This document shows, piece after piece, positions 1 to 42,335 of a DNA stretch of 42,335 bases (the first letter of the stretch is position 1; each line of letters begins with the position of its first letter). This stretch comes from Sphingomonadales bacterium CG_4_10_14_3_um_filter_58_15 (GTDB lineage: Bacteria; Pseudomonadota; Alphaproteobacteria; Sphingomonadales; Sphingomonadaceae): the NCBI GenBank assembly GCA_002783865.1, contig PFJE01000030.1, forward strand, positions 1 to 42,335, in the 5' to 3' direction. Below the pieces are notes generated by a model. That model saw nothing but the letters and a program-made list of their open reading frames with translations. It was not told where the DNA came from and ran no database searches. Made by a program: the position numbers and the translations under genes.

Positions 1-272
1 TCCAGTATTTTGCCAATACCGGACAGGAGTCGGCCGGTGAGATCATCGAGACTTTGGTTTGTCCTCATCAGATCAAGATCGAAATCAGGGTGAATATCAG
101 CGATCTTCAAAACCTGATCCAGCATTTCGCGGTGTTGGGCCGTGACACAGGTCAATGTTTCCAGACTGGCACGCGCTGACAGGGCCTGAACCACCGGAAA
201 AAGCTTGATCGCTTCCGGTCTGGTGCCAAAAATTGTCAGTATTTTCGGTTTTGTTGGCATCTGTTTGGTCAT
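1..272 (-). CDS. wecB: UDP-N-acetylglucosamine 2-epimerase (non-hydrolysing), N-terminal part
   Basis: Read on the minus strand, this frame starts [23 protein letters not shown] and runs off the window edge after about 90 residues. The FGTRPEAIK segment followed by a PVVQAL helix and a [12 protein letters not shown] stretch is typical of the WecB/MnaA family, which interconverts UDP-GlcNAc and UDP-ManNAc in the cytoplasm for surface polysaccharide synthesis. The ATG at 272 is chosen; a second in-frame ATG at 260 is possible. It fits the nucleotide-sugar genes that follow, although a small membrane gene on the other strand separates it from them. Only the N-terminal Rossmann half is visible, so intactness cannot be judged. 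Confidence 0.88.
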
Positions 273-367
273 TCCGGCTGCTTAACCACTTTTGGCTAAA
301 ATTTTGATAATCATATCTCCTGCAAAAAGCATTGACCCGTGTGTCCGGCTAGCCCAATCGGATTTTC

Positions 368-742
368 ATGGATTGGTTTGAAATCAAAAACTGGCTCGAA
401 ACGGCAACCGGTCTGGATCGGGACTCGCTGCACATTTACGCGGGTGTCGGGGTGCAACTGTTTGTTGCACTTTTTTTTCGTCGTTCGCTAGCCAGCCCCG
501 TGCCGTGGTTTTTTGTCGTGGCAGCAGCATTAATCAACGAATATTATGATTATTCATTGGTGCGGGAACCGTTACACGGTGAACAGAGGTATTTTGAAGG
601 CTCCGTCACAGATATATGGAATACCTTGCTGTTACCCTCATTATTGCTGGTGATTGCCCGATTTTGGCCGCGATGGCTAACTGGCAAACCCGTTCAGAAT
701 CGCGGACCAGAAGAATTGGAAGCCACAGTGCCGCCAATCTAG
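368..742 (+). CDS. small integral membrane protein, function unknown
   Basis: A 124-residue protein with hydrophobic segments at about residues 25-36, 45-55 and 87-101, the last followed by a basic WPRW stretch, so two or three membrane helices are likely. The middle carries an acidic, Tyr-rich stretch (NEYYDY). I do not recognise the family. It is transcribed away from the wecB-like gene, with 95 bp between the starts. The last codons are unusual: the TAG stop lies inside the left terminal repeat of the inverted-repeat element that follows, so the original C-terminus may have been cut or replaced by that insertion. Confidence 0.7.
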   Translation: MDWFEIKNWLETATGLDRDSLHIYAGVGVQLFVALFFRRSLASPVPWFFVVAAALINEYYDYSLVREPLHGEQRYFEGSVTDIWNTLLLPSLLLVIARFWPRWLTGKPVQNRGPEELEATVPPI

Positions 743-1010
743 ACCCTGTTTCAGTGAAGTGGAAACGTCGTCATCGCGTCGGGAAGCCCGCTGGCAAGGA
801 GTGGCGTGCAGCGCGGGCTGGTTGCCCATGCAAGCGCCGCGACGCCGCCAGCGGGCTTCCCGACGCGACCCCGCGGGGGCGGGCCGAGTTTGGCCCAGCG
901 CAGCGTTGCTCGTCGGTCACAATGCTTTGGCATTGCTCCCTCCTCGCGCCTCGCGCTGAACCAAACTCGGCTCCGTGCCGATGCTTCCACTTCACTGAAA
1001 CAGGGTCTAG
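739..1010. mobile_element. 272-bp element with 26-bp perfect terminal inverted repeats (MITE-like)
   Basis: The stretch begins at 739 with CTAGACCCTGTTTCAG and ends at 1010 with its exact reverse complement; the perfect arms are 739-764 and 985-1010. Inside are further inverted pairs: a 20-nt perfect pair at 776-795 and 847-866, and a near-perfect 18-nt pair at 883-900 and 954-971. There is no convincing open frame and no transposase. The outer CTAG at both ends may be part of the repeat or a duplicated target. Its non-coding, nested palindromic structure resembles a miniature inverted-repeat element or a large folded bidirectional terminator. It lies between two convergent genes and provides the TAG stop of each. 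Confidence 0.7.
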
Positions 1011-2074
1011 CCTTCTTCCTCAAGTTTCTGCGCTATTTTCTTTACGTTTTGCGATTGTCCACGAGGTAAGATCATGACTTTGTTTTCATTGGAGACAATG
1101 ATGAGATCGTCCACGCCAAATACGGTTATTTCCAAATCGTGACTGTGGATCAGATTGCTGGTTGAGCCGATCGTCAGAGCCTGGCCGATTATTACATTGG
1201 ACTGGTCGTCCTTGTTAGATATATCGAACAGGGCATCCCAGCTGCCGACATCCGACCATCCAGGGTTCACTGGAGTGACCGCGACCGTTTCTGCTCTTTC
1301 CATGATCGCATAGTCAATTGAGTCAGAAGGCGCCGATGCGAATGCCTCGGATTCAGGATAGCAGCGTTCATCTTCCATCTGTTTGCCAGCCATGGCCGAC
1401 TGACAGGCGAGAAGAATCTCGGGAGCGTATTTCTCCACTGCAGCCAAATAAATATCCGCACGAAACAGGAATATTCCGGCATTCCAATGATAGCCGCCAT
1501 CAGCCAGCATTTTTTCGGCGTTTTGCTTGGTTGGTTTCTCCACAAATCGCGTGACAGAAAAACTTTTGGTGGTGCCAGCAATCGCTTCGCCCTGTTGGAT
1601 ATATCCATATCCTGTTTCCGGTCCGGTGGGTTCGATCCCGAATGTTACCAACCAGCCGGATTGTGCGATCGCCATCGAAGTCACGACGGCGCTTTGAAAC
1701 TCCGGGAGGTTTTTGATCATATGATCACTTGGCATTACGAGCAGCAAATCGGACGGGCTTTCTGCAGCAAGCGCGGCAAGGGCAATCGCCGGAGCGGTAT
1801 TGCGAGGGCAGGGCTCCAGAATGATTGTGCTCGGTGTCGCTCCCACTTCCATCATTTGATCCTGCATGGTTTCAATATGTCCAGAAGAGCCAACGATGAG
1901 CGGCTTGCGATATATACTTTCGTCTGCACAGCGCTGGAGCGTCAACTGGAACATGCTCAAGGGGCCAAAGAGGTCGAGGAATTGCTTTGGTTTTTCAGGT
2001 GTGGACAGCGGCCATAACCGCGTTCCCGAACCACCGGACAGGATGACGGGAGTGACTTGCGTAGTTTGCGCCAT
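1007..2074 (-). CDS. manC: mannose-1-phosphate guanylyltransferase
   Basis: A 355-residue nucleotidyltransferase that makes GDP-mannose from mannose-1-phosphate and GTP. The N-terminal signature GGSGTRLWPLS with KPKQFLDL is the GMP active-site loop, and FVEKP and WNAGIFLF further on are conserved sugar-binding motifs. The ManA-type isomerase domain seen in bifunctional AlgA-like enzymes is absent, and a separate isomerase gene lies just upstream. I chose ATG at 2074 over TTG at 2080 because an AAGG stretch lies 8 nt before it, overlapping the stop codon of manA. The C-terminus ends inside the terminal repeat of the 739-1010 element, so it may be slightly altered; EEEG is the last residue group. 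Confidence 0.92.
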   Translation of the reverse strand: MAQTTQVTPVILSGGSGTRLWPLSTPEKPKQFLDLFGPLSMFQLTLQRCADESIYRKPLIVGSSGHIETMQDQMMEVGATPSTIILEPCPRNTAPAIALAALAAESPSDLLLVMPSDHMIKNLPEFQSAVVTSMAIAQSGWLVTFGIEPTGPETGYGYIQQGEAIAGTTKSFSVTRFVEKPTKQNAEKMLADGGYHWNAGIFLFRADIYLAAVEKYAPEILLACQSAMAGKQMEDERCYPESEAFASAPSDSIDYAIMERAETVAVTPVNPGWSDVGSWDALFDISNKDDQSNVIIGQALTIGSTSNLIHSHDLEITVFGVDDLIIVSNENKVMILPRGQSQNVKKIAQKLEEEG

Positions 2075-2084
2075 GGTCAATACC

Positions 2085-2888
2085 TTATGTCATCGCACAA
2101 GCGATGAGCGATCTACCATTTTTAGAAAGATCAATATCGGAAAACCGGGGACAAATTCCACATTCCCCCGCCTTGATTAATTTGCCGCGGACCGTGACCT
2201 CGCCTTCCAGAGGGACGATTTGCCATTCCTTGCTCATCGTATGCGACAGAATCTCGTCGTCGGTGCCGATAATCTGGAAAAGGCCAAATGGCGAACCGAC
2301 CGAAAGATTGGCCGATTCATTAGCCGGGACTTCAATCCGGTATTTCATATCATAAGGTTTTAATTTTGCTGCCGCGATTGCTTCGTCAAGATGGAGTTCG
2401 CGAGGCCGTCCATAATCGTAAAGGCGATAGGTTATATCTACGTTCCGCTGAACCTCAACGAGCGAAATGCCAGGACCGATGGCGTGAATCGTGCCCGCAG
2501 GCACATGAAAGAAGTCACCCTTGTTGACGGGTTTCCAATCGATGAGTTGTTCAATTTCTCCAACAATGGCGGCAGTTTTTAGTTTCGTGGGGCTGACCGT
2601 CTTTTTCAGACCGAGACCCAATACGGCATCCGGTTTGGCATCGAGGATAAACCATGATTCTTCCTTGCCATGAGGAAATCCTGCCCTGCGTGCCTGCCTG
2701 TCGTTGGGATGTACCTGAATGGAAAGCTTTTCACTGGTAAAAAGATATTTGACCATGAGTTGCGGGCTTATGCCCTTGGGCGGCTCAAACCAGATTTCCC
2801 CAATTTTTTTTCCGCCTTCGCCGTCAAAAATGGCAGGCAAGGCATCCTGCCCCCAAGGCTTTTCGACGAATTTCCGCTTTAACTTCAT
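2085..2888 (-). CDS. manA: class I mannose-6-phosphate isomerase
   Basis: A 267-residue cupin-type zinc enzyme that converts fructose-6-phosphate to mannose-6-phosphate. Visible family features are the N-terminal EKPWG, the metal-site motif SIQVHPND, the GKEESW segment and HVPAGTIHAIG. It is shorter than enterobacterial ManA (about 390 residues) but matches the compact form found in many alphaproteobacteria. It sits between ugd (16 nt upstream) and manC (10 nt downstream), so the three genes probably form one transcript. The step to mannose-1-phosphate needs a phosphomannomutase, which is not in this window. Confidence 0.9.
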   Translation of the reverse strand: MKLKRKFVEKPWGQDALPAIFDGEGGKKIGEIWFEPPKGISPQLMVKYLFTSEKLSIQVHPNDRQARRAGFPHGKEESWFILDAKPDAVLGLGLKKTVSPTKLKTAAIVGEIEQLIDWKPVNKGDFFHVPAGTIHAIGPGISLVEVQRNVDITYRLYDYGRPRELHLDEAIAAAKLKPYDMKYRIEVPANESANLSVGSPFGLFQIIGTDDEILSHTMSKEWQIVPLEGEVTVRGKLIKAGECGICPRFSDIDLSKNGRSLIACAMT

Positions 2889-2904
2889 GATCTGAAATGG
2901 ACGC

Positions 2905-4212
2905 TCACTGATTTCTGCCGACGCTCGTATATATCAGGCCGGTTTGCGCAACTTCTGACGGATTGTAAATGTTTCTCAAATCGACCAGCACGTTGCCCTT
3001 CATAACCAGCGCAAGCTTCTTCAAATCCAGAGCGCGGAACGCATCCCATTCGGTCACAATCACGACCGCATCTGAATCCTTTGCAGCATTGTAGCTGTTA
3101 TCAGCCATCTCCACTGTTGGCATGATTTCTTTGGCCAATTGCATGCCTTCGGGATCATAGGCAGTCACCACCGCTCCTGCGTCGGTCAAGGTTTGCGCGA
3201 TTGCGATAGAGGGCGCGTCTCTCATGTCATCGGTGTTCGGTTTGAACGTAAGGCCGAGCAAAGCCACTTTTTTGCCCCGAACATCTCCACCGAGAGCATG
3301 GATGACCTTGCGGCCCATGGCGCGTTTGCGCTGCTCATTCACCTGCACCACGGCTTCGACAATACGAACCGGGCTATCATTGTCCTGCGCCGTTTTCATC
3401 AACGCCAGCGTATCCTTGGGAAAACAGCTGCCGCCATATCCCGGGCCGGCGTGGAGGAATTTTGCTCCGATCCGGTTATCCAGACCAATCCCGCGAGAGA
3501 CTTCCTGAACGTCCGCGCCAACTTTTTCGCACAGATCCGCCATCTCGTTGATGAACGTAATCTTTGTCGCGAGAAAAGCATTTGCGGCATATTTGGTCAG
3601 TTCCGCTGTGCGTCGGCCGGTGAACAATATGGGTGATTCATTGAGGAACAGCGGGCGATAGATTTCGCTCATCACATCCTTCGCCCAGTCATCCTCTGTC
3701 CCGATGATGATTCGATCAGGACGCTTGAAGTCTCGAATGGCGGCGCCTTCGCGCAGAAATTCCGGATTGGAAACGACGGAGAACCGTTCTCGCGGCTGTT
3801 TTTTTCCAAGTATCATCTCGACTTCGTCGCCGGTTCCAACGGGAACAGTGGACTTGGTTATGACTACGGTCGGTTTGGAAATCGAATCGGCAATTTCCTC
3901 GCTTGCCGCGTACACATAGCTCAGATCCGCATGGCCATCGCCGCGGCGCGATGGGGTGCCAACCGCGATGAAAATCGCATCACAATCCTTTACGGAAGCA
4001 GCCAGATCGGTCGAGAAAGACAGGCGCTCCGCATCAACATTGCGCTTGACCAAATCGGCGAGTCCCGGTTCGTAAATCGGCATGATATTATCGTTCAGGT
4101 TCGATATTTTTGTCTCGTCTTTGTCGACGCATACCACATCGTGACCAAAATCAGCGAAACAGGCACCAGAAACCAAGCCAACATAGCCCGAACCTATCAT
4201 TGCAAGTTTCAT
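2905..4212 (-). CDS. ugd: UDP-glucose 6-dehydrogenase
   Basis: A 435-residue enzyme oxidising UDP-glucose to UDP-glucuronate with two NAD+. The Rossmann motif GSGYVGLVSGACFA lies at residues 8-21, and the catalytic cysteine is in GYGGSCFPKDT near residue 260. The C-terminal UDP-binding domain contains GLTFKPNTDDMRDAPS. The ATG at 4212 has a GAGGG stretch six nt upstream. It is the first gene of the ugd-manA-manC run and is divergent from the membrane dehydratase at 4511, with about 300 bp between. UDP-glucuronate is a building block of acidic exopolysaccharides, in keeping with the neighbours. Confidence 0.95.
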   Translation of the reverse strand: MKLAMIGSGYVGLVSGACFADFGHDVVCVDKDETKISNLNDNIMPIYEPGLADLVKRNVDAERLSFSTDLAASVKDCDAIFIAVGTPSRRGDGHADLSYVYAASEEIADSISKPTVVITKSTVPVGTGDEVEMILGKKQPRERFSVVSNPEFLREGAAIRDFKRPDRIIIGTEDDWAKDVMSEIYRPLFLNESPILFTGRRTAELTKYAANAFLATKITFINEMADLCEKVGADVQEVSRGIGLDNRIGAKFLHAGPGYGGSCFPKDTLALMKTAQDNDSPVRIVEAVVQVNEQRKRAMGRKVIHALGGDVRGKKVALLGLTFKPNTDDMRDAPSIAIAQTLTDAGAVVTAYDPEGMQLAKEIMPTVEMADNSYNAAKDSDAVVIVTEWDAFRALDLKKLALVMKGNVLVDLRNIYNPSEVAQTGLIYTSVGRNQ

Positions 4213-4510
4213 TCAATTCCCTCAAATATTTGACAGCTTAATATGTAGAATTTCCGAGCTTGTGGCCGTTTCACTTTCATAGGTCAAGTTTGCGATCAAC
4301 TGGGTCCGGCCCATCTATCTCGTGCAATGAATCTTGCATCTTTATCTACCGTGGACAATCCAAGCCGCCCATTTCGGCTTGCATCTGGTTAGTTAAGCAA
4401 TAAGATATGTTTCATAACTATATTTAAATTAGTTGGCTAAACCGGCACGGTTCGGTAAATGCCTCGTTCGGCGTCGCAGCTTTGAGAATCTAAAGCCATT
4501 TGAGAGCAAA

Positions 4511-6433
4511 ATGATTAATAATATTACCGCCGTCGCCACATCATTGTTGGAACGAATTGCAGAGTTATCCCGCTGGCAAAAAAGGGCGGTAGTTTTAACG
4601 CTCGACATTTTGCTGTGCGTGCAGTCGATCTGGATTGCTTATTCGCTTCGGATTGGCGTTTGGGTTCTCTGGGATATAGCTGTTCAAAAAATCGTCTTGG
4701 CTTGCGTCTTGTTGATGCTCCCGGTTTTTGTTCTGAACGGCGTTTATAACTCAATTTTCCGTTATGCCGGTACCGGCATGATGAAAATATTGGTCCGTGC
4801 TTTTGCCATATATTCGGCAGTAATCGGGTTTACGTTCGTCATCGTGGGGATCGACGGGGTTCCCCGCACCATCGGCGTTTTGCAGCCGGTCGTGTTTTTC
4901 GTTCTGGTTGGTTTTTCGCGAGTAACCGCACGATATTTGATGGTCGATATCCTCGGCAGAAAACAGTTCGTGGGCGAGGTGAAAAATGTTCTGATCTATG
5001 GCGCGGGCATTACGGGACAACAACTCGCCGCGTCCATGCGGTCGGAGCCTGCCATGCGATTGTGCGGATATGTTGATGATGACCGCCGATTGAATGGTCA
5101 ACGGCTGGACGGATATAAAGTGTTCTGGAGCGGTGATCTGCGGGCTTTGATCGAAAAACGGCAAATAACCGACATCCTATTAGCCTTGCCGCGGATAAAC
5201 CGGAGAAAACGCCGCGCAATCGTGGAACGAGTCCGCGAATTCAAAGTGCACGTGCAGACATTGCCGAATATGCAGGAGATCATCTCGGGAAAAATCTCAT
5301 TCAGCGATATTCGCGAGCTCGAAATTGAGGATTTGCTCGGCCGAGAGCCAGTTTTGCCAAATGAACTGCTGTTCGGGAGGACGATCGTCGGCAAGACGGT
5401 GTTGGTGACCGGTGCCGGCGGATCAATCGGTGGAGAGCTTTGCCGTCAGATTGCAAGGTCAGGAGCACGTCGCCTGATCATGCTCGATCTTTCCGAATTC
5501 GCTCTTTATGAAATTGAAAAAGAGCTGCACAAGCTGGTCGCCAGTCAAGCTGCGACGAAGCTAGAGTTGATTCCGGTTTTGGGTTCGGTCCTTGATGCAG
5601 ACCGGCTGGATGAAATATTTGCGAAGTGGAGCCCGAACACGGTTTTTCATGCTGCTGCTTACAAGCATGTACCGCTTGTGGAGGCCAATCCGATCGAGGG
5701 CATCCGCAACAATATATTGGGAACGCAAACGCTCGCTGCTGCAGCCAAAGCGGCACAGGCCAATGATTTCATACTGATCAGCACCGACAAGGCGGTTCGT
5801 CCGACAAATGTAATGGGTGCGACAAAGCGGGCCGCCGAGCAAGTAATCCAAAATTTCGCCGGCACGGCCGGTGAAACGAAATTTTCGATGGTGCGATTTG
5901 GCAACGTGCTCGGCTCGAGTGGTTCTGTGGTCCCGCTTTTCCGCAAGCAAATCGAGCAAGGTGGTCCGATAACCCTGACAGATCGCAAAGTTACGCGATA
6001 TTTCATGACTATTCCTGAGGCGGCTCAACTGGTCATTCAGGCCGCTGGCATGGCCAAGGGTGGCGAGGTATTCGTGCTGGATATGGGCAAGCCCGTGAAA
6101 ATCATGGACTTGGCCGAGACTTTGGTGCGGCTGTCCGGACTGACAGTGCGCAATGACGCCAATCCTGATGGCGACATTGAAATCGCTGAAGTTGGACTGC
6201 GCCCTGGTGAAAAACTCTATGAAGAATTGATCATCGGCAATGACCCGCAAGCTACGCTGCATCCCCGCATCATGAAGGCGCACGAATCCTGCCTTTCGTC
6301 AGAGGCATTGAACAGCCTGATCGTGAGCCTGATGAATTGCCGCGATCCGCACCTTGCCGTCAAAATGCTCAAGTCGCTGGTTCCGGAATTTGATCATGGC
6401 CGAGATAATGGGGAGTTGGAAAAAGCGTCCTGA
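4511..6433 (+). CDS. membrane-bound nucleoside-diphosphate-sugar dehydratase/epimerase (CapD/PglF/WbpM type)
   Basis: A 640-residue protein with four predicted membrane helices in the first 150 residues, a CoA-binding-like Rossmann domain (NVLIYGAGITGQQLA), and a C-terminal SDR domain. That domain carries GAGGSIGGELCRQI near residue 300 and STDKAVRPTNVMGATKR near residue 425. This is the layout of UDP-GlcNAc 4,6-dehydratases that start synthesis of diamino or deoxy sugars for capsule, O-antigen or glycoprotein. The ATG at 4511 is preferred over an upstream TTG at 4433 because GAGAG lies just before it and family homology begins there. The exact sugar product cannot be read from sequence. Confidence 0.9.
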   Translation: MINNITAVATSLLERIAELSRWQKRAVVLTLDILLCVQSIWIAYSLRIGVWVLWDIAVQKIVLACVLLMLPVFVLNGVYNSIFRYAGTGMMKILVRAFAIYSAVIGFTFVIVGIDGVPRTIGVLQPVVFFVLVGFSRVTARYLMVDILGRKQFVGEVKNVLIYGAGITGQQLAASMRSEPAMRLCGYVDDDRRLNGQRLDGYKVFWSGDLRALIEKRQITDILLALPRINRRKRRAIVERVREFKVHVQTLPNMQEIISGKISFSDIRELEIEDLLGREPVLPNELLFGRTIVGKTVLVTGAGGSIGGELCRQIARSGARRLIMLDLSEFALYEIEKELHKLVASQAATKLELIPVLGSVLDADRLDEIFAKWSPNTVFHAAAYKHVPLVEANPIEGIRNNILGTQTLAAAAKAAQANDFILISTDKAVRPTNVMGATKRAAEQVIQNFAGTAGETKFSMVRFGNVLGSSGSVVPLFRKQIEQGGPITLTDRKVTRYFMTIPEAAQLVIQAAGMAKGGEVFVLDMGKPVKIMDLAETLVRLSGLTVRNDANPDGDIEIAEVGLRPGEKLYEELIIGNDPQATLHPRIMKAHESCLSSEALNSLIVSLMNCRDPHLAVKMLKSLVPEFDHGRDNGELEKAS

Positions 6434-6480
6434 ACCCAGCATCTGCAGGCTACCCACGGGTTTATTTCCCGATTGAGATT

Positions 6481-7338
6481 TTATAGTTTTAGCGGGCCAA
6501 ACGGTACAATTTTGTTTTCGGCGTGATGTCCGATTTCCGACCGCCCCAAATAAGCGATGGCGTTGCTCTCGCACCAGTGCTGTGTGATTACCTCCGGACT
6601 TTCGCCGAACGGCCTGTCGTTTTCCGGAACATCCCCTACGGCACCAAGTTTTATGCCCGCGAGCCCTTGCGCCGCAAAATTACTACACAGATGAAACATG
6701 GCCCGATCAAAGGCGTAGAGATATTCGGATATCTCTTCGAGGATGAGAATATGGCCCCGCAGATCGGGTATCAGCCTTGTGCCCGTCATCATGGCGAGGG
6801 TCATCAAATTGAAAGCGGCGTATTTCTCTCCGTTGATCAGCCCGGGTTCCAGCGCATCTGCTTGCTTGTGGACAAACCAATCCAATGCTCTTCGAACAGC
6901 ATGCTGTCCGTTTGGTCGGCCGATATCGGATGGCATGGGCCCGTGCACAACCTCGCCGATGCCCGCGCGATAGAGCGCGCCGAGCAGGTTTCCGGCATCG
7001 CTATAGCCTAAGTATATCTTGCCCTTCGCTATATCGTCCAGCTGTGCGACGGCCGTTTCTGCCATGCGAGCAGCACCATAGCCGCCGCGGGCAAACCAAA
7101 TGGCGTCAATGCTCGGGTCGTTGGCCAGCGCGACGAAACTGTCGATTCGTTGCTTGTCGCTGCCTGCGAAATGGCCCTTCACAAAGAAACATTGCTCTTC
7201 GAAAACCAATTCGGCCTGCGGATGGGTGTCGGCCGCCAGGGCGATGACGCGATCGGCAGCCTCCCGCGCGAATGGGGTGGAAGGCGCACAAATGCCGATG
7301 CGGACGGGTGAGGAGATGGAATTTGTTCCTTGCGCCAT
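6481..7338 (-). CDS. ldcA: LD-carboxypeptidase (peptidase family S66)
   Basis: A 285-residue cytoplasmic serine peptidase that removes the terminal D-alanine from muropeptide tetrapeptides during peptidoglycan recycling. Family features are WFARGGYGAAR, the nucleophile region YLGYSDAGNLL, the EEISE segment carrying the catalytic Glu, and the C-terminal GHHAENKIVPFG with the catalytic His. ATG at 7338 gives the usual start a few residues before the first beta strand (VRIGICAPSTPF); a TTG at 7386 would overlap the divergent neighbour. Its start is only 34 bp from that of the Mur ligase, so the two share a promoter region and a pathway. Confidence 0.9.
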   Translation of the reverse strand: MAQGTNSISSPVRIGICAPSTPFAREAADRVIALAADTHPQAELVFEEQCFFVKGHFAGSDKQRIDSFVALANDPSIDAIWFARGGYGAARMAETAVAQLDDIAKGKIYLGYSDAGNLLGALYRAGIGEVVHGPMPSDIGRPNGQHAVRRALDWFVHKQADALEPGLINGEKYAAFNLMTLAMMTGTRLIPDLRGHILILEEISEYLYAFDRAMFHLCSNFAAQGLAGIKLGAVGDVPENDRPFGESPEVITQHWCESNAIAYLGRSEIGHHAENKIVPFGPLKL

Positions 7339-7372
7339 TGCCAAACAGATAGAGAAGCAATAGCGCGAAAAA

Positions 7373-8791
7373 ATGAATGAAGACAAATCCTATTATTTTT
7401 GCGGGATCGGTGGTTCCGGAATGTTGCCTCTTGCGATGATTGTCCAGGCGGCTGGTGCGCGGGTCGCAGGGTCAGATCGAGCGCTGGATCAAGGCAGATT
7501 GGCAGACAAGTTTCAATGGCTGCAGGATCGCGGTATCCAGCTGTTTCAACAGGATGGGAGCGGTTTGACCGATAGCGGCCAGATATTGATCGCTTCCGCG
7601 GCGATTGAAGATACGGTGCCGGACGTTGCCAGGGCGATCGCTCTAGGCTGTAGCCGCATGACCCGCGCTGAACTGCTGGCAGAGCATTTCAATGCCGTGC
7701 CGACCAGCATCGCCGTGGGAGGAACAAGCGGCAAATCAACCGTCACCGGAATGATTGGCTGGATATTGACCGAAGCGGGCCTTGACCCCACGATCATGAA
7801 CGGCGCGGTGATGAAAAACTTCGTTGATGCAGATGCGCCGTTCGCAAGTTCTCGGGTCGGATCAGGCGGGCTGATGGTGAGCGAAGTCGACGAAAGCGAT
7901 GGATCGATCGCTCTGTTTGACCCTGAGATTGCAGTCCTCAACAATGTCAGCTTGGACCACAAGAGCCTGGAAGAGTTAAGAATATTGTTCGGCGATTTTA
8001 TTGCGAAATCACGGTGCGCGATCTGGAATCATGACGATTCAGAATCACAGGCCCTTCTTGGCTCTTTTGAATTGCCCACAACGAGCAGCTTTGGCTTTAG
8101 CAAGGGTGCGGATTACCGCGCGCTGCAAGTGGAGGAGAGGGCTCTCGGCAGCGGTTTTACAATGCGGGCAGAGGGAACTGACTATCCGGTTTCATTGCAA
8201 GTGCCGGGCAGGCACAATATCGCCAACGCGCTGGCGGCGATAGCGGCATGCCGTGCGGTGGGAGTGCCGGCCGAGACCGCGATAGCGGCGATCGGTTCGT
8301 TTCAAGGCCTGGCTCGCCGCTTTGATATTATCGGAACCGCGAATGATATCACCGTGATCGACGACTTTGGCCACAACCCCGACAAGATCGCCGCCACATT
8401 GCGCACGCTAAAGGCTTTTTCCGGTCGGATCATAGCCTTTTTTCAGCCTCACGGCTTTGGACCGATAAAAAAAATGGGTTCAGAACTTGCTGCTGTATTT
8501 CTAGAAAACCTCAGTGATGAAGACCGCGTTATATTGTGTGATCCCGTCTATTTTGGCGGGACGGTCGATCGGTCTCTTGGCAGCGATTCCATTGTCGATG
8601 CGATAATCGCTGGCGGAGGCAATGCGGAACATCTGTCGGCCAGGCAGGATTGCGGTGATAGAATTGTGGAGATTGCAAGGCCGGGAGACAGGATCGTCAT
8701 CATGGGCGCGCGCGATGATACGTTGCACAGCTTTGCCCAGTCAATTCTGACAGCGATAGCCCAGGACGGTGAAATCAAGACCGAAGAATGA
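7373..8791 (+). CDS. Mur ligase family protein, MurC/Mpl-like
   Basis: A 472-residue three-domain Mur ligase. The N-terminal UDP-MurNAc-binding motif GIGGSGM is at residues 11-17, the ATP loop GTSGKST at 117-123, and the C-terminal domain has the RRFDIIG and DDFGHNPDKI motifs. Mpl joins UDP-MurNAc to recycled L-Ala-D-Glu-mDap tripeptide, while MurC adds L-Ala. Pairing with an LD-carboxypeptidase, which produces the tripeptide, and its distance from any dcw cluster favour the recycling role, but that is inference from context. It is the only gene on its strand before a long non-coding stretch. Confidence 0.85.
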   Translation: MNEDKSYYFCGIGGSGMLPLAMIVQAAGARVAGSDRALDQGRLADKFQWLQDRGIQLFQQDGSGLTDSGQILIASAAIEDTVPDVARAIALGCSRMTRAELLAEHFNAVPTSIAVGGTSGKSTVTGMIGWILTEAGLDPTIMNGAVMKNFVDADAPFASSRVGSGGLMVSEVDESDGSIALFDPEIAVLNNVSLDHKSLEELRILFGDFIAKSRCAIWNHDDSESQALLGSFELPTTSSFGFSKGADYRALQVEERALGSGFTMRAEGTDYPVSLQVPGRHNIANALAAIAACRAVGVPAETAIAAIGSFQGLARRFDIIGTANDITVIDDFGHNPDKIAATLRTLKAFSGRIIAFFQPHGFGPIKKMGSELAAVFLENLSDEDRVILCDPVYFGGTVDRSLGSDSIVDAIIAGGGNAEHLSARQDCGDRIVEIARPGDRIVIMGARDDTLHSFAQSILTAIAQDGEIKTEE

Positions 8792-9371
8792 TCTCCATGC
8801 GGAAATGGCTAGATCAGGCAGATATATAGAATGAGGCTCTTTGCAGGCAGCATGTCATCAACAGCCACTGTTAATAAATGCGGCGCTCATCAAATCGGCT
8901 TTCCAAATGACGCTTGCTATTGTATAATTTAAACATTGCCGATTCTCTTGGGGTAAAAGCTGAAAATCTGCGCTCTGTTTACTGTAAATCACCTGCGATA
9001 GCGTTATTAATTGTCAGGGTTTTGTTAACTACTATGTAGAAACAGTTAATTGATCTGGTAGCTCATTTTAAGCATGCCATAAAAATCCCATAAACACAGT
9101 GACTTAAAGCTTTGCAACCGTAACACACTGTATCATTAGCCGTATCTAACTGACTTTTGCAGATATCTTGCGCCATAAACGATGGGCAAGTGGGGCAATT
9201 CGGCTTTTGCCTGTGGTAATCAATAAGCGCCATAGTTGTCCTGGCTCGGTGCGATATTCTGGTCGATATCGCACCGACTGTTCCCGGTGGAGCAGGTAGA
9301 CATTCTATTCGCTCCACCAACGGGCAGAAGCCAAAGATACTCCTGCTTGCAAATTAATTGTGGGATGCGTC
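8792..9371. other. 580-bp stretch without a convincing gene
   Basis: The region is AT-richer than its flanks. I see no RNA gene. It ends in two successive hairpins (listed separately) just before a small exported-protein candidate. A minus-strand frame at 9063-9320 contains several cysteines but has no family resemblance and runs through the hairpins, so I do not call it. Confidence 0.5.
9246..9318. other. two adjacent hairpins in a non-coding stretch
   Basis: The first stem pairs TCGGTGCGATAT (9246-9257) with its exact complement at 9266-9277 around an 8-nt loop. The second pairs GGTGGAGC (9286-9293) with GCTCCACC (9311-9318). Neither is followed by a T-run, so a simple intrinsic terminator is unlikely. 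They lie 50-125 bp upstream of the gene at 9372 and could be a leader structure, a small RNA or a protein-binding site. Confidence 0.5.
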
Positions 9372-9644
9372 ATGCAGTCAGGTGACATTAAATTGTGGAA
9401 AATGAAGATCTGCTGGTTTTGGTCCATGGTCCGTTTCGCAGCTGCTCCTCTTGCGATTGTGTCCGCCATGATTGTCGGCCTATCGCCGACCTTGGCTGGT
9501 GAAGCATTTGCCGCCGAGATAGAACATGGGTCGGGGCTTCTTGGTGGGACAGCGGTTGCAAATCCACATGGAAGCAAGCCACTCCGCGCTACTTCGCAGG
9601 CGCAGATCGAAGTTAGCCGCCAGAATTCAGCAACTAGAGGGTAA
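9372..9644 (+). CDS. small putative exported protein, hypothetical
   Basis: A 90-residue frame starting MQSGDIKLWK, with a hydrophobic stretch (FAAAPLAIVSAMIVGLSPTLA) ending at a plausible signal-peptidase site before GEAFAAEIEHG. The ATG at 9372 has GGGA six nt upstream; a GTG at 9360 is an alternative. The mature part would be only about 50 residues with no recognisable domain. It resembles the next small gene (9838) in layout: an N-terminal MQ start, a signal-like helix, then a short tail. A 23-codon frame with a good GAGGG site begins right after it at 9648. I do not know the function, and it may not be a gene. Confidence 0.4.
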   Translation: MQSGDIKLWKMKICWFWSMVRFAAAPLAIVSAMIVGLSPTLAGEAFAAEIEHGSGLLGGTAVANPHGSKPLRATSQAQIEVSRQNSATRG

Positions 9645-9837
9645 CATATGGTGTTTGTGAAAATACTTGTCAGCGCCGAAGCCGGTCAAGTCAACGAAGC
9701 GCTTTGGATCTCCGTTTGATCGTATTGTATTGAGCATGAAGATTAGGCCGAAAGGATAATCAGGTAATGAATGAAAAATGCCCTGTCCTTAACTTTTTTT
9801 TAGAATTGCAGTAGATAGGTTAGCTTAGGAAAATATC

Positions 9838-10104
9838 ATGCAGACATCTGATGCGAAATTTGGCGCTCTGGCGGCCCATCAAGACCGACAACGCCGCCAC
9901 ACAACTTCACGGCCATCCGTGTTGTGGTGGGCTATTGCATCTGTATTGATTGCAGCGCCGCTCCCCGCATTTGCAATGTCTGTTCCGAGTAATGCAGCGG
10001 AGAACATCGCTGTTACGCAATCCGACACTGTTTGTGGCAATCAATTGCCGCAGGTGGACAAAGATGGACGATTTTCCATTCGTTACCGAATGAAGGTCAA
10101 GTAG
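9838..10104 (+). CDS. small putative exported protein upstream of the PilZ gene, hypothetical
   Basis: An 88-residue protein with an unusually long, basic N-region of about 25 residues. A hydrophobic helix (VLWWAIASVLIAAPLPAFA) then ends in an AxA signal-peptidase-like site, followed by a 40-residue tail with a single cysteine (DTVCGNQLP). The ATG has AGGA seven nt before it. Its TAG stop abuts the ATG of the PilZ gene directly, so the two are probably co-transcribed and translationally coupled. No family is recognised. Confidence 0.55.
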   Translation: MQTSDAKFGALAAHQDRQRRHTTSRPSVLWWAIASVLIAAPLPAFAMSVPSNAAENIAVTQSDTVCGNQLPQVDKDGRFSIRYRMKVK

Positions 10105-11037
10105 ATGAAAAATATGATCGAATCTGGTAATTCCCCCGCTTCCGCAACGGATACCGTTCTCGCGGACGAGGATCGCAGGAAACAAGACCGGCATATCGCT
10201 ATGCTTCGACTAGCCAAGATCAAGGCTGAATCCGGAGAAGGCTGGGGTTTTATCAAAAACCTCTCGGCCACTGGAATGATGGTCGAAGTGCATCCGAATT
10301 TTGAGTTGGGTGACACTGTGTCAGCGCTCTTGACCGAAGATCAGGAGCTGACGGGAACGGTTCGGTGGCGTAAAAAGGCACTTGCCGGTATCGAGTTCTC
10401 TACTCCGATTGATATCGCCAAGGTACTTGCGAAGCCTAATGGGGCAAAACAAGGCCGGGTGTCGCGTCTGCCACGTATCGAAATGAAGCACCCGATCAAC
10501 CTGTATCAGGGATCGCGTTTAATTCATGCCAATATTTGTGACATCTCACCTGCAGGTATTTGTGTAACAACAGATTTTACGTTCGAGATCGGTAAAAGCC
10601 TGCGGCTTTCGGTGCCGGAATTGTTGGACATTAACGGGGTTGTGCGGTGGCAATCAGGCAAACGTGTCGGCATCATATTCTCCGAGAGGCTGCCGCTTGA
10701 TGATCTTATGGTCTGGTTGTCCACTTTCTATCGGGCAGGCCGGCTCGATACCGGTGAACTCGCGGTCCTCAACCAGGGCCCCGATATGGCCGGTGCGGTC
10801 GACCCGGCAACGCACTCTCTTCCCTTCCAAGTCATCGGACATGACGACCTTGGCAAAGAGATATTGATCGACACCTTACATTCTGCGACTGAAGCGCTCA
10901 CGCAGTTCAAGGCGACATCCAAGTTTTTTTACAAGGTGAGCATAAGAAATGCAGAAAATGTGGAGCTTTCGATCGGTACCATCGTGCTGCGTGCGTTTGA
11001 TGAAGAACGGGCGGCGGCTAAAGAACAGCTAAGCTGA
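10105..11037 (+). CDS. tandem PilZ-domain protein, putative c-di-GMP receptor
   Basis: A 310-residue soluble protein with two PilZ-like beta-barrel domains, at about residues 25-110 and 120-215, and an unassigned C-terminal part. The first domain has an RxxxR motif (R25, R29) but NLSATG in place of the usual DxSxxG. The second has a canonical DISPAG but only a degenerate arginine motif (SRLPR). PilZ proteins bind cyclic di-GMP and often control exopolysaccharide synthesis or motility, which would suit the neighbouring sugar genes. Here the canonical c-di-GMP motifs are split between the two domains, so ligand binding is uncertain. No enzymatic domain is attached. Confidence 0.8.
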   Translation: MKNMIESGNSPASATDTVLADEDRRKQDRHIAMLRLAKIKAESGEGWGFIKNLSATGMMVEVHPNFELGDTVSALLTEDQELTGTVRWRKKALAGIEFSTPIDIAKVLAKPNGAKQGRVSRLPRIEMKHPINLYQGSRLIHANICDISPAGICVTTDFTFEIGKSLRLSVPELLDINGVVRWQSGKRVGIIFSERLPLDDLMVWLSTFYRAGRLDTGELAVLNQGPDMAGAVDPATHSLPFQVIGHDDLGKEILIDTLHSATEALTQFKATSKFFYKVSIRNAENVELSIGTIVLRAFDEERAAAKEQLS

Positions 11038-11903
11038 GCAATTTCAGGCCCATACATTGCGGCCGTCAACATGTTGACCAGCTAAGGCGCCGTTTTGTTG
11101 ACGTAATGTCCCAACGCGCCGTTGACGGTAGCGCTCAATCGTTCTCCCGTCCCTTTGCAAGGTGGGAGACGGGACCAAGCGGGTCGCATTTCATTGCCTG
11201 CTTGCGCCTGTTCAGCATTCGATAGATCGTGGCACTTTCTTTGCCGCCATGTCCGAGGTCGTACAATCCCAATCCACAGATATACGGTTTGCCCACGTGC
11301 GCGCGGGGGCCTTGGCGGGTGCAAACTCAAAATGACCAAGCGCCGACCTTAGGTCTATCCTGACACGGTTCAGGTTCGACATAGCAAGTGACAGGATTTC
11401 TATGGGCAAGCGGATAGGAAGCTACCAGTTTAGCAAAGTCCGGATGATTGGATCCAAGGCGAAAGCTCAAAGTGCGAGCGATCACAAACAGCCAACTCCA
11501 TTGGGATTACGCAGTAGCAATTTTCGCTGGGAGGTCTGCAAATAGACTGTGATGCCGAGCCTGATGGCTTATTCTACTGATCGGGAGCATGGCAATGTCC
11601 GGTGGCTTTCCAAGAAAATGCGCAATATGGCCAGTGCCTGGGCTTGGCGCGCAACTGTTCGCCATTTTCGCGAAATCGAACCGTTCGAGAGCAAGCTAGA
11701 AATTTAAGAAACGATATTTCATGCCGTTAGCTCGTTCTCATCTGCTGGTACTCGAATCCAGATTCCGTCCATATTTAACGGTTTGAATAACTTATCGTCT
11801 CAAACTATGTTACAATATGTTACAAAAATTGTGTGGGAGCAATTTTGACCTCATGAAAAATCGGAATTCGTAGAATTATCCAGTGAAGGACAATAATCAA
11901 CCG
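11038..11903. other. 866-bp stretch without a convincing gene
   Basis: Short frames exist on both strands but none resembles a family or has a good ribosome site; a 51-codon frame at 11552-11707 is the cleanest and is still doubtful. Around 11146-11182 an imperfect hairpin (TCCCGTC paired with GACGGGA, enclosing CCTT-TGC-AAGG) may be a terminator for the PilZ gene or a remnant of a repeat. The last 150 bp are AT-rich and hold the probable promoter of the regulator at 11904, including a tandem 10-bp repeat. Confidence 0.45.
11806..11825. promoter_or_regulatory. perfect tandem repeat of TATGTTACAA upstream of the first regulator
   Basis: Two copies of TATGTTACAA lie head to tail with no spacer, about 80 bp before the ATG at 11904. 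A 10-bp period places both copies on the same face of the helix, as expected for a dimeric or cooperative DNA-binding protein. Which protein would bind is unknown; autoregulation by the downstream gene is one possibility. Confidence 0.35.
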
Positions 11904-13595
11904 ATGGATGATTCAACTGCGCTACAATTGTGTCTGGAACGCGACCGACTATTGAGCGACGCTGATTTTGCCCGCTCTCCAAGCATGTGCAAGCTATTGC
12001 GATTTTTGGTGGATTACAAATTGTCCGGAAACGATATTCCGCTCAAAAGTTATACGATTGCCACAGATGCGCTCGGCCGCGATGCCGATTTCGACACGCA
12101 AACCGACAGCTATCCGCGTGTCCAGATGGGCCGTCTGCGTCGGATGCTCGACAATTTCTACTTGCGGAAGGGTGGCGAAAATCGATTGTCCATCGCCCCA
12201 AACAAATATGAAATCATCTTGGAACCCAATATTACCGGCTTGGAGAACAGGAATGAATTGATTGGTCAGCCCACCGATTCTGTCACTCCTGACGGGCGCG
12301 CACCCAGGCTGTCTGCAGCAGAACTACTCCCGGAGCCCACGGCGGGGTTTGCGCGTCAGCGGCGTTTGCGGGCAGGGCTTGTCAGCGTTGTGGGAATTGC
12401 TATCCTGCTAACATTGATCAGTATATTGGCCTATCTTCTTTGGCCTGAGCCCGAGGTCAAAGAAATCTCATATCCGAGAGTGGCACTCGATTTGCCCAAT
12501 GATGCTTCGGGCGCACCCGCCACCGAACTCTCCGGATCAATCGGAAACCAATTGGTCCACGGCTTGAATGGCTTTGGCGGAATCCGGATATTTGATCGCA
12601 AATCCAGTCAGCAGGAGAATGCTGGCTATGTTATCAAATTGCGGTTCTTGGATCCCGAGGTTCAGCGAATAGAGTTGCGTCTGATGGATGGTGCCAGCGG
12701 CGAGATTCTGTGGTCGGAAGAAATCAGCACCGCCAATCAAGAGTCGTTGAAGCTGGAGGTGGATAAGGCGATTGTCGCACTGGCGGGTCATTACGGGAAA
12801 ATTGCCCAGGCAGAAATGGCGAAAGTAGAAAGCAGCTATGCTGCCGGATACCCCTGCCTGCTACAATTTGATATTTACATCCGCTACCGGGAACAGGAGA
12901 AACTGGCCCCGTTGCGCAAATGTTTGCAAGAGTCAGTCGAGCGTTTCCCGCAAGATGCCCATCTCTTGAGTGTTTTGGCCTTTGCACAAAATATGTCAGA
13001 TAGCTCCGGTTCCAAATCAAGCGCCAAGGGCCTGGGGATGCTTTTTGCCAGAAAGGCAGAGGCGCTTGATAATGACGATGCGGCTGCCAATTTTGCGATC
13101 TCCCAGTCGGCCTTTTTCGCCGATGATTGCGACACTGGTGTTGCCTGGGGGAAAAAGGCTGTTGCTCTGAATCCGCTTAATTCAAGAATTTCAGGATATC
13201 TCGGTCTCTATATGATCGGCTGTAACCTGCCTGAAGGGGAAGGCTACGCCACCCGCGCTCTGGAGTTGGACCCTAATGCAGATTTGACCATTGCAGCGGC
13301 CGTCGCCTTTCAGATGCTGAAGCGCGGTGAAGCGGAGCAGGCGCGTCAATTATCATCCAAATATATGGCCTCTTCACCCAGAGACGAACCAGCACTCGAA
13401 TTGACCTATATTTTGTCCGCAGCGATGTTGGATGACAAGAAGGAGTCGCGGCGCGCCTGGACAGCGCTCGCTGAACGCTATGGCTTGTCGGCCACAACCC
13501 CGCCGCGCAAGGTTCTGAGCAGATTCATTTCCAGCCCGACTCTGATCGATGAGGTCATGGCGGTGGTAAATCGCTCCAGAATATTTGACAAATAG
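11904..13595 (+). CDS. membrane-anchored regulator-like protein with TPR-type C-terminus (paralog 1)
   Basis: A 563-residue protein. Residues 1-105 form a conserved domain with LLRFLVDYKL, LKSYTIATDALGRDADFDTQ and DSYPRVQMGRLRRMLDNFY. The same pattern (FLRFLV...LKEY.I...VFGR...FDP..D..VRVE..RLR..L..YY) occurs at the N-terminus of many proteobacterial TPR or adenylate-cyclase-like proteins and is probably a nucleic-acid-binding or signalling module. One membrane helix follows at about 158-180, then a TolB-like segment and helical TPR-like repeats to the end. I chose ATG at 11904 over a GTG at 11883 that lacks a ribosome site; the AAGGA before the ATG is 12 nt away, so the start is not certain. 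The gene at 14491 is a clear paralog. Function unknown. Confidence 0.75.
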   Translation: MDDSTALQLCLERDRLLSDADFARSPSMCKLLRFLVDYKLSGNDIPLKSYTIATDALGRDADFDTQTDSYPRVQMGRLRRMLDNFYLRKGGENRLSIAPNKYEIILEPNITGLENRNELIGQPTDSVTPDGRAPRLSAAELLPEPTAGFARQRRLRAGLVSVVGIAILLTLISILAYLLWPEPEVKEISYPRVALDLPNDASGAPATELSGSIGNQLVHGLNGFGGIRIFDRKSSQQENAGYVIKLRFLDPEVQRIELRLMDGASGEILWSEEISTANQESLKLEVDKAIVALAGHYGKIAQAEMAKVESSYAAGYPCLLQFDIYIRYREQEKLAPLRKCLQESVERFPQDAHLLSVLAFAQNMSDSSGSKSSAKGLGMLFARKAEALDNDDAAANFAISQSAFFADDCDTGVAWGKKAVALNPLNSRISGYLGLYMIGCNLPEGEGYATRALELDPNADLTIAAAVAFQMLKRGEAEQARQLSSKYMASSPRDEPALELTYILSAAMLDDKKESRRAWTALAERYGLSATTPPRKVLSRFISSPTLIDEVMAVVNRSRIFDK

Positions 13596-13878
13596 CACTC
13601 GCCGAAAATATTCGGAAAATCGCGGCGATTGATTGAGATCGATATGTATCCGAGCGCCACGCTCGTCAGTTGCCTCAAAGCCTGATTGGACGCGGCTTCA
13701 TCATCTGCGCCACGCCATTTTCGAGCGGCTCGCATTTGACCTGTCTGTATGCGCCCTGCAAAAATGAATCGGAATTCTACAATCCATTTGCTAATAATCG
13801 CACCCCGCTATAATTATATTGTGCAGCATTTTTATGGGGCGTCAGTTGCCGTAGAAAATCGGGGATGTATTGGTAAGC

Positions 13879-14379
13879 ATGTTATTGAGCTATTTTCCTT
13901 ATTTTCTGGCGATTGCCTTCAGTTTGGCGATTGCATATTTGTTTTGGCGACTACAGAAACTACAATCCAACTTGCGGACTGCCGAGCTTGAACTTGACCG
14001 TTGTAAATTGACGCTGGAAATTTCCGAAGATGTCGGGCGTTTTGGATCTTGGCATGTGGACGCAATCAGCAACGTCGTAAAATGGTCGGATTATGTCTTC
14101 GATATGCACGAACGTCGCCATTCGCTTGGGCATCCGCCGCTCGAAAATGCCATCCACTATTATCATCCTGACGATCGCCCGATGGTTCAAGCAGCCGTGG
14201 CGAGCGCGTTGGAGGAAGGCACGGATTTCGAATTTCGCGCTAGGATACTCACCGAAAAAGGTAACGAGCTTCCCGTCCTGGCCCGAGGCACGTGCCAGAT
14301 CGGCGGAGATGGCGTTGTCTTGGGTATTTTTGGCTGCTTCGTCGATCTTAGCACACCCGAGCAACGACAATTTGGATGA
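13879..14379 (+). CDS. membrane-anchored single PAS-domain protein
   Basis: A 166-residue protein with one N-terminal membrane helix (residues 2-22), a short heptad-like linker (LQKLQSNLRTAELELDRCKL) and one PAS fold at about 45-160. GRFGSWHVDAISNVVKWSDYVFDM and HPDDRPMVQAAV are typical of PAS_3-type sensors. There is no kinase, GGDEF or methyl-accepting domain, so it must pass its signal through a partner. It lies between two paralogous membrane regulators, all three on the plus strand, which suggests a common signalling route. ATG at 13879 is preferred to a TTG nine nt upstream. Confidence 0.7.
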   Translation: MLLSYFPYFLAIAFSLAIAYLFWRLQKLQSNLRTAELELDRCKLTLEISEDVGRFGSWHVDAISNVVKWSDYVFDMHERRHSLGHPPLENAIHYYHPDDRPMVQAAVASALEEGTDFEFRARILTEKGNELPVLARGTCQIGGDGVVLGIFGCFVDLSTPEQRQFG

Positions 14380-14490
14380 TTTTGGGCCCCTGGTTGCAAC
14401 TATCCTGAGGCTATGAAATATATGCGCGAGAGATCGCGCTTGCATTTCAATGTCGATATAGGACAGGCTCTACTCTAAAATGGATAGACC

Positions 14491-16173
14491 GTGCCAATCT
14501 TGACCGAAGCGGAAAAGCTTCAAATCTGTCTGGAGCGCGACCGGCTGCTCTGCAGTTCGGAATTTGCGCGTTCCCTAACAATGAGCAAGCTGCTTCGGTT
14601 TCTCGTCGATCATAAATTGCTTGAAGAAGGTACGCCGTTAACGGCTTATGCCGTTGCGGTGGACGGGCTCGGTCGGGACGACAATTTCGATAGCCAAATC
14701 GATAGCTATCCTCGGGTCCAAATCGGGCGGCTGCGCCGTATGCTCGATCATTTCTATTTGCTTGAGAAAAGCGAACATCGGCTTTTCATACCCTATCACC
14801 ATTACGAAATCATGTTGGGACCCAACGACGGTGGCGAGGATAATTACCCCGCCGGAGTAAATGCTGACGTGCCCGGCGGAACTTCAATGGCCCGATCTGC
14901 CGATACGGGTTCGGCTGTAAGGAGCCGCCTCGCTCGGTGGCAGGCAATCTGTCGCGGACCTGTTCTTGCGATTCTTGTTACCGCTCTTCTGTTAGCCATC
15001 GGGACGATTTTTTACCGACAGACGACCGAAGCGGTGGCCGCAACCACAATCGCCTATCCAGCGGTGATTGTGAAAGCAACGGAAGACATAATCAAAAGGT
15101 CTGCCCGTCGTGAAGCCGACATGCTCCAGAGCCATTTGATCGGCGCGCTCGAGAAATTTGATCAAGTCCGTGTTTTTGGTGAAGATGCGGAACCGGCTGG
15201 TCCGTCTCAATATCTGCTTGAATCTTCCAACATCAATGACAATGATAATCGTGTTCAGCTCCGCCTCGTCGATGCGGCGACGAGAGAGGTTATCTGGTCG
15301 AGCAGTATCGAGATGACGTCCGGTCGAAAGCCGGAGGCAGAGTTGGACCGGGCAGTGATCGAGATGGCGGCGCCTTATGGGCGAATTGCGCAGCATGAAT
15401 TGTCCAAACATCGCGGCGATTTTACGGTGGGCTATCCGTGCCTGCTTCAGTTCCATCAATATATGCGATACCGCGATCGCAAGCTCCTGGAGCCCGTATT
15501 GGAGTGCATGGACGCCTCGTCCCGGCAATTCCCCAATGATTCCAGTTTGATGAGTATGATGGCTTTAGCCAAGAATATCTCCGAACAATCTAACCTTCCC
15601 AATGCCATCAATGGCCGACGCGAGGATTTCGCGGTGAGGGCGGCGAAGCTTGATCATGATAGTGCAGCCGCAGTATTTTCAGTGGCCCAGAATGCTTTCT
15701 TTGCCGATGATTGCTATAAAGGGCGGTCGTGGGGCGAACGGGCAGTAAACCTCAACCCTCTGGATTCGCGCATCATGGGGTATCTGGGAATGTATATGCT
15801 GGCTTGTGATATGCCGGAAGGCGAAGCTTATTCGATCAAGGCTTTGCAAATGGATCCGAATGTGGACCTAACGGTCGCGGCTACACTCGCCATGCAGAAA
15901 CTGCACCGCGGAGAGGCCAAAGCGGCTCAAGAACTGTCGGCGAGATATATGGAGAACCCACCGGGGGCCGCGCTCGGTCTGGAAATAAGCTTCATCTTGT
16001 CATCGGCGATGCTGGGACAGAAAGAGGACGCCCGCCAAGCCTGGCGGCTTTTGGCGGAGCGATCGGGTTTTTCGGAAACGGCAGAACCGAGCAAGGTGCT
16101 CGGCCGATGGATCGCGAACCCTGATCTGGTTCGCGAACTGGCGGCGGACTTTAAGAAAGCCGAGCTTTATTAG
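14491..16173 (+). CDS. membrane-anchored regulator-like protein with TPR-type C-terminus (paralog 2)
   Basis: A 560-residue paralog of the protein at 11904, aligned along its whole length. It shares LCLERDRLL-like, FARS, LLRFLVD.KL, GLGRDDNFDSQIDSYPRVQIGRLRRMLDHFY, one membrane helix near 155-175, and the C-terminal blocks GYPCLLQF, NAFFADDC and ALQMDPNVDLT. The GTG start has GGA six nt upstream. Divergence is substantial, so the duplication is not recent. The family appears to have a cytoplasmic N-terminal module, a membrane anchor and an extracytoplasmic TPR-like sensor part, by analogy with CadC-like regulators; this topology is inferred, not shown. Confidence 0.75.
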   Translation: MPILTEAEKLQICLERDRLLCSSEFARSLTMSKLLRFLVDHKLLEEGTPLTAYAVAVDGLGRDDNFDSQIDSYPRVQIGRLRRMLDHFYLLEKSEHRLFIPYHHYEIMLGPNDGGEDNYPAGVNADVPGGTSMARSADTGSAVRSRLARWQAICRGPVLAILVTALLLAIGTIFYRQTTEAVAATTIAYPAVIVKATEDIIKRSARREADMLQSHLIGALEKFDQVRVFGEDAEPAGPSQYLLESSNINDNDNRVQLRLVDAATREVIWSSSIEMTSGRKPEAELDRAVIEMAAPYGRIAQHELSKHRGDFTVGYPCLLQFHQYMRYRDRKLLEPVLECMDASSRQFPNDSSLMSMMALAKNISEQSNLPNAINGRREDFAVRAAKLDHDSAAAVFSVAQNAFFADDCYKGRSWGERAVNLNPLDSRIMGYLGMYMLACDMPEGEAYSIKALQMDPNVDLTVAATLAMQKLHRGEAKAAQELSARYMENPPGAALGLEISFILSSAMLGQKEDARQAWRLLAERSGFSETAEPSKVLGRWIANPDLVRELAADFKKAELY

Positions 16174-16209
16174 ACAGCCTGACACTGCATGTTTCGTCGG
16201 CTGGACCGA

Positions 16210-17757
16210 TTATACGCTTGCCAGTGCTCGCTCAAGCGCGGCCAGCAATTTCTCACGATCCTTATTGTTTGTCTGGTGTGACAATTTTTCTTCAACTTCG
16301 TGGCGCAACGCAGCCAGCTTCGATATCCAGTCGCGCGAGGCCGTCAGTTCGCCGGCATCCGGGCGACCGGGGATTAAGAGCGTCGCTTTTTTGCCGGGCT
16401 GGATGGTCCATGTCTCTCGCAGTGCGGGTATGATAGCGCCCGGTAAATCCGGGACGGCGGCGAAAGTTTCGGCAAGACTTGAAAGCGCGCTTCGTTCTCC
16501 GTGGACCAGAAATACCGACCCTCGGATTGGTGTGCGATCCTGGATCCATGCCACCAGCCCGCCGCGGTCTGCGTGGTTGGAATAACCTTCGAGCGTTGCA
16601 ACCTGCGCCTTCACGTCAACATCATGCCCGGACATCCGAACGCGCTTTGCCCCGTCTCTCAGCACCGAACCCAATGTTCCTGCAACCTGATAGCCAGATA
16701 ACAGGACCCGGGACTGGCGGTTGGGAAGGTTGCGGATCAGATGATGCCTGATTCTGCCTCCCTCGCACATGCCCGATCCGGCAATGATGACAATCCCGGT
16801 CATCCGGTTGAGCTTCTTGGACTCTGCCGTATTCTGAATGAAACGGATATTGGTCCGCTTCAACATGTTTGTTCCGCTATCCCGGTAACGCATCACCGCC
16901 ATCGTGACTTTTTGCGCCAGCGGAGAGTCGAGAAAAACATTGACCGGAGCAAGACGTTTTGATGCAAACAGGGCATCGAAATCTTCCAGTATCGCCTGCG
17001 TGCGTTCCAGCGCAAAGGCAGGGATCAGAACATTGCCACCTGCCGCCATTACTTCCTCAACATGCCGCGCCAATGTCTCGCGGCGTTCGCTGACGAGTAT
17101 CAGTTCGCGATCTCGGTCGCCGTAGGTGGATTCGCAAATCACATGGTCATAACCACCGATTTCCGACGCAGTACAGGTGATCGATCGACCGGGTCCGACG
17201 TCGCCGGAAAACAGCAGGCGCTGTCCGGCGATATTGATTTCGATTGATGCCGATCCGACGATATGCCGGGCGTCCCAGAAGCGGAATGATACGCCATTGT
17301 CGAGATGATTTTCGTCGCAATAGGCGACTGTCCGGACATGCTGGTGCAGCTTTGCAATATCCTTGCCATCGTAAAGCGGAATGAACGGTGGCAATCCCGC
17401 TCTATCGGCACGGCGGTTCCGGCGTTCGGCATCCATAGCCTGCAACTTTGCCGCATCCTGCAAAAGTGGCTTGATGATATCGGCGGTTGGTGCGGTGCAA
17501 TAGGTTTTGGCCTTGCAGCCACTGGCATAGAGATAGGCCAGCCGCCCACTATGATCGAGATGCGCGTGGGTCAGCAGCACGGCATCAATGGTTTTCGGAT
17601 CAAAGGGCAGTTGTTCATGGTTGAGCGCTTCGAGCGAACGCGTACCCTGAAACATCCCGCAATCGACCAATATGGTCTGGCCCGCACCTTTGACTTCAAA
17701 GCAGGAACCGGTGACGGTTCCTGCTGCACCATGAAATGTCAGAGTGACATCATTCAT
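16210..17757 (-). CDS. beta-CASP metallo-beta-lactamase-fold hydrolase (CPSF/YSH1-like exonuclease)
   Basis: A 515-residue protein with the metallo-beta-lactamase zinc motif THAHLDHSG near residue 63, a beta-CASP insert, and late motifs AGSGMCEGGRIRHHL and SGYQVAGTLG typical of RNA-processing nucleases. The C-terminal RMMBL-like part has HADRGGLVAWI and VFLVHGE. Bacterial members are often found beside universal stress proteins and phosphate or cytochrome genes under low-oxygen control. Here it follows a universal stress protein gene after 34 nt on the same strand, so co-transcription is likely. Its RNA substrate is unknown. Confidence 0.88.
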   Translation of the reverse strand: MNDVTLTFHGAAGTVTGSCFEVKGAGQTILVDCGMFQGTRSLEALNHEQLPFDPKTIDAVLLTHAHLDHSGRLAYLYASGCKAKTYCTAPTADIIKPLLQDAAKLQAMDAERRNRRADRAGLPPFIPLYDGKDIAKLHQHVRTVAYCDENHLDNGVSFRFWDARHIVGSASIEINIAGQRLLFSGDVGPGRSITCTASEIGGYDHVICESTYGDRDRELILVSERRETLARHVEEVMAAGGNVLIPAFALERTQAILEDFDALFASKRLAPVNVFLDSPLAQKVTMAVMRYRDSGTNMLKRTNIRFIQNTAESKKLNRMTGIVIIAGSGMCEGGRIRHHLIRNLPNRQSRVLLSGYQVAGTLGSVLRDGAKRVRMSGHDVDVKAQVATLEGYSNHADRGGLVAWIQDRTPIRGSVFLVHGERSALSSLAETFAAVPDLPGAIIPALRETWTIQPGKKATLLIPGRPDAGELTASRDWISKLAALRHEVEEKLSHQTNNKDREKLLAALERALASV

Positions 17758-17791
17758 TGCATTCGTCCTCAGGGCAGTCCCGTTTCCATGA

Positions 17792-18604
17792 TCAGTGCGC
17801 TACTACGAGTGGCACCGGGCAATCCCGAAACAGGTTGCGCGTTACGCCGCCGAAGAAAAACTCGCGGGCCCGACTGTGACCATAGGCACCCATCACCATG
17901 TAGCTGGCCTTGAGGGTATCGACAGTGGAGAGCAGGACCGCCTGCACCGACGACTGATCAGCCGCCAACTCGTGGATTTGCGACTTTATCCCATAGCGTG
18001 ACAAATATTCCGATGCTTCGAGAGGGGGGAGGTCATGGTCTTTATCTTCGTCCACCACGACAATGTGCACGGCGCTGGCAAGCTGGAGAAGCGGCACCGC
18101 CGCACGCAGCGCATTGCCTGCTTCCAGGCTCCCGTTCCAGGCGACCACTGCCGGGCCAGCGGCGTCGAATTTTTGAATGCTGTCCGGCTGGACGACCACC
18201 GGAATATTGGTGCTGAAAATCACGTCGCCCAGAATCCCGAGGGGCAGGGTGTTGTCTTTCACACCGCTGCATGAACTCAGCACCATGACGTCGGTCAGCG
18301 CAGAGTTGCGGGACAACCCTCTGGCGGGTTCTGCATTGGCTTCCTGATACGTCCACGGCACATCTTCTTTCGCCAGCCGTTTCTCCATTTCCTGCTTCAA
18401 TTGCGCATCAGCTTCGCTCGCATATTTGCTGATGTCGTACATGATCGACATACCGGTCACGCCATCGAACGCGATTTGTGGCTGGTAGGGATTGGGGCGC
18501 AGGCAATGGAGATGTCCCTCAAGCGCGCGCGTGAGATCCAGTGCCGCCTGATAGCGGGCATCTAGCCCGGAATCGTCGTTTACGTAAAGAAGCACGGATT
18601 TCAT
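17792..18604 (-). CDS. universal stress protein, tandem-domain form
   Basis: A 270-residue protein with a degenerate N-terminal UspA-like domain (about 1-140) and an intact C-terminal one (about 150-270). The C-terminal ATP-loop VMGAYGHSRAREFFFGG is close to the GxxGx9G pattern, so nucleotide binding is likely in that half only. Such proteins respond to oxygen, redox or energy stress in many alphaproteobacteria, but the exact role is not known. A perfect palindrome lies 28 bp upstream of the start and may be its operator. The downstream metallo-hydrolase is probably in the same transcript. Confidence 0.88.
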   Translation of the reverse strand: MKSVLLYVNDDSGLDARYQAALDLTRALEGHLHCLRPNPYQPQIAFDGVTGMSIMYDISKYASEADAQLKQEMEKRLAKEDVPWTYQEANAEPARGLSRNSALTDVMVLSSCSGVKDNTLPLGILGDVIFSTNIPVVVQPDSIQKFDAAGPAVVAWNGSLEAGNALRAAVPLLQLASAVHIVVVDEDKDHDLPPLEASEYLSRYGIKSQIHELAADQSSVQAVLLSTVDTLKASYMVMGAYGHSRAREFFFGGVTRNLFRDCPVPLVVAH

Positions 18605-18631
18605 ATTGTCTCTCCCATTTTAAAGTCTTCA

Positions 18632-18648
18632 GGCGAACGACGTTCGCC
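18632..18648. promoter_or_regulatory. 17-bp palindrome upstream of the universal stress protein gene
   Basis: GGCGAAC-GAC-GTTCGCC is a perfect 7-bp inverted repeat with a 3-bp centre, ending 28 bp before the ATG at 18604 and after the end of the ABC ATPase gene. It is too GC-rich and lacks a T-run for an intrinsic terminator, so an operator is more likely. It does not match the FNR/FixK consensus (TTGAT-N4-ATCAA). Confidence 0.35.
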
Positions 18649-18731
18649 AAACCAACACAGCTACCTGGCCCATGTGCTGCATCGTCATTCTCACAAATGC
18701 CGGAATCGTAACCGGCCAGCCATCCGTAGTG

Positions 18732-19520
18732 TTACCTATTCGGGGCATGAAATTCTTCGCCGAGGTAAAAATGGCGCACGACCTTGTCCTCCAGCATGGC
18801 ATCTGGCGAACCGTCAAATACGATCCGGCCTTCGTGCAGCACATAGACCCGGTCCAGCAGACCGACCATCTCGCGGACGTTCTGGTCGGTAATCAGGATG
18901 CCCACATCATGGCTTTCGAGATTGGCAATCATCGTTTTGATATCCCTGACCGAAAGGGGATCAATCCCGGCGAAGGGCTCATCGAAGAGCATGATCGTAG
19001 GATCTGCTGCCATGGCCCTGGCGATTTCGCAACGGCGCCGCTCGCCGCCCGACAGCGCCCGCGCCGGAGCATGGCGAACATAGTCGATATGAAATTCTTC
19101 CAGCAGACGGTCCAGTTTCTCAGCCCTTACGACCGGGTCCGCCTCGAACAGCTCGAGCACCGTCATGATATTCTGTTCGACGGTCAGCCCGCGAAAAATT
19201 GAGGATTCCTGGGGCAAATATCCAAGGCCGCGCAGGGCACGCCGGTCCAGCGAAAGTCCGGTTATATCCTCACCATCGAGAAAAATACGGCCGGAATTAA
19301 CCCGTAACAAACCCAGTATCGAATGGAAGGTTACGGTTTTTCCTGCTCCGTCCCGACCGAGCAAGCCGACCACCTCCGATGGGCGGACATCGATTGAGAC
19401 GTCATTCAGGACCGTCTTTTTGGCAAATTTCTTGGTGATTGAGCAAACCGAAAGCCCGCTGTTATCCAGCGCTGCTGTTGCCGCTATATGCGACGAGGTC
19501 GGAAGAATGCCATGCTTCAA
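18732..19520 (-). CDS. LptB-like ABC transporter ATP-binding protein, divergent paralog
   Basis: A 262-residue ATPase with signature LSGGERRRCEIARAMA, Walker B IMLFDEPFAGIDP and the LptB-typical SIFRGLTVEQNI and ILITDQNVREM. LptB powers lipopolysaccharide extraction by LptFG. The Walker A is odd: GRDGAGKTVTF, where LptB normally has GPNGAGKTTTF, so the second Thr of the loop is Val and Pro-Asn is Arg-Asp. It also has about 20 extra N-terminal residues. No lptA/lptC or rpoN gene is next to it, unlike the usual lptB locus, which suggests a second copy with an altered role. Nucleotide hydrolysis may be changed. Confidence 0.8.
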   Translation of the reverse strand: MKHGILPTSSHIAATAALDNSGLSVCSITKKFAKKTVLNDVSIDVRPSEVVGLLGRDGAGKTVTFHSILGLLRVNSGRIFLDGEDITGLSLDRRALRGLGYLPQESSIFRGLTVEQNIMTVLELFEADPVVRAEKLDRLLEEFHIDYVRHAPARALSGGERRRCEIARAMAADPTIMLFDEPFAGIDPLSVRDIKTMIANLESHDVGILITDQNVREMVGLLDRVYVLHEGRIVFDGSPDAMLEDKVVRHFYLGEEFHAPNR

Positions 19521-19631
19521 CGGTCGGGTTTCCCTGATTGGAAAGCCGGGATGTTAACGGGCAACGTGCCGCAGCAATATTAGGGGGTTTACGTATGTTC
19601 CTCCCGGCATCGGTCGATCTACTGATCACAA

Positions 19632-20042
19632 ATGACCAACGTCCTGAAAGCCGGAATTTTCTATTTCCTTGGCGTCTTCGCGATGGGGTTTGTGCTGGGC
19701 GCATTGCGCATCTATTTTCTGGCACCATACACTGGGCCGGTGATTGCTGTTTTGATTGAAATGCCGTTCATGCTGCTATTTGCCTGGCAGTTATGCCGGC
19801 TGCTGACGACGAGATTGCAAGTCCCTTCCGACACATATCAGCGTTTGACGATGGGCTTTGTCGCATTTGTCTGTCTGATGGCGGGGGAGGTTCTGACTGC
19901 CTTGCTTTTACAGAACGGTCGGATGACGGAATTTTTCCAGATGTTTGATTTGCCAGAGAATCGCATTGGGCTCGCAGGTCAAATCGCTTTTGCGCTGTTT
20001 CCGCTGGTGCAGGGTTACGCCCAGCTCAAGAACGAACCATGA
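19632..20042 (+). CDS. small integral membrane protein, function unknown
   Basis: A 136-residue hydrophobic protein with four likely membrane helices (about 6-28, 36-55, 72-92 and 110-130) and short loops. No charged active-site pattern or named family is evident to me. It begins about 110 bp from the divergent LptB-like gene and ends 12 bp before the convergent L,D-transpeptidase gene. The compact, complete frame and consistent hydrophobic periodicity support a real gene. Confidence 0.7.
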   Translation: MTNVLKAGIFYFLGVFAMGFVLGALRIYFLAPYTGPVIAVLIEMPFMLLFAWQLCRLLTTRLQVPSDTYQRLTMGFVAFVCLMAGEVLTALLLQNGRMTEFFQMFDLPENRIGLAGQIAFALFPLVQGYAQLKNEP

Positions 20043-20054
20043 TATAAACGTCTT

Positions 20055-20696
20055 CTAGACCCTGTCTGCATAGAGCAGGCGACCGGGTCCCAGTCTTTCC
20101 AATATGACGGGCAGATCGCTCTCCGAGAAGGCAAAGCAGCCCTGACTTCGGCCAAGTTTTCCGTGTTCCCTGATCATCTCTGCTTCTGCATACCAAGCGC
20201 CGTGGATGACGATCGCCCGAGCCTCGGCCATATCGTTGCTGGGATCAAGTCCCTGCAGACGCCGCGAAGTTCCGTGCTTGCCGACATAAGTGTCGCTAAT
20301 GATATAGCTGCCGCCCGAAGAGGCTTCCGAACCCGGAACGTTGGAAAATTCCTGCAGCCAGCCGGTGTGTCGCAGATCCGAACCTTTGCCATGGGCAACC
20401 AGGAAGGACTGGGCCGTCCCGTTCATCAGATCGACGATATGAAAGCGCTGTTTTGCGCTATGCAGCGAATAGTCGGCAATCCCGATTCTGTCAGTGTATT
20501 GCAACGAAGAGTAATGTGTCGCCATTGCAGCCTTGGCGCGGTCGAGCAAAGTCGTCGAACCGGCCGGCGGTGGGGTCTTCGGAAGAGCCGGAACCGGTTT
20601 CACCTCCCTGCTCGCTGCCAGCGACCGGGAGCCGAGGCCATAAGCCGCACCGGTAATGCCCAGCAGTCCTGCGGTAAGAAAATTTCGTCTTCTCAT
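20055..20696 (-). CDS. murein L,D-transpeptidase catalytic-domain protein (YkuD_2 type), Tat-exported
   Basis: A 213-residue exported protein. It starts MRRRNFLTAGLLG, a twin-arginine signal (RRxFL) with a hydrophobic helix and AAS cleavage region. The catalytic part has VIHGAWYAEAEMI and LGRSQGCFAFSESDLP, in which the Cys of SQGC is the expected nucleophile of this transpeptidase class. Such enzymes form 3-3 cross-links or attach proteins to peptidoglycan; members of this short subfamily are poorly characterised. It is divergent from a second L,D-transpeptidase 87 bp away. Confidence 0.85.
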   Translation of the reverse strand: MRRRNFLTAGLLGITGAAYGLGSRSLAASREVKPVPALPKTPPPAGSTTLLDRAKAAMATHYSSLQYTDRIGIADYSLHSAKQRFHIVDLMNGTAQSFLVAHGKGSDLRHTGWLQEFSNVPGSEASSGGSYIISDTYVGKHGTSRRLQGLDPSNDMAEARAIVIHGAWYAEAEMIREHGKLGRSQGCFAFSESDLPVILERLGPGRLLYADRV

Positions 20697-20783
20697 ACTT
20701 CATCGGTAGCAGTTTTTTCCTGTACCGGGGATTAAGTATTAATACTGATTGTCGGAGCGGCCGATAGCCCGGAGAGGGAACGC

Positions 20784-21941
20784 ATGAAAATATTATTAGC
20801 TATCCTGGCCGGAGTGCTGCTTTCGACCTCGGTTTTCGCCCAGCCAGAAGATCAAGCGGAAAATTACCTGATCTGGACCGACCCGCAATTAGCGCAATTG
20901 CAGCGACTGGTGGATGCTCGCCTATCCGAGGGTCTGGAACGCTGTACCATCACGGATTTTAGCCAACCCAATTCCGCGACCGATCCCGACCGCCGTTCGC
21001 GCCTCGCTACAGCCGCTGCGAACGAGTTGATGATGGCCTATCTTGAGGGCTGTTCTCCCGCCTCGGCCAGAGCGAAATGGCATATCGATAGCGATGACCG
21101 CTATATTGATACGCAGCAATTGTTGTTGAAGGCATTGGTCCACGATGATCTTCCTGCCTATTTTGCCGCGCTGCGCCCGCGCAATCCGCAATATCGGGCG
21201 CTGCGCGAAGCCTATGCCGTGGAAACCGATGATGAAAAACGCGCCACGCTGGCGGTCAATATGGAACGCTGGCGCTGGATGCCGCTGGTGATGGGAGACA
21301 AATATCTGCTGGTGAACGCCGCCAGTTTTGAGGTGACGCTCTGGGAAGAGGACAAGAAAATCCGGACATGGCCGAACATCGTTGGCAAGACCAAATCGCC
21401 CACGCCGATTTTTGACGCCATGGTTAGCGGCGTTATCCTGAATCCCTGGTGGGAAATTCCCACATCCATCGTCGCCGAGAGCATCGGATCGCTGGTGCGC
21501 AACCATCCGGCGACGGCGCGGCGGAAAGGCTATGTCGTTCAGAATGGACGGTACAGGCAGCGCCCCGGACCCGGCAATGCTCTGGGCCAGATGAAACTGG
21601 TCATGCCAAACCCATACAGCATCTATTTGCATGACACGCCGAACAAGAATCTTTTTTCCGAACCCGTACGAACCTTCAGCCATGGCTGTATCCGGGTCGG
21701 CGGAGCTATCGATCTGGCAAAGACCTTGCTGGAGGGATCAGCGACCGAAGAGCAGGTCGACGCTATATTGGCCAGCCGGGAAACTACAAAACTGTCTTTG
21801 GCCAAGCCGATCCCGGTCTATATCGCCTATTTTACGGCAGAGAACTCAGAAAACAACGGTGTTCGCTATTTCCCGGATGTCTATAACCGCGATCGCCTGC
21901 AATTGGCGCAGCAGAATAGCGGGACGCGCTGCGCCGTATAA
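20784..21941 (+). CDS. L,D-transpeptidase, YcbB/LdtD-like
   Basis: A 385-residue periplasmic enzyme with a Sec signal peptide (residues 1-19, ending VFAQ) and a YcbB-type layout. Residues 155-165 carry NMERWRWMP, the beta-rich YkuD core has VGKTKSPTPIF and NPWWEIPTSI, and the active site is HDTPNKNLF followed by TFSHGCIRVG with the nucleophilic Cys. YcbB makes 3-3 cross-links between peptidoglycan stems. It is shorter than E. coli LdtD (615 residues) because most of the N-terminal and peptidoglycan-binding regions are missing, which is usual in alphaproteobacteria. It is convergent with the RiPP cassette. Confidence 0.9.
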   Translation: MKILLAILAGVLLSTSVFAQPEDQAENYLIWTDPQLAQLQRLVDARLSEGLERCTITDFSQPNSATDPDRRSRLATAAANELMMAYLEGCSPASARAKWHIDSDDRYIDTQQLLLKALVHDDLPAYFAALRPRNPQYRALREAYAVETDDEKRATLAVNMERWRWMPLVMGDKYLLVNAASFEVTLWEEDKKIRTWPNIVGKTKSPTPIFDAMVSGVILNPWWEIPTSIVAESIGSLVRNHPATARRKGYVVQNGRYRQRPGPGNALGQMKLVMPNPYSIYLHDTPNKNLFSEPVRTFSHGCIRVGGAIDLAKTLLEGSATEEQVDAILASRETTKLSLAKPIPVYIAYFTAENSENNGVRYFPDVYNRDRLQLAQQNSGTRCAV

Positions 21942-22041
21942 TTGTTTTTCACTAGCTGTGTGGCGCTGAAGTTTCGCGATGGTGGCCAAAGCTATCAACC
22001 TTTAGGCTGATCATGTTCGAGCGCATCTTTGCGATGCACAG

Positions 22042-23292
22042 CTAGCGGCCACGCCAATCCGCCAGTTCATCCAAAAATACCCGCCCGGATCCGGTAAATT
22101 TGCCGTGCTTGGCCAAGATCTCGATCGCACCTTCGATATCGTTCTCCAGTTCCTCTACACTTCCATGAACAGCATCTGCCTTTCGTCTGTGATCAAGAAC
22201 ATTGGAGAAGACATAGGCTCCTTCCAATATTCCCGCCAAAGGTCGCGGATCGGGACGCCATGGGACAGCAAATCGTTCCACCTCATCCTGAGCATAAAAA
22301 TCTTCCAGAATGGGGTCGACCAGTTGCATGTAACGCAACTTTACATGGGCATTTTCGTGGATGATATTCTCCGCCATGATGTCCGGCTCGTCGGGATCAA
22401 GGAACATGGCGCCCTGTCTCGAAAGAACGGTGAAGCCAATTTTTTTGTGCGGGCCGGTCGTGCGCGGAACCAAAACCGGGGTAAATGCTTTCACGTCCTC
22501 CGCTATTTCGGACGAAGCCTGCTCAATCTTTTCCATCGCCTGACGATAGGGGGTGACTGGAAACTCTTGCGGATATTGTTCGGCGCACGCCCCAAAAAAA
22601 TGGGTGCCGGTATTGCGTTCATTCGTTCCTGTCCAATGCGGCCTGAGCCATTCATCCCGGCATTGCAGTTGTGTGCCGCTGTCGGAGATCAAGTTATAGG
22701 TGTTAATGGAAAAACCGTCTTTCTCCACCTTGGGCAGCGGTGTGGCGGACTCTCCGGCATAGTCTTCGATCGGCAACTCGATGTTTAGTCCGTCTGGAAA
22801 ATGGACGGAAATCGAACCGCGCTGGCAGCGCAGCTCAATGGCTTGATTGGCCCGTGCAGGCCCAAATTCCAAATGACGGTCATAAATGGGAGCGCGGAGC
22901 CCTCCCTCAATATCCAACTTGACCTGCCAGTGATGCTCGGCTTTCGCGGCAACGCTCAATTGGATGCCAAGCGAGGCCGCTTGCTGGACAATCGGTATTG
23001 GGTGTTGAACGTCGACATTTCCGCTCACTCTGCGCATCGCCGACAACCAGTATTGGCTAGTTGGGTGAAGCAGGAATTTCTGAATTTCAGAGGTGGTTGA
23101 GGACCGAACCAAAAATGCGAACTGAAGCAATTGCTCGGCATCTGTTATTGATAAGCCGAGCGATCGCTGTTCTTCGATATAGTGGCGGCAGACAGTCTCA
23201 ATCTGCTTTTTCGTATGATCGAGCACCTTGCTCAAGATCGCATAGCGATGTTTCTTGTTGGCCGGACCCGCTTGTAGAATCGAATGAGACAT
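22042..23292 (-). CDS. HExxH-type peptide beta-hydroxylase family protein of the RiPP cassette
   Basis: A 416-residue protein with HENAH at residues 312-316 followed by PWRPDPRP at 344-351 and GILEGAYVF. This combination defines the HExxH domain that accompanies FxsB-type radical SAM maturases (TIGR04267, recently described as peptide beta-hydroxylases). In many actinobacterial systems this domain is fused to the maturase and has lost its motif; here it is a separate protein with the motif intact, so activity is expected. The first 270 residues have no named domain visible to me. Its ATG overlaps the TGA of the maturase gene by one base (TGATG), so translation is coupled. The precursor peptide is the likely substrate. 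Confidence 0.82.
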   Translation of the reverse strand: MSHSILQAGPANKKHRYAILSKVLDHTKKQIETVCRHYIEEQRSLGLSITDAEQLLQFAFLVRSSTTSEIQKFLLHPTSQYWLSAMRRVSGNVDVQHPIPIVQQAASLGIQLSVAAKAEHHWQVKLDIEGGLRAPIYDRHLEFGPARANQAIELRCQRGSISVHFPDGLNIELPIEDYAGESATPLPKVEKDGFSINTYNLISDSGTQLQCRDEWLRPHWTGTNERNTGTHFFGACAEQYPQEFPVTPYRQAMEKIEQASSEIAEDVKAFTPVLVPRTTGPHKKIGFTVLSRQGAMFLDPDEPDIMAENIIHENAHVKLRYMQLVDPILEDFYAQDEVERFAVPWRPDPRPLAGILEGAYVFSNVLDHRRKADAVHGSVEELENDIEGAIEILAKHGKFTGSGRVFLDELADWRGR

Positions 23293-24431
23293 CAAACCAC
23301 TTGCTCCCTGACTTTTTCCGGTAGCGATTCGCTCACACGGCTGTGGATATGCTCAACCAGTGGCAATAACGCATCGCAATAAACGCTGGGATGCATGAAA
23401 CTGCCGTCGGCTCCATATCGGTGGGGCATATAGCCGCCGCAAATGTCCCGGGCCGGGCATTGCTGGCATTGCGCGCACAGGCCGTCAGCACCTTCCTGGA
23501 AAGCGGCGATCATGGGATTGCTCGCCAGCTGGTCCAATCTTGTGTCGACCAGATTTGCTCCCAATTTGGTCACGCCATCGAAGCAACATTTAAAAGCGTC
23601 CGTAGGCTCCAGACTGCCATCTGTTTCGATAACCAGCACGTCGACCGGCTTGCCGCCGATGTTGTCGGTGCTTACCGGATAGCCAAACATCATGCGGATC
23701 ATATTGTCAAAATATCGGACATGCCTGTTCGGCCTGTTTCTATCGAACCAACCATCGAAGAATGCGATGAGCCAGTCCCGATATTCTTCAATCGGTCTGG
23801 GTGGTTTATGAACATGATTGGCATGGGGCAGGGAGAGATCAAAGCCTACAACATCTATGTCTTCCCAAAACGCGTGCATCGCGTCCGGACTGATTTGCGT
23901 ATCCACAACGGCGAGCACATTCGAGAAAACTTCTTGTCCTCTGGGATGGTTTTGCAGCAGCCGGATCGTATCAAAAACGCGCTCATACGATCCGTTGCCG
24001 CGATGATCGCGTCTATGCCGATCGTGAACTTGCCGCGGGCCGTCGACGCTGATGCCGATGCGGATGCCCAATTCTATGAATAGTTCTATCCATTCTTCAT
24101 CGACCAGCGTTCCGTTGGATTGAATGCTGAAGCGTGGCTCAACGCCGCTATCGAGAAATTTTGAACGAACAATCTCAACGATTCGACGAAGCCGCTTTTT
24201 CCCGGCAAGCAATGGCTCGCCGCCATGCATGATGAAGTGAATCGACGATAGTCCGTTCTGCCGGGCATGCTCCAATATCCTGCTTGAGCATTTTTCAGTG
24301 ACATCATCCAGCATGACGGCGGGTTGATTGCGATAGGTATCGTCTTGCAGATTATACATATAGCAATAGTCGCAATTCAGATTGCACCGGCTGGCTATCT
24401 TTACGACGAACGTCGAAAAGGGGACTCCCAT
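23292..24431 (-). CDS. radical SAM/SPASM cyclophane-forming maturase, FxsB family
   Basis: A 379-residue radical SAM enzyme. The [4Fe-4S] motif CNLNCDYC has cysteines at 16, 20 and 23, and MHGGEP follows at 68-73. A SPASM region at the C-terminus has cysteines at 282, 283, 319, 322, 325, 331 and 352, within CAQCQQCPARDICGGY and HPSVYC. The CGGYMPHRYG and PSVYC blocks are characteristic of FxsB-type maturases, which join the ring of an aromatic residue to the beta-carbon of the residue two positions on, giving three-residue cyclophanes. I chose ATG at 24431 (GGAG eight nt upstream) over a TTG at 24455 without a site. It lies 67 nt after the precursor gene. Confidence 0.9.
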   Translation of the reverse strand: MGVPFSTFVVKIASRCNLNCDYCYMYNLQDDTYRNQPAVMLDDVTEKCSSRILEHARQNGLSSIHFIMHGGEPLLAGKKRLRRIVEIVRSKFLDSGVEPRFSIQSNGTLVDEEWIELFIELGIRIGISVDGPRQVHDRHRRDHRGNGSYERVFDTIRLLQNHPRGQEVFSNVLAVVDTQISPDAMHAFWEDIDVVGFDLSLPHANHVHKPPRPIEEYRDWLIAFFDGWFDRNRPNRHVRYFDNMIRMMFGYPVSTDNIGGKPVDVLVIETDGSLEPTDAFKCCFDGVTKLGANLVDTRLDQLASNPMIAAFQEGADGLCAQCQQCPARDICGGYMPHRYGADGSFMHPSVYCDALLPLVEHIHSRVSESLPEKVREQVV

Positions 24432-24463
24432 GGGAGGTTCTCCAAATCGGGTCAAAAATTCGT

Positions 24464-24493
24464 TTTGGCAGCGATGCAGTCACCGCTGCCAAA
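24464..24493 (-). terminator. hairpin plus T5 between precursor and maturase genes, probable attenuator
   Basis: On the transcribed (minus) strand TTTGGCAGCG (24493-24484) pairs perfectly with CGCTGCCAAA (24473-24464) around a 10-nt loop; a run of five T follows a few bases later (24460-24456). This resembles a weak intrinsic terminator. Because the maturase gene continues directly downstream with no other promoter visible, partial read-through would give more precursor than enzyme, as is common in RiPP operons. Confidence 0.6.
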
Positions 24494-24498
24494 TGAAT

Positions 24499-24792
24499 TT
24501 ATGCCGCAGATGAAAAAGTCGAGAAGGTTGAAAAGGTCGAGAAGGTCGAGAACATATCGCTATCGATTGCGAAATCATCTCTGCCCAATAACCCGGCCGC
24601 TGCGGCCATCGCCGACCGGACCGCTTCACTGCGAACCTTGGCCAGTTGATCTTGCGAGAGTTCGATACCCCCGAGATCAAAACTGAGCTTTGTTTGCGGC
24701 TGTTCGAGCAGCTTTTTGTTTGTGGGTTCGGTGTAGTAGATTTTTCTACACGTATCTTGTTTGGGCGGTGTAGATTTTCTGATTTTTGCCAT
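24499..24792 (-). CDS. RiPP precursor peptide with repeated FST core and FxSxx C-terminus
   Basis: A 97-residue peptide with an AGGAG site eight nt before the ATG. Residues 1-80 form a leader with a basic start and an amphipathic helix (LSQDQLAKVRSEAVRSAMAA). Residues 81-97 are FSTFSTFSTFSTFSSAA, with Phe at 81, 84, 87, 90 and 93. The last five residues, FSSAA, match the FxSxx-COOH signature of FxsB substrates. The four preceding repeats carry Thr where the terminal one has Ser, giving up to five candidate F-x-S/T cyclophane sites. The repeats use different synonymous codons (TTC/TTT, TCG/TCA, ACC/ACT), so the peptide pattern is preserved by selection rather than by recent copying alone. It is the first gene of the cassette. 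No protease or export gene is adjacent. Confidence 0.85.
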   Translation of the reverse strand: MAKIRKSTPPKQDTCRKIYYTEPTNKKLLEQPQTKLSFDLGGIELSQDQLAKVRSEAVRSAMAAAAGLLGRDDFAIDSDMFSTFSTFSTFSTFSSAA

Positions 24793-25196
24793 GACATCAC
24801 TCCTAGATAAAAGATCAACAGAGATTATGTTTTATGGCGACCTGCGACTCGATTTAGCAGAAATTAACCAATATTGCAATTTTCGAAATACATGATCTAA
24901 GTTACTTTCATCTATGCAAATCTCTATTTGAGAACCGGAGCAATCCTATTGTCGGCCGCGCGATAACCGCGATAGCAAGGTGCCAGCGATAGCTGGTCAA
25001 GGCTCGGTTCGACGGACAAATTCTCTGCCAGATTCGCTGTTTGCCCCATAGTGCCACTAACTCTATGATCCATGAGAACTTCCACGAATCGGCTCCCCGC
25101 CGGGTAGTTTCCCCGTTCTAACATTCACTCCGAACCCTTCTGCCATTGATCGCCAACTTTTCTTGCAGCCGCCAAAGCTTGTGATAAGGTACTGCA
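24793..25196. other. 404-bp divergent region between the RiPP precursor and bchI
   Basis: The half next to the precursor is AT-rich and holds its probable promoter. The half near bchI contains a short minus-strand frame (24924-25124, 66 codons) that resembles no known protein. I find no TGT-N12-ACA PpsR-type box here, unlike the bchC promoter. A small stem (CCAGC-GATA-GCTGG) lies near 24987-25000. Confidence 0.5.
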
Positions 25197-26198
25197 ATGA
25201 GCGGTTTTCCTTTTAGTGCAATTGTCGGTCAGGAAGAGATGAAGCTGGCGCTGCTAGTGGCGGCGGTGGATGCCCGTATTGGCGGCGTGATGATCTTTGG
25301 CGATCGCGGGACAGGCAAGTCGACCGCCGCGCGGGCGCTGGCCGCAACCTTGCCGCAGATCAGGGCGGTCGATGGTTGTCGCTTTCATTGCGAGCCGGAG
25401 AACCGTGATGATTGTCCGGATCCGTGCACCAGTAAAAGGATACGCAAAATGGCGGTGCCGTTTGTCGATCTGCCGCTCGGTTCGACCGAGGATCGCGTCG
25501 TTGGTACGCTGGATCTTGAAAAGGCACTGGCGCACGGCGAAAAGCATTTCGAGCCGGGGCTGCTGGCCAAGGCGCATCGCGGTTTTCTCTATATCGACGA
25601 GATCAATCTGCTGGAGGATCATGTGGTCGATCTGCTGCTTGATGTCGCGGCTTCTGGTGAGAATCTGGTCGAGCGCGATGGACTTAGCATAAGACATCCG
25701 GCGCGTTTTGTGCTGATTGGCAGCGGCAATCCGGAGGAGGGCGAACTGCGCCCACAGTTGCTCGACCGCTTTGGGTTGTCGGTGGAAGTGAAGACGCCGG
25801 ACGATATCGATCAGCGCGTCGAGATCATGCGCCGCTGCGATGCGCAGGAGCGGGACGCGGCGAAATTTACCGCCAAGTGGAAGGGCGAGGACGCGAAAGT
25901 GCTGCGCCAGATTGATCGTGCGAAAAAGGCGCTGCCCAAGGTGAAAACGCCGGCGAAAATTTTGCGGGACACGGCGGCCTTGTGCAAGGCGGTTGGCGCT
26001 GACGGCCTGCGCGGCGAATTGACCTTGATGCGAGGGGCGAGAGCATTTGCCGCGCTGCAGGGCGATGTGTCGGTGACGCTGGACCATCTGAAAACCATGG
26101 CACCCTTGTCGCTGCGCCATCGCTTGCGCCGGGATGTGCTCGATGAAACCGGTTCAACGGTTCGGATCGAGAGGGCGCTGGAGGAGTTGTTCGGTTGA
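25197..26198 (+). CDS. bchI: magnesium chelatase subunit I
   Basis: A 333-residue AAA+ ATPase of the Mg-chelatase, which inserts Mg2+ into protoporphyrin IX, the committed step of bacteriochlorophyll synthesis. Walker A GDRGTGKST is at residues 35-43, Walker B FLYIDEINLL near 135, and the cysteine-containing insert ENRDDCPDPC near 70 is typical of BchI. BchI forms a hexamer that works with BchD and the large subunit BchH, which is not in this window. It is the first gene of bchIDO and overlaps bchD by four bases. Confidence 0.97.
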   Translation: MSGFPFSAIVGQEEMKLALLVAAVDARIGGVMIFGDRGTGKSTAARALAATLPQIRAVDGCRFHCEPENRDDCPDPCTSKRIRKMAVPFVDLPLGSTEDRVVGTLDLEKALAHGEKHFEPGLLAKAHRGFLYIDEINLLEDHVVDLLLDVAASGENLVERDGLSIRHPARFVLIGSGNPEEGELRPQLLDRFGLSVEVKTPDDIDQRVEIMRRCDAQERDAAKFTAKWKGEDAKVLRQIDRAKKALPKVKTPAKILRDTAALCKAVGADGLRGELTLMRGARAFAALQGDVSVTLDHLKTMAPLSLRHRLRRDVLDETGSTVRIERALEELFG

Positions 26199-27916
26199 AC
26201 GGCGAGGCTGAACCAGAAGCGGCCTCGACGGATTCCTCTCCGGCTGACTGCCTGCTCACAGCCCGGCTTTTTGCGCAAAACCCCGGTAATTTCGGCGGCA
26301 TCTGTTTGCGGGGTTTCGGACCGGTGCGTGACGCGCTTTTGGAGAAACTGGTGAGCGCGCTCGAACCGCTTGGGCCGGTTCTAAAAATTCCGAACAATGT
26401 TGATAGCGAGCGGCTGCTCGGCGGTATCGATCTGGCGGCGACCTTGCAGGGCGGGCGATCGGTTTGGCGACCGGGGCTGCTCGAGACCGCACAGAATGGC
26501 GTGGTTCTGCTGCCGATGGCGGAGCGGATCGACGAGAATATTGCAGCGCATATCGCGCAGGCGATGGATATCGGTAAGCTTTCTATCATTTTGCTTGATG
26601 ATGGGATGGAGAGCGATGAAGCGCCACCGACAGTGCTACTGGAGCGGATAGCATTTCACTGTGATTTGACAGGCTCGCGGGATCTGGAAGCTGTCAAAGC
26701 GCTGAATTTGAGCTGCGAAAGTGCGGCTAAGATAAGGGCTATGACCAAGAAGCAGCGGGGCGCGTTGGCGGCGACGGCAGCGGCCTCCGGGATCCATTCG
26801 GTGCGGCCACTGCTGTTTGCCGAGCGCTGTGCGACGCGCCATGCGGCGCTGGCAGGGCATGACAAGATTGCGGACCAAGATCTGCAGATGGCCGTGCGGC
26901 TGGTGCTTGGCCCGCGCGCGACGCAATTTCCGCAACAGCATGAATCGCCACCTCCGCCGCAGGAGGAACCAAGTCCGCCGGATCAGGATTCCAGCGAAGG
27001 CGAGGATCAGCAAAACATCGAGGATATCCCGTTGGAGGATTTGCTGCTGGAAGCGGCTACAGCCTCGATTCCCCCGCATATATTGGATCAGATCGAAGGC
27101 AAGGTCCGGCAAGCTGGCAAGGGGCAGGGCGGCCGTGCGGGCAACAAGCAACAGTCGACCAAACGAGGGCGGCCGAAAGGCACCCGGCCTGGTGTTCCCG
27201 GCAACGGCAAGCGGCTGGCCTTGATCGATACGCTGCGGACTGCTGCGCCCTGGCAGACAATAAGGCGCAACGAGAGCGGTAATCTGGAGCCGGGCAAAAT
27301 CCATATTCGCAAATCGGACCTGCGGGTGCATCATTATGAAGAGCGGCAGGAAAGCCTGACGATTTTTGCGGTGGATGCATCGGGGTCTTCGGCGCTGTCC
27401 CGTCTGGCAGAGGCGAAAGGGGCGGTCGAACTGATGCTGGCGGAAGCCTATGTCAAACGCTCGCAGGTGGCGCTTGTCGCTTTCCGGAAAGACGGAGCGG
27501 AAGTGTTGTTGCCGCCGACCCGGTCGCTGACGCGGGCAAGGCGTGCTCTGGGTGCTTTGCCGGGCGGTGGCGGTACCCCGCTGGCGGCTGGATTGATCTC
27601 CGCAAGGCAGCTGGCCGAAGCCGCGCGGAAGCGCGGGCAGACGCCGACCATTGCGATGCTGACGGATGGCAAGGGCAATGTGATGCTGGATGGTACCGCC
27701 AATCGGAAGGGAGCGAAAGCCGAGATGGAGGAGGTAGCGAAGGGCATTGCGGCGCTGGGCCTTAACAGTATCGTTATCGATATTTCGCCGCGCCCGCGGC
27801 CAGAGGCGGTGGAGCTGGCTGCGGCGCTGCGCGGCAGATACCTGCCGCTGCCGAGAGCACAGAGCGCGGCGCTGGTCGCTGCGATCGAGAGCGTTGGCAA
27901 GGAAGCAATGGTATGA
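26195..27916 (+). CDS. bchD: magnesium chelatase subunit D
   Basis: A 573-residue subunit with an N-terminal AAA+-like domain lacking an intact Walker A, and a linker near residues 248-275 rich in Pro and acidic residues (SPPPPQEEPSPPDQDSSEG). A C-terminal von Willebrand A domain carries the MIDAS motif DASGSSALS near residue 393. It bridges BchI and BchH. The start is TTG at 26195, overlapping the bchI stop by four bases; GGAGGAG eight nt upstream supports it, and no ATG lies nearby. It ends in ATGA shared with bchO, so the three genes are tightly coupled. Confidence 0.95.
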   Translation: MNGEAEPEAASTDSSPADCLLTARLFAQNPGNFGGICLRGFGPVRDALLEKLVSALEPLGPVLKIPNNVDSERLLGGIDLAATLQGGRSVWRPGLLETAQNGVVLLPMAERIDENIAAHIAQAMDIGKLSIILLDDGMESDEAPPTVLLERIAFHCDLTGSRDLEAVKALNLSCESAAKIRAMTKKQRGALAATAAASGIHSVRPLLFAERCATRHAALAGHDKIADQDLQMAVRLVLGPRATQFPQQHESPPPPQEEPSPPDQDSSEGEDQQNIEDIPLEDLLLEAATASIPPHILDQIEGKVRQAGKGQGGRAGNKQQSTKRGRPKGTRPGVPGNGKRLALIDTLRTAAPWQTIRRNESGNLEPGKIHIRKSDLRVHHYEERQESLTIFAVDASGSSALSRLAEAKGAVELMLAEAYVKRSQVALVAFRKDGAEVLLPPTRSLTRARRALGALPGGGGTPLAAGLISARQLAEAARKRGQTPTIAMLTDGKGNVMLDGTANRKGAKAEMEEVAKGIAALGLNSIVIDISPRPRPEAVELAAALRGRYLPLPRAQSAALVAAIESVGKEAMV

Positions 27917-28809
27917 GCCGGCGCTATCCCGAATGGACTATTGAGGGTCAGGACTGGCCCAACCATCAGGCGAGCCGGTTTGTCGAGGCGGACCGTTACA
28001 AATGGCATGTCCAGCGGATGGGGCCGAAGAAAGCCGGAGCGCCGGTCTGCCTGTTGCTGCACGGGACTGGAGCGGCGACGCATAGCTGGCGGGACATCAT
28101 CCCATTACTGGCCAAGGATTATGATGTGATCGCGCTGGATTTGCCGGGCCATGGTTTTACCCGGCCCACGATTAGCCGTCAGGTTTCTCTGCCGAAAATG
28201 GCCGCGTCGATCGGGGTGTTGCTGGAAGAATTGGAAGCATCTCCGGCGCTTATTGTCGGCCATTCGGCGGGCGCAGCGATCGGCCTGCAGTTGATGTTGG
28301 ACAAATGTTGGAAAATCCCACTTGTTGGATTGAACCCGGCGCTGATGCCCTTTCCCGGATTGGCCGCAAAACTGTTTCCGCAGCTAGCTAAGATGTTGTT
28401 TACAAACCCTTTTGTATCGCGAATCTTTGCCCGTTGGGCACGCTATCCGGGGGAGACCGAGAAGTTTCTGCGCCGCTCTACCGGGTCGCGGATCGACCCC
28501 GCCGGGGCGCTCTATTACGGACATTTGTTCAGCCGGTCCGGGCATTGCGATGGAGCGATCCGGATGATGGCCAACTGGCGGCTGGAAGAGCTGCAAAATC
28601 GGCTGACTGAAATTGAGACGCCGGTGTTGCTGGTCCACGGACAGAAAGACAATGCGATCCCGAAATCAGCGGTGCAAGGGGCGGCCGATCTGATCGCCCA
28701 ATCCACCATTGAGGAGGTCGCCAATGTTGGCCATCTGGCGCATGAGGAAGACCCGGAGCAATTGGCCCAGATCATCCTGAAATTTGCGAAGCGGCATGTG
28801 AAACTGTAG
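27913..28809 (+). CDS. bchO: BchO, alpha/beta hydrolase associated with Mg chelatase
   Basis: A 298-residue alpha/beta-hydrolase with oxyanion region LLHGTGAATHSW, nucleophile elbow GHSAG near residue 116, and a late His in VGHLAHEEDP. BchO is found in nearly all bchID operons; its precise role in Mg-protoporphyrin synthesis is not settled. The ATG overlaps the bchD stop (ATGA). It is followed after 23 nt by a small membrane-protein gene. Confidence 0.93.
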   Translation: MSRRYPEWTIEGQDWPNHQASRFVEADRYKWHVQRMGPKKAGAPVCLLLHGTGAATHSWRDIIPLLAKDYDVIALDLPGHGFTRPTISRQVSLPKMAASIGVLLEELEASPALIVGHSAGAAIGLQLMLDKCWKIPLVGLNPALMPFPGLAAKLFPQLAKMLFTNPFVSRIFARWARYPGETEKFLRRSTGSRIDPAGALYYGHLFSRSGHCDGAIRMMANWRLEELQNRLTEIETPVLLVHGQKDNAIPKSAVQGAADLIAQSTIEEVANVGHLAHEEDPEQLAQIILKFAKRHVKL

Positions 28810-28832
28810 GACAGGGGCTACAGGAGGGTGTT

Positions 28833-29000
28833 ATGGAGACAGGTCCGTTTGACAGTCTGGGATGGATTGAAATTGTCGTAACCGGGGCGATCGCGTTGGG
28901 ACTAGGCTTCTGGCAGCTTTGGTCGGTCAATAGGGAAATTGCCAAGGACAAGGAAAAGGCGGCCGCCAAAGACCGGGTCGAGGAACCGAAAGGTCAGTAG
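28833..29000 (+). CDS. 55-residue single-helix membrane protein at the end of bchIDO
   Basis: The frame begins METGPFDSLGWIEI, has one membrane helix (about residues 12-30, VVTGAIALGLGFWQLW) and a highly charged Lys/Glu tail (KDKEKAAAKDR). A strong AGGAGGG site precedes the ATG, and spacing to bchO is 23 nt, so it is probably translated with the operon. The topology resembles other one-helix accessory proteins of photosynthesis clusters, but I do not recognise it as a named one. It ends 22 bp before the convergent crtC. Confidence 0.7.
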   Translation: METGPFDSLGWIEIVVTGAIALGLGFWQLWSVNREIAKDKEKAAAKDRVEEPKGQ

Positions 29001-29022
29001 GCCGGTTTGAGCCCTATCCCAT

Positions 29023-29988
29023 CTATTGAGTGCGACTGAGGAATATCGGCAGAGGGATATGAAAGGCTTTGGATGGTCGGTTCGGTTCGCGCGGCATCTT
29101 GTACGGGAGCATGTTTTGAATCACCGGATTGACCAGGCGATTCAGGGAAATACTTTCCTGAATTGCGGTCACTTGTTTACCAAAAAGGCGCATTTTTAAC
29201 GCGGACCGTGCATAAAAGGGGGAATCTTCCCATGTTTTTACCACCGAAGCATGACCGCGGTCGGCGCGCGTCTGTCTTTTCATGCCCCACCATGTTGGCG
29301 GCAAGGGTGCAACCAGTGGCAGATCGACTTCCTGTGGCGTGCCCGAAGCATCAAAGCGCAAGGCGCTGGCGAAATGGCTGCCATCGCGGCGGATGCCTTC
29401 GTAGGTCACCGCGACATCGCGGCCGCAATGGGCGCGGGACCAGTGCCAGCTCCGGAAACCGTCCTCGATCGGTTCGCTGCCGTGATTACCGTCGAGATAG
29501 CCGCTGCCGGACCATGACACATCCGGTTGGTCCATCTTCACCTCGATGCGCGCGCGCGGCGCGATCGTGTGCCAGTGATGGTTGCCGGCCGGGTCGAGCT
29601 TAAAGCTTTTGTCGTTGAGGATTTCCGGGTGCAGGATGATCCGGCCCTTCACGCGCCGCCGCCAGGGAATGCCCAAGCGGATATCGCGTTCCTCGATATC
29701 GATAATCAGCCGGTCCTTGTCCCAGCGCATCGCGCTGGGGCCGATGGTCAGCGCGTCTTCCGCCTGATGCGTGTCCTGCAGACCGCGCTCGGTCATCACC
29801 CATCGCGCGCCGCGCTTGCCGTAGAGCGCAACATTGAGGCAGCTGTGGTCGAGCGGAATGTTGCGGCCCGAGATTTTATAATAAGGCGAGAAGACGCTGC
29901 CGATAAAGCCGATGATGGTCAGCCCGTAGCGTTCGTCATCGCTGAGCGCATCGACATACCACCAGCGGTAGCCCTGCGGTGGAACCAC
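29023..29988 (-). CDS. crtC: carotenoid 1,2-hydratase (hydroxyneurosporene synthase)
   Basis: CrtC adds water to the C1,2 double bond of acyclic carotenoids, the first step toward spheroidene or spirilloxanthin. The family pattern PPQGYRWWYVDALSDDERYGLTIIGFIGSVFSPYY, WSRAHCGRDVAVTYEG and MKRQTRADRG is clear. The start is uncertain: the conserved region begins at VVPPQGYRWW, and the only nearby start is GTG at 29988, giving 321 residues; an ATG at 30144 would extend far into crtD. With the GTG, crtC and crtD overlap by 70 bp in different frames. Confidence 0.88.
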   Translation of the reverse strand: MVPPQGYRWWYVDALSDDERYGLTIIGFIGSVFSPYYKISGRNIPLDHSCLNVALYGKRGARWVMTERGLQDTHQAEDALTIGPSAMRWDKDRLIIDIEERDIRLGIPWRRRVKGRIILHPEILNDKSFKLDPAGNHHWHTIAPRARIEVKMDQPDVSWSGSGYLDGNHGSEPIEDGFRSWHWSRAHCGRDVAVTYEGIRRDGSHFASALRFDASGTPQEVDLPLVAPLPPTWWGMKRQTRADRGHASVVKTWEDSPFYARSALKMRLFGKQVTAIQESISLNRLVNPVIQNMLPYKMPREPNRPSKAFHIPLPIFLSRTQ

Positions 29989-31466
29989 GACGTCGAAGCG
30001 CGGTCGGACAGGACGGCTTCGCTCGCCAACTGCCCCGACAAGGCGGCCATCGGTACCCCCGCGCCCGGATGGGTCGCTCCGCCCGCGCAATAGAGCCCAT
30101 GGATCCGTGTCCGGCTCCCGGGCCGGAGGAAGGACGCCGCCCATCCGTGCGAGGCCCGACCATAAAGCGCCCCGCCGGTCGCCGGGAAGAGTGTCGAGAA
30201 ATCGTTGGGCGTGACCAGTCTGTGCGGAAAGCCCGGTTCCATCTCCAGTCCGCAATGGGTCAGTGTCTGCAGCATGTTCGCCGTGCATTTCGCTTTCTCC
30301 TCGGATGTATAGTGATGATGATCGCCATTGGCCGGCGCGTTGACGATGACCTGCAGACGCTGTGATCCGCCCGGCTTCGCTTCGCCCAGTTTGCAGACAT
30401 AGGCAGTCGGTTGCTCGGGCGGTTTGCCTGCTTTAATATTGGTAAATTCAGCCGGATAATCGGCTGAGAAGAACACATTGTGATGGTCGAGTTCGAAGCC
30501 GGATGTTTTGCTGTTTGCCAGCCAGACCATGGCGGATAGCGATCGTTTTTGCGGTGGCATTGCGCTCACAGCCTGACTGGCTTCGACCCCGAACAGGCCG
30601 GAGCCGAGAGCCGATGGGTCAGCGTTGCAGATCACCGATCCCGCTTCGATCCATTCGCCGGATTCCAGTCGCACGCCGGTGGCCCGGTTTTTCGCCACGG
30701 CGATTTTGGTGACGCGGGCATCATAGTGAAAGCGCGCGCCATTTTTTCTGGCGACGGTTTCCAGTGCATGGGCGAGGGCGGTCATCCCGCCCCTGATATT
30801 CCATACGCCTTGCGACTCGACATGCGCAATCAGCATCAGCGTGGCCGGTGTCTGAAAGGGGGAGGAGCCGCAATAGGTCGTGTAGCGACCGAACAATTGT
30901 TGCAGGCGCGGATCGTCAAAATGCTCACCGAGCACCTTCCAGAGACTTTCATAGGGGCGGATCGCGATCAGGTCGCCAACCCGCCACAGGCCGATCCGCC
31001 ACATCAGTGGCAGGGGCCAGCTGACCTTGGTATTGCGCAGCATCGACCGATCGAGAATTTTATAAATGCGTTCGGCTTCTTTCGAAAAGCTGCGATAGCC
31101 AGCGGCTGCTTTGGCACCGGCAAATTGACCGATGGCATCCGCGCTTTTTTCGGGATCGGCAAACAGATCGAGCGTTTCGTCGCGGCTCCAGGCATGGCGG
31201 GCGAGCGTGTCGGCGCGTTCCAGTTCGAGATGATCGTCGCTGCTGCTGCCGGCCGCTTTGAATATATCATCGATAACATCGCGCATCGTGAAAACCGTGG
31301 GGCCAGCATCGATTGCCGCGCCTTCCACATCGAGCTGCCGGACCTTGCCGCCGGGGGATTTTTCCTTTTCCAGAACGGTCACCGGGACCCCGCGCGCCGA
31401 GAGCAGGGCGGCGCTTACGAGACCGCCAATGCCGGCGCCGATAATGATGGTCTGGTCCTTCTCCAC
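29919..31466 (-). CDS. crtD: 1-hydroxycarotenoid 3,4-desaturase (methoxyneurosporene dehydrogenase)
   Basis: A 515-residue FAD-dependent desaturase. It has an N-terminal dinucleotide motif IIGAGIGGLVSAALL, AGPTVFTMRDVIDDIF, FGRYTTYCGSSPF and the C-terminal FAD block GLYCAGGATHPGAGVPMA. The TMRDVIDDIF and ARHAWSRDETLDLFADP segments point to CrtD rather than the phytoene desaturase CrtI. It acts after CrtC in acyclic carotenoid synthesis. The start is GTG at 31466 with GGAG five nt before. It overlaps crtC by about 70 bp and is divergent from crtF. Confidence 0.9.
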   Translation of the reverse strand: MEKDQTIIIGAGIGGLVSAALLSARGVPVTVLEKEKSPGGKVRQLDVEGAAIDAGPTVFTMRDVIDDIFKAAGSSSDDHLELERADTLARHAWSRDETLDLFADPEKSADAIGQFAGAKAAAGYRSFSKEAERIYKILDRSMLRNTKVSWPLPLMWRIGLWRVGDLIAIRPYESLWKVLGEHFDDPRLQQLFGRYTTYCGSSPFQTPATLMLIAHVESQGVWNIRGGMTALAHALETVARKNGARFHYDARVTKIAVAKNRATGVRLESGEWIEAGSVICNADPSALGSGLFGVEASQAVSAMPPQKRSLSAMVWLANSKTSGFELDHHNVFFSADYPAEFTNIKAGKPPEQPTAYVCKLGEAKPGGSQRLQVIVNAPANGDHHHYTSEEKAKCTANMLQTLTHCGLEMEPGFPHRLVTPNDFSTLFPATGGALYGRASHGWAASFLRPGSRTRIHGLYCAGGATHPGAGVPMAALSGQLASEAVLSDRASTSWFHRRATAGGMSMRSAMTNATG

Positions 31467-31517
31467 TTGCGCTCCGGTAGCTTCGCGTGAGTTTCAGTTT
31501 GACGGGAATCTATCAGA

Positions 31518-31560
31518 AGTCCATTCAAATAGACATAATTTATGTCCAGTGATCGAGACG
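31518..31560. promoter_or_regulatory. two degenerate PpsR/CrtJ-type boxes between crtD and crtF
   Basis: Box 1 (31518-31535) is AGTCCATTCAAATAGACA and box 2 (31543-31560) is TGTCCAGTGATCGAGACG. Each fits TGTC-N10-GACA with one outer mismatch, and 7 bp separate them. A 15-bp perfect palindrome (GACATAATTTATGTC) spans the space between. The second box touches the crtF start codon at 31542, so crtF may be leaderless or start further on, or only the crtD promoter is controlled. Confidence 0.5.
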
Positions 31561-32678
31561 ATAGCCATGTACAGCTCAGCTGGAAGACCCGCTGGGTGCT
31601 TCGCCGCAACCGGATTTTGGGCAGTGCCGCTTTTCAGAATTGGGCCGCGCGAACGCCGATCTTTCGAATGGTTGCCCGGCGCAAGGCGGCGCAGCAATTC
31701 GATCTGATTGCCGGTTTCGTCTATACCCAGATTCTCTATGTTTATGTGCAGACGGGCCTGATCGGATATTTGCGGGAGGGTCCGCACGGTGCCGGCGATA
31801 TTGCGGCTTTTGCAAAACTGACCGGCGAAGCGACGGACCGAATCCTGCGCGCGGGCGCTGCCCTTGATATCGTCGAATCGCCGCAAGCGGGATTGTGGAC
31901 CTTGGGGCAAACGGGAGCGGAACTCTCGGCCAATGATGGCGCGATGGCGATGATCCGGCACCACCAACTGCTCTATCGCGATATGGCAGACCCGATTGCC
32001 CTGCTCGGCCAGCAAGGCGGCGAGAGCAGCAGCCTTTCACAATTCTGGACCTATGCCTCGAAGAGCGAAGTCGGGGCCGATGACAGTCAGCCTTACTCCG
32101 ATTTGATGGCCGCTACCCAGCCGATGATATGGCAGCAGATATTGCCCAAATATGATTTTTCGCGGCATCGCAAGATGCTCGATATTGGCGGGGGCAGCGG
32201 CGCGTTTGCGGAAGCAGTGGGCCAGATCGCGCCGCGACTCGAACTGGCGCTATTCGATTTGCCCGACGTCGTGCCGCTGGCAAAATCGCGTTTTGCGGCG
32301 ACGGCGATGGATCATCGAGTCGTGATCCATGCCGGCAGTTTCACACAGGATCCCATTCCGCGAGGCCATGATTTGATCACGCTGATCCGTATCCTCCATG
32401 ACCATGATGATTCGGTCGTCAACGGCCTGCTGCCCAAGATATATGCTGCGCTTCCCAGCGGAGGGCGATTGCTGATTGTCGAGCCGATGGCGGAAACCAA
32501 GAGGGCCGAACCGATGGGCGACGGCTATTTTGGACTCTATCTCTGGGCGATGGGTTCGGGTCGGCCCCGTTCTGTCATCGAAAATAGACAGATGCTTGAA
32601 AAAGCCCGATTTTCAGCGATCCGTGAGATTGGAACCGACCTACCGATCATCGCAAAAGCGCTTGTCGCGATCAAATGA
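31542..32678 (+). CDS. crtF: hydroxyneurosporene O-methyltransferase
   Basis: A 378-residue SAM-dependent methyltransferase that methylates the 1-hydroxy group made by CrtC. The N-terminus has the CrtF-typical RWVLRRNRILGSAAFQNWAA and ALFDL-like AAQQFDLIAGFVYTQ; the SAM motif MLDIGGGSGAFAEAVG is near residue 212, followed by FDLPDVVPLA and LIRILHDHDD. The ATG at 31542 lacks a ribosome site but family homology begins soon after it. It is divergent from crtD, sharing a region with two PpsR-like boxes, and is followed by the bchC promoter. Confidence 0.93.
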   Translation: MSSDRDDSHVQLSWKTRWVLRRNRILGSAAFQNWAARTPIFRMVARRKAAQQFDLIAGFVYTQILYVYVQTGLIGYLREGPHGAGDIAAFAKLTGEATDRILRAGAALDIVESPQAGLWTLGQTGAELSANDGAMAMIRHHQLLYRDMADPIALLGQQGGESSSLSQFWTYASKSEVGADDSQPYSDLMAATQPMIWQQILPKYDFSRHRKMLDIGGGSGAFAEAVGQIAPRLELALFDLPDVVPLAKSRFAATAMDHRVVIHAGSFTQDPIPRGHDLITLIRILHDHDDSVVNGLLPKIYAALPSGGRLLIVEPMAETKRAEPMGDGYFGLYLWAMGSGRPRSVIENRQMLEKARFSAIREIGTDLPIIAKALVAIK

Positions 32679-32687
32679 CATGAAAAG

Positions 32688-32731
32688 TGTCCAATATAAT
32701 TGACATTTAAGATTGTTTAAGTAATTTGACA
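32688..32731. promoter_or_regulatory. paired PpsR/CrtJ operator upstream of bchC
   Basis: Two perfect TGT-N12-ACA palindromes, TGTCCAATATAATTGACA (32688-32705) and TGTTTAAGTAATTTGACA (32714-32731), are separated by 8 bp. This is the spacing known for the bchC promoter of purple bacteria, where PpsR (CrtJ) represses in the presence of oxygen or light. The start of bchC lies 50 bp downstream. The regulator gene itself is not in the window. Confidence 0.8.
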
Positions 32732-32781
32732 CTCAACGGAGTCCTTCTTTCCCAGCAAGGACATCGTGAGGAGGGGATGCT

Positions 32782-33717
32782 TTGCAAACTTCAGCGATCA
32801 TATTGGATGCCCCAGGCAACCTATCGATGCGCAGGACTGCTCTGAACCCCTTGAAATCTGGCGATGTTCAAGTCGAAATTCAATTTAGCGGTATCAGCAC
32901 GGGCACAGAAAAACTTCTGTGGACCGGCCAGATGCCGGATTTTCCCGGCATGGGATATCCGCTGGTTCCCGGTTACGAGTCGGTGGGCCGGATCGTCGAT
33001 GCCGGTGCGGAGGCAAAAGGCCGGATCGGCGAGTGGGTGTTTGTCCCCGGTGCCAGTTGCTACCGCGATGCTCGCGGGTTGTTCGGTGGATCGGCAAGAA
33101 CCGTCATCGTGGCTTCGGCCCGCGCTCTGCCGATCGCAGAGAAATTGGCGGAAGAGGGCATCTTGTACGCGCTCGCGGCAACCGCGCTCCATGCCATTGG
33201 TCACGGCGATGCGCCGGAACTGATTATTGGCCATGGCGTTTTGGGCCGACTTATAGCGCGACTGACTATTGCTTCTGGCGCACCCGCGCCGATGGTTTGG
33301 GATACCAATCGCTCGCGGCAGAATGGTGCTGCTGGTTATTCCGTCATGCATCCGGATGATGATGACCGGCATGATTATCAGACAATCTGCGACGTCAGCG
33401 GCGATGCAGCTTCTATTGAAAGTTTTATCGGCCGTCTGGCCAAAGGCGGCGAACTGGTGTTGGCCGGATTCTACAGCCAGCCGATCAGCTTTGCTTTCGC
33501 ACCCGCGTTTCAGCGCGAGGCTCGGCTACGCATTGCCGCAGAATGGCAGCCGCGCGATCTGGCTTCGATCAATATGATGATCGAGAGCGAAGCGCTCGAC
33601 CTGACGGGCCTGATCACCAGTATAGAACCCGCCGCCCAAGCCGAAACAGCCTACCCCGAGGCTTTTGAAAATCCCGACTGCCTGAAAATGGTACTCGACT
33701 GGAGAGATTGCGAATGA
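32782..33717 (+). CDS. bchC: bacteriochlorophyllide a dehydrogenase (3-hydroxyethyl oxidation)
   Basis: A 311-residue member of the medium-chain dehydrogenase superfamily that oxidises the 3-hydroxyethyl group of the bacteriochlorin ring to acetyl. The family block GISTGTEKLLWTGQMPDFPGMGYPLVPGYESVG and VFVPGASCY is clear. The start is TTG at 32782 with AGGAGGGG five nt upstream; the ATG at 32777 is in another frame. Its TGA overlaps the bchX ATG. It heads the bchCXYZ-pufBALM operon and is preceded by a paired PpsR site. Confidence 0.95.
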   Translation: MQTSAIILDAPGNLSMRRTALNPLKSGDVQVEIQFSGISTGTEKLLWTGQMPDFPGMGYPLVPGYESVGRIVDAGAEAKGRIGEWVFVPGASCYRDARGLFGGSARTVIVASARALPIAEKLAEEGILYALAATALHAIGHGDAPELIIGHGVLGRLIARLTIASGAPAPMVWDTNRSRQNGAAGYSVMHPDDDDRHDYQTICDVSGDAASIESFIGRLAKGGELVLAGFYSQPISFAFAPAFQREARLRIAAEWQPRDLASINMMIESEALDLTGLITSIEPAAQAETAYPEAFENPDCLKMVLDWRDCE

Positions 33718-34697
33718 CCATGTTAGATGTTGATATATTGCGTGACGAAGCTTCGATCGAACCCGATCCGGTTCATACCGGTGAGGTGAAGAAGGAAACC
33801 CAGGTCATCGCCATTTACGGCAAGGGTGGTTCGGGCAAGAGTTTTGCGCTTTCGAATCTGAGCTACATGATGGCGCAACAAGGCAAGCGTGTTCTCCTGA
33901 TCGGTTGCGATCCGAAGTCGGACACGACCAGCCTGTTGTTTGGCGGCAAAAGCTGCCCGACGATCATCGAAACATCCTCCAAGAAAAAACTGGCCGGTGA
34001 AGAAGTCAGCATCGAAGATGTCTGCTTCCAGCGTGACGGCGTTTTTGCCATGGAACTCGGCGGACCCGAAGTCGGACGCGGATGCGGCGGACGCGGCATC
34101 ATTCATGGTTTTGAATTGCTCGAGAAGCTCGGCTTTCACGACTGGGGCTTTGACTATGTGCTGCTCGACTTTCTCGGCGACGTGGTTTGCGGCGGCTTCG
34201 GCCTGCCGATTGCGCGGGACATGTGCCAGAAGGTGATCGTCGTCGGATCGAACGATCTGCAGTCGCTCTATGTCGCGAACAATGTCTGCAAGGCGGTCGA
34301 ATATTTCCGCAAGATGGGCGGCAATGTCGGCGTCGCCGGCATGATCATCAACAAGGACGACGGCAGCGGTGAGGCGCAGGCCTTCGCCAAGGCGGTCGAT
34401 ATTCCGGTGCTGACCGCGATCCCCGCCAATGATGATATCCGCAAGAAGTCGGCCAATTATCAGATCATCGGCACGCCCGAAAGCGAATGGGCGAGCCTGT
34501 TCGAGGAGCTGGCGATCAATGTCGCCGAAGCGCCGCCGAAGCAGCCGACACCGTTGGAGCAGGACGGTCTGCTGGGCCTCTTCTCGCCCGACGAAACGGG
34601 CGGTAATGTCCAGCTTATTCCAGCCACCCAGGCGGATATGCGCGGCGGCACCTATGAAGAAAAGCCATCCCTCGAAGTGATCTACGACGAGGTTTGA
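33714..34697 (+). CDS. bchX: chlorophyllide a reductase, iron-protein subunit X
   Basis: A 327-residue NifH-like ATPase that supplies electrons to BchYZ for reduction of ring B. The P-loop YGKGGSGKSFALSNL is near residue 36, and the two cysteines that bridge the shared [4Fe-4S] cluster lie in GRGCGGRG and DVVCGGFG. ATG at 33714 overlaps the bchC stop (ATGA); a TTG at 33708 would add two residues. It is followed after three nt by bchY. Confidence 0.96.
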   Translation: MTMLDVDILRDEASIEPDPVHTGEVKKETQVIAIYGKGGSGKSFALSNLSYMMAQQGKRVLLIGCDPKSDTTSLLFGGKSCPTIIETSSKKKLAGEEVSIEDVCFQRDGVFAMELGGPEVGRGCGGRGIIHGFELLEKLGFHDWGFDYVLLDFLGDVVCGGFGLPIARDMCQKVIVVGSNDLQSLYVANNVCKAVEYFRKMGGNVGVAGMIINKDDGSGEAQAFAKAVDIPVLTAIPANDDIRKKSANYQIIGTPESEWASLFEELAINVAEAPPKQPTPLEQDGLLGLFSPDETGGNVQLIPATQADMRGGTYEEKPSLEVIYDEV

Positions 34698-34700
34698 TGG

Positions 34701-36245
34701 ATGTCTGAGATCAGCACCCCGACAACACGTACCCCGGACCGGATCGATCTCGCTCCGGCCCCGGCAACAAGCGGCGAGGGCAGCGGCTGTCATGGCGGCG
34801 CCGACACGATGCGCGAGGCTGCAAAGAAAGCCGGCAAGTCGGAAATTCTCGATCAATATGAAAAAGACTATCCGGTTGGTCCGCATGATCAGCCGCAGTC
34901 GATGTGCCCGGCCTTTGGCTCGCTGCGCGTCGGCCTCAGAATGCGGCGGACGGCGACGATCCTCTCGGGCTCGGCCTGCTGCGTCTATGGCCTGACCTTC
35001 ACCTCGCATTTTTACGGGGCACGGCGCAGCGTCGGCTATGTCCCGTTCAGTTCGGAAACTTTGGTCACCGGCAAGCTGTTCGAGGACATCAAGGAAGCGG
35101 TCGAACTGATGGCCGATCCGGAAAAATATGACACGATCATCGTCACCAATCTGTGCGTGCCGACCGCCAGCGGTGTGCCGCTGCGGTTGTTGCCGGACTC
35201 GATCAATGGTGTTCGCATTGTCGGTATCGATGTGCCCGGCTTTGGCGTTCCCACCCATGCCGAAGCGAAGGACGTTCTCGCTGGCGCGATGCTGAAATAT
35301 GCCCGCGAGGAAGCGGAGCAGGGTCCGGTGGCAGCACCGAACGAGGTTGCCGCGAAACCGTCTGTCACGTTGCTCGGTGAAATGTTCCCGGCTGATCCGG
35401 TTGGCATTGGGCATATGCTCGAGCCGCTGGGCCTCGCGGCGGGGCCCGTTGTGCCAACCCGCGAATGGCGCGAGCTTTACTCTGCACTCGATGGCGCCGT
35501 GATTGCGGCGATCCATCCCTTCTACACCGCCAGTGTTCGGCAGTTTGAAGCGGCGGGACGCAAGGTCATCGGTTCTGCTCCGGTTGGCCGCGACGGCACG
35601 GCTGCATGGTTGCAGGCGATCGGCGAGGCGACGGGCGCCAGTTCCAATCAAATCGCCGAGGCGCATAACGCCTTTCTTCCTGCGATCACCAAAGCGCTCG
35701 CCGCGATGCCGGTCAATGGCCGGATTACGGTTTCCGGTTATGAAGGATCGGAGCTGCTGGTCGCGCGGCTGCTGATCGAAAGCGGCGCGGATGTGCCTTA
35801 TGTCGGCACCGCCTGTCCCAAGACAAAATGGTCGGATCCCGATCGGGAATGGCTCGAAGCGAAAGGCGTTCGCGTCAATTTCCGCGCCAGTCTGGAAGAA
35901 GATATTGCTGCGGTTGAGGAATATGGTCCGGATCTGGCGATCGGGACGACGCCGGTTGTCCAGCATGCCAAGGCGAAGGCTATACCGGCGCTCTATTTCA
36001 CCAACCTGATTTCGGCGCGGCCGCTGATGGGTCCTGCCGGAGCGGGCAGTCTGGCTCAGGTGGTCAATGCGGCGATGGCGAACAAGGAACGGTTCGACCG
36101 GATGCGCGAATTTTTCAAAGGTGTGGGCGAGGGTTACACCTCTGGCATATGGGAAGACACGCCGACCGACCGGCCCAAGTTCAAGGCCAAATATGCTGCG
36201 CAAAATGCGGCTGCGGCAAAAGCGGCGGAGGCGATTGGCTCATGA
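34701..36245 (+). CDS. bchY: chlorophyllide a reductase subunit Y
   Basis: A 514-residue NifD-like subunit of chlorophyllide a reductase. Conserved features include QSMCPAFGSLRVGLRMR, LSGSACCVYGLTFTSHFYGARRS and TNLCVPTASGVPL, whose cysteines are candidate ligands of the [4Fe-4S] cluster shared with BchZ. It is translated right after bchX (3-nt gap). The 115 bp to bchZ contain an inserted palindromic repeat, unlike the tight spacing elsewhere in the operon. Confidence 0.96.
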   Translation: MSEISTPTTRTPDRIDLAPAPATSGEGSGCHGGADTMREAAKKAGKSEILDQYEKDYPVGPHDQPQSMCPAFGSLRVGLRMRRTATILSGSACCVYGLTFTSHFYGARRSVGYVPFSSETLVTGKLFEDIKEAVELMADPEKYDTIIVTNLCVPTASGVPLRLLPDSINGVRIVGIDVPGFGVPTHAEAKDVLAGAMLKYAREEAEQGPVAAPNEVAAKPSVTLLGEMFPADPVGIGHMLEPLGLAAGPVVPTREWRELYSALDGAVIAAIHPFYTASVRQFEAAGRKVIGSAPVGRDGTAAWLQAIGEATGASSNQIAEAHNAFLPAITKALAAMPVNGRITVSGYEGSELLVARLLIESGADVPYVGTACPKTKWSDPDREWLEAKGVRVNFRASLEEDIAAVEEYGPDLAIGTTPVVQHAKAKAIPALYFTNLISARPLMGPAGAGSLAQVVNAAMANKERFDRMREFFKGVGEGYTSGIWEDTPTDRPKFKAKYAAQNAAAAKAAEAIGS

Positions 36246-36265
36246 GCGGTTTTGCACCGACCCTG

Positions 36266-36338
36266 CCGTTCGCCCTGAGCTTGTCGAAGGGTGATTTGCA
36301 CACTGGCAATTGGGCTTCGACAGGCTCAGCCCGAACGG
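36266..36338. repeat. sphingomonad-type palindromic repeat between bchY and bchZ
   Basis: A 24-nt arm at 36266-36289 (core CTGAGCTTGTCGAAG) faces an imperfect complement at 36315-36338 (core CTTCGACAGGCTCAG) across a 25-nt spacer. This inverted pair is one I recognise as a highly repeated intergenic palindrome in Sphingomonadales genomes. Its transcript would form a long hairpin inside the bchCXYZ-puf mRNA. Confidence 0.8.
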
Positions 36339-36360
36339 GGTGGATTGGGGAGAGGCTGGT

Positions 36361-37806
36361 ATGACGCTGATTCTCGATCATGACCGGGCAGGCGGCTATT
36401 GGGGCGCGGTCTATGCGTTCACCGCGATCAAGGGGTTGCAGGTGATCATCGATGGTCCGGTTGGCTGCGAAAATCTGCCGGTGACATCGGTTTTGCATTA
36501 TACCGACGGCTTGCCGCCGCATGAATTGCCGATCGTCGTGACCGGGCTTGGCGAGGAAGAGCTGGGCAAGACCGGCACCGAAGGCGCAATGCGCCGCGCA
36601 TGGCGGTCGCTCGACCCGGATCTACCCGCCGTGGTCGTCACCGGTTCGATCGCCGAGATGATCGGCGGCGGCGTGACACCCGAAGGCACCAATATCAAGC
36701 GCTTCCTGCCGCGCACGATCGACGAGGACCAGTGGCAGTCCGAGGACCGGGCCTTGTCGTGGCTGTGGACCGAATTCGGGCCGAAGAAAATGCCCAAGCC
36801 GAAGGTGCTGCAGGAGGGCGAGAAACCGAAGATCAATATCATCGGGCCGTCCTACGGCATGTTCAACATGCCCTCCGATGTCGCCGAGATCCGGCGGCTG
36901 ATCGAGGGCATCGGCGCCGAAGTGAATATGGTGTTCCCGCTGGGCAGCCATCTCGCCGATATAAGGCAGCTGGCCAATGCATCGGTCAATGTCTGCATGT
37001 ACCGCGAATTTGGCCGCAATCTTTGCGAGCTGCTCGAACGGCCCTATCTGCAGGCACCGATCGGGCTGGAATCGACGACAAAGTTCCTGCGCCAGCTCGG
37101 CGAGATGACCGGTCTCGATCCGGAGCCGTTCATCGAAAAGGAAAAGCACACCACGATCAAACCGTTGTGGGACCTGTGGCGCTCGGTGACGCAGGATTTC
37201 TTTGGTACCGCCAATTTCGGCATAGTCGCCAACGAAACCTATGCCCGCGGGATCAGCAATTTTCTCGAGAATGACATGGGTTTGCCCTGTGCCTTTGCGA
37301 TCAGTCGCACCGCCGGCACCAAGACCGACAATCAGACGATCAAGGATACGATCGCCGACAGCCCACCGTTCGTGGTGTTCGGCAGCTATAACGAGCGGAT
37401 GTATATGGCCGAGACCGGTGCGCGCGGCATGTTCATTCCGGCGTCCTTTCCGGGCGCAGCGATCCGCCGGCACACGGGCACGCCTTATATGGGCTACTCC
37501 GGGGCGACCTATCTGGTGCAGGAAGTGTGCAACGCGCTGTTCGATGCGCTGTTCCATATCCTGCCCTTGTCCACCCAGATGGACGCAGGCATGGCCACGC
37601 CATCGCGCAAGGATGTTCCGATAAGCTGGGACATGGATGCCAAGGAAAAGCTGGATGCGATCGTCGAATCGCAGCCCGTACTGGTCCGAATTTCCGCCGC
37701 CAAGAGACTGCGCGACGCCGCCGAGCGCAGCGCCCGGCTGGCTGGCGAGGACAATGTCTCTGCCGACCGGTTGGCAGCGACCATGCTTCAAGGGGAAAAC
37801 GCATGA
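36361..37806 (+). CDS. bchZ: chlorophyllide a reductase subunit Z
   Basis: A 481-residue NifK-like subunit. It begins [20 protein letters not shown], and the [26 protein letters not shown] block, with a cluster-ligand cysteine, is diagnostic. ATG at 36361 is preceded by GGGGAGAGG and matches the family start; an upstream in-frame start at 36310 would read through the palindromic repeat and is rejected. The stop overlaps the start of a 47-codon frame that runs to pufB. Confidence 0.96.
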
Positions 37807-37946
37807 TATGCGTGGATATCCCCAGATATTCGCTGGACCGACGTCCAGTGTCCGCAACCTTAGCGACAATGGGTGTCGTCAAGGCAATACCCGTGGGAGG
37901 CGCCTTGTGCGGCTTTCAGGGGGCTAAACTGGAGAAGGAAATATGA
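37803..37946 (+). CDS. 47-residue frame bridging bchZ and pufB, function unknown
   Basis: The frame starts with an ATG in the ATGA that closes bchZ and ends with a TGA in the ATGA that opens pufB, so it overlaps both genes by four bases. It starts [15 protein letters not shown] and has a hydrophobic middle ([14 protein letters not shown]). Rhodobacter has pufQ at this place, but I see no sequence likeness and no clear membrane helix. It might be a translational coupler or leader that links bchCXYZ expression to puf, or a chance frame. Confidence 0.4.
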
Positions 37947-38176
37947 GCGATTTAAGTGACGACCGTTTCGGTCCCGGAGCTTATCTGACCCCGGAAGAGG
38001 CCAAGGAGTTTCACAAGATTTTTGTGAGCAGCTTCATCGGATTTACCATCATCGCAATCATTGCGCACGTGCTGGTATGGATGTGGCGGCCCTGGTTACC
38101 CGGTGTCAATGGCTACGCAATGTTGAATGATGGTGTCCAGGTTGCGCAGGCAACCATCACCTCGTTCTTGGTATAG
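37943..38176 (+). CDS. pufB: light-harvesting 1 beta polypeptide
   Basis: A 77-residue one-helix antenna protein. The acidic N-terminus precedes [32 protein letters not shown], where the His of IIAHVL is the bacteriochlorophyll ligand and WMWRPW is the conserved C-terminal anchor. GGAGAAGG lies before the ATG. The roughly 25-residue tail after the helix ([20 protein letters not shown]) is longer than in Rhodobacter LH1 beta. It is followed after 12 nt by pufA. Confidence 0.96.
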
Positions 38177-38188
38177 GGAGACAGAATC

Positions 38189-38374
38189 ATGTGGAGACTT
38201 TGGCTAATATTTGATCCGCGCAGGACCTTGGTTGCTCTGGCAATCTTCCTGTTTGTTCTGGCTCTTCTGATCCATTTCATCCTGTTGAGCACCGATCGCT
38301 TCAACTGGATTGAAGGCCCAGGAGCGGGTCCAGCTGCTACGGCATCGCTGGAACAGTCTGAACGACTAACCTGA
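38189..38374 (+). CDS. pufA: light-harvesting 1 alpha polypeptide
   Basis: A 61-residue antenna protein starting [12 protein letters not shown], the usual LH1 alpha N-terminus. The helix has [15 protein letters not shown], in which His29 ligates bacteriochlorophyll and the Trp near the end packs against it. GGGAG lies before the ATG. A hairpin follows the gene and probably stabilises the pufBA part of the transcript. Confidence 0.96.
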
Positions 38375-38387
38375 ACCCAAGCCCTTT

Positions 38388-38418
38388 GGAGGTCACGACG
38401 CGAAAGTGTCGTGCCTCC
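38388..38418 (+). other. puf intercistronic hairpin between pufA and pufL
   Basis: GGAGG-T-CACGAC (38388-38399) pairs with GTCGTG-CCTCC (38408-38418) with one bulged base and an 8-nt loop. No T-run follows, so it is not a terminator. In purple bacteria a hairpin at this place protects pufBA mRNA from 3' decay, giving antenna polypeptides in excess over reaction-centre subunits. Confidence 0.75.
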
Positions 38419-38480
38419 CACAGGGGAGATTTCTTAGGCTCGAAATTTGCACACCGATCGTGGTGGCAGAGGAATTTGCT

Positions 38481-39305
38481 ATGTCGCTGTTAAGCTTTGA
38501 GAGAAAATATCGTGTCCGAGGCGGGACGCTTATCGGCGGGGATCTTTTCGATTTCTGGATAGGGCCGTTCTATGTCGGCTTTTTCGGCGTATTGTCGGCG
38601 ATATTCGCAATATTGGGCACGGCGCTGATCTTTTACGCAGCATCGCTTGGCGATACGTGGAACCCCTGGCTCATATCGATCAATCCGCCGGATGTGAAAT
38701 ATGGTCTGGCGCTGGCTCCGCTGAAAGAGGGTGGCTTCTGGCAGATCATTACCATGTGCGCGACCGGTGCCTTCATCACCTGGGCGTTGCGCGAAGTGGA
38801 GATATGCCGAAAACTGGGCATGGGCTATCACGTTCCGATCGCTTTTGGTGTCGCCATTCTGGCTTATGTGACGCTGGTGATCTTTCGCCCGTTTCTGCTC
38901 GGCGCCTGGGGCTACGGCTTTCCGTACGGCATTTTCAGCCACCTCGACTGGGTATCCAATACCGGATATCAATATGTGAATTTCCATTATAATCCGGCCC
39001 ATATGATCGCGGTGTCATTCTTCTTCACCACGACCTTTGCTCTCGCGCTGCACGGTGCGCTGATCCTTTCTGCGGTCAATCCGAAGAAAGGCGAGACGGT
39101 CAAGACGCCGGAATATGAAGATACGTTTTTCCGCGATTTCATCGGCTATTCGGTCGGCACGATCGGTATTCACCGTCTCGGCCTGTTCCTGGCGCTGAAC
39201 GCCGGTTTCTGGAGCGCGGTCTGCATTATCATTGCCGGACCGCTCTACGCAGAAGGCTGGCCGGAATGGTGGGAATGGTGGCGCAACATTCCGATTTGGT
39301 CTTAA
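38481..39305 (+). CDS. pufL: photosynthetic reaction centre L subunit
   Basis: A 274-residue five-helix subunit of the type II reaction centre. It begins [26 protein letters not shown], the standard L N-terminus, and has the helix C to D stretch with [24 protein letters not shown], which supplies bacteriochlorophyll ligands. The helix E region has [16 protein letters not shown], near the quinone and iron sites. GAGGAATTTGCT precedes the ATG at 38481; an earlier in-frame start at 38406 lies in the hairpin and is rejected. pufM follows after 15 nt. Confidence 0.97.
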
Positions 39306-39320
39306 GGGGAGGATAGTTAG

Positions 39321-40250
39321 ATGGCACGATATCAAAATATTTTTACGCAAGTGCAACTGGCTCATGCCCCCGAAATGGGCATTCCATTGTCGGCTTACGA
39401 AGCCGGAGGCCGGACCAAGGACACCGCTTTCAGCTACTGGATGGGGAAATTCGGTCAGGCGCAAATCGGCCCGATCTATCTCGGCTGGCTGGGCATTGCG
39501 TCCTTGCTCTTCGGCTTTTTCGCCATAGAGATTATCGGTTTGAACATGCTGGCTTCGGTGAATTGGGATCCCGTTGAATTTGTTCGCCAGTTTTTCTGGC
39601 TAACGCTTGACCCGCCAGCGGCGGAATATGGTTTCACTCCGTTCGTACCATTGTGGGATGGTGGCTGGTGGATTTTGGCTGGCTTTTTCCTGACCACATC
39701 AATCTTGCTGTGGTGGGTTCGTACCTATCGCCGGGCAAGAGCGCTTGGCATGGGCACACATGTCTCGTGGGCCTTTCTCAGTGCTATCTGGCTGTATCTG
39801 GTGCTCGGTTTCATCCGCCCGTTCTTCATGGGCGAGTGGGCGCAGGCGGTGCCGTTCGGTATTTTCTCGCACCTGGAATGGACCAACAATTTCTCGCTGA
39901 CCTATGGCAACCTGTTCTACAATCCGTTCCACGCGCTTTCGATCGTGTTCCTCTATGGCTCGGCCTTGCTGTTCGCCATGCACGGGGCGACCATTCTGGC
40001 AGTCGGTCGCTATGGCGGCGAACGCGAGCTCGAGCAGATCACGGATCGCGGCACCGCTTCAGAACGCGCAGCGCTCTTCTGGAGATGGACGATGGGCTTC
40101 AACGCGACGATGGAATCGATCCATCGCTGGGCCTGGTGGTTCGCAGTGCTCTGCCCGCTGACCGGTGGTATCGGTATCCTGTTGACCGGCACCGTGGTCG
40201 ACAACTGGTATCTCTGGGCAATCGAGCATCATTACGCGCCCGAATATTGA
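39321..40250 (+). CDS. pufM: photosynthetic reaction centre M subunit
   Basis: A 309-residue five-helix subunit that pairs with L and binds the special pair, quinone QA and the iron. It starts [12 protein letters not shown] and has [26 protein letters not shown] and the C-terminal [19 protein letters not shown]. It is the last gene of the operon: a terminator begins 38 bp later, and no pufC cytochrome gene follows, so electrons must reach the special pair from a soluble or otherwise encoded cytochrome. Confidence 0.97.
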
Positions 40251-40287
40251 TCGTGCCTTAGCCATCGGGCTAACCACGATATTAATA

Positions 40288-40325
40288 AAACAAAAGCCCG
40301 GCAGAAATGTCGGGCTTTTGTTTTG
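40288..40325. terminator. bidirectional intrinsic terminator after pufM
   Basis: AAAACAAAAGCCCG (40288-40301) pairs perfectly with CGGGCTTTTGTTTT (40312-40325) around a 10-nt loop. A and T runs on both sides let it work for pufM on the plus strand and for the 85-residue membrane gene on the minus strand. Confidence 0.92.
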
Positions 40326-40352
40326 GCCGTCTTAGCGGCAAGAAACCGAAGC

Positions 40353-40610
40353 TCAGTCTTTCCGCAACAACTTGCGGCGATGCAGATCGTAGATATGCAC
40401 GGGGAAGGCAAGCGTCAGGGGGATTGCAATCATCGGCCAAGTTGCGCCTGTAAGAGCAGCCCGCAGCGCCAACATCATCAACACGGCGGGCAGCAGTGCA
40501 CCCGCAATCTCGGGCCATGATGTTCCACGAAATTTGAGCAATAAGGCTTCCGCGAGTAACACAGCGAGCACGACATCGACCGCATGCCCGCTAGTGAAAA
40601 ACTCCGTCAT
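40353..40610 (-). CDS. 85-residue membrane protein next to tspO, function unknown
   Basis: A small hydrophobic protein with two or three helices (about 9-28, 36-52 and 58-75) and a basic C-terminus (HRRKLLRKD). It follows tspO by 9 nt on the same strand and ends at the shared terminator, so it forms a transcript with bchP and tspO. I do not recognise the family; its place suggests a role in the photosynthetic membrane or tetrapyrrole handling, but that is only context. Confidence 0.7.
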   Translation of the reverse strand: MTEFFTSGHAVDVVLAVLLAEALLLKFRGTSWPEIAGALLPAVLMMLALRAALTGATWPMIAIPLTLAFPVHIYDLHRRKLLRKD

Positions 40611-40619
40611 CGCGGCATG

Positions 40620-41102
40620 TTATCCAAAGGGGCCGTTGAGCGCGACGATCTGGTAATTCAGCATACCCGCGATTGTCACCCAGACGAGATAGGGGACGAG
40701 CAGCAGGGATGCGCTTTTGGAAAAGCGGCCGCAAAAGACGATCAGCGCCAGAATCGATAGCCACAGCGCGATCAGTTCGTAAAAGGCCAGATCCGGCCGT
40801 TCCATCCGGAAGAACAGAAAGCTCCAGCTGAGATTGAGAAAACCATTGAGCGCAAACAGGCCGAGCATGATTTCCGCGGTGCGCCGTGACGGCGCTTTCT
40901 GCCAGCCGAGAAAACCGGCGAGCGCAATCAATGCGAAGATCGTCGTCCAGACGATACCGAACATATATCCGGGCGGCGCCCAGGATGGCTGTTGAAGCGT
41001 ATAATACCAGTCGTTGAGGACGGTAATCGAGCCGCCGACCATTGCCGTTATCAAGGCGAGCGTTGCTGCGATGATAATCGGGAATATGGCGGCTCGGTTC
41101 AT
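40620..41102 (-). CDS. tspO: TspO/MBR family tryptophan-rich sensory protein
   Basis: A 160-residue five-helix membrane protein with the TspO pattern WYYTLQQPSWAPPGYMFGIVWT, FALNGFLNLSWSFLFF and PYLVWVTIAGMLNYQI. TspO binds tetrapyrroles and, in Rhodobacter, affects photosynthesis gene expression in response to oxygen. Its ATG overlaps the TGA of bchP (ATGA), so the two are coupled. Confidence 0.93.
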   Translation of the reverse strand: MNRAAIFPIIIAATLALITAMVGGSITVLNDWYYTLQQPSWAPPGYMFGIVWTTIFALIALAGFLGWQKAPSRRTAEIMLGLFALNGFLNLSWSFLFFRMERPDLAFYELIALWLSILALIVFCGRFSKSASLLLVPYLVWVTIAGMLNYQIVALNGPFG

Positions 41103-42295
41103 CTCTCTACGGCTTTCAATCCAAATAAGTGACCAAGGTCCTTGAAGAATATCTTCACATGCGCCAGCGGATCACGCTTGACCAGTTCTTTGTTCATATA
41201 GGCTTCCCAAGTCAAGCGCTGGACATCGGGATCATCGCACATTTTGACAAACCGCTCGCGGCGCTTGTCATTCTTGTACCAGAAATATTGCATGATCCCC
41301 AGGATCCAGAAGACGCGGCCATGGGCCTTCATGAAGCTTTTGCGAGCTGTCTTGAGCGCCTTGGCGTCGCCGGTCTCGAGGAAAAGATTTACCGCCTGCG
41401 CGCTCATCCGGCCAGCGGTCATCGCGTAGTAGATACCTTCGCCAGACGACGGGGCGACCACGCCGGCAGCGTCGCCGGCGACCACCACATTCCGGCCATT
41501 GTCCCAGCGCTTGAGCGGCTTCAGAGGAATCGGCGCGCCTTCCTTGCGCACGGTTTCCCAGTGCGCAAAGCCGGTCTGCTCGCGCATCAGCCGGGTTGTT
41601 TCGCGCAAGGGGAAGCCCTTGTTGGCGCTGCCAAGGCCGATGCTCATATGCTCGCCATGCGGGAATACCCAGGCATAAAAGTCCGGCGAGAGATGGCCTT
41701 GGTAATAGACATCGCAGCGGTCCGCTTCATAATCCGCGTCGATGGTCTCGGGGACCTTCACGACTTCGTGATAGGCGAAGACACAGGGTACGCGTTCGGC
41801 ATTGGGCAGGCATTTCTGGGCGACGCGGGAGCGCGCGCCATCGGCGCCGATCACTGCGCGCGCAGTGACGGTCTCCAGATCGGAACTCCGGTCGCTGCGG
41901 AATGTCACTGTCGCAATGCCCGCAGCATCGGTTGTTACATCTTCGCATTTTCCGGTCATTCGGCAAGCGCCGGATTCACTGGCCCGGTCGCGCAACCATT
42001 CGTCAAACTGGTCGCGGTCGACCATGCCGACAAAACCGTCACCGACCGGCATCGTCACTTTCTTGTTCGATGGCGCAATGATTCGGGCCGAATGCGCGTG
42101 AGCGACCAGCAGCGATTGCGGGATATCAAAGTCTTTGAGCAGGCGGGGAGGGACTGCGCCGCCGCACGGCTTGATCCGTCCGGCCTTGTCGAGCAGCATG
42201 ACCTTATGGCCCTGTAATGCGAGATCATTGGCTGCGGTTGCTCCTGATGGTCCGCCGCCAACCACGACGACATCATAGTCTGTTTGCTGGTTCAT
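41099..42295 (-). CDS. bchP: geranylgeranyl diphosphate/bacteriochlorophyllide reductase
   Basis: A 398-residue flavoprotein that reduces the geranylgeranyl tail to phytyl. The FAD motif VVVGGGPSGATAANDLA is near residue 11, RIKPCGGAVPPRLL is the family signature, and GDAAGVVAPSSGEGIYYAM is the second FAD-binding block. GGAGG lies ten nt before the ATG. It heads a bchP-tspO-orf85 transcript unless it continues from an upstream gene whose end may be at the window edge. Confidence 0.96.
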   Translation of the reverse strand: MNQQTDYDVVVVGGGPSGATAANDLALQGHKVMLLDKAGRIKPCGGAVPPRLLKDFDIPQSLLVAHAHSARIIAPSNKKVTMPVGDGFVGMVDRDQFDEWLRDRASESGACRMTGKCEDVTTDAAGIATVTFRSDRSSDLETVTARAVIGADGARSRVAQKCLPNAERVPCVFAYHEVVKVPETIDADYEADRCDVYYQGHLSPDFYAWVFPHGEHMSIGLGSANKGFPLRETTRLMREQTGFAHWETVRKEGAPIPLKPLKRWDNGRNVVVAGDAAGVVAPSSGEGIYYAMTAGRMSAQAVNLFLETGDAKALKTARKSFMKAHGRVFWILGIMQYFWYKNDKRRERFVKMCDDPDVQRLTWEAYMNKELVKRDPLAHVKIFFKDLGHLFGLKAVER

Positions 42296-42335
42296 ATCTT
42301 CATTGCCTCCTTGGCGCTTGCTGGCCGTGTCATGG
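42292..42335 (-). CDS. possible C-terminal end of a gene upstream of bchP
   Basis: One frame reads from the window edge through MTRPASAKEAMKI to a TGA that overlaps the bchP ATG (ATGA), the coupling used throughout this cluster. In related clusters a bacteriochlorophyll-synthase or BCD-type transporter gene precedes bchP. With 14 codons the identity cannot be judged. Confidence 0.3.
   Translation of the reverse strand, partial: MTRPASAKEAMKI

Follow-up and report, generated by a model that had tools for sequence, protein, structure and literature searches.

The stretch of DNA analyzed here (the window, 42,335 nucleotides) carries three genes on its minus strand that raise the question of what is made from a small peptide ending in repeated Phe-Ser-Thr units when a radical SAM enzyme and an HExxH protein are encoded beside it. 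The reading that we consider likely is a three-gene triceptide-type RiPP operon, in which the Phe repeat would be crosslinked and hydroxylated and a hairpin would tune an excess of precursor over enzymes.

Gene layout and the Phe-Ser-Thr precursor

The preliminary description called the locus a complete three-gene cassette, and three intact minus-strand open reading frames (ORFs) were indeed found with the positions and motifs that it gave. The first gene of the row (24499..24792) encodes the 97-residue precursor and was called from its ORF and ribosome-binding site, an AGGAG (24800..24804, minus strand) at 7 nt before the ATG. The second (23292..24431, minus strand) encodes an FxsB-like radical SAM/SPASM maturase of 379 residues counted from its ATG, recognized by TIGR04269, ChlB, and its cysteines; it has a GGAG ribosome-binding site (24440..24443, minus strand), and an alternative in-frame TTG start 8 codons upstream is possible. 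The third (22042..23292, minus strand) encodes a stand-alone alphaKG-HExxH-type peptide hydroxylase of 416 residues from its ATG, assigned from TIGR04267, ChlH, and dN/dS. The last two genes overlap by one base, as had been noted, shared in TGATG. In the gap between precursor and maturase, fold z and a pattern scan point to a 13-bp terminator-like hairpin with the tail ACGAATTTTT (24464..24493, minus strand). Its fold z is -4.84, and none of 200 shuffles was as stable. Its stem is the longest among six terminator-like sites in 21900-25250; since shuffles average 4.0 such sites, finding six does not exceed random expectation, and the case for this hairpin lies in its long stem and its place. 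A promoter scan found no minus-strand site before the precursor (two sites, both on the plus strand, against 3.1 expected), and an Rfam search of 21900-25300 gave no match.

The precursor ends in FSTFSTFSTFSTFSSAA, that is, four contiguous in-phase F-S-T units and a terminal F-S-S-A-A. This presumed core, residues 81-97 (24502..24552, minus strand), was delimited from the translation and the 9-nt tandem repeat, from which we infer a leader of about 80 residues and the leader/core border. The F-S-S-A-A end is a literal case of the C-terminal F-x-S-x-x that we derived from the name of the FxSxx-COOH family. The repeat DNA has a 9-nt period, and its F-S-T units vary by synonymous codons alone. 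By our own reading, these codon changes are silent also in the antisense E-K-V frame and thus do not prove the reading frame; what does prove it is the ribosome site, together with the gene's place ahead of the maturase and an antisense frame that has no usable start. The antisense (E-K-V)n frame over the repeat spans 50 codons, among which just one is of start type and lies close to the end, and was rejected as a rival gene.

NCBIfam profiles, a plasmid search, a pattern scan of genomes of the order, and leader shuffles all failed to reveal a relative of the precursor. NCBIfam returned no family at E<=1, precursor profiles included, and the sole Pfam match was an irrelevant model below its cut-off; a Nocardia candidate precursor beside an accepted FxsB likewise had no profile match (E<=1e-10). 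Plasmids gave no match in a search whose BLAST low-complexity filter may mask the repeat. A degenerate DNA pattern for tandem FST matched 2 of 296 genomes of the order, our own and G1132; the G1132 match was rejected, being antisense to a gene read as ftsQ, whose C-terminal repeat is rich in lysine. Compared with the Calothrix candidate precursor, the leader reached a score of 27, which is not significant (attained by 13% of 2000 shuffles), and its scores against six other candidate precursors were attained by 4% to 70% of 500 shuffles each. The lowest value, 4% for Nocardia, is one of seven tests, and homology is not claimed from it.

The multi-cyclophane product expected in the preliminary description would require crosslinks at Phe-x-Thr, the last unit alone being Phe-x-Ser. 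We know of no Phe-x-Thr cyclophane, and no report of a Phe-Thr cyclophane was found in the open-licence literature, which is weak evidence of novelty. It is conceivable, if rather unlikely, that crosslinking is confined to the terminal F-S-S, as happens in F-x-S-x-x-COOH peptides with one motif, and that the four F-S-T units stay uncrosslinked or are just hydroxylated. Crosslinking Thr through its C-beta would leave that carbon fully substituted, and candidate precursors picked by eye near other maturases contained no tandem F-x-T, the one from G616 having one single F-V-T. The bond reported for MscB in the available part of PMC11002830 also runs from Phe C4 to the C-beta of Ser. However, the exactness of the four in-phase F-S-T units, whose differences are all synonymous, suggests conservation of the unit as such, and kindred maturases accompany repeated motifs (F-V-S in the candidate precursors L045 and, with some letters masked, L046). 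Other candidate precursors carry an F-D-L-S repeat (L047) or a long four-fold repeat (Paracoccus yeei).

Genomic setting and distribution

The cassette has no transporter or protease gene directly adjacent, as first described; its neighbors are an L,D-transpeptidase gene and bchI (TIGR02030, over cut-off), which begins 404 bp right of the precursor. The ORFs after bchI we take to be bchD, bchO, crtC, crtD, crtF, bchC, bchX, bchY, bchZ, pufL, pufM, and bchP. An ABC ATP-binding protein, presumably LptB-like, is encoded at 18732-19520, 2.5 kb off the cassette, and such a gene is also carried without the cassette by the congener G1212. The L,D-transpeptidase region was compared in five cassette-free congeners (L095, L096, L099, L101, and L102). 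In one of the five, G1212, the L,D-transpeptidase gene directly adjoins a gene that we read as cytochrome-c-like, which is 79% identical to one beyond the photosynthesis remnant in a sister MAG (L100). The cytochrome-c-like gene is found also on contig C71 of our own genome (98% identical), beside ORFs that we take to be hemA and puhE. The gene adjacency in G1212 thus marks an empty place there, which the cassette and the photosynthesis cluster together fill here. Both congeners in which bchI was strongly matched, G1231 and G1207, lack the cassette upstream of bchI. In G+C content, the cassette genes (0.49-0.52) resemble the 20-kb left flank (0.525) and differ from the photosynthesis genes (0.586), which speaks against a shared origin for the cassette and the cluster.

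Among the matches listed for 32 congeneric genomes, only our own genome and the sister MAG overlapped the cassette; the whole of it was matched in our own genome only, and the sister MAG holds the last 240 codons of the hydroxylase alone. Over these C-terminal codons, the two genomes differ by 4 nonsynonymous and 23 synonymous changes (dN/dS 0.046, compared to 0.108 for the adjoining L,D-transpeptidase), showing that the catalytic half of the hydroxylase is under purifying selection. Presence in a single genome and the lack of a promoter-like site would suit a decaying or silent relic, but the intact ORFs and the excess of synonymous changes make this improbable, and the truncation in the sister MAG, which is 67% complete, may be an assembly fault.

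In wider sets of genomes, which are samples and not censuses, the HExxH protein was matched in 4 of 298 genomes of the family including our own, the other three matches being weak (86-90 residues). TIGR04267 found 10 of these 298, our own included and nine over cut-off. The maturase was matched in six of 385 genomes of the class at E<=1e-40 and in four of 398 of the phylum at E<=1e-50, our own counted in both. A search of genome contigs with the HExxH protein returned one locus (L019). Against viral contigs, the maturase alone had no match and a two-row alignment gave 41 loci, whose best segments were 21-34% identical; a phage search gave 27 records with distant radical SAM proteins, under 60% identity.

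The HExxH protein and the maturase

The HExxH protein scored 77.3 bits with TIGR04267 (cut-off 40, E 1.4e-21, residues 250-410) and keeps an intact HENAH at 312-316 together with PWRPDPRP at 344-351, which upholds its description as a stand-alone member of the peptide beta-hydroxylase family. Its relatives in the PDB, 22nu (E 3.3e-6) and ChlH (8s5f, E 1.2e-5), align over the region of HExxH and PWRxDxRP, and hhalign against five stand-alone homologues gave 98.3% probability over residues 294-411 only. Homology is limited to about residues 250-411, the first ~250 residues being without match, and a single-sequence structure prediction had a pLDDT of 38.8. From its family, the protein probably performs alphaKG- and Fe-dependent hydroxylation. 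HExxH is also the classical metalloprotease motif and no protease gene is adjacent, so that a zinc protease trimming the leader could be imagined in place of an oxygenase, all the more as the oxygenase PflC hydrolyzes a truncated substrate according to the available part of PMC12636437. The TIGR04267 score, the alignment with ChlH, and the lack of any Pfam model at E<=1, peptidase models included, render a protease very unlikely.

The separate HExxH protein had been contrasted with the fused domains of actinobacteria, but such pairs occur in several other bacteria and are not new. Maturases lie near separate HExxH proteins in Nocardia, Rhodococcus, Rhizobium lusitanum, and Nonomuraea, in three sphingomonads of the same family (G117, G253, and G287), and in two members of the same class (G616 and G556); in Paracoccus yeei, a separate HExxH protein lies near a more distant radical SAM protein (E 6e-12). 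The accompanying statement that fused HExxH domains are often inactivated agrees with the inactivated fused form defined by NCBIfam (NF040587) but not with the four fused proteins that we inspected, in all of which HExxH is intact (L042, L043, L050, and L051).

The maturase matched the FxsB model TIGR04269 over profile positions 1-362 of 363 with 366.3 bits (E 1.6e-109), 3.7 bits short of the cut-off of 370, and the YhhB model NF041707 with 354.5 bits, 90 bits below its cut-off of 445. All expected cysteines are present, with C16, C20, and C23 forming CX3CX2C and C322, C325, C331, and C352 in the SPASM domain; these seven, of 11 cysteines in total, are invariant in a 10-row alignment, as expected of FxsB. 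The best solved relative is ChlB (E 7.7e-76). Anaerobic sulfatase maturases, which oxidize Ser to formylglycine with the same -2 Da per site as a crosslink, are related to it (TIGR03942, 171.6 bits; PDB 4k37, E 3.5e-32) and each unit offers a Ser, but with the TIGR03942 cut-off of 349.45 far off, FxsB and YhhB scores about twice as high, and ChlB a much better PDB match, oxidation of each unit's Ser to formylglycine with no crosslinks is hardly credible.

A plasmid collection yielded 298 records matching the maturase, the best being Calothrix brevissima (49.6% identity over 378 residues) and the next, among the matches listed, reaching 38.2%. In a tree of 27 rows, the maturase forms a pair with Calothrix (97/97), which Gloeobacter and Spirosoma join next (96/96), whereas Nocardia, Nonomuraea, Streptomyces, and the other alphaproteobacterial rows lie elsewhere. 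Before the tree was built, we removed matches with E over 1e-40 (Paracoccus yeei) and frames trimmed to <=320 residues (G257), and the FxsB-like and Yhh-like rows were our own choice, 9 of the 17 records just under the top plasmid matches plus genome matches. The Calothrix, Gloeobacter, and Spirosoma maturases also fall under the FxsB and YhhB cut-offs, and the FxsB cut-off is exceeded by those of Nocardia (452.8 bits) and Nonomuraea (467.1 bits). The earlier label of an FxsB-type maturase thus stands as to a cyclophane-type, FxsB-like radical SAM/SPASM enzyme but goes too far in the family name, the score being under the cut-off and the tree position outside the actinobacterial FxsB rows. Judged from its sequence, the maturase is FxsB-like, of a neighboring clade, and not FxsB by the curated test.

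Known systems and the proposed pathway

The FxSxx-COOH/FxsB triceptides (TIGR04269; MscB; Nocardia L041, Nonomuraea L070) have the maturase architecture and the terminal F-x-S-x-x in common with the present locus, and actinobacterial FxsB such as those of L041 and L070 are followed by a separate HExxH protein, as here. The differences are the score under the cut-off, the other place in the tree, and the series of F-S-T units that precedes the terminal one. ChlA/ChlB/ChlH of Chlorogloeopsis (PDB 9gm3, 8s5f) provide the nearest solved relatives of both enzymes, but the precursor motif of this group is Tyr/His-based in the YhhA-type peptides examined and Phe-Ser-Thr here. The available part of PMC12636437 describes several cyclophanes followed by hydroxylation in the Chlorogloeopsis system, with both activities fused, whereas they are on separate proteins here. 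YhhA/YhhB systems (NF041707), some with a fused HExxH domain, belong to the same superfamily, but the YhhB cut-off lies above the score obtained here and YhhA cores are of Tyr/His type (e.g., YDRMHHRHNR), unlike the core here. The closest maturase found outside the genus, among the matches listed, is that of Calothrix brevissima NIES-22 plasmid6 (L038), which has no HExxH gene alongside and a candidate precursor without the FST repeat, whereas here an HExxH gene and the repeat are both present.

In the triceptide pathway that we favor, the SPASM maturase would hold the precursor leader, abstract a hydrogen from the side chain at i+2, and join that carbon to the ring of the Phe at i. A three-residue cyclophane would form in this way at the terminal F-S-S and may form also at some or all of the four preceding F-S-T units. 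The Fe(II)/alphaKG HExxH enzyme would then put at least one beta-hydroxyl on the crosslinked peptide; an HExxH enzyme fused to a radical SAM protein works on a preformed cyclophane, as far as the available part of PMC12636437 describes. By family precedent, the likeliest sites would be the repeat Phe or the Asp residues just before the repeat. In the accessible portion of a recent preprint, targets of HExxH oxygenases are His, Asp, Phe, and Gln in earlier members and Pro for PesO, and the reactions of the alphaKG-HExxH family are regarded as not yet predictable (PMC13060819). The hairpin, if folded as predicted, would end part of the transcripts after the precursor and so give more precursor than enzyme. 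Leader removal and export would fall to general cell proteins, none being adjacent. We infer crosslinking, hydroxylation, their sites, leader removal, export, and any role of the peptide from the named families.

This triceptide operon is made likely by the TIGR04269 and TIGR04267 matches, ChlB and ChlH, the cysteines, the FST units with F-S-S-A-A, the gene overlap, the hairpin, the dN/dS value, and the cited precedents; the sub-cut-off maturase, the partial hydroxylase homology, the lack of a precursor relative, of a promoter, and of a Phe-x-Thr precedent, and the Calothrix locus without HExxH count against it. A bolder version, which we regard as doubtful, has every unit of the spacer-free FSTFSTFSTFSTFSS core crosslinked into a rigid rod of five back-to-back cyclophanes, with the HExxH enzyme oxidizing repeated sites and a maturase clade shared with cyanobacterial and Bacteroidota plasmids outside curated FxsB. 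Its Phe-Thr bonds would be placed either at the Thr C-beta, which would thereby become fully substituted, or at the Thr methyl group. If the HExxH enzyme took the middle Ser, beta-hydroxylation would yield a formylglycine aldehyde.

The bioactivities of triceptides are described as not yet known in the available part of PMC12257519. The locus probably encodes a system of a known kind whose peptide is unusual, with its four F-S-T units and a literal F-x-S-x-x end. It offers a compact test case for whether cyclophane maturases accept Thr at the i+2 position and can work through consecutive units that have no spacer between them, and for the targets of a stand-alone alphaKG-HExxH enzyme in a Phe/Ser/Thr core. 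It also shows a RiPP operon bordering the phototrophy cluster in a light-harvesting bacterium.

A junction within the hydroxylase gene of the sister assembly

The gene encoding the HExxH hydroxylase is broken at codon 177 in the sister metagenome-assembled genome LH_M45, a position corresponding to 22764 in the window (L019, near 6001; L100, near 15810). According to our reading, the sequence joined to the broken gene comprises the end of puhC, followed by acsF, puhE, and hemA. Apart from six short matches, LH_M45 lacks the window sequence from 24400 to 42335, and its completeness is 67%. The junction reflects either faulty assembly or a deletion in which the greater part of the photosynthesis cluster was lost.

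A short element within the photosynthesis cluster

A stretch of about 75 bases (window about 36264 to 36345), flanked by genes that we read as bchY and bchZ, shares 73 to 82% identity with six places in LH_M45. ARAGORN detected no tRNA in the window.

Repeat-bearing precursors and multiple hydroxylases in other genomes

In genome G566, a cyclophane-type radical SAM gene adjoins a candidate precursor of 65 residues (L047, 6325 to 6522) whose C-terminal end consists of five copies of S-F-D-L. A 208-residue protein encoded on a Paracoccus yeei plasmid (L073, 162 to 788), in which HVNSGPPGFVNGGGHANFDP occurs as a four-fold repeat, could be a multi-core precursor; its gene lies about 0.9 kb upstream of an annotated radical SAM gene and an HExxH gene. 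Candidate precursors with F-R-R repeats and glycine-rich spacers were found in G930 (L063, 6450 to 6698) and G868 (L064, 5632 to 5895), and the maturase downstream of them falls in a separate clade of the 27-row maturase tree. Finally, a single SPASM maturase in the sphingomonad G117 is flanked by three HExxH proteins of 380, 367, and 362 residues (L048, 3810 to 8311), suggesting that one precursor is hydroxylated several times.
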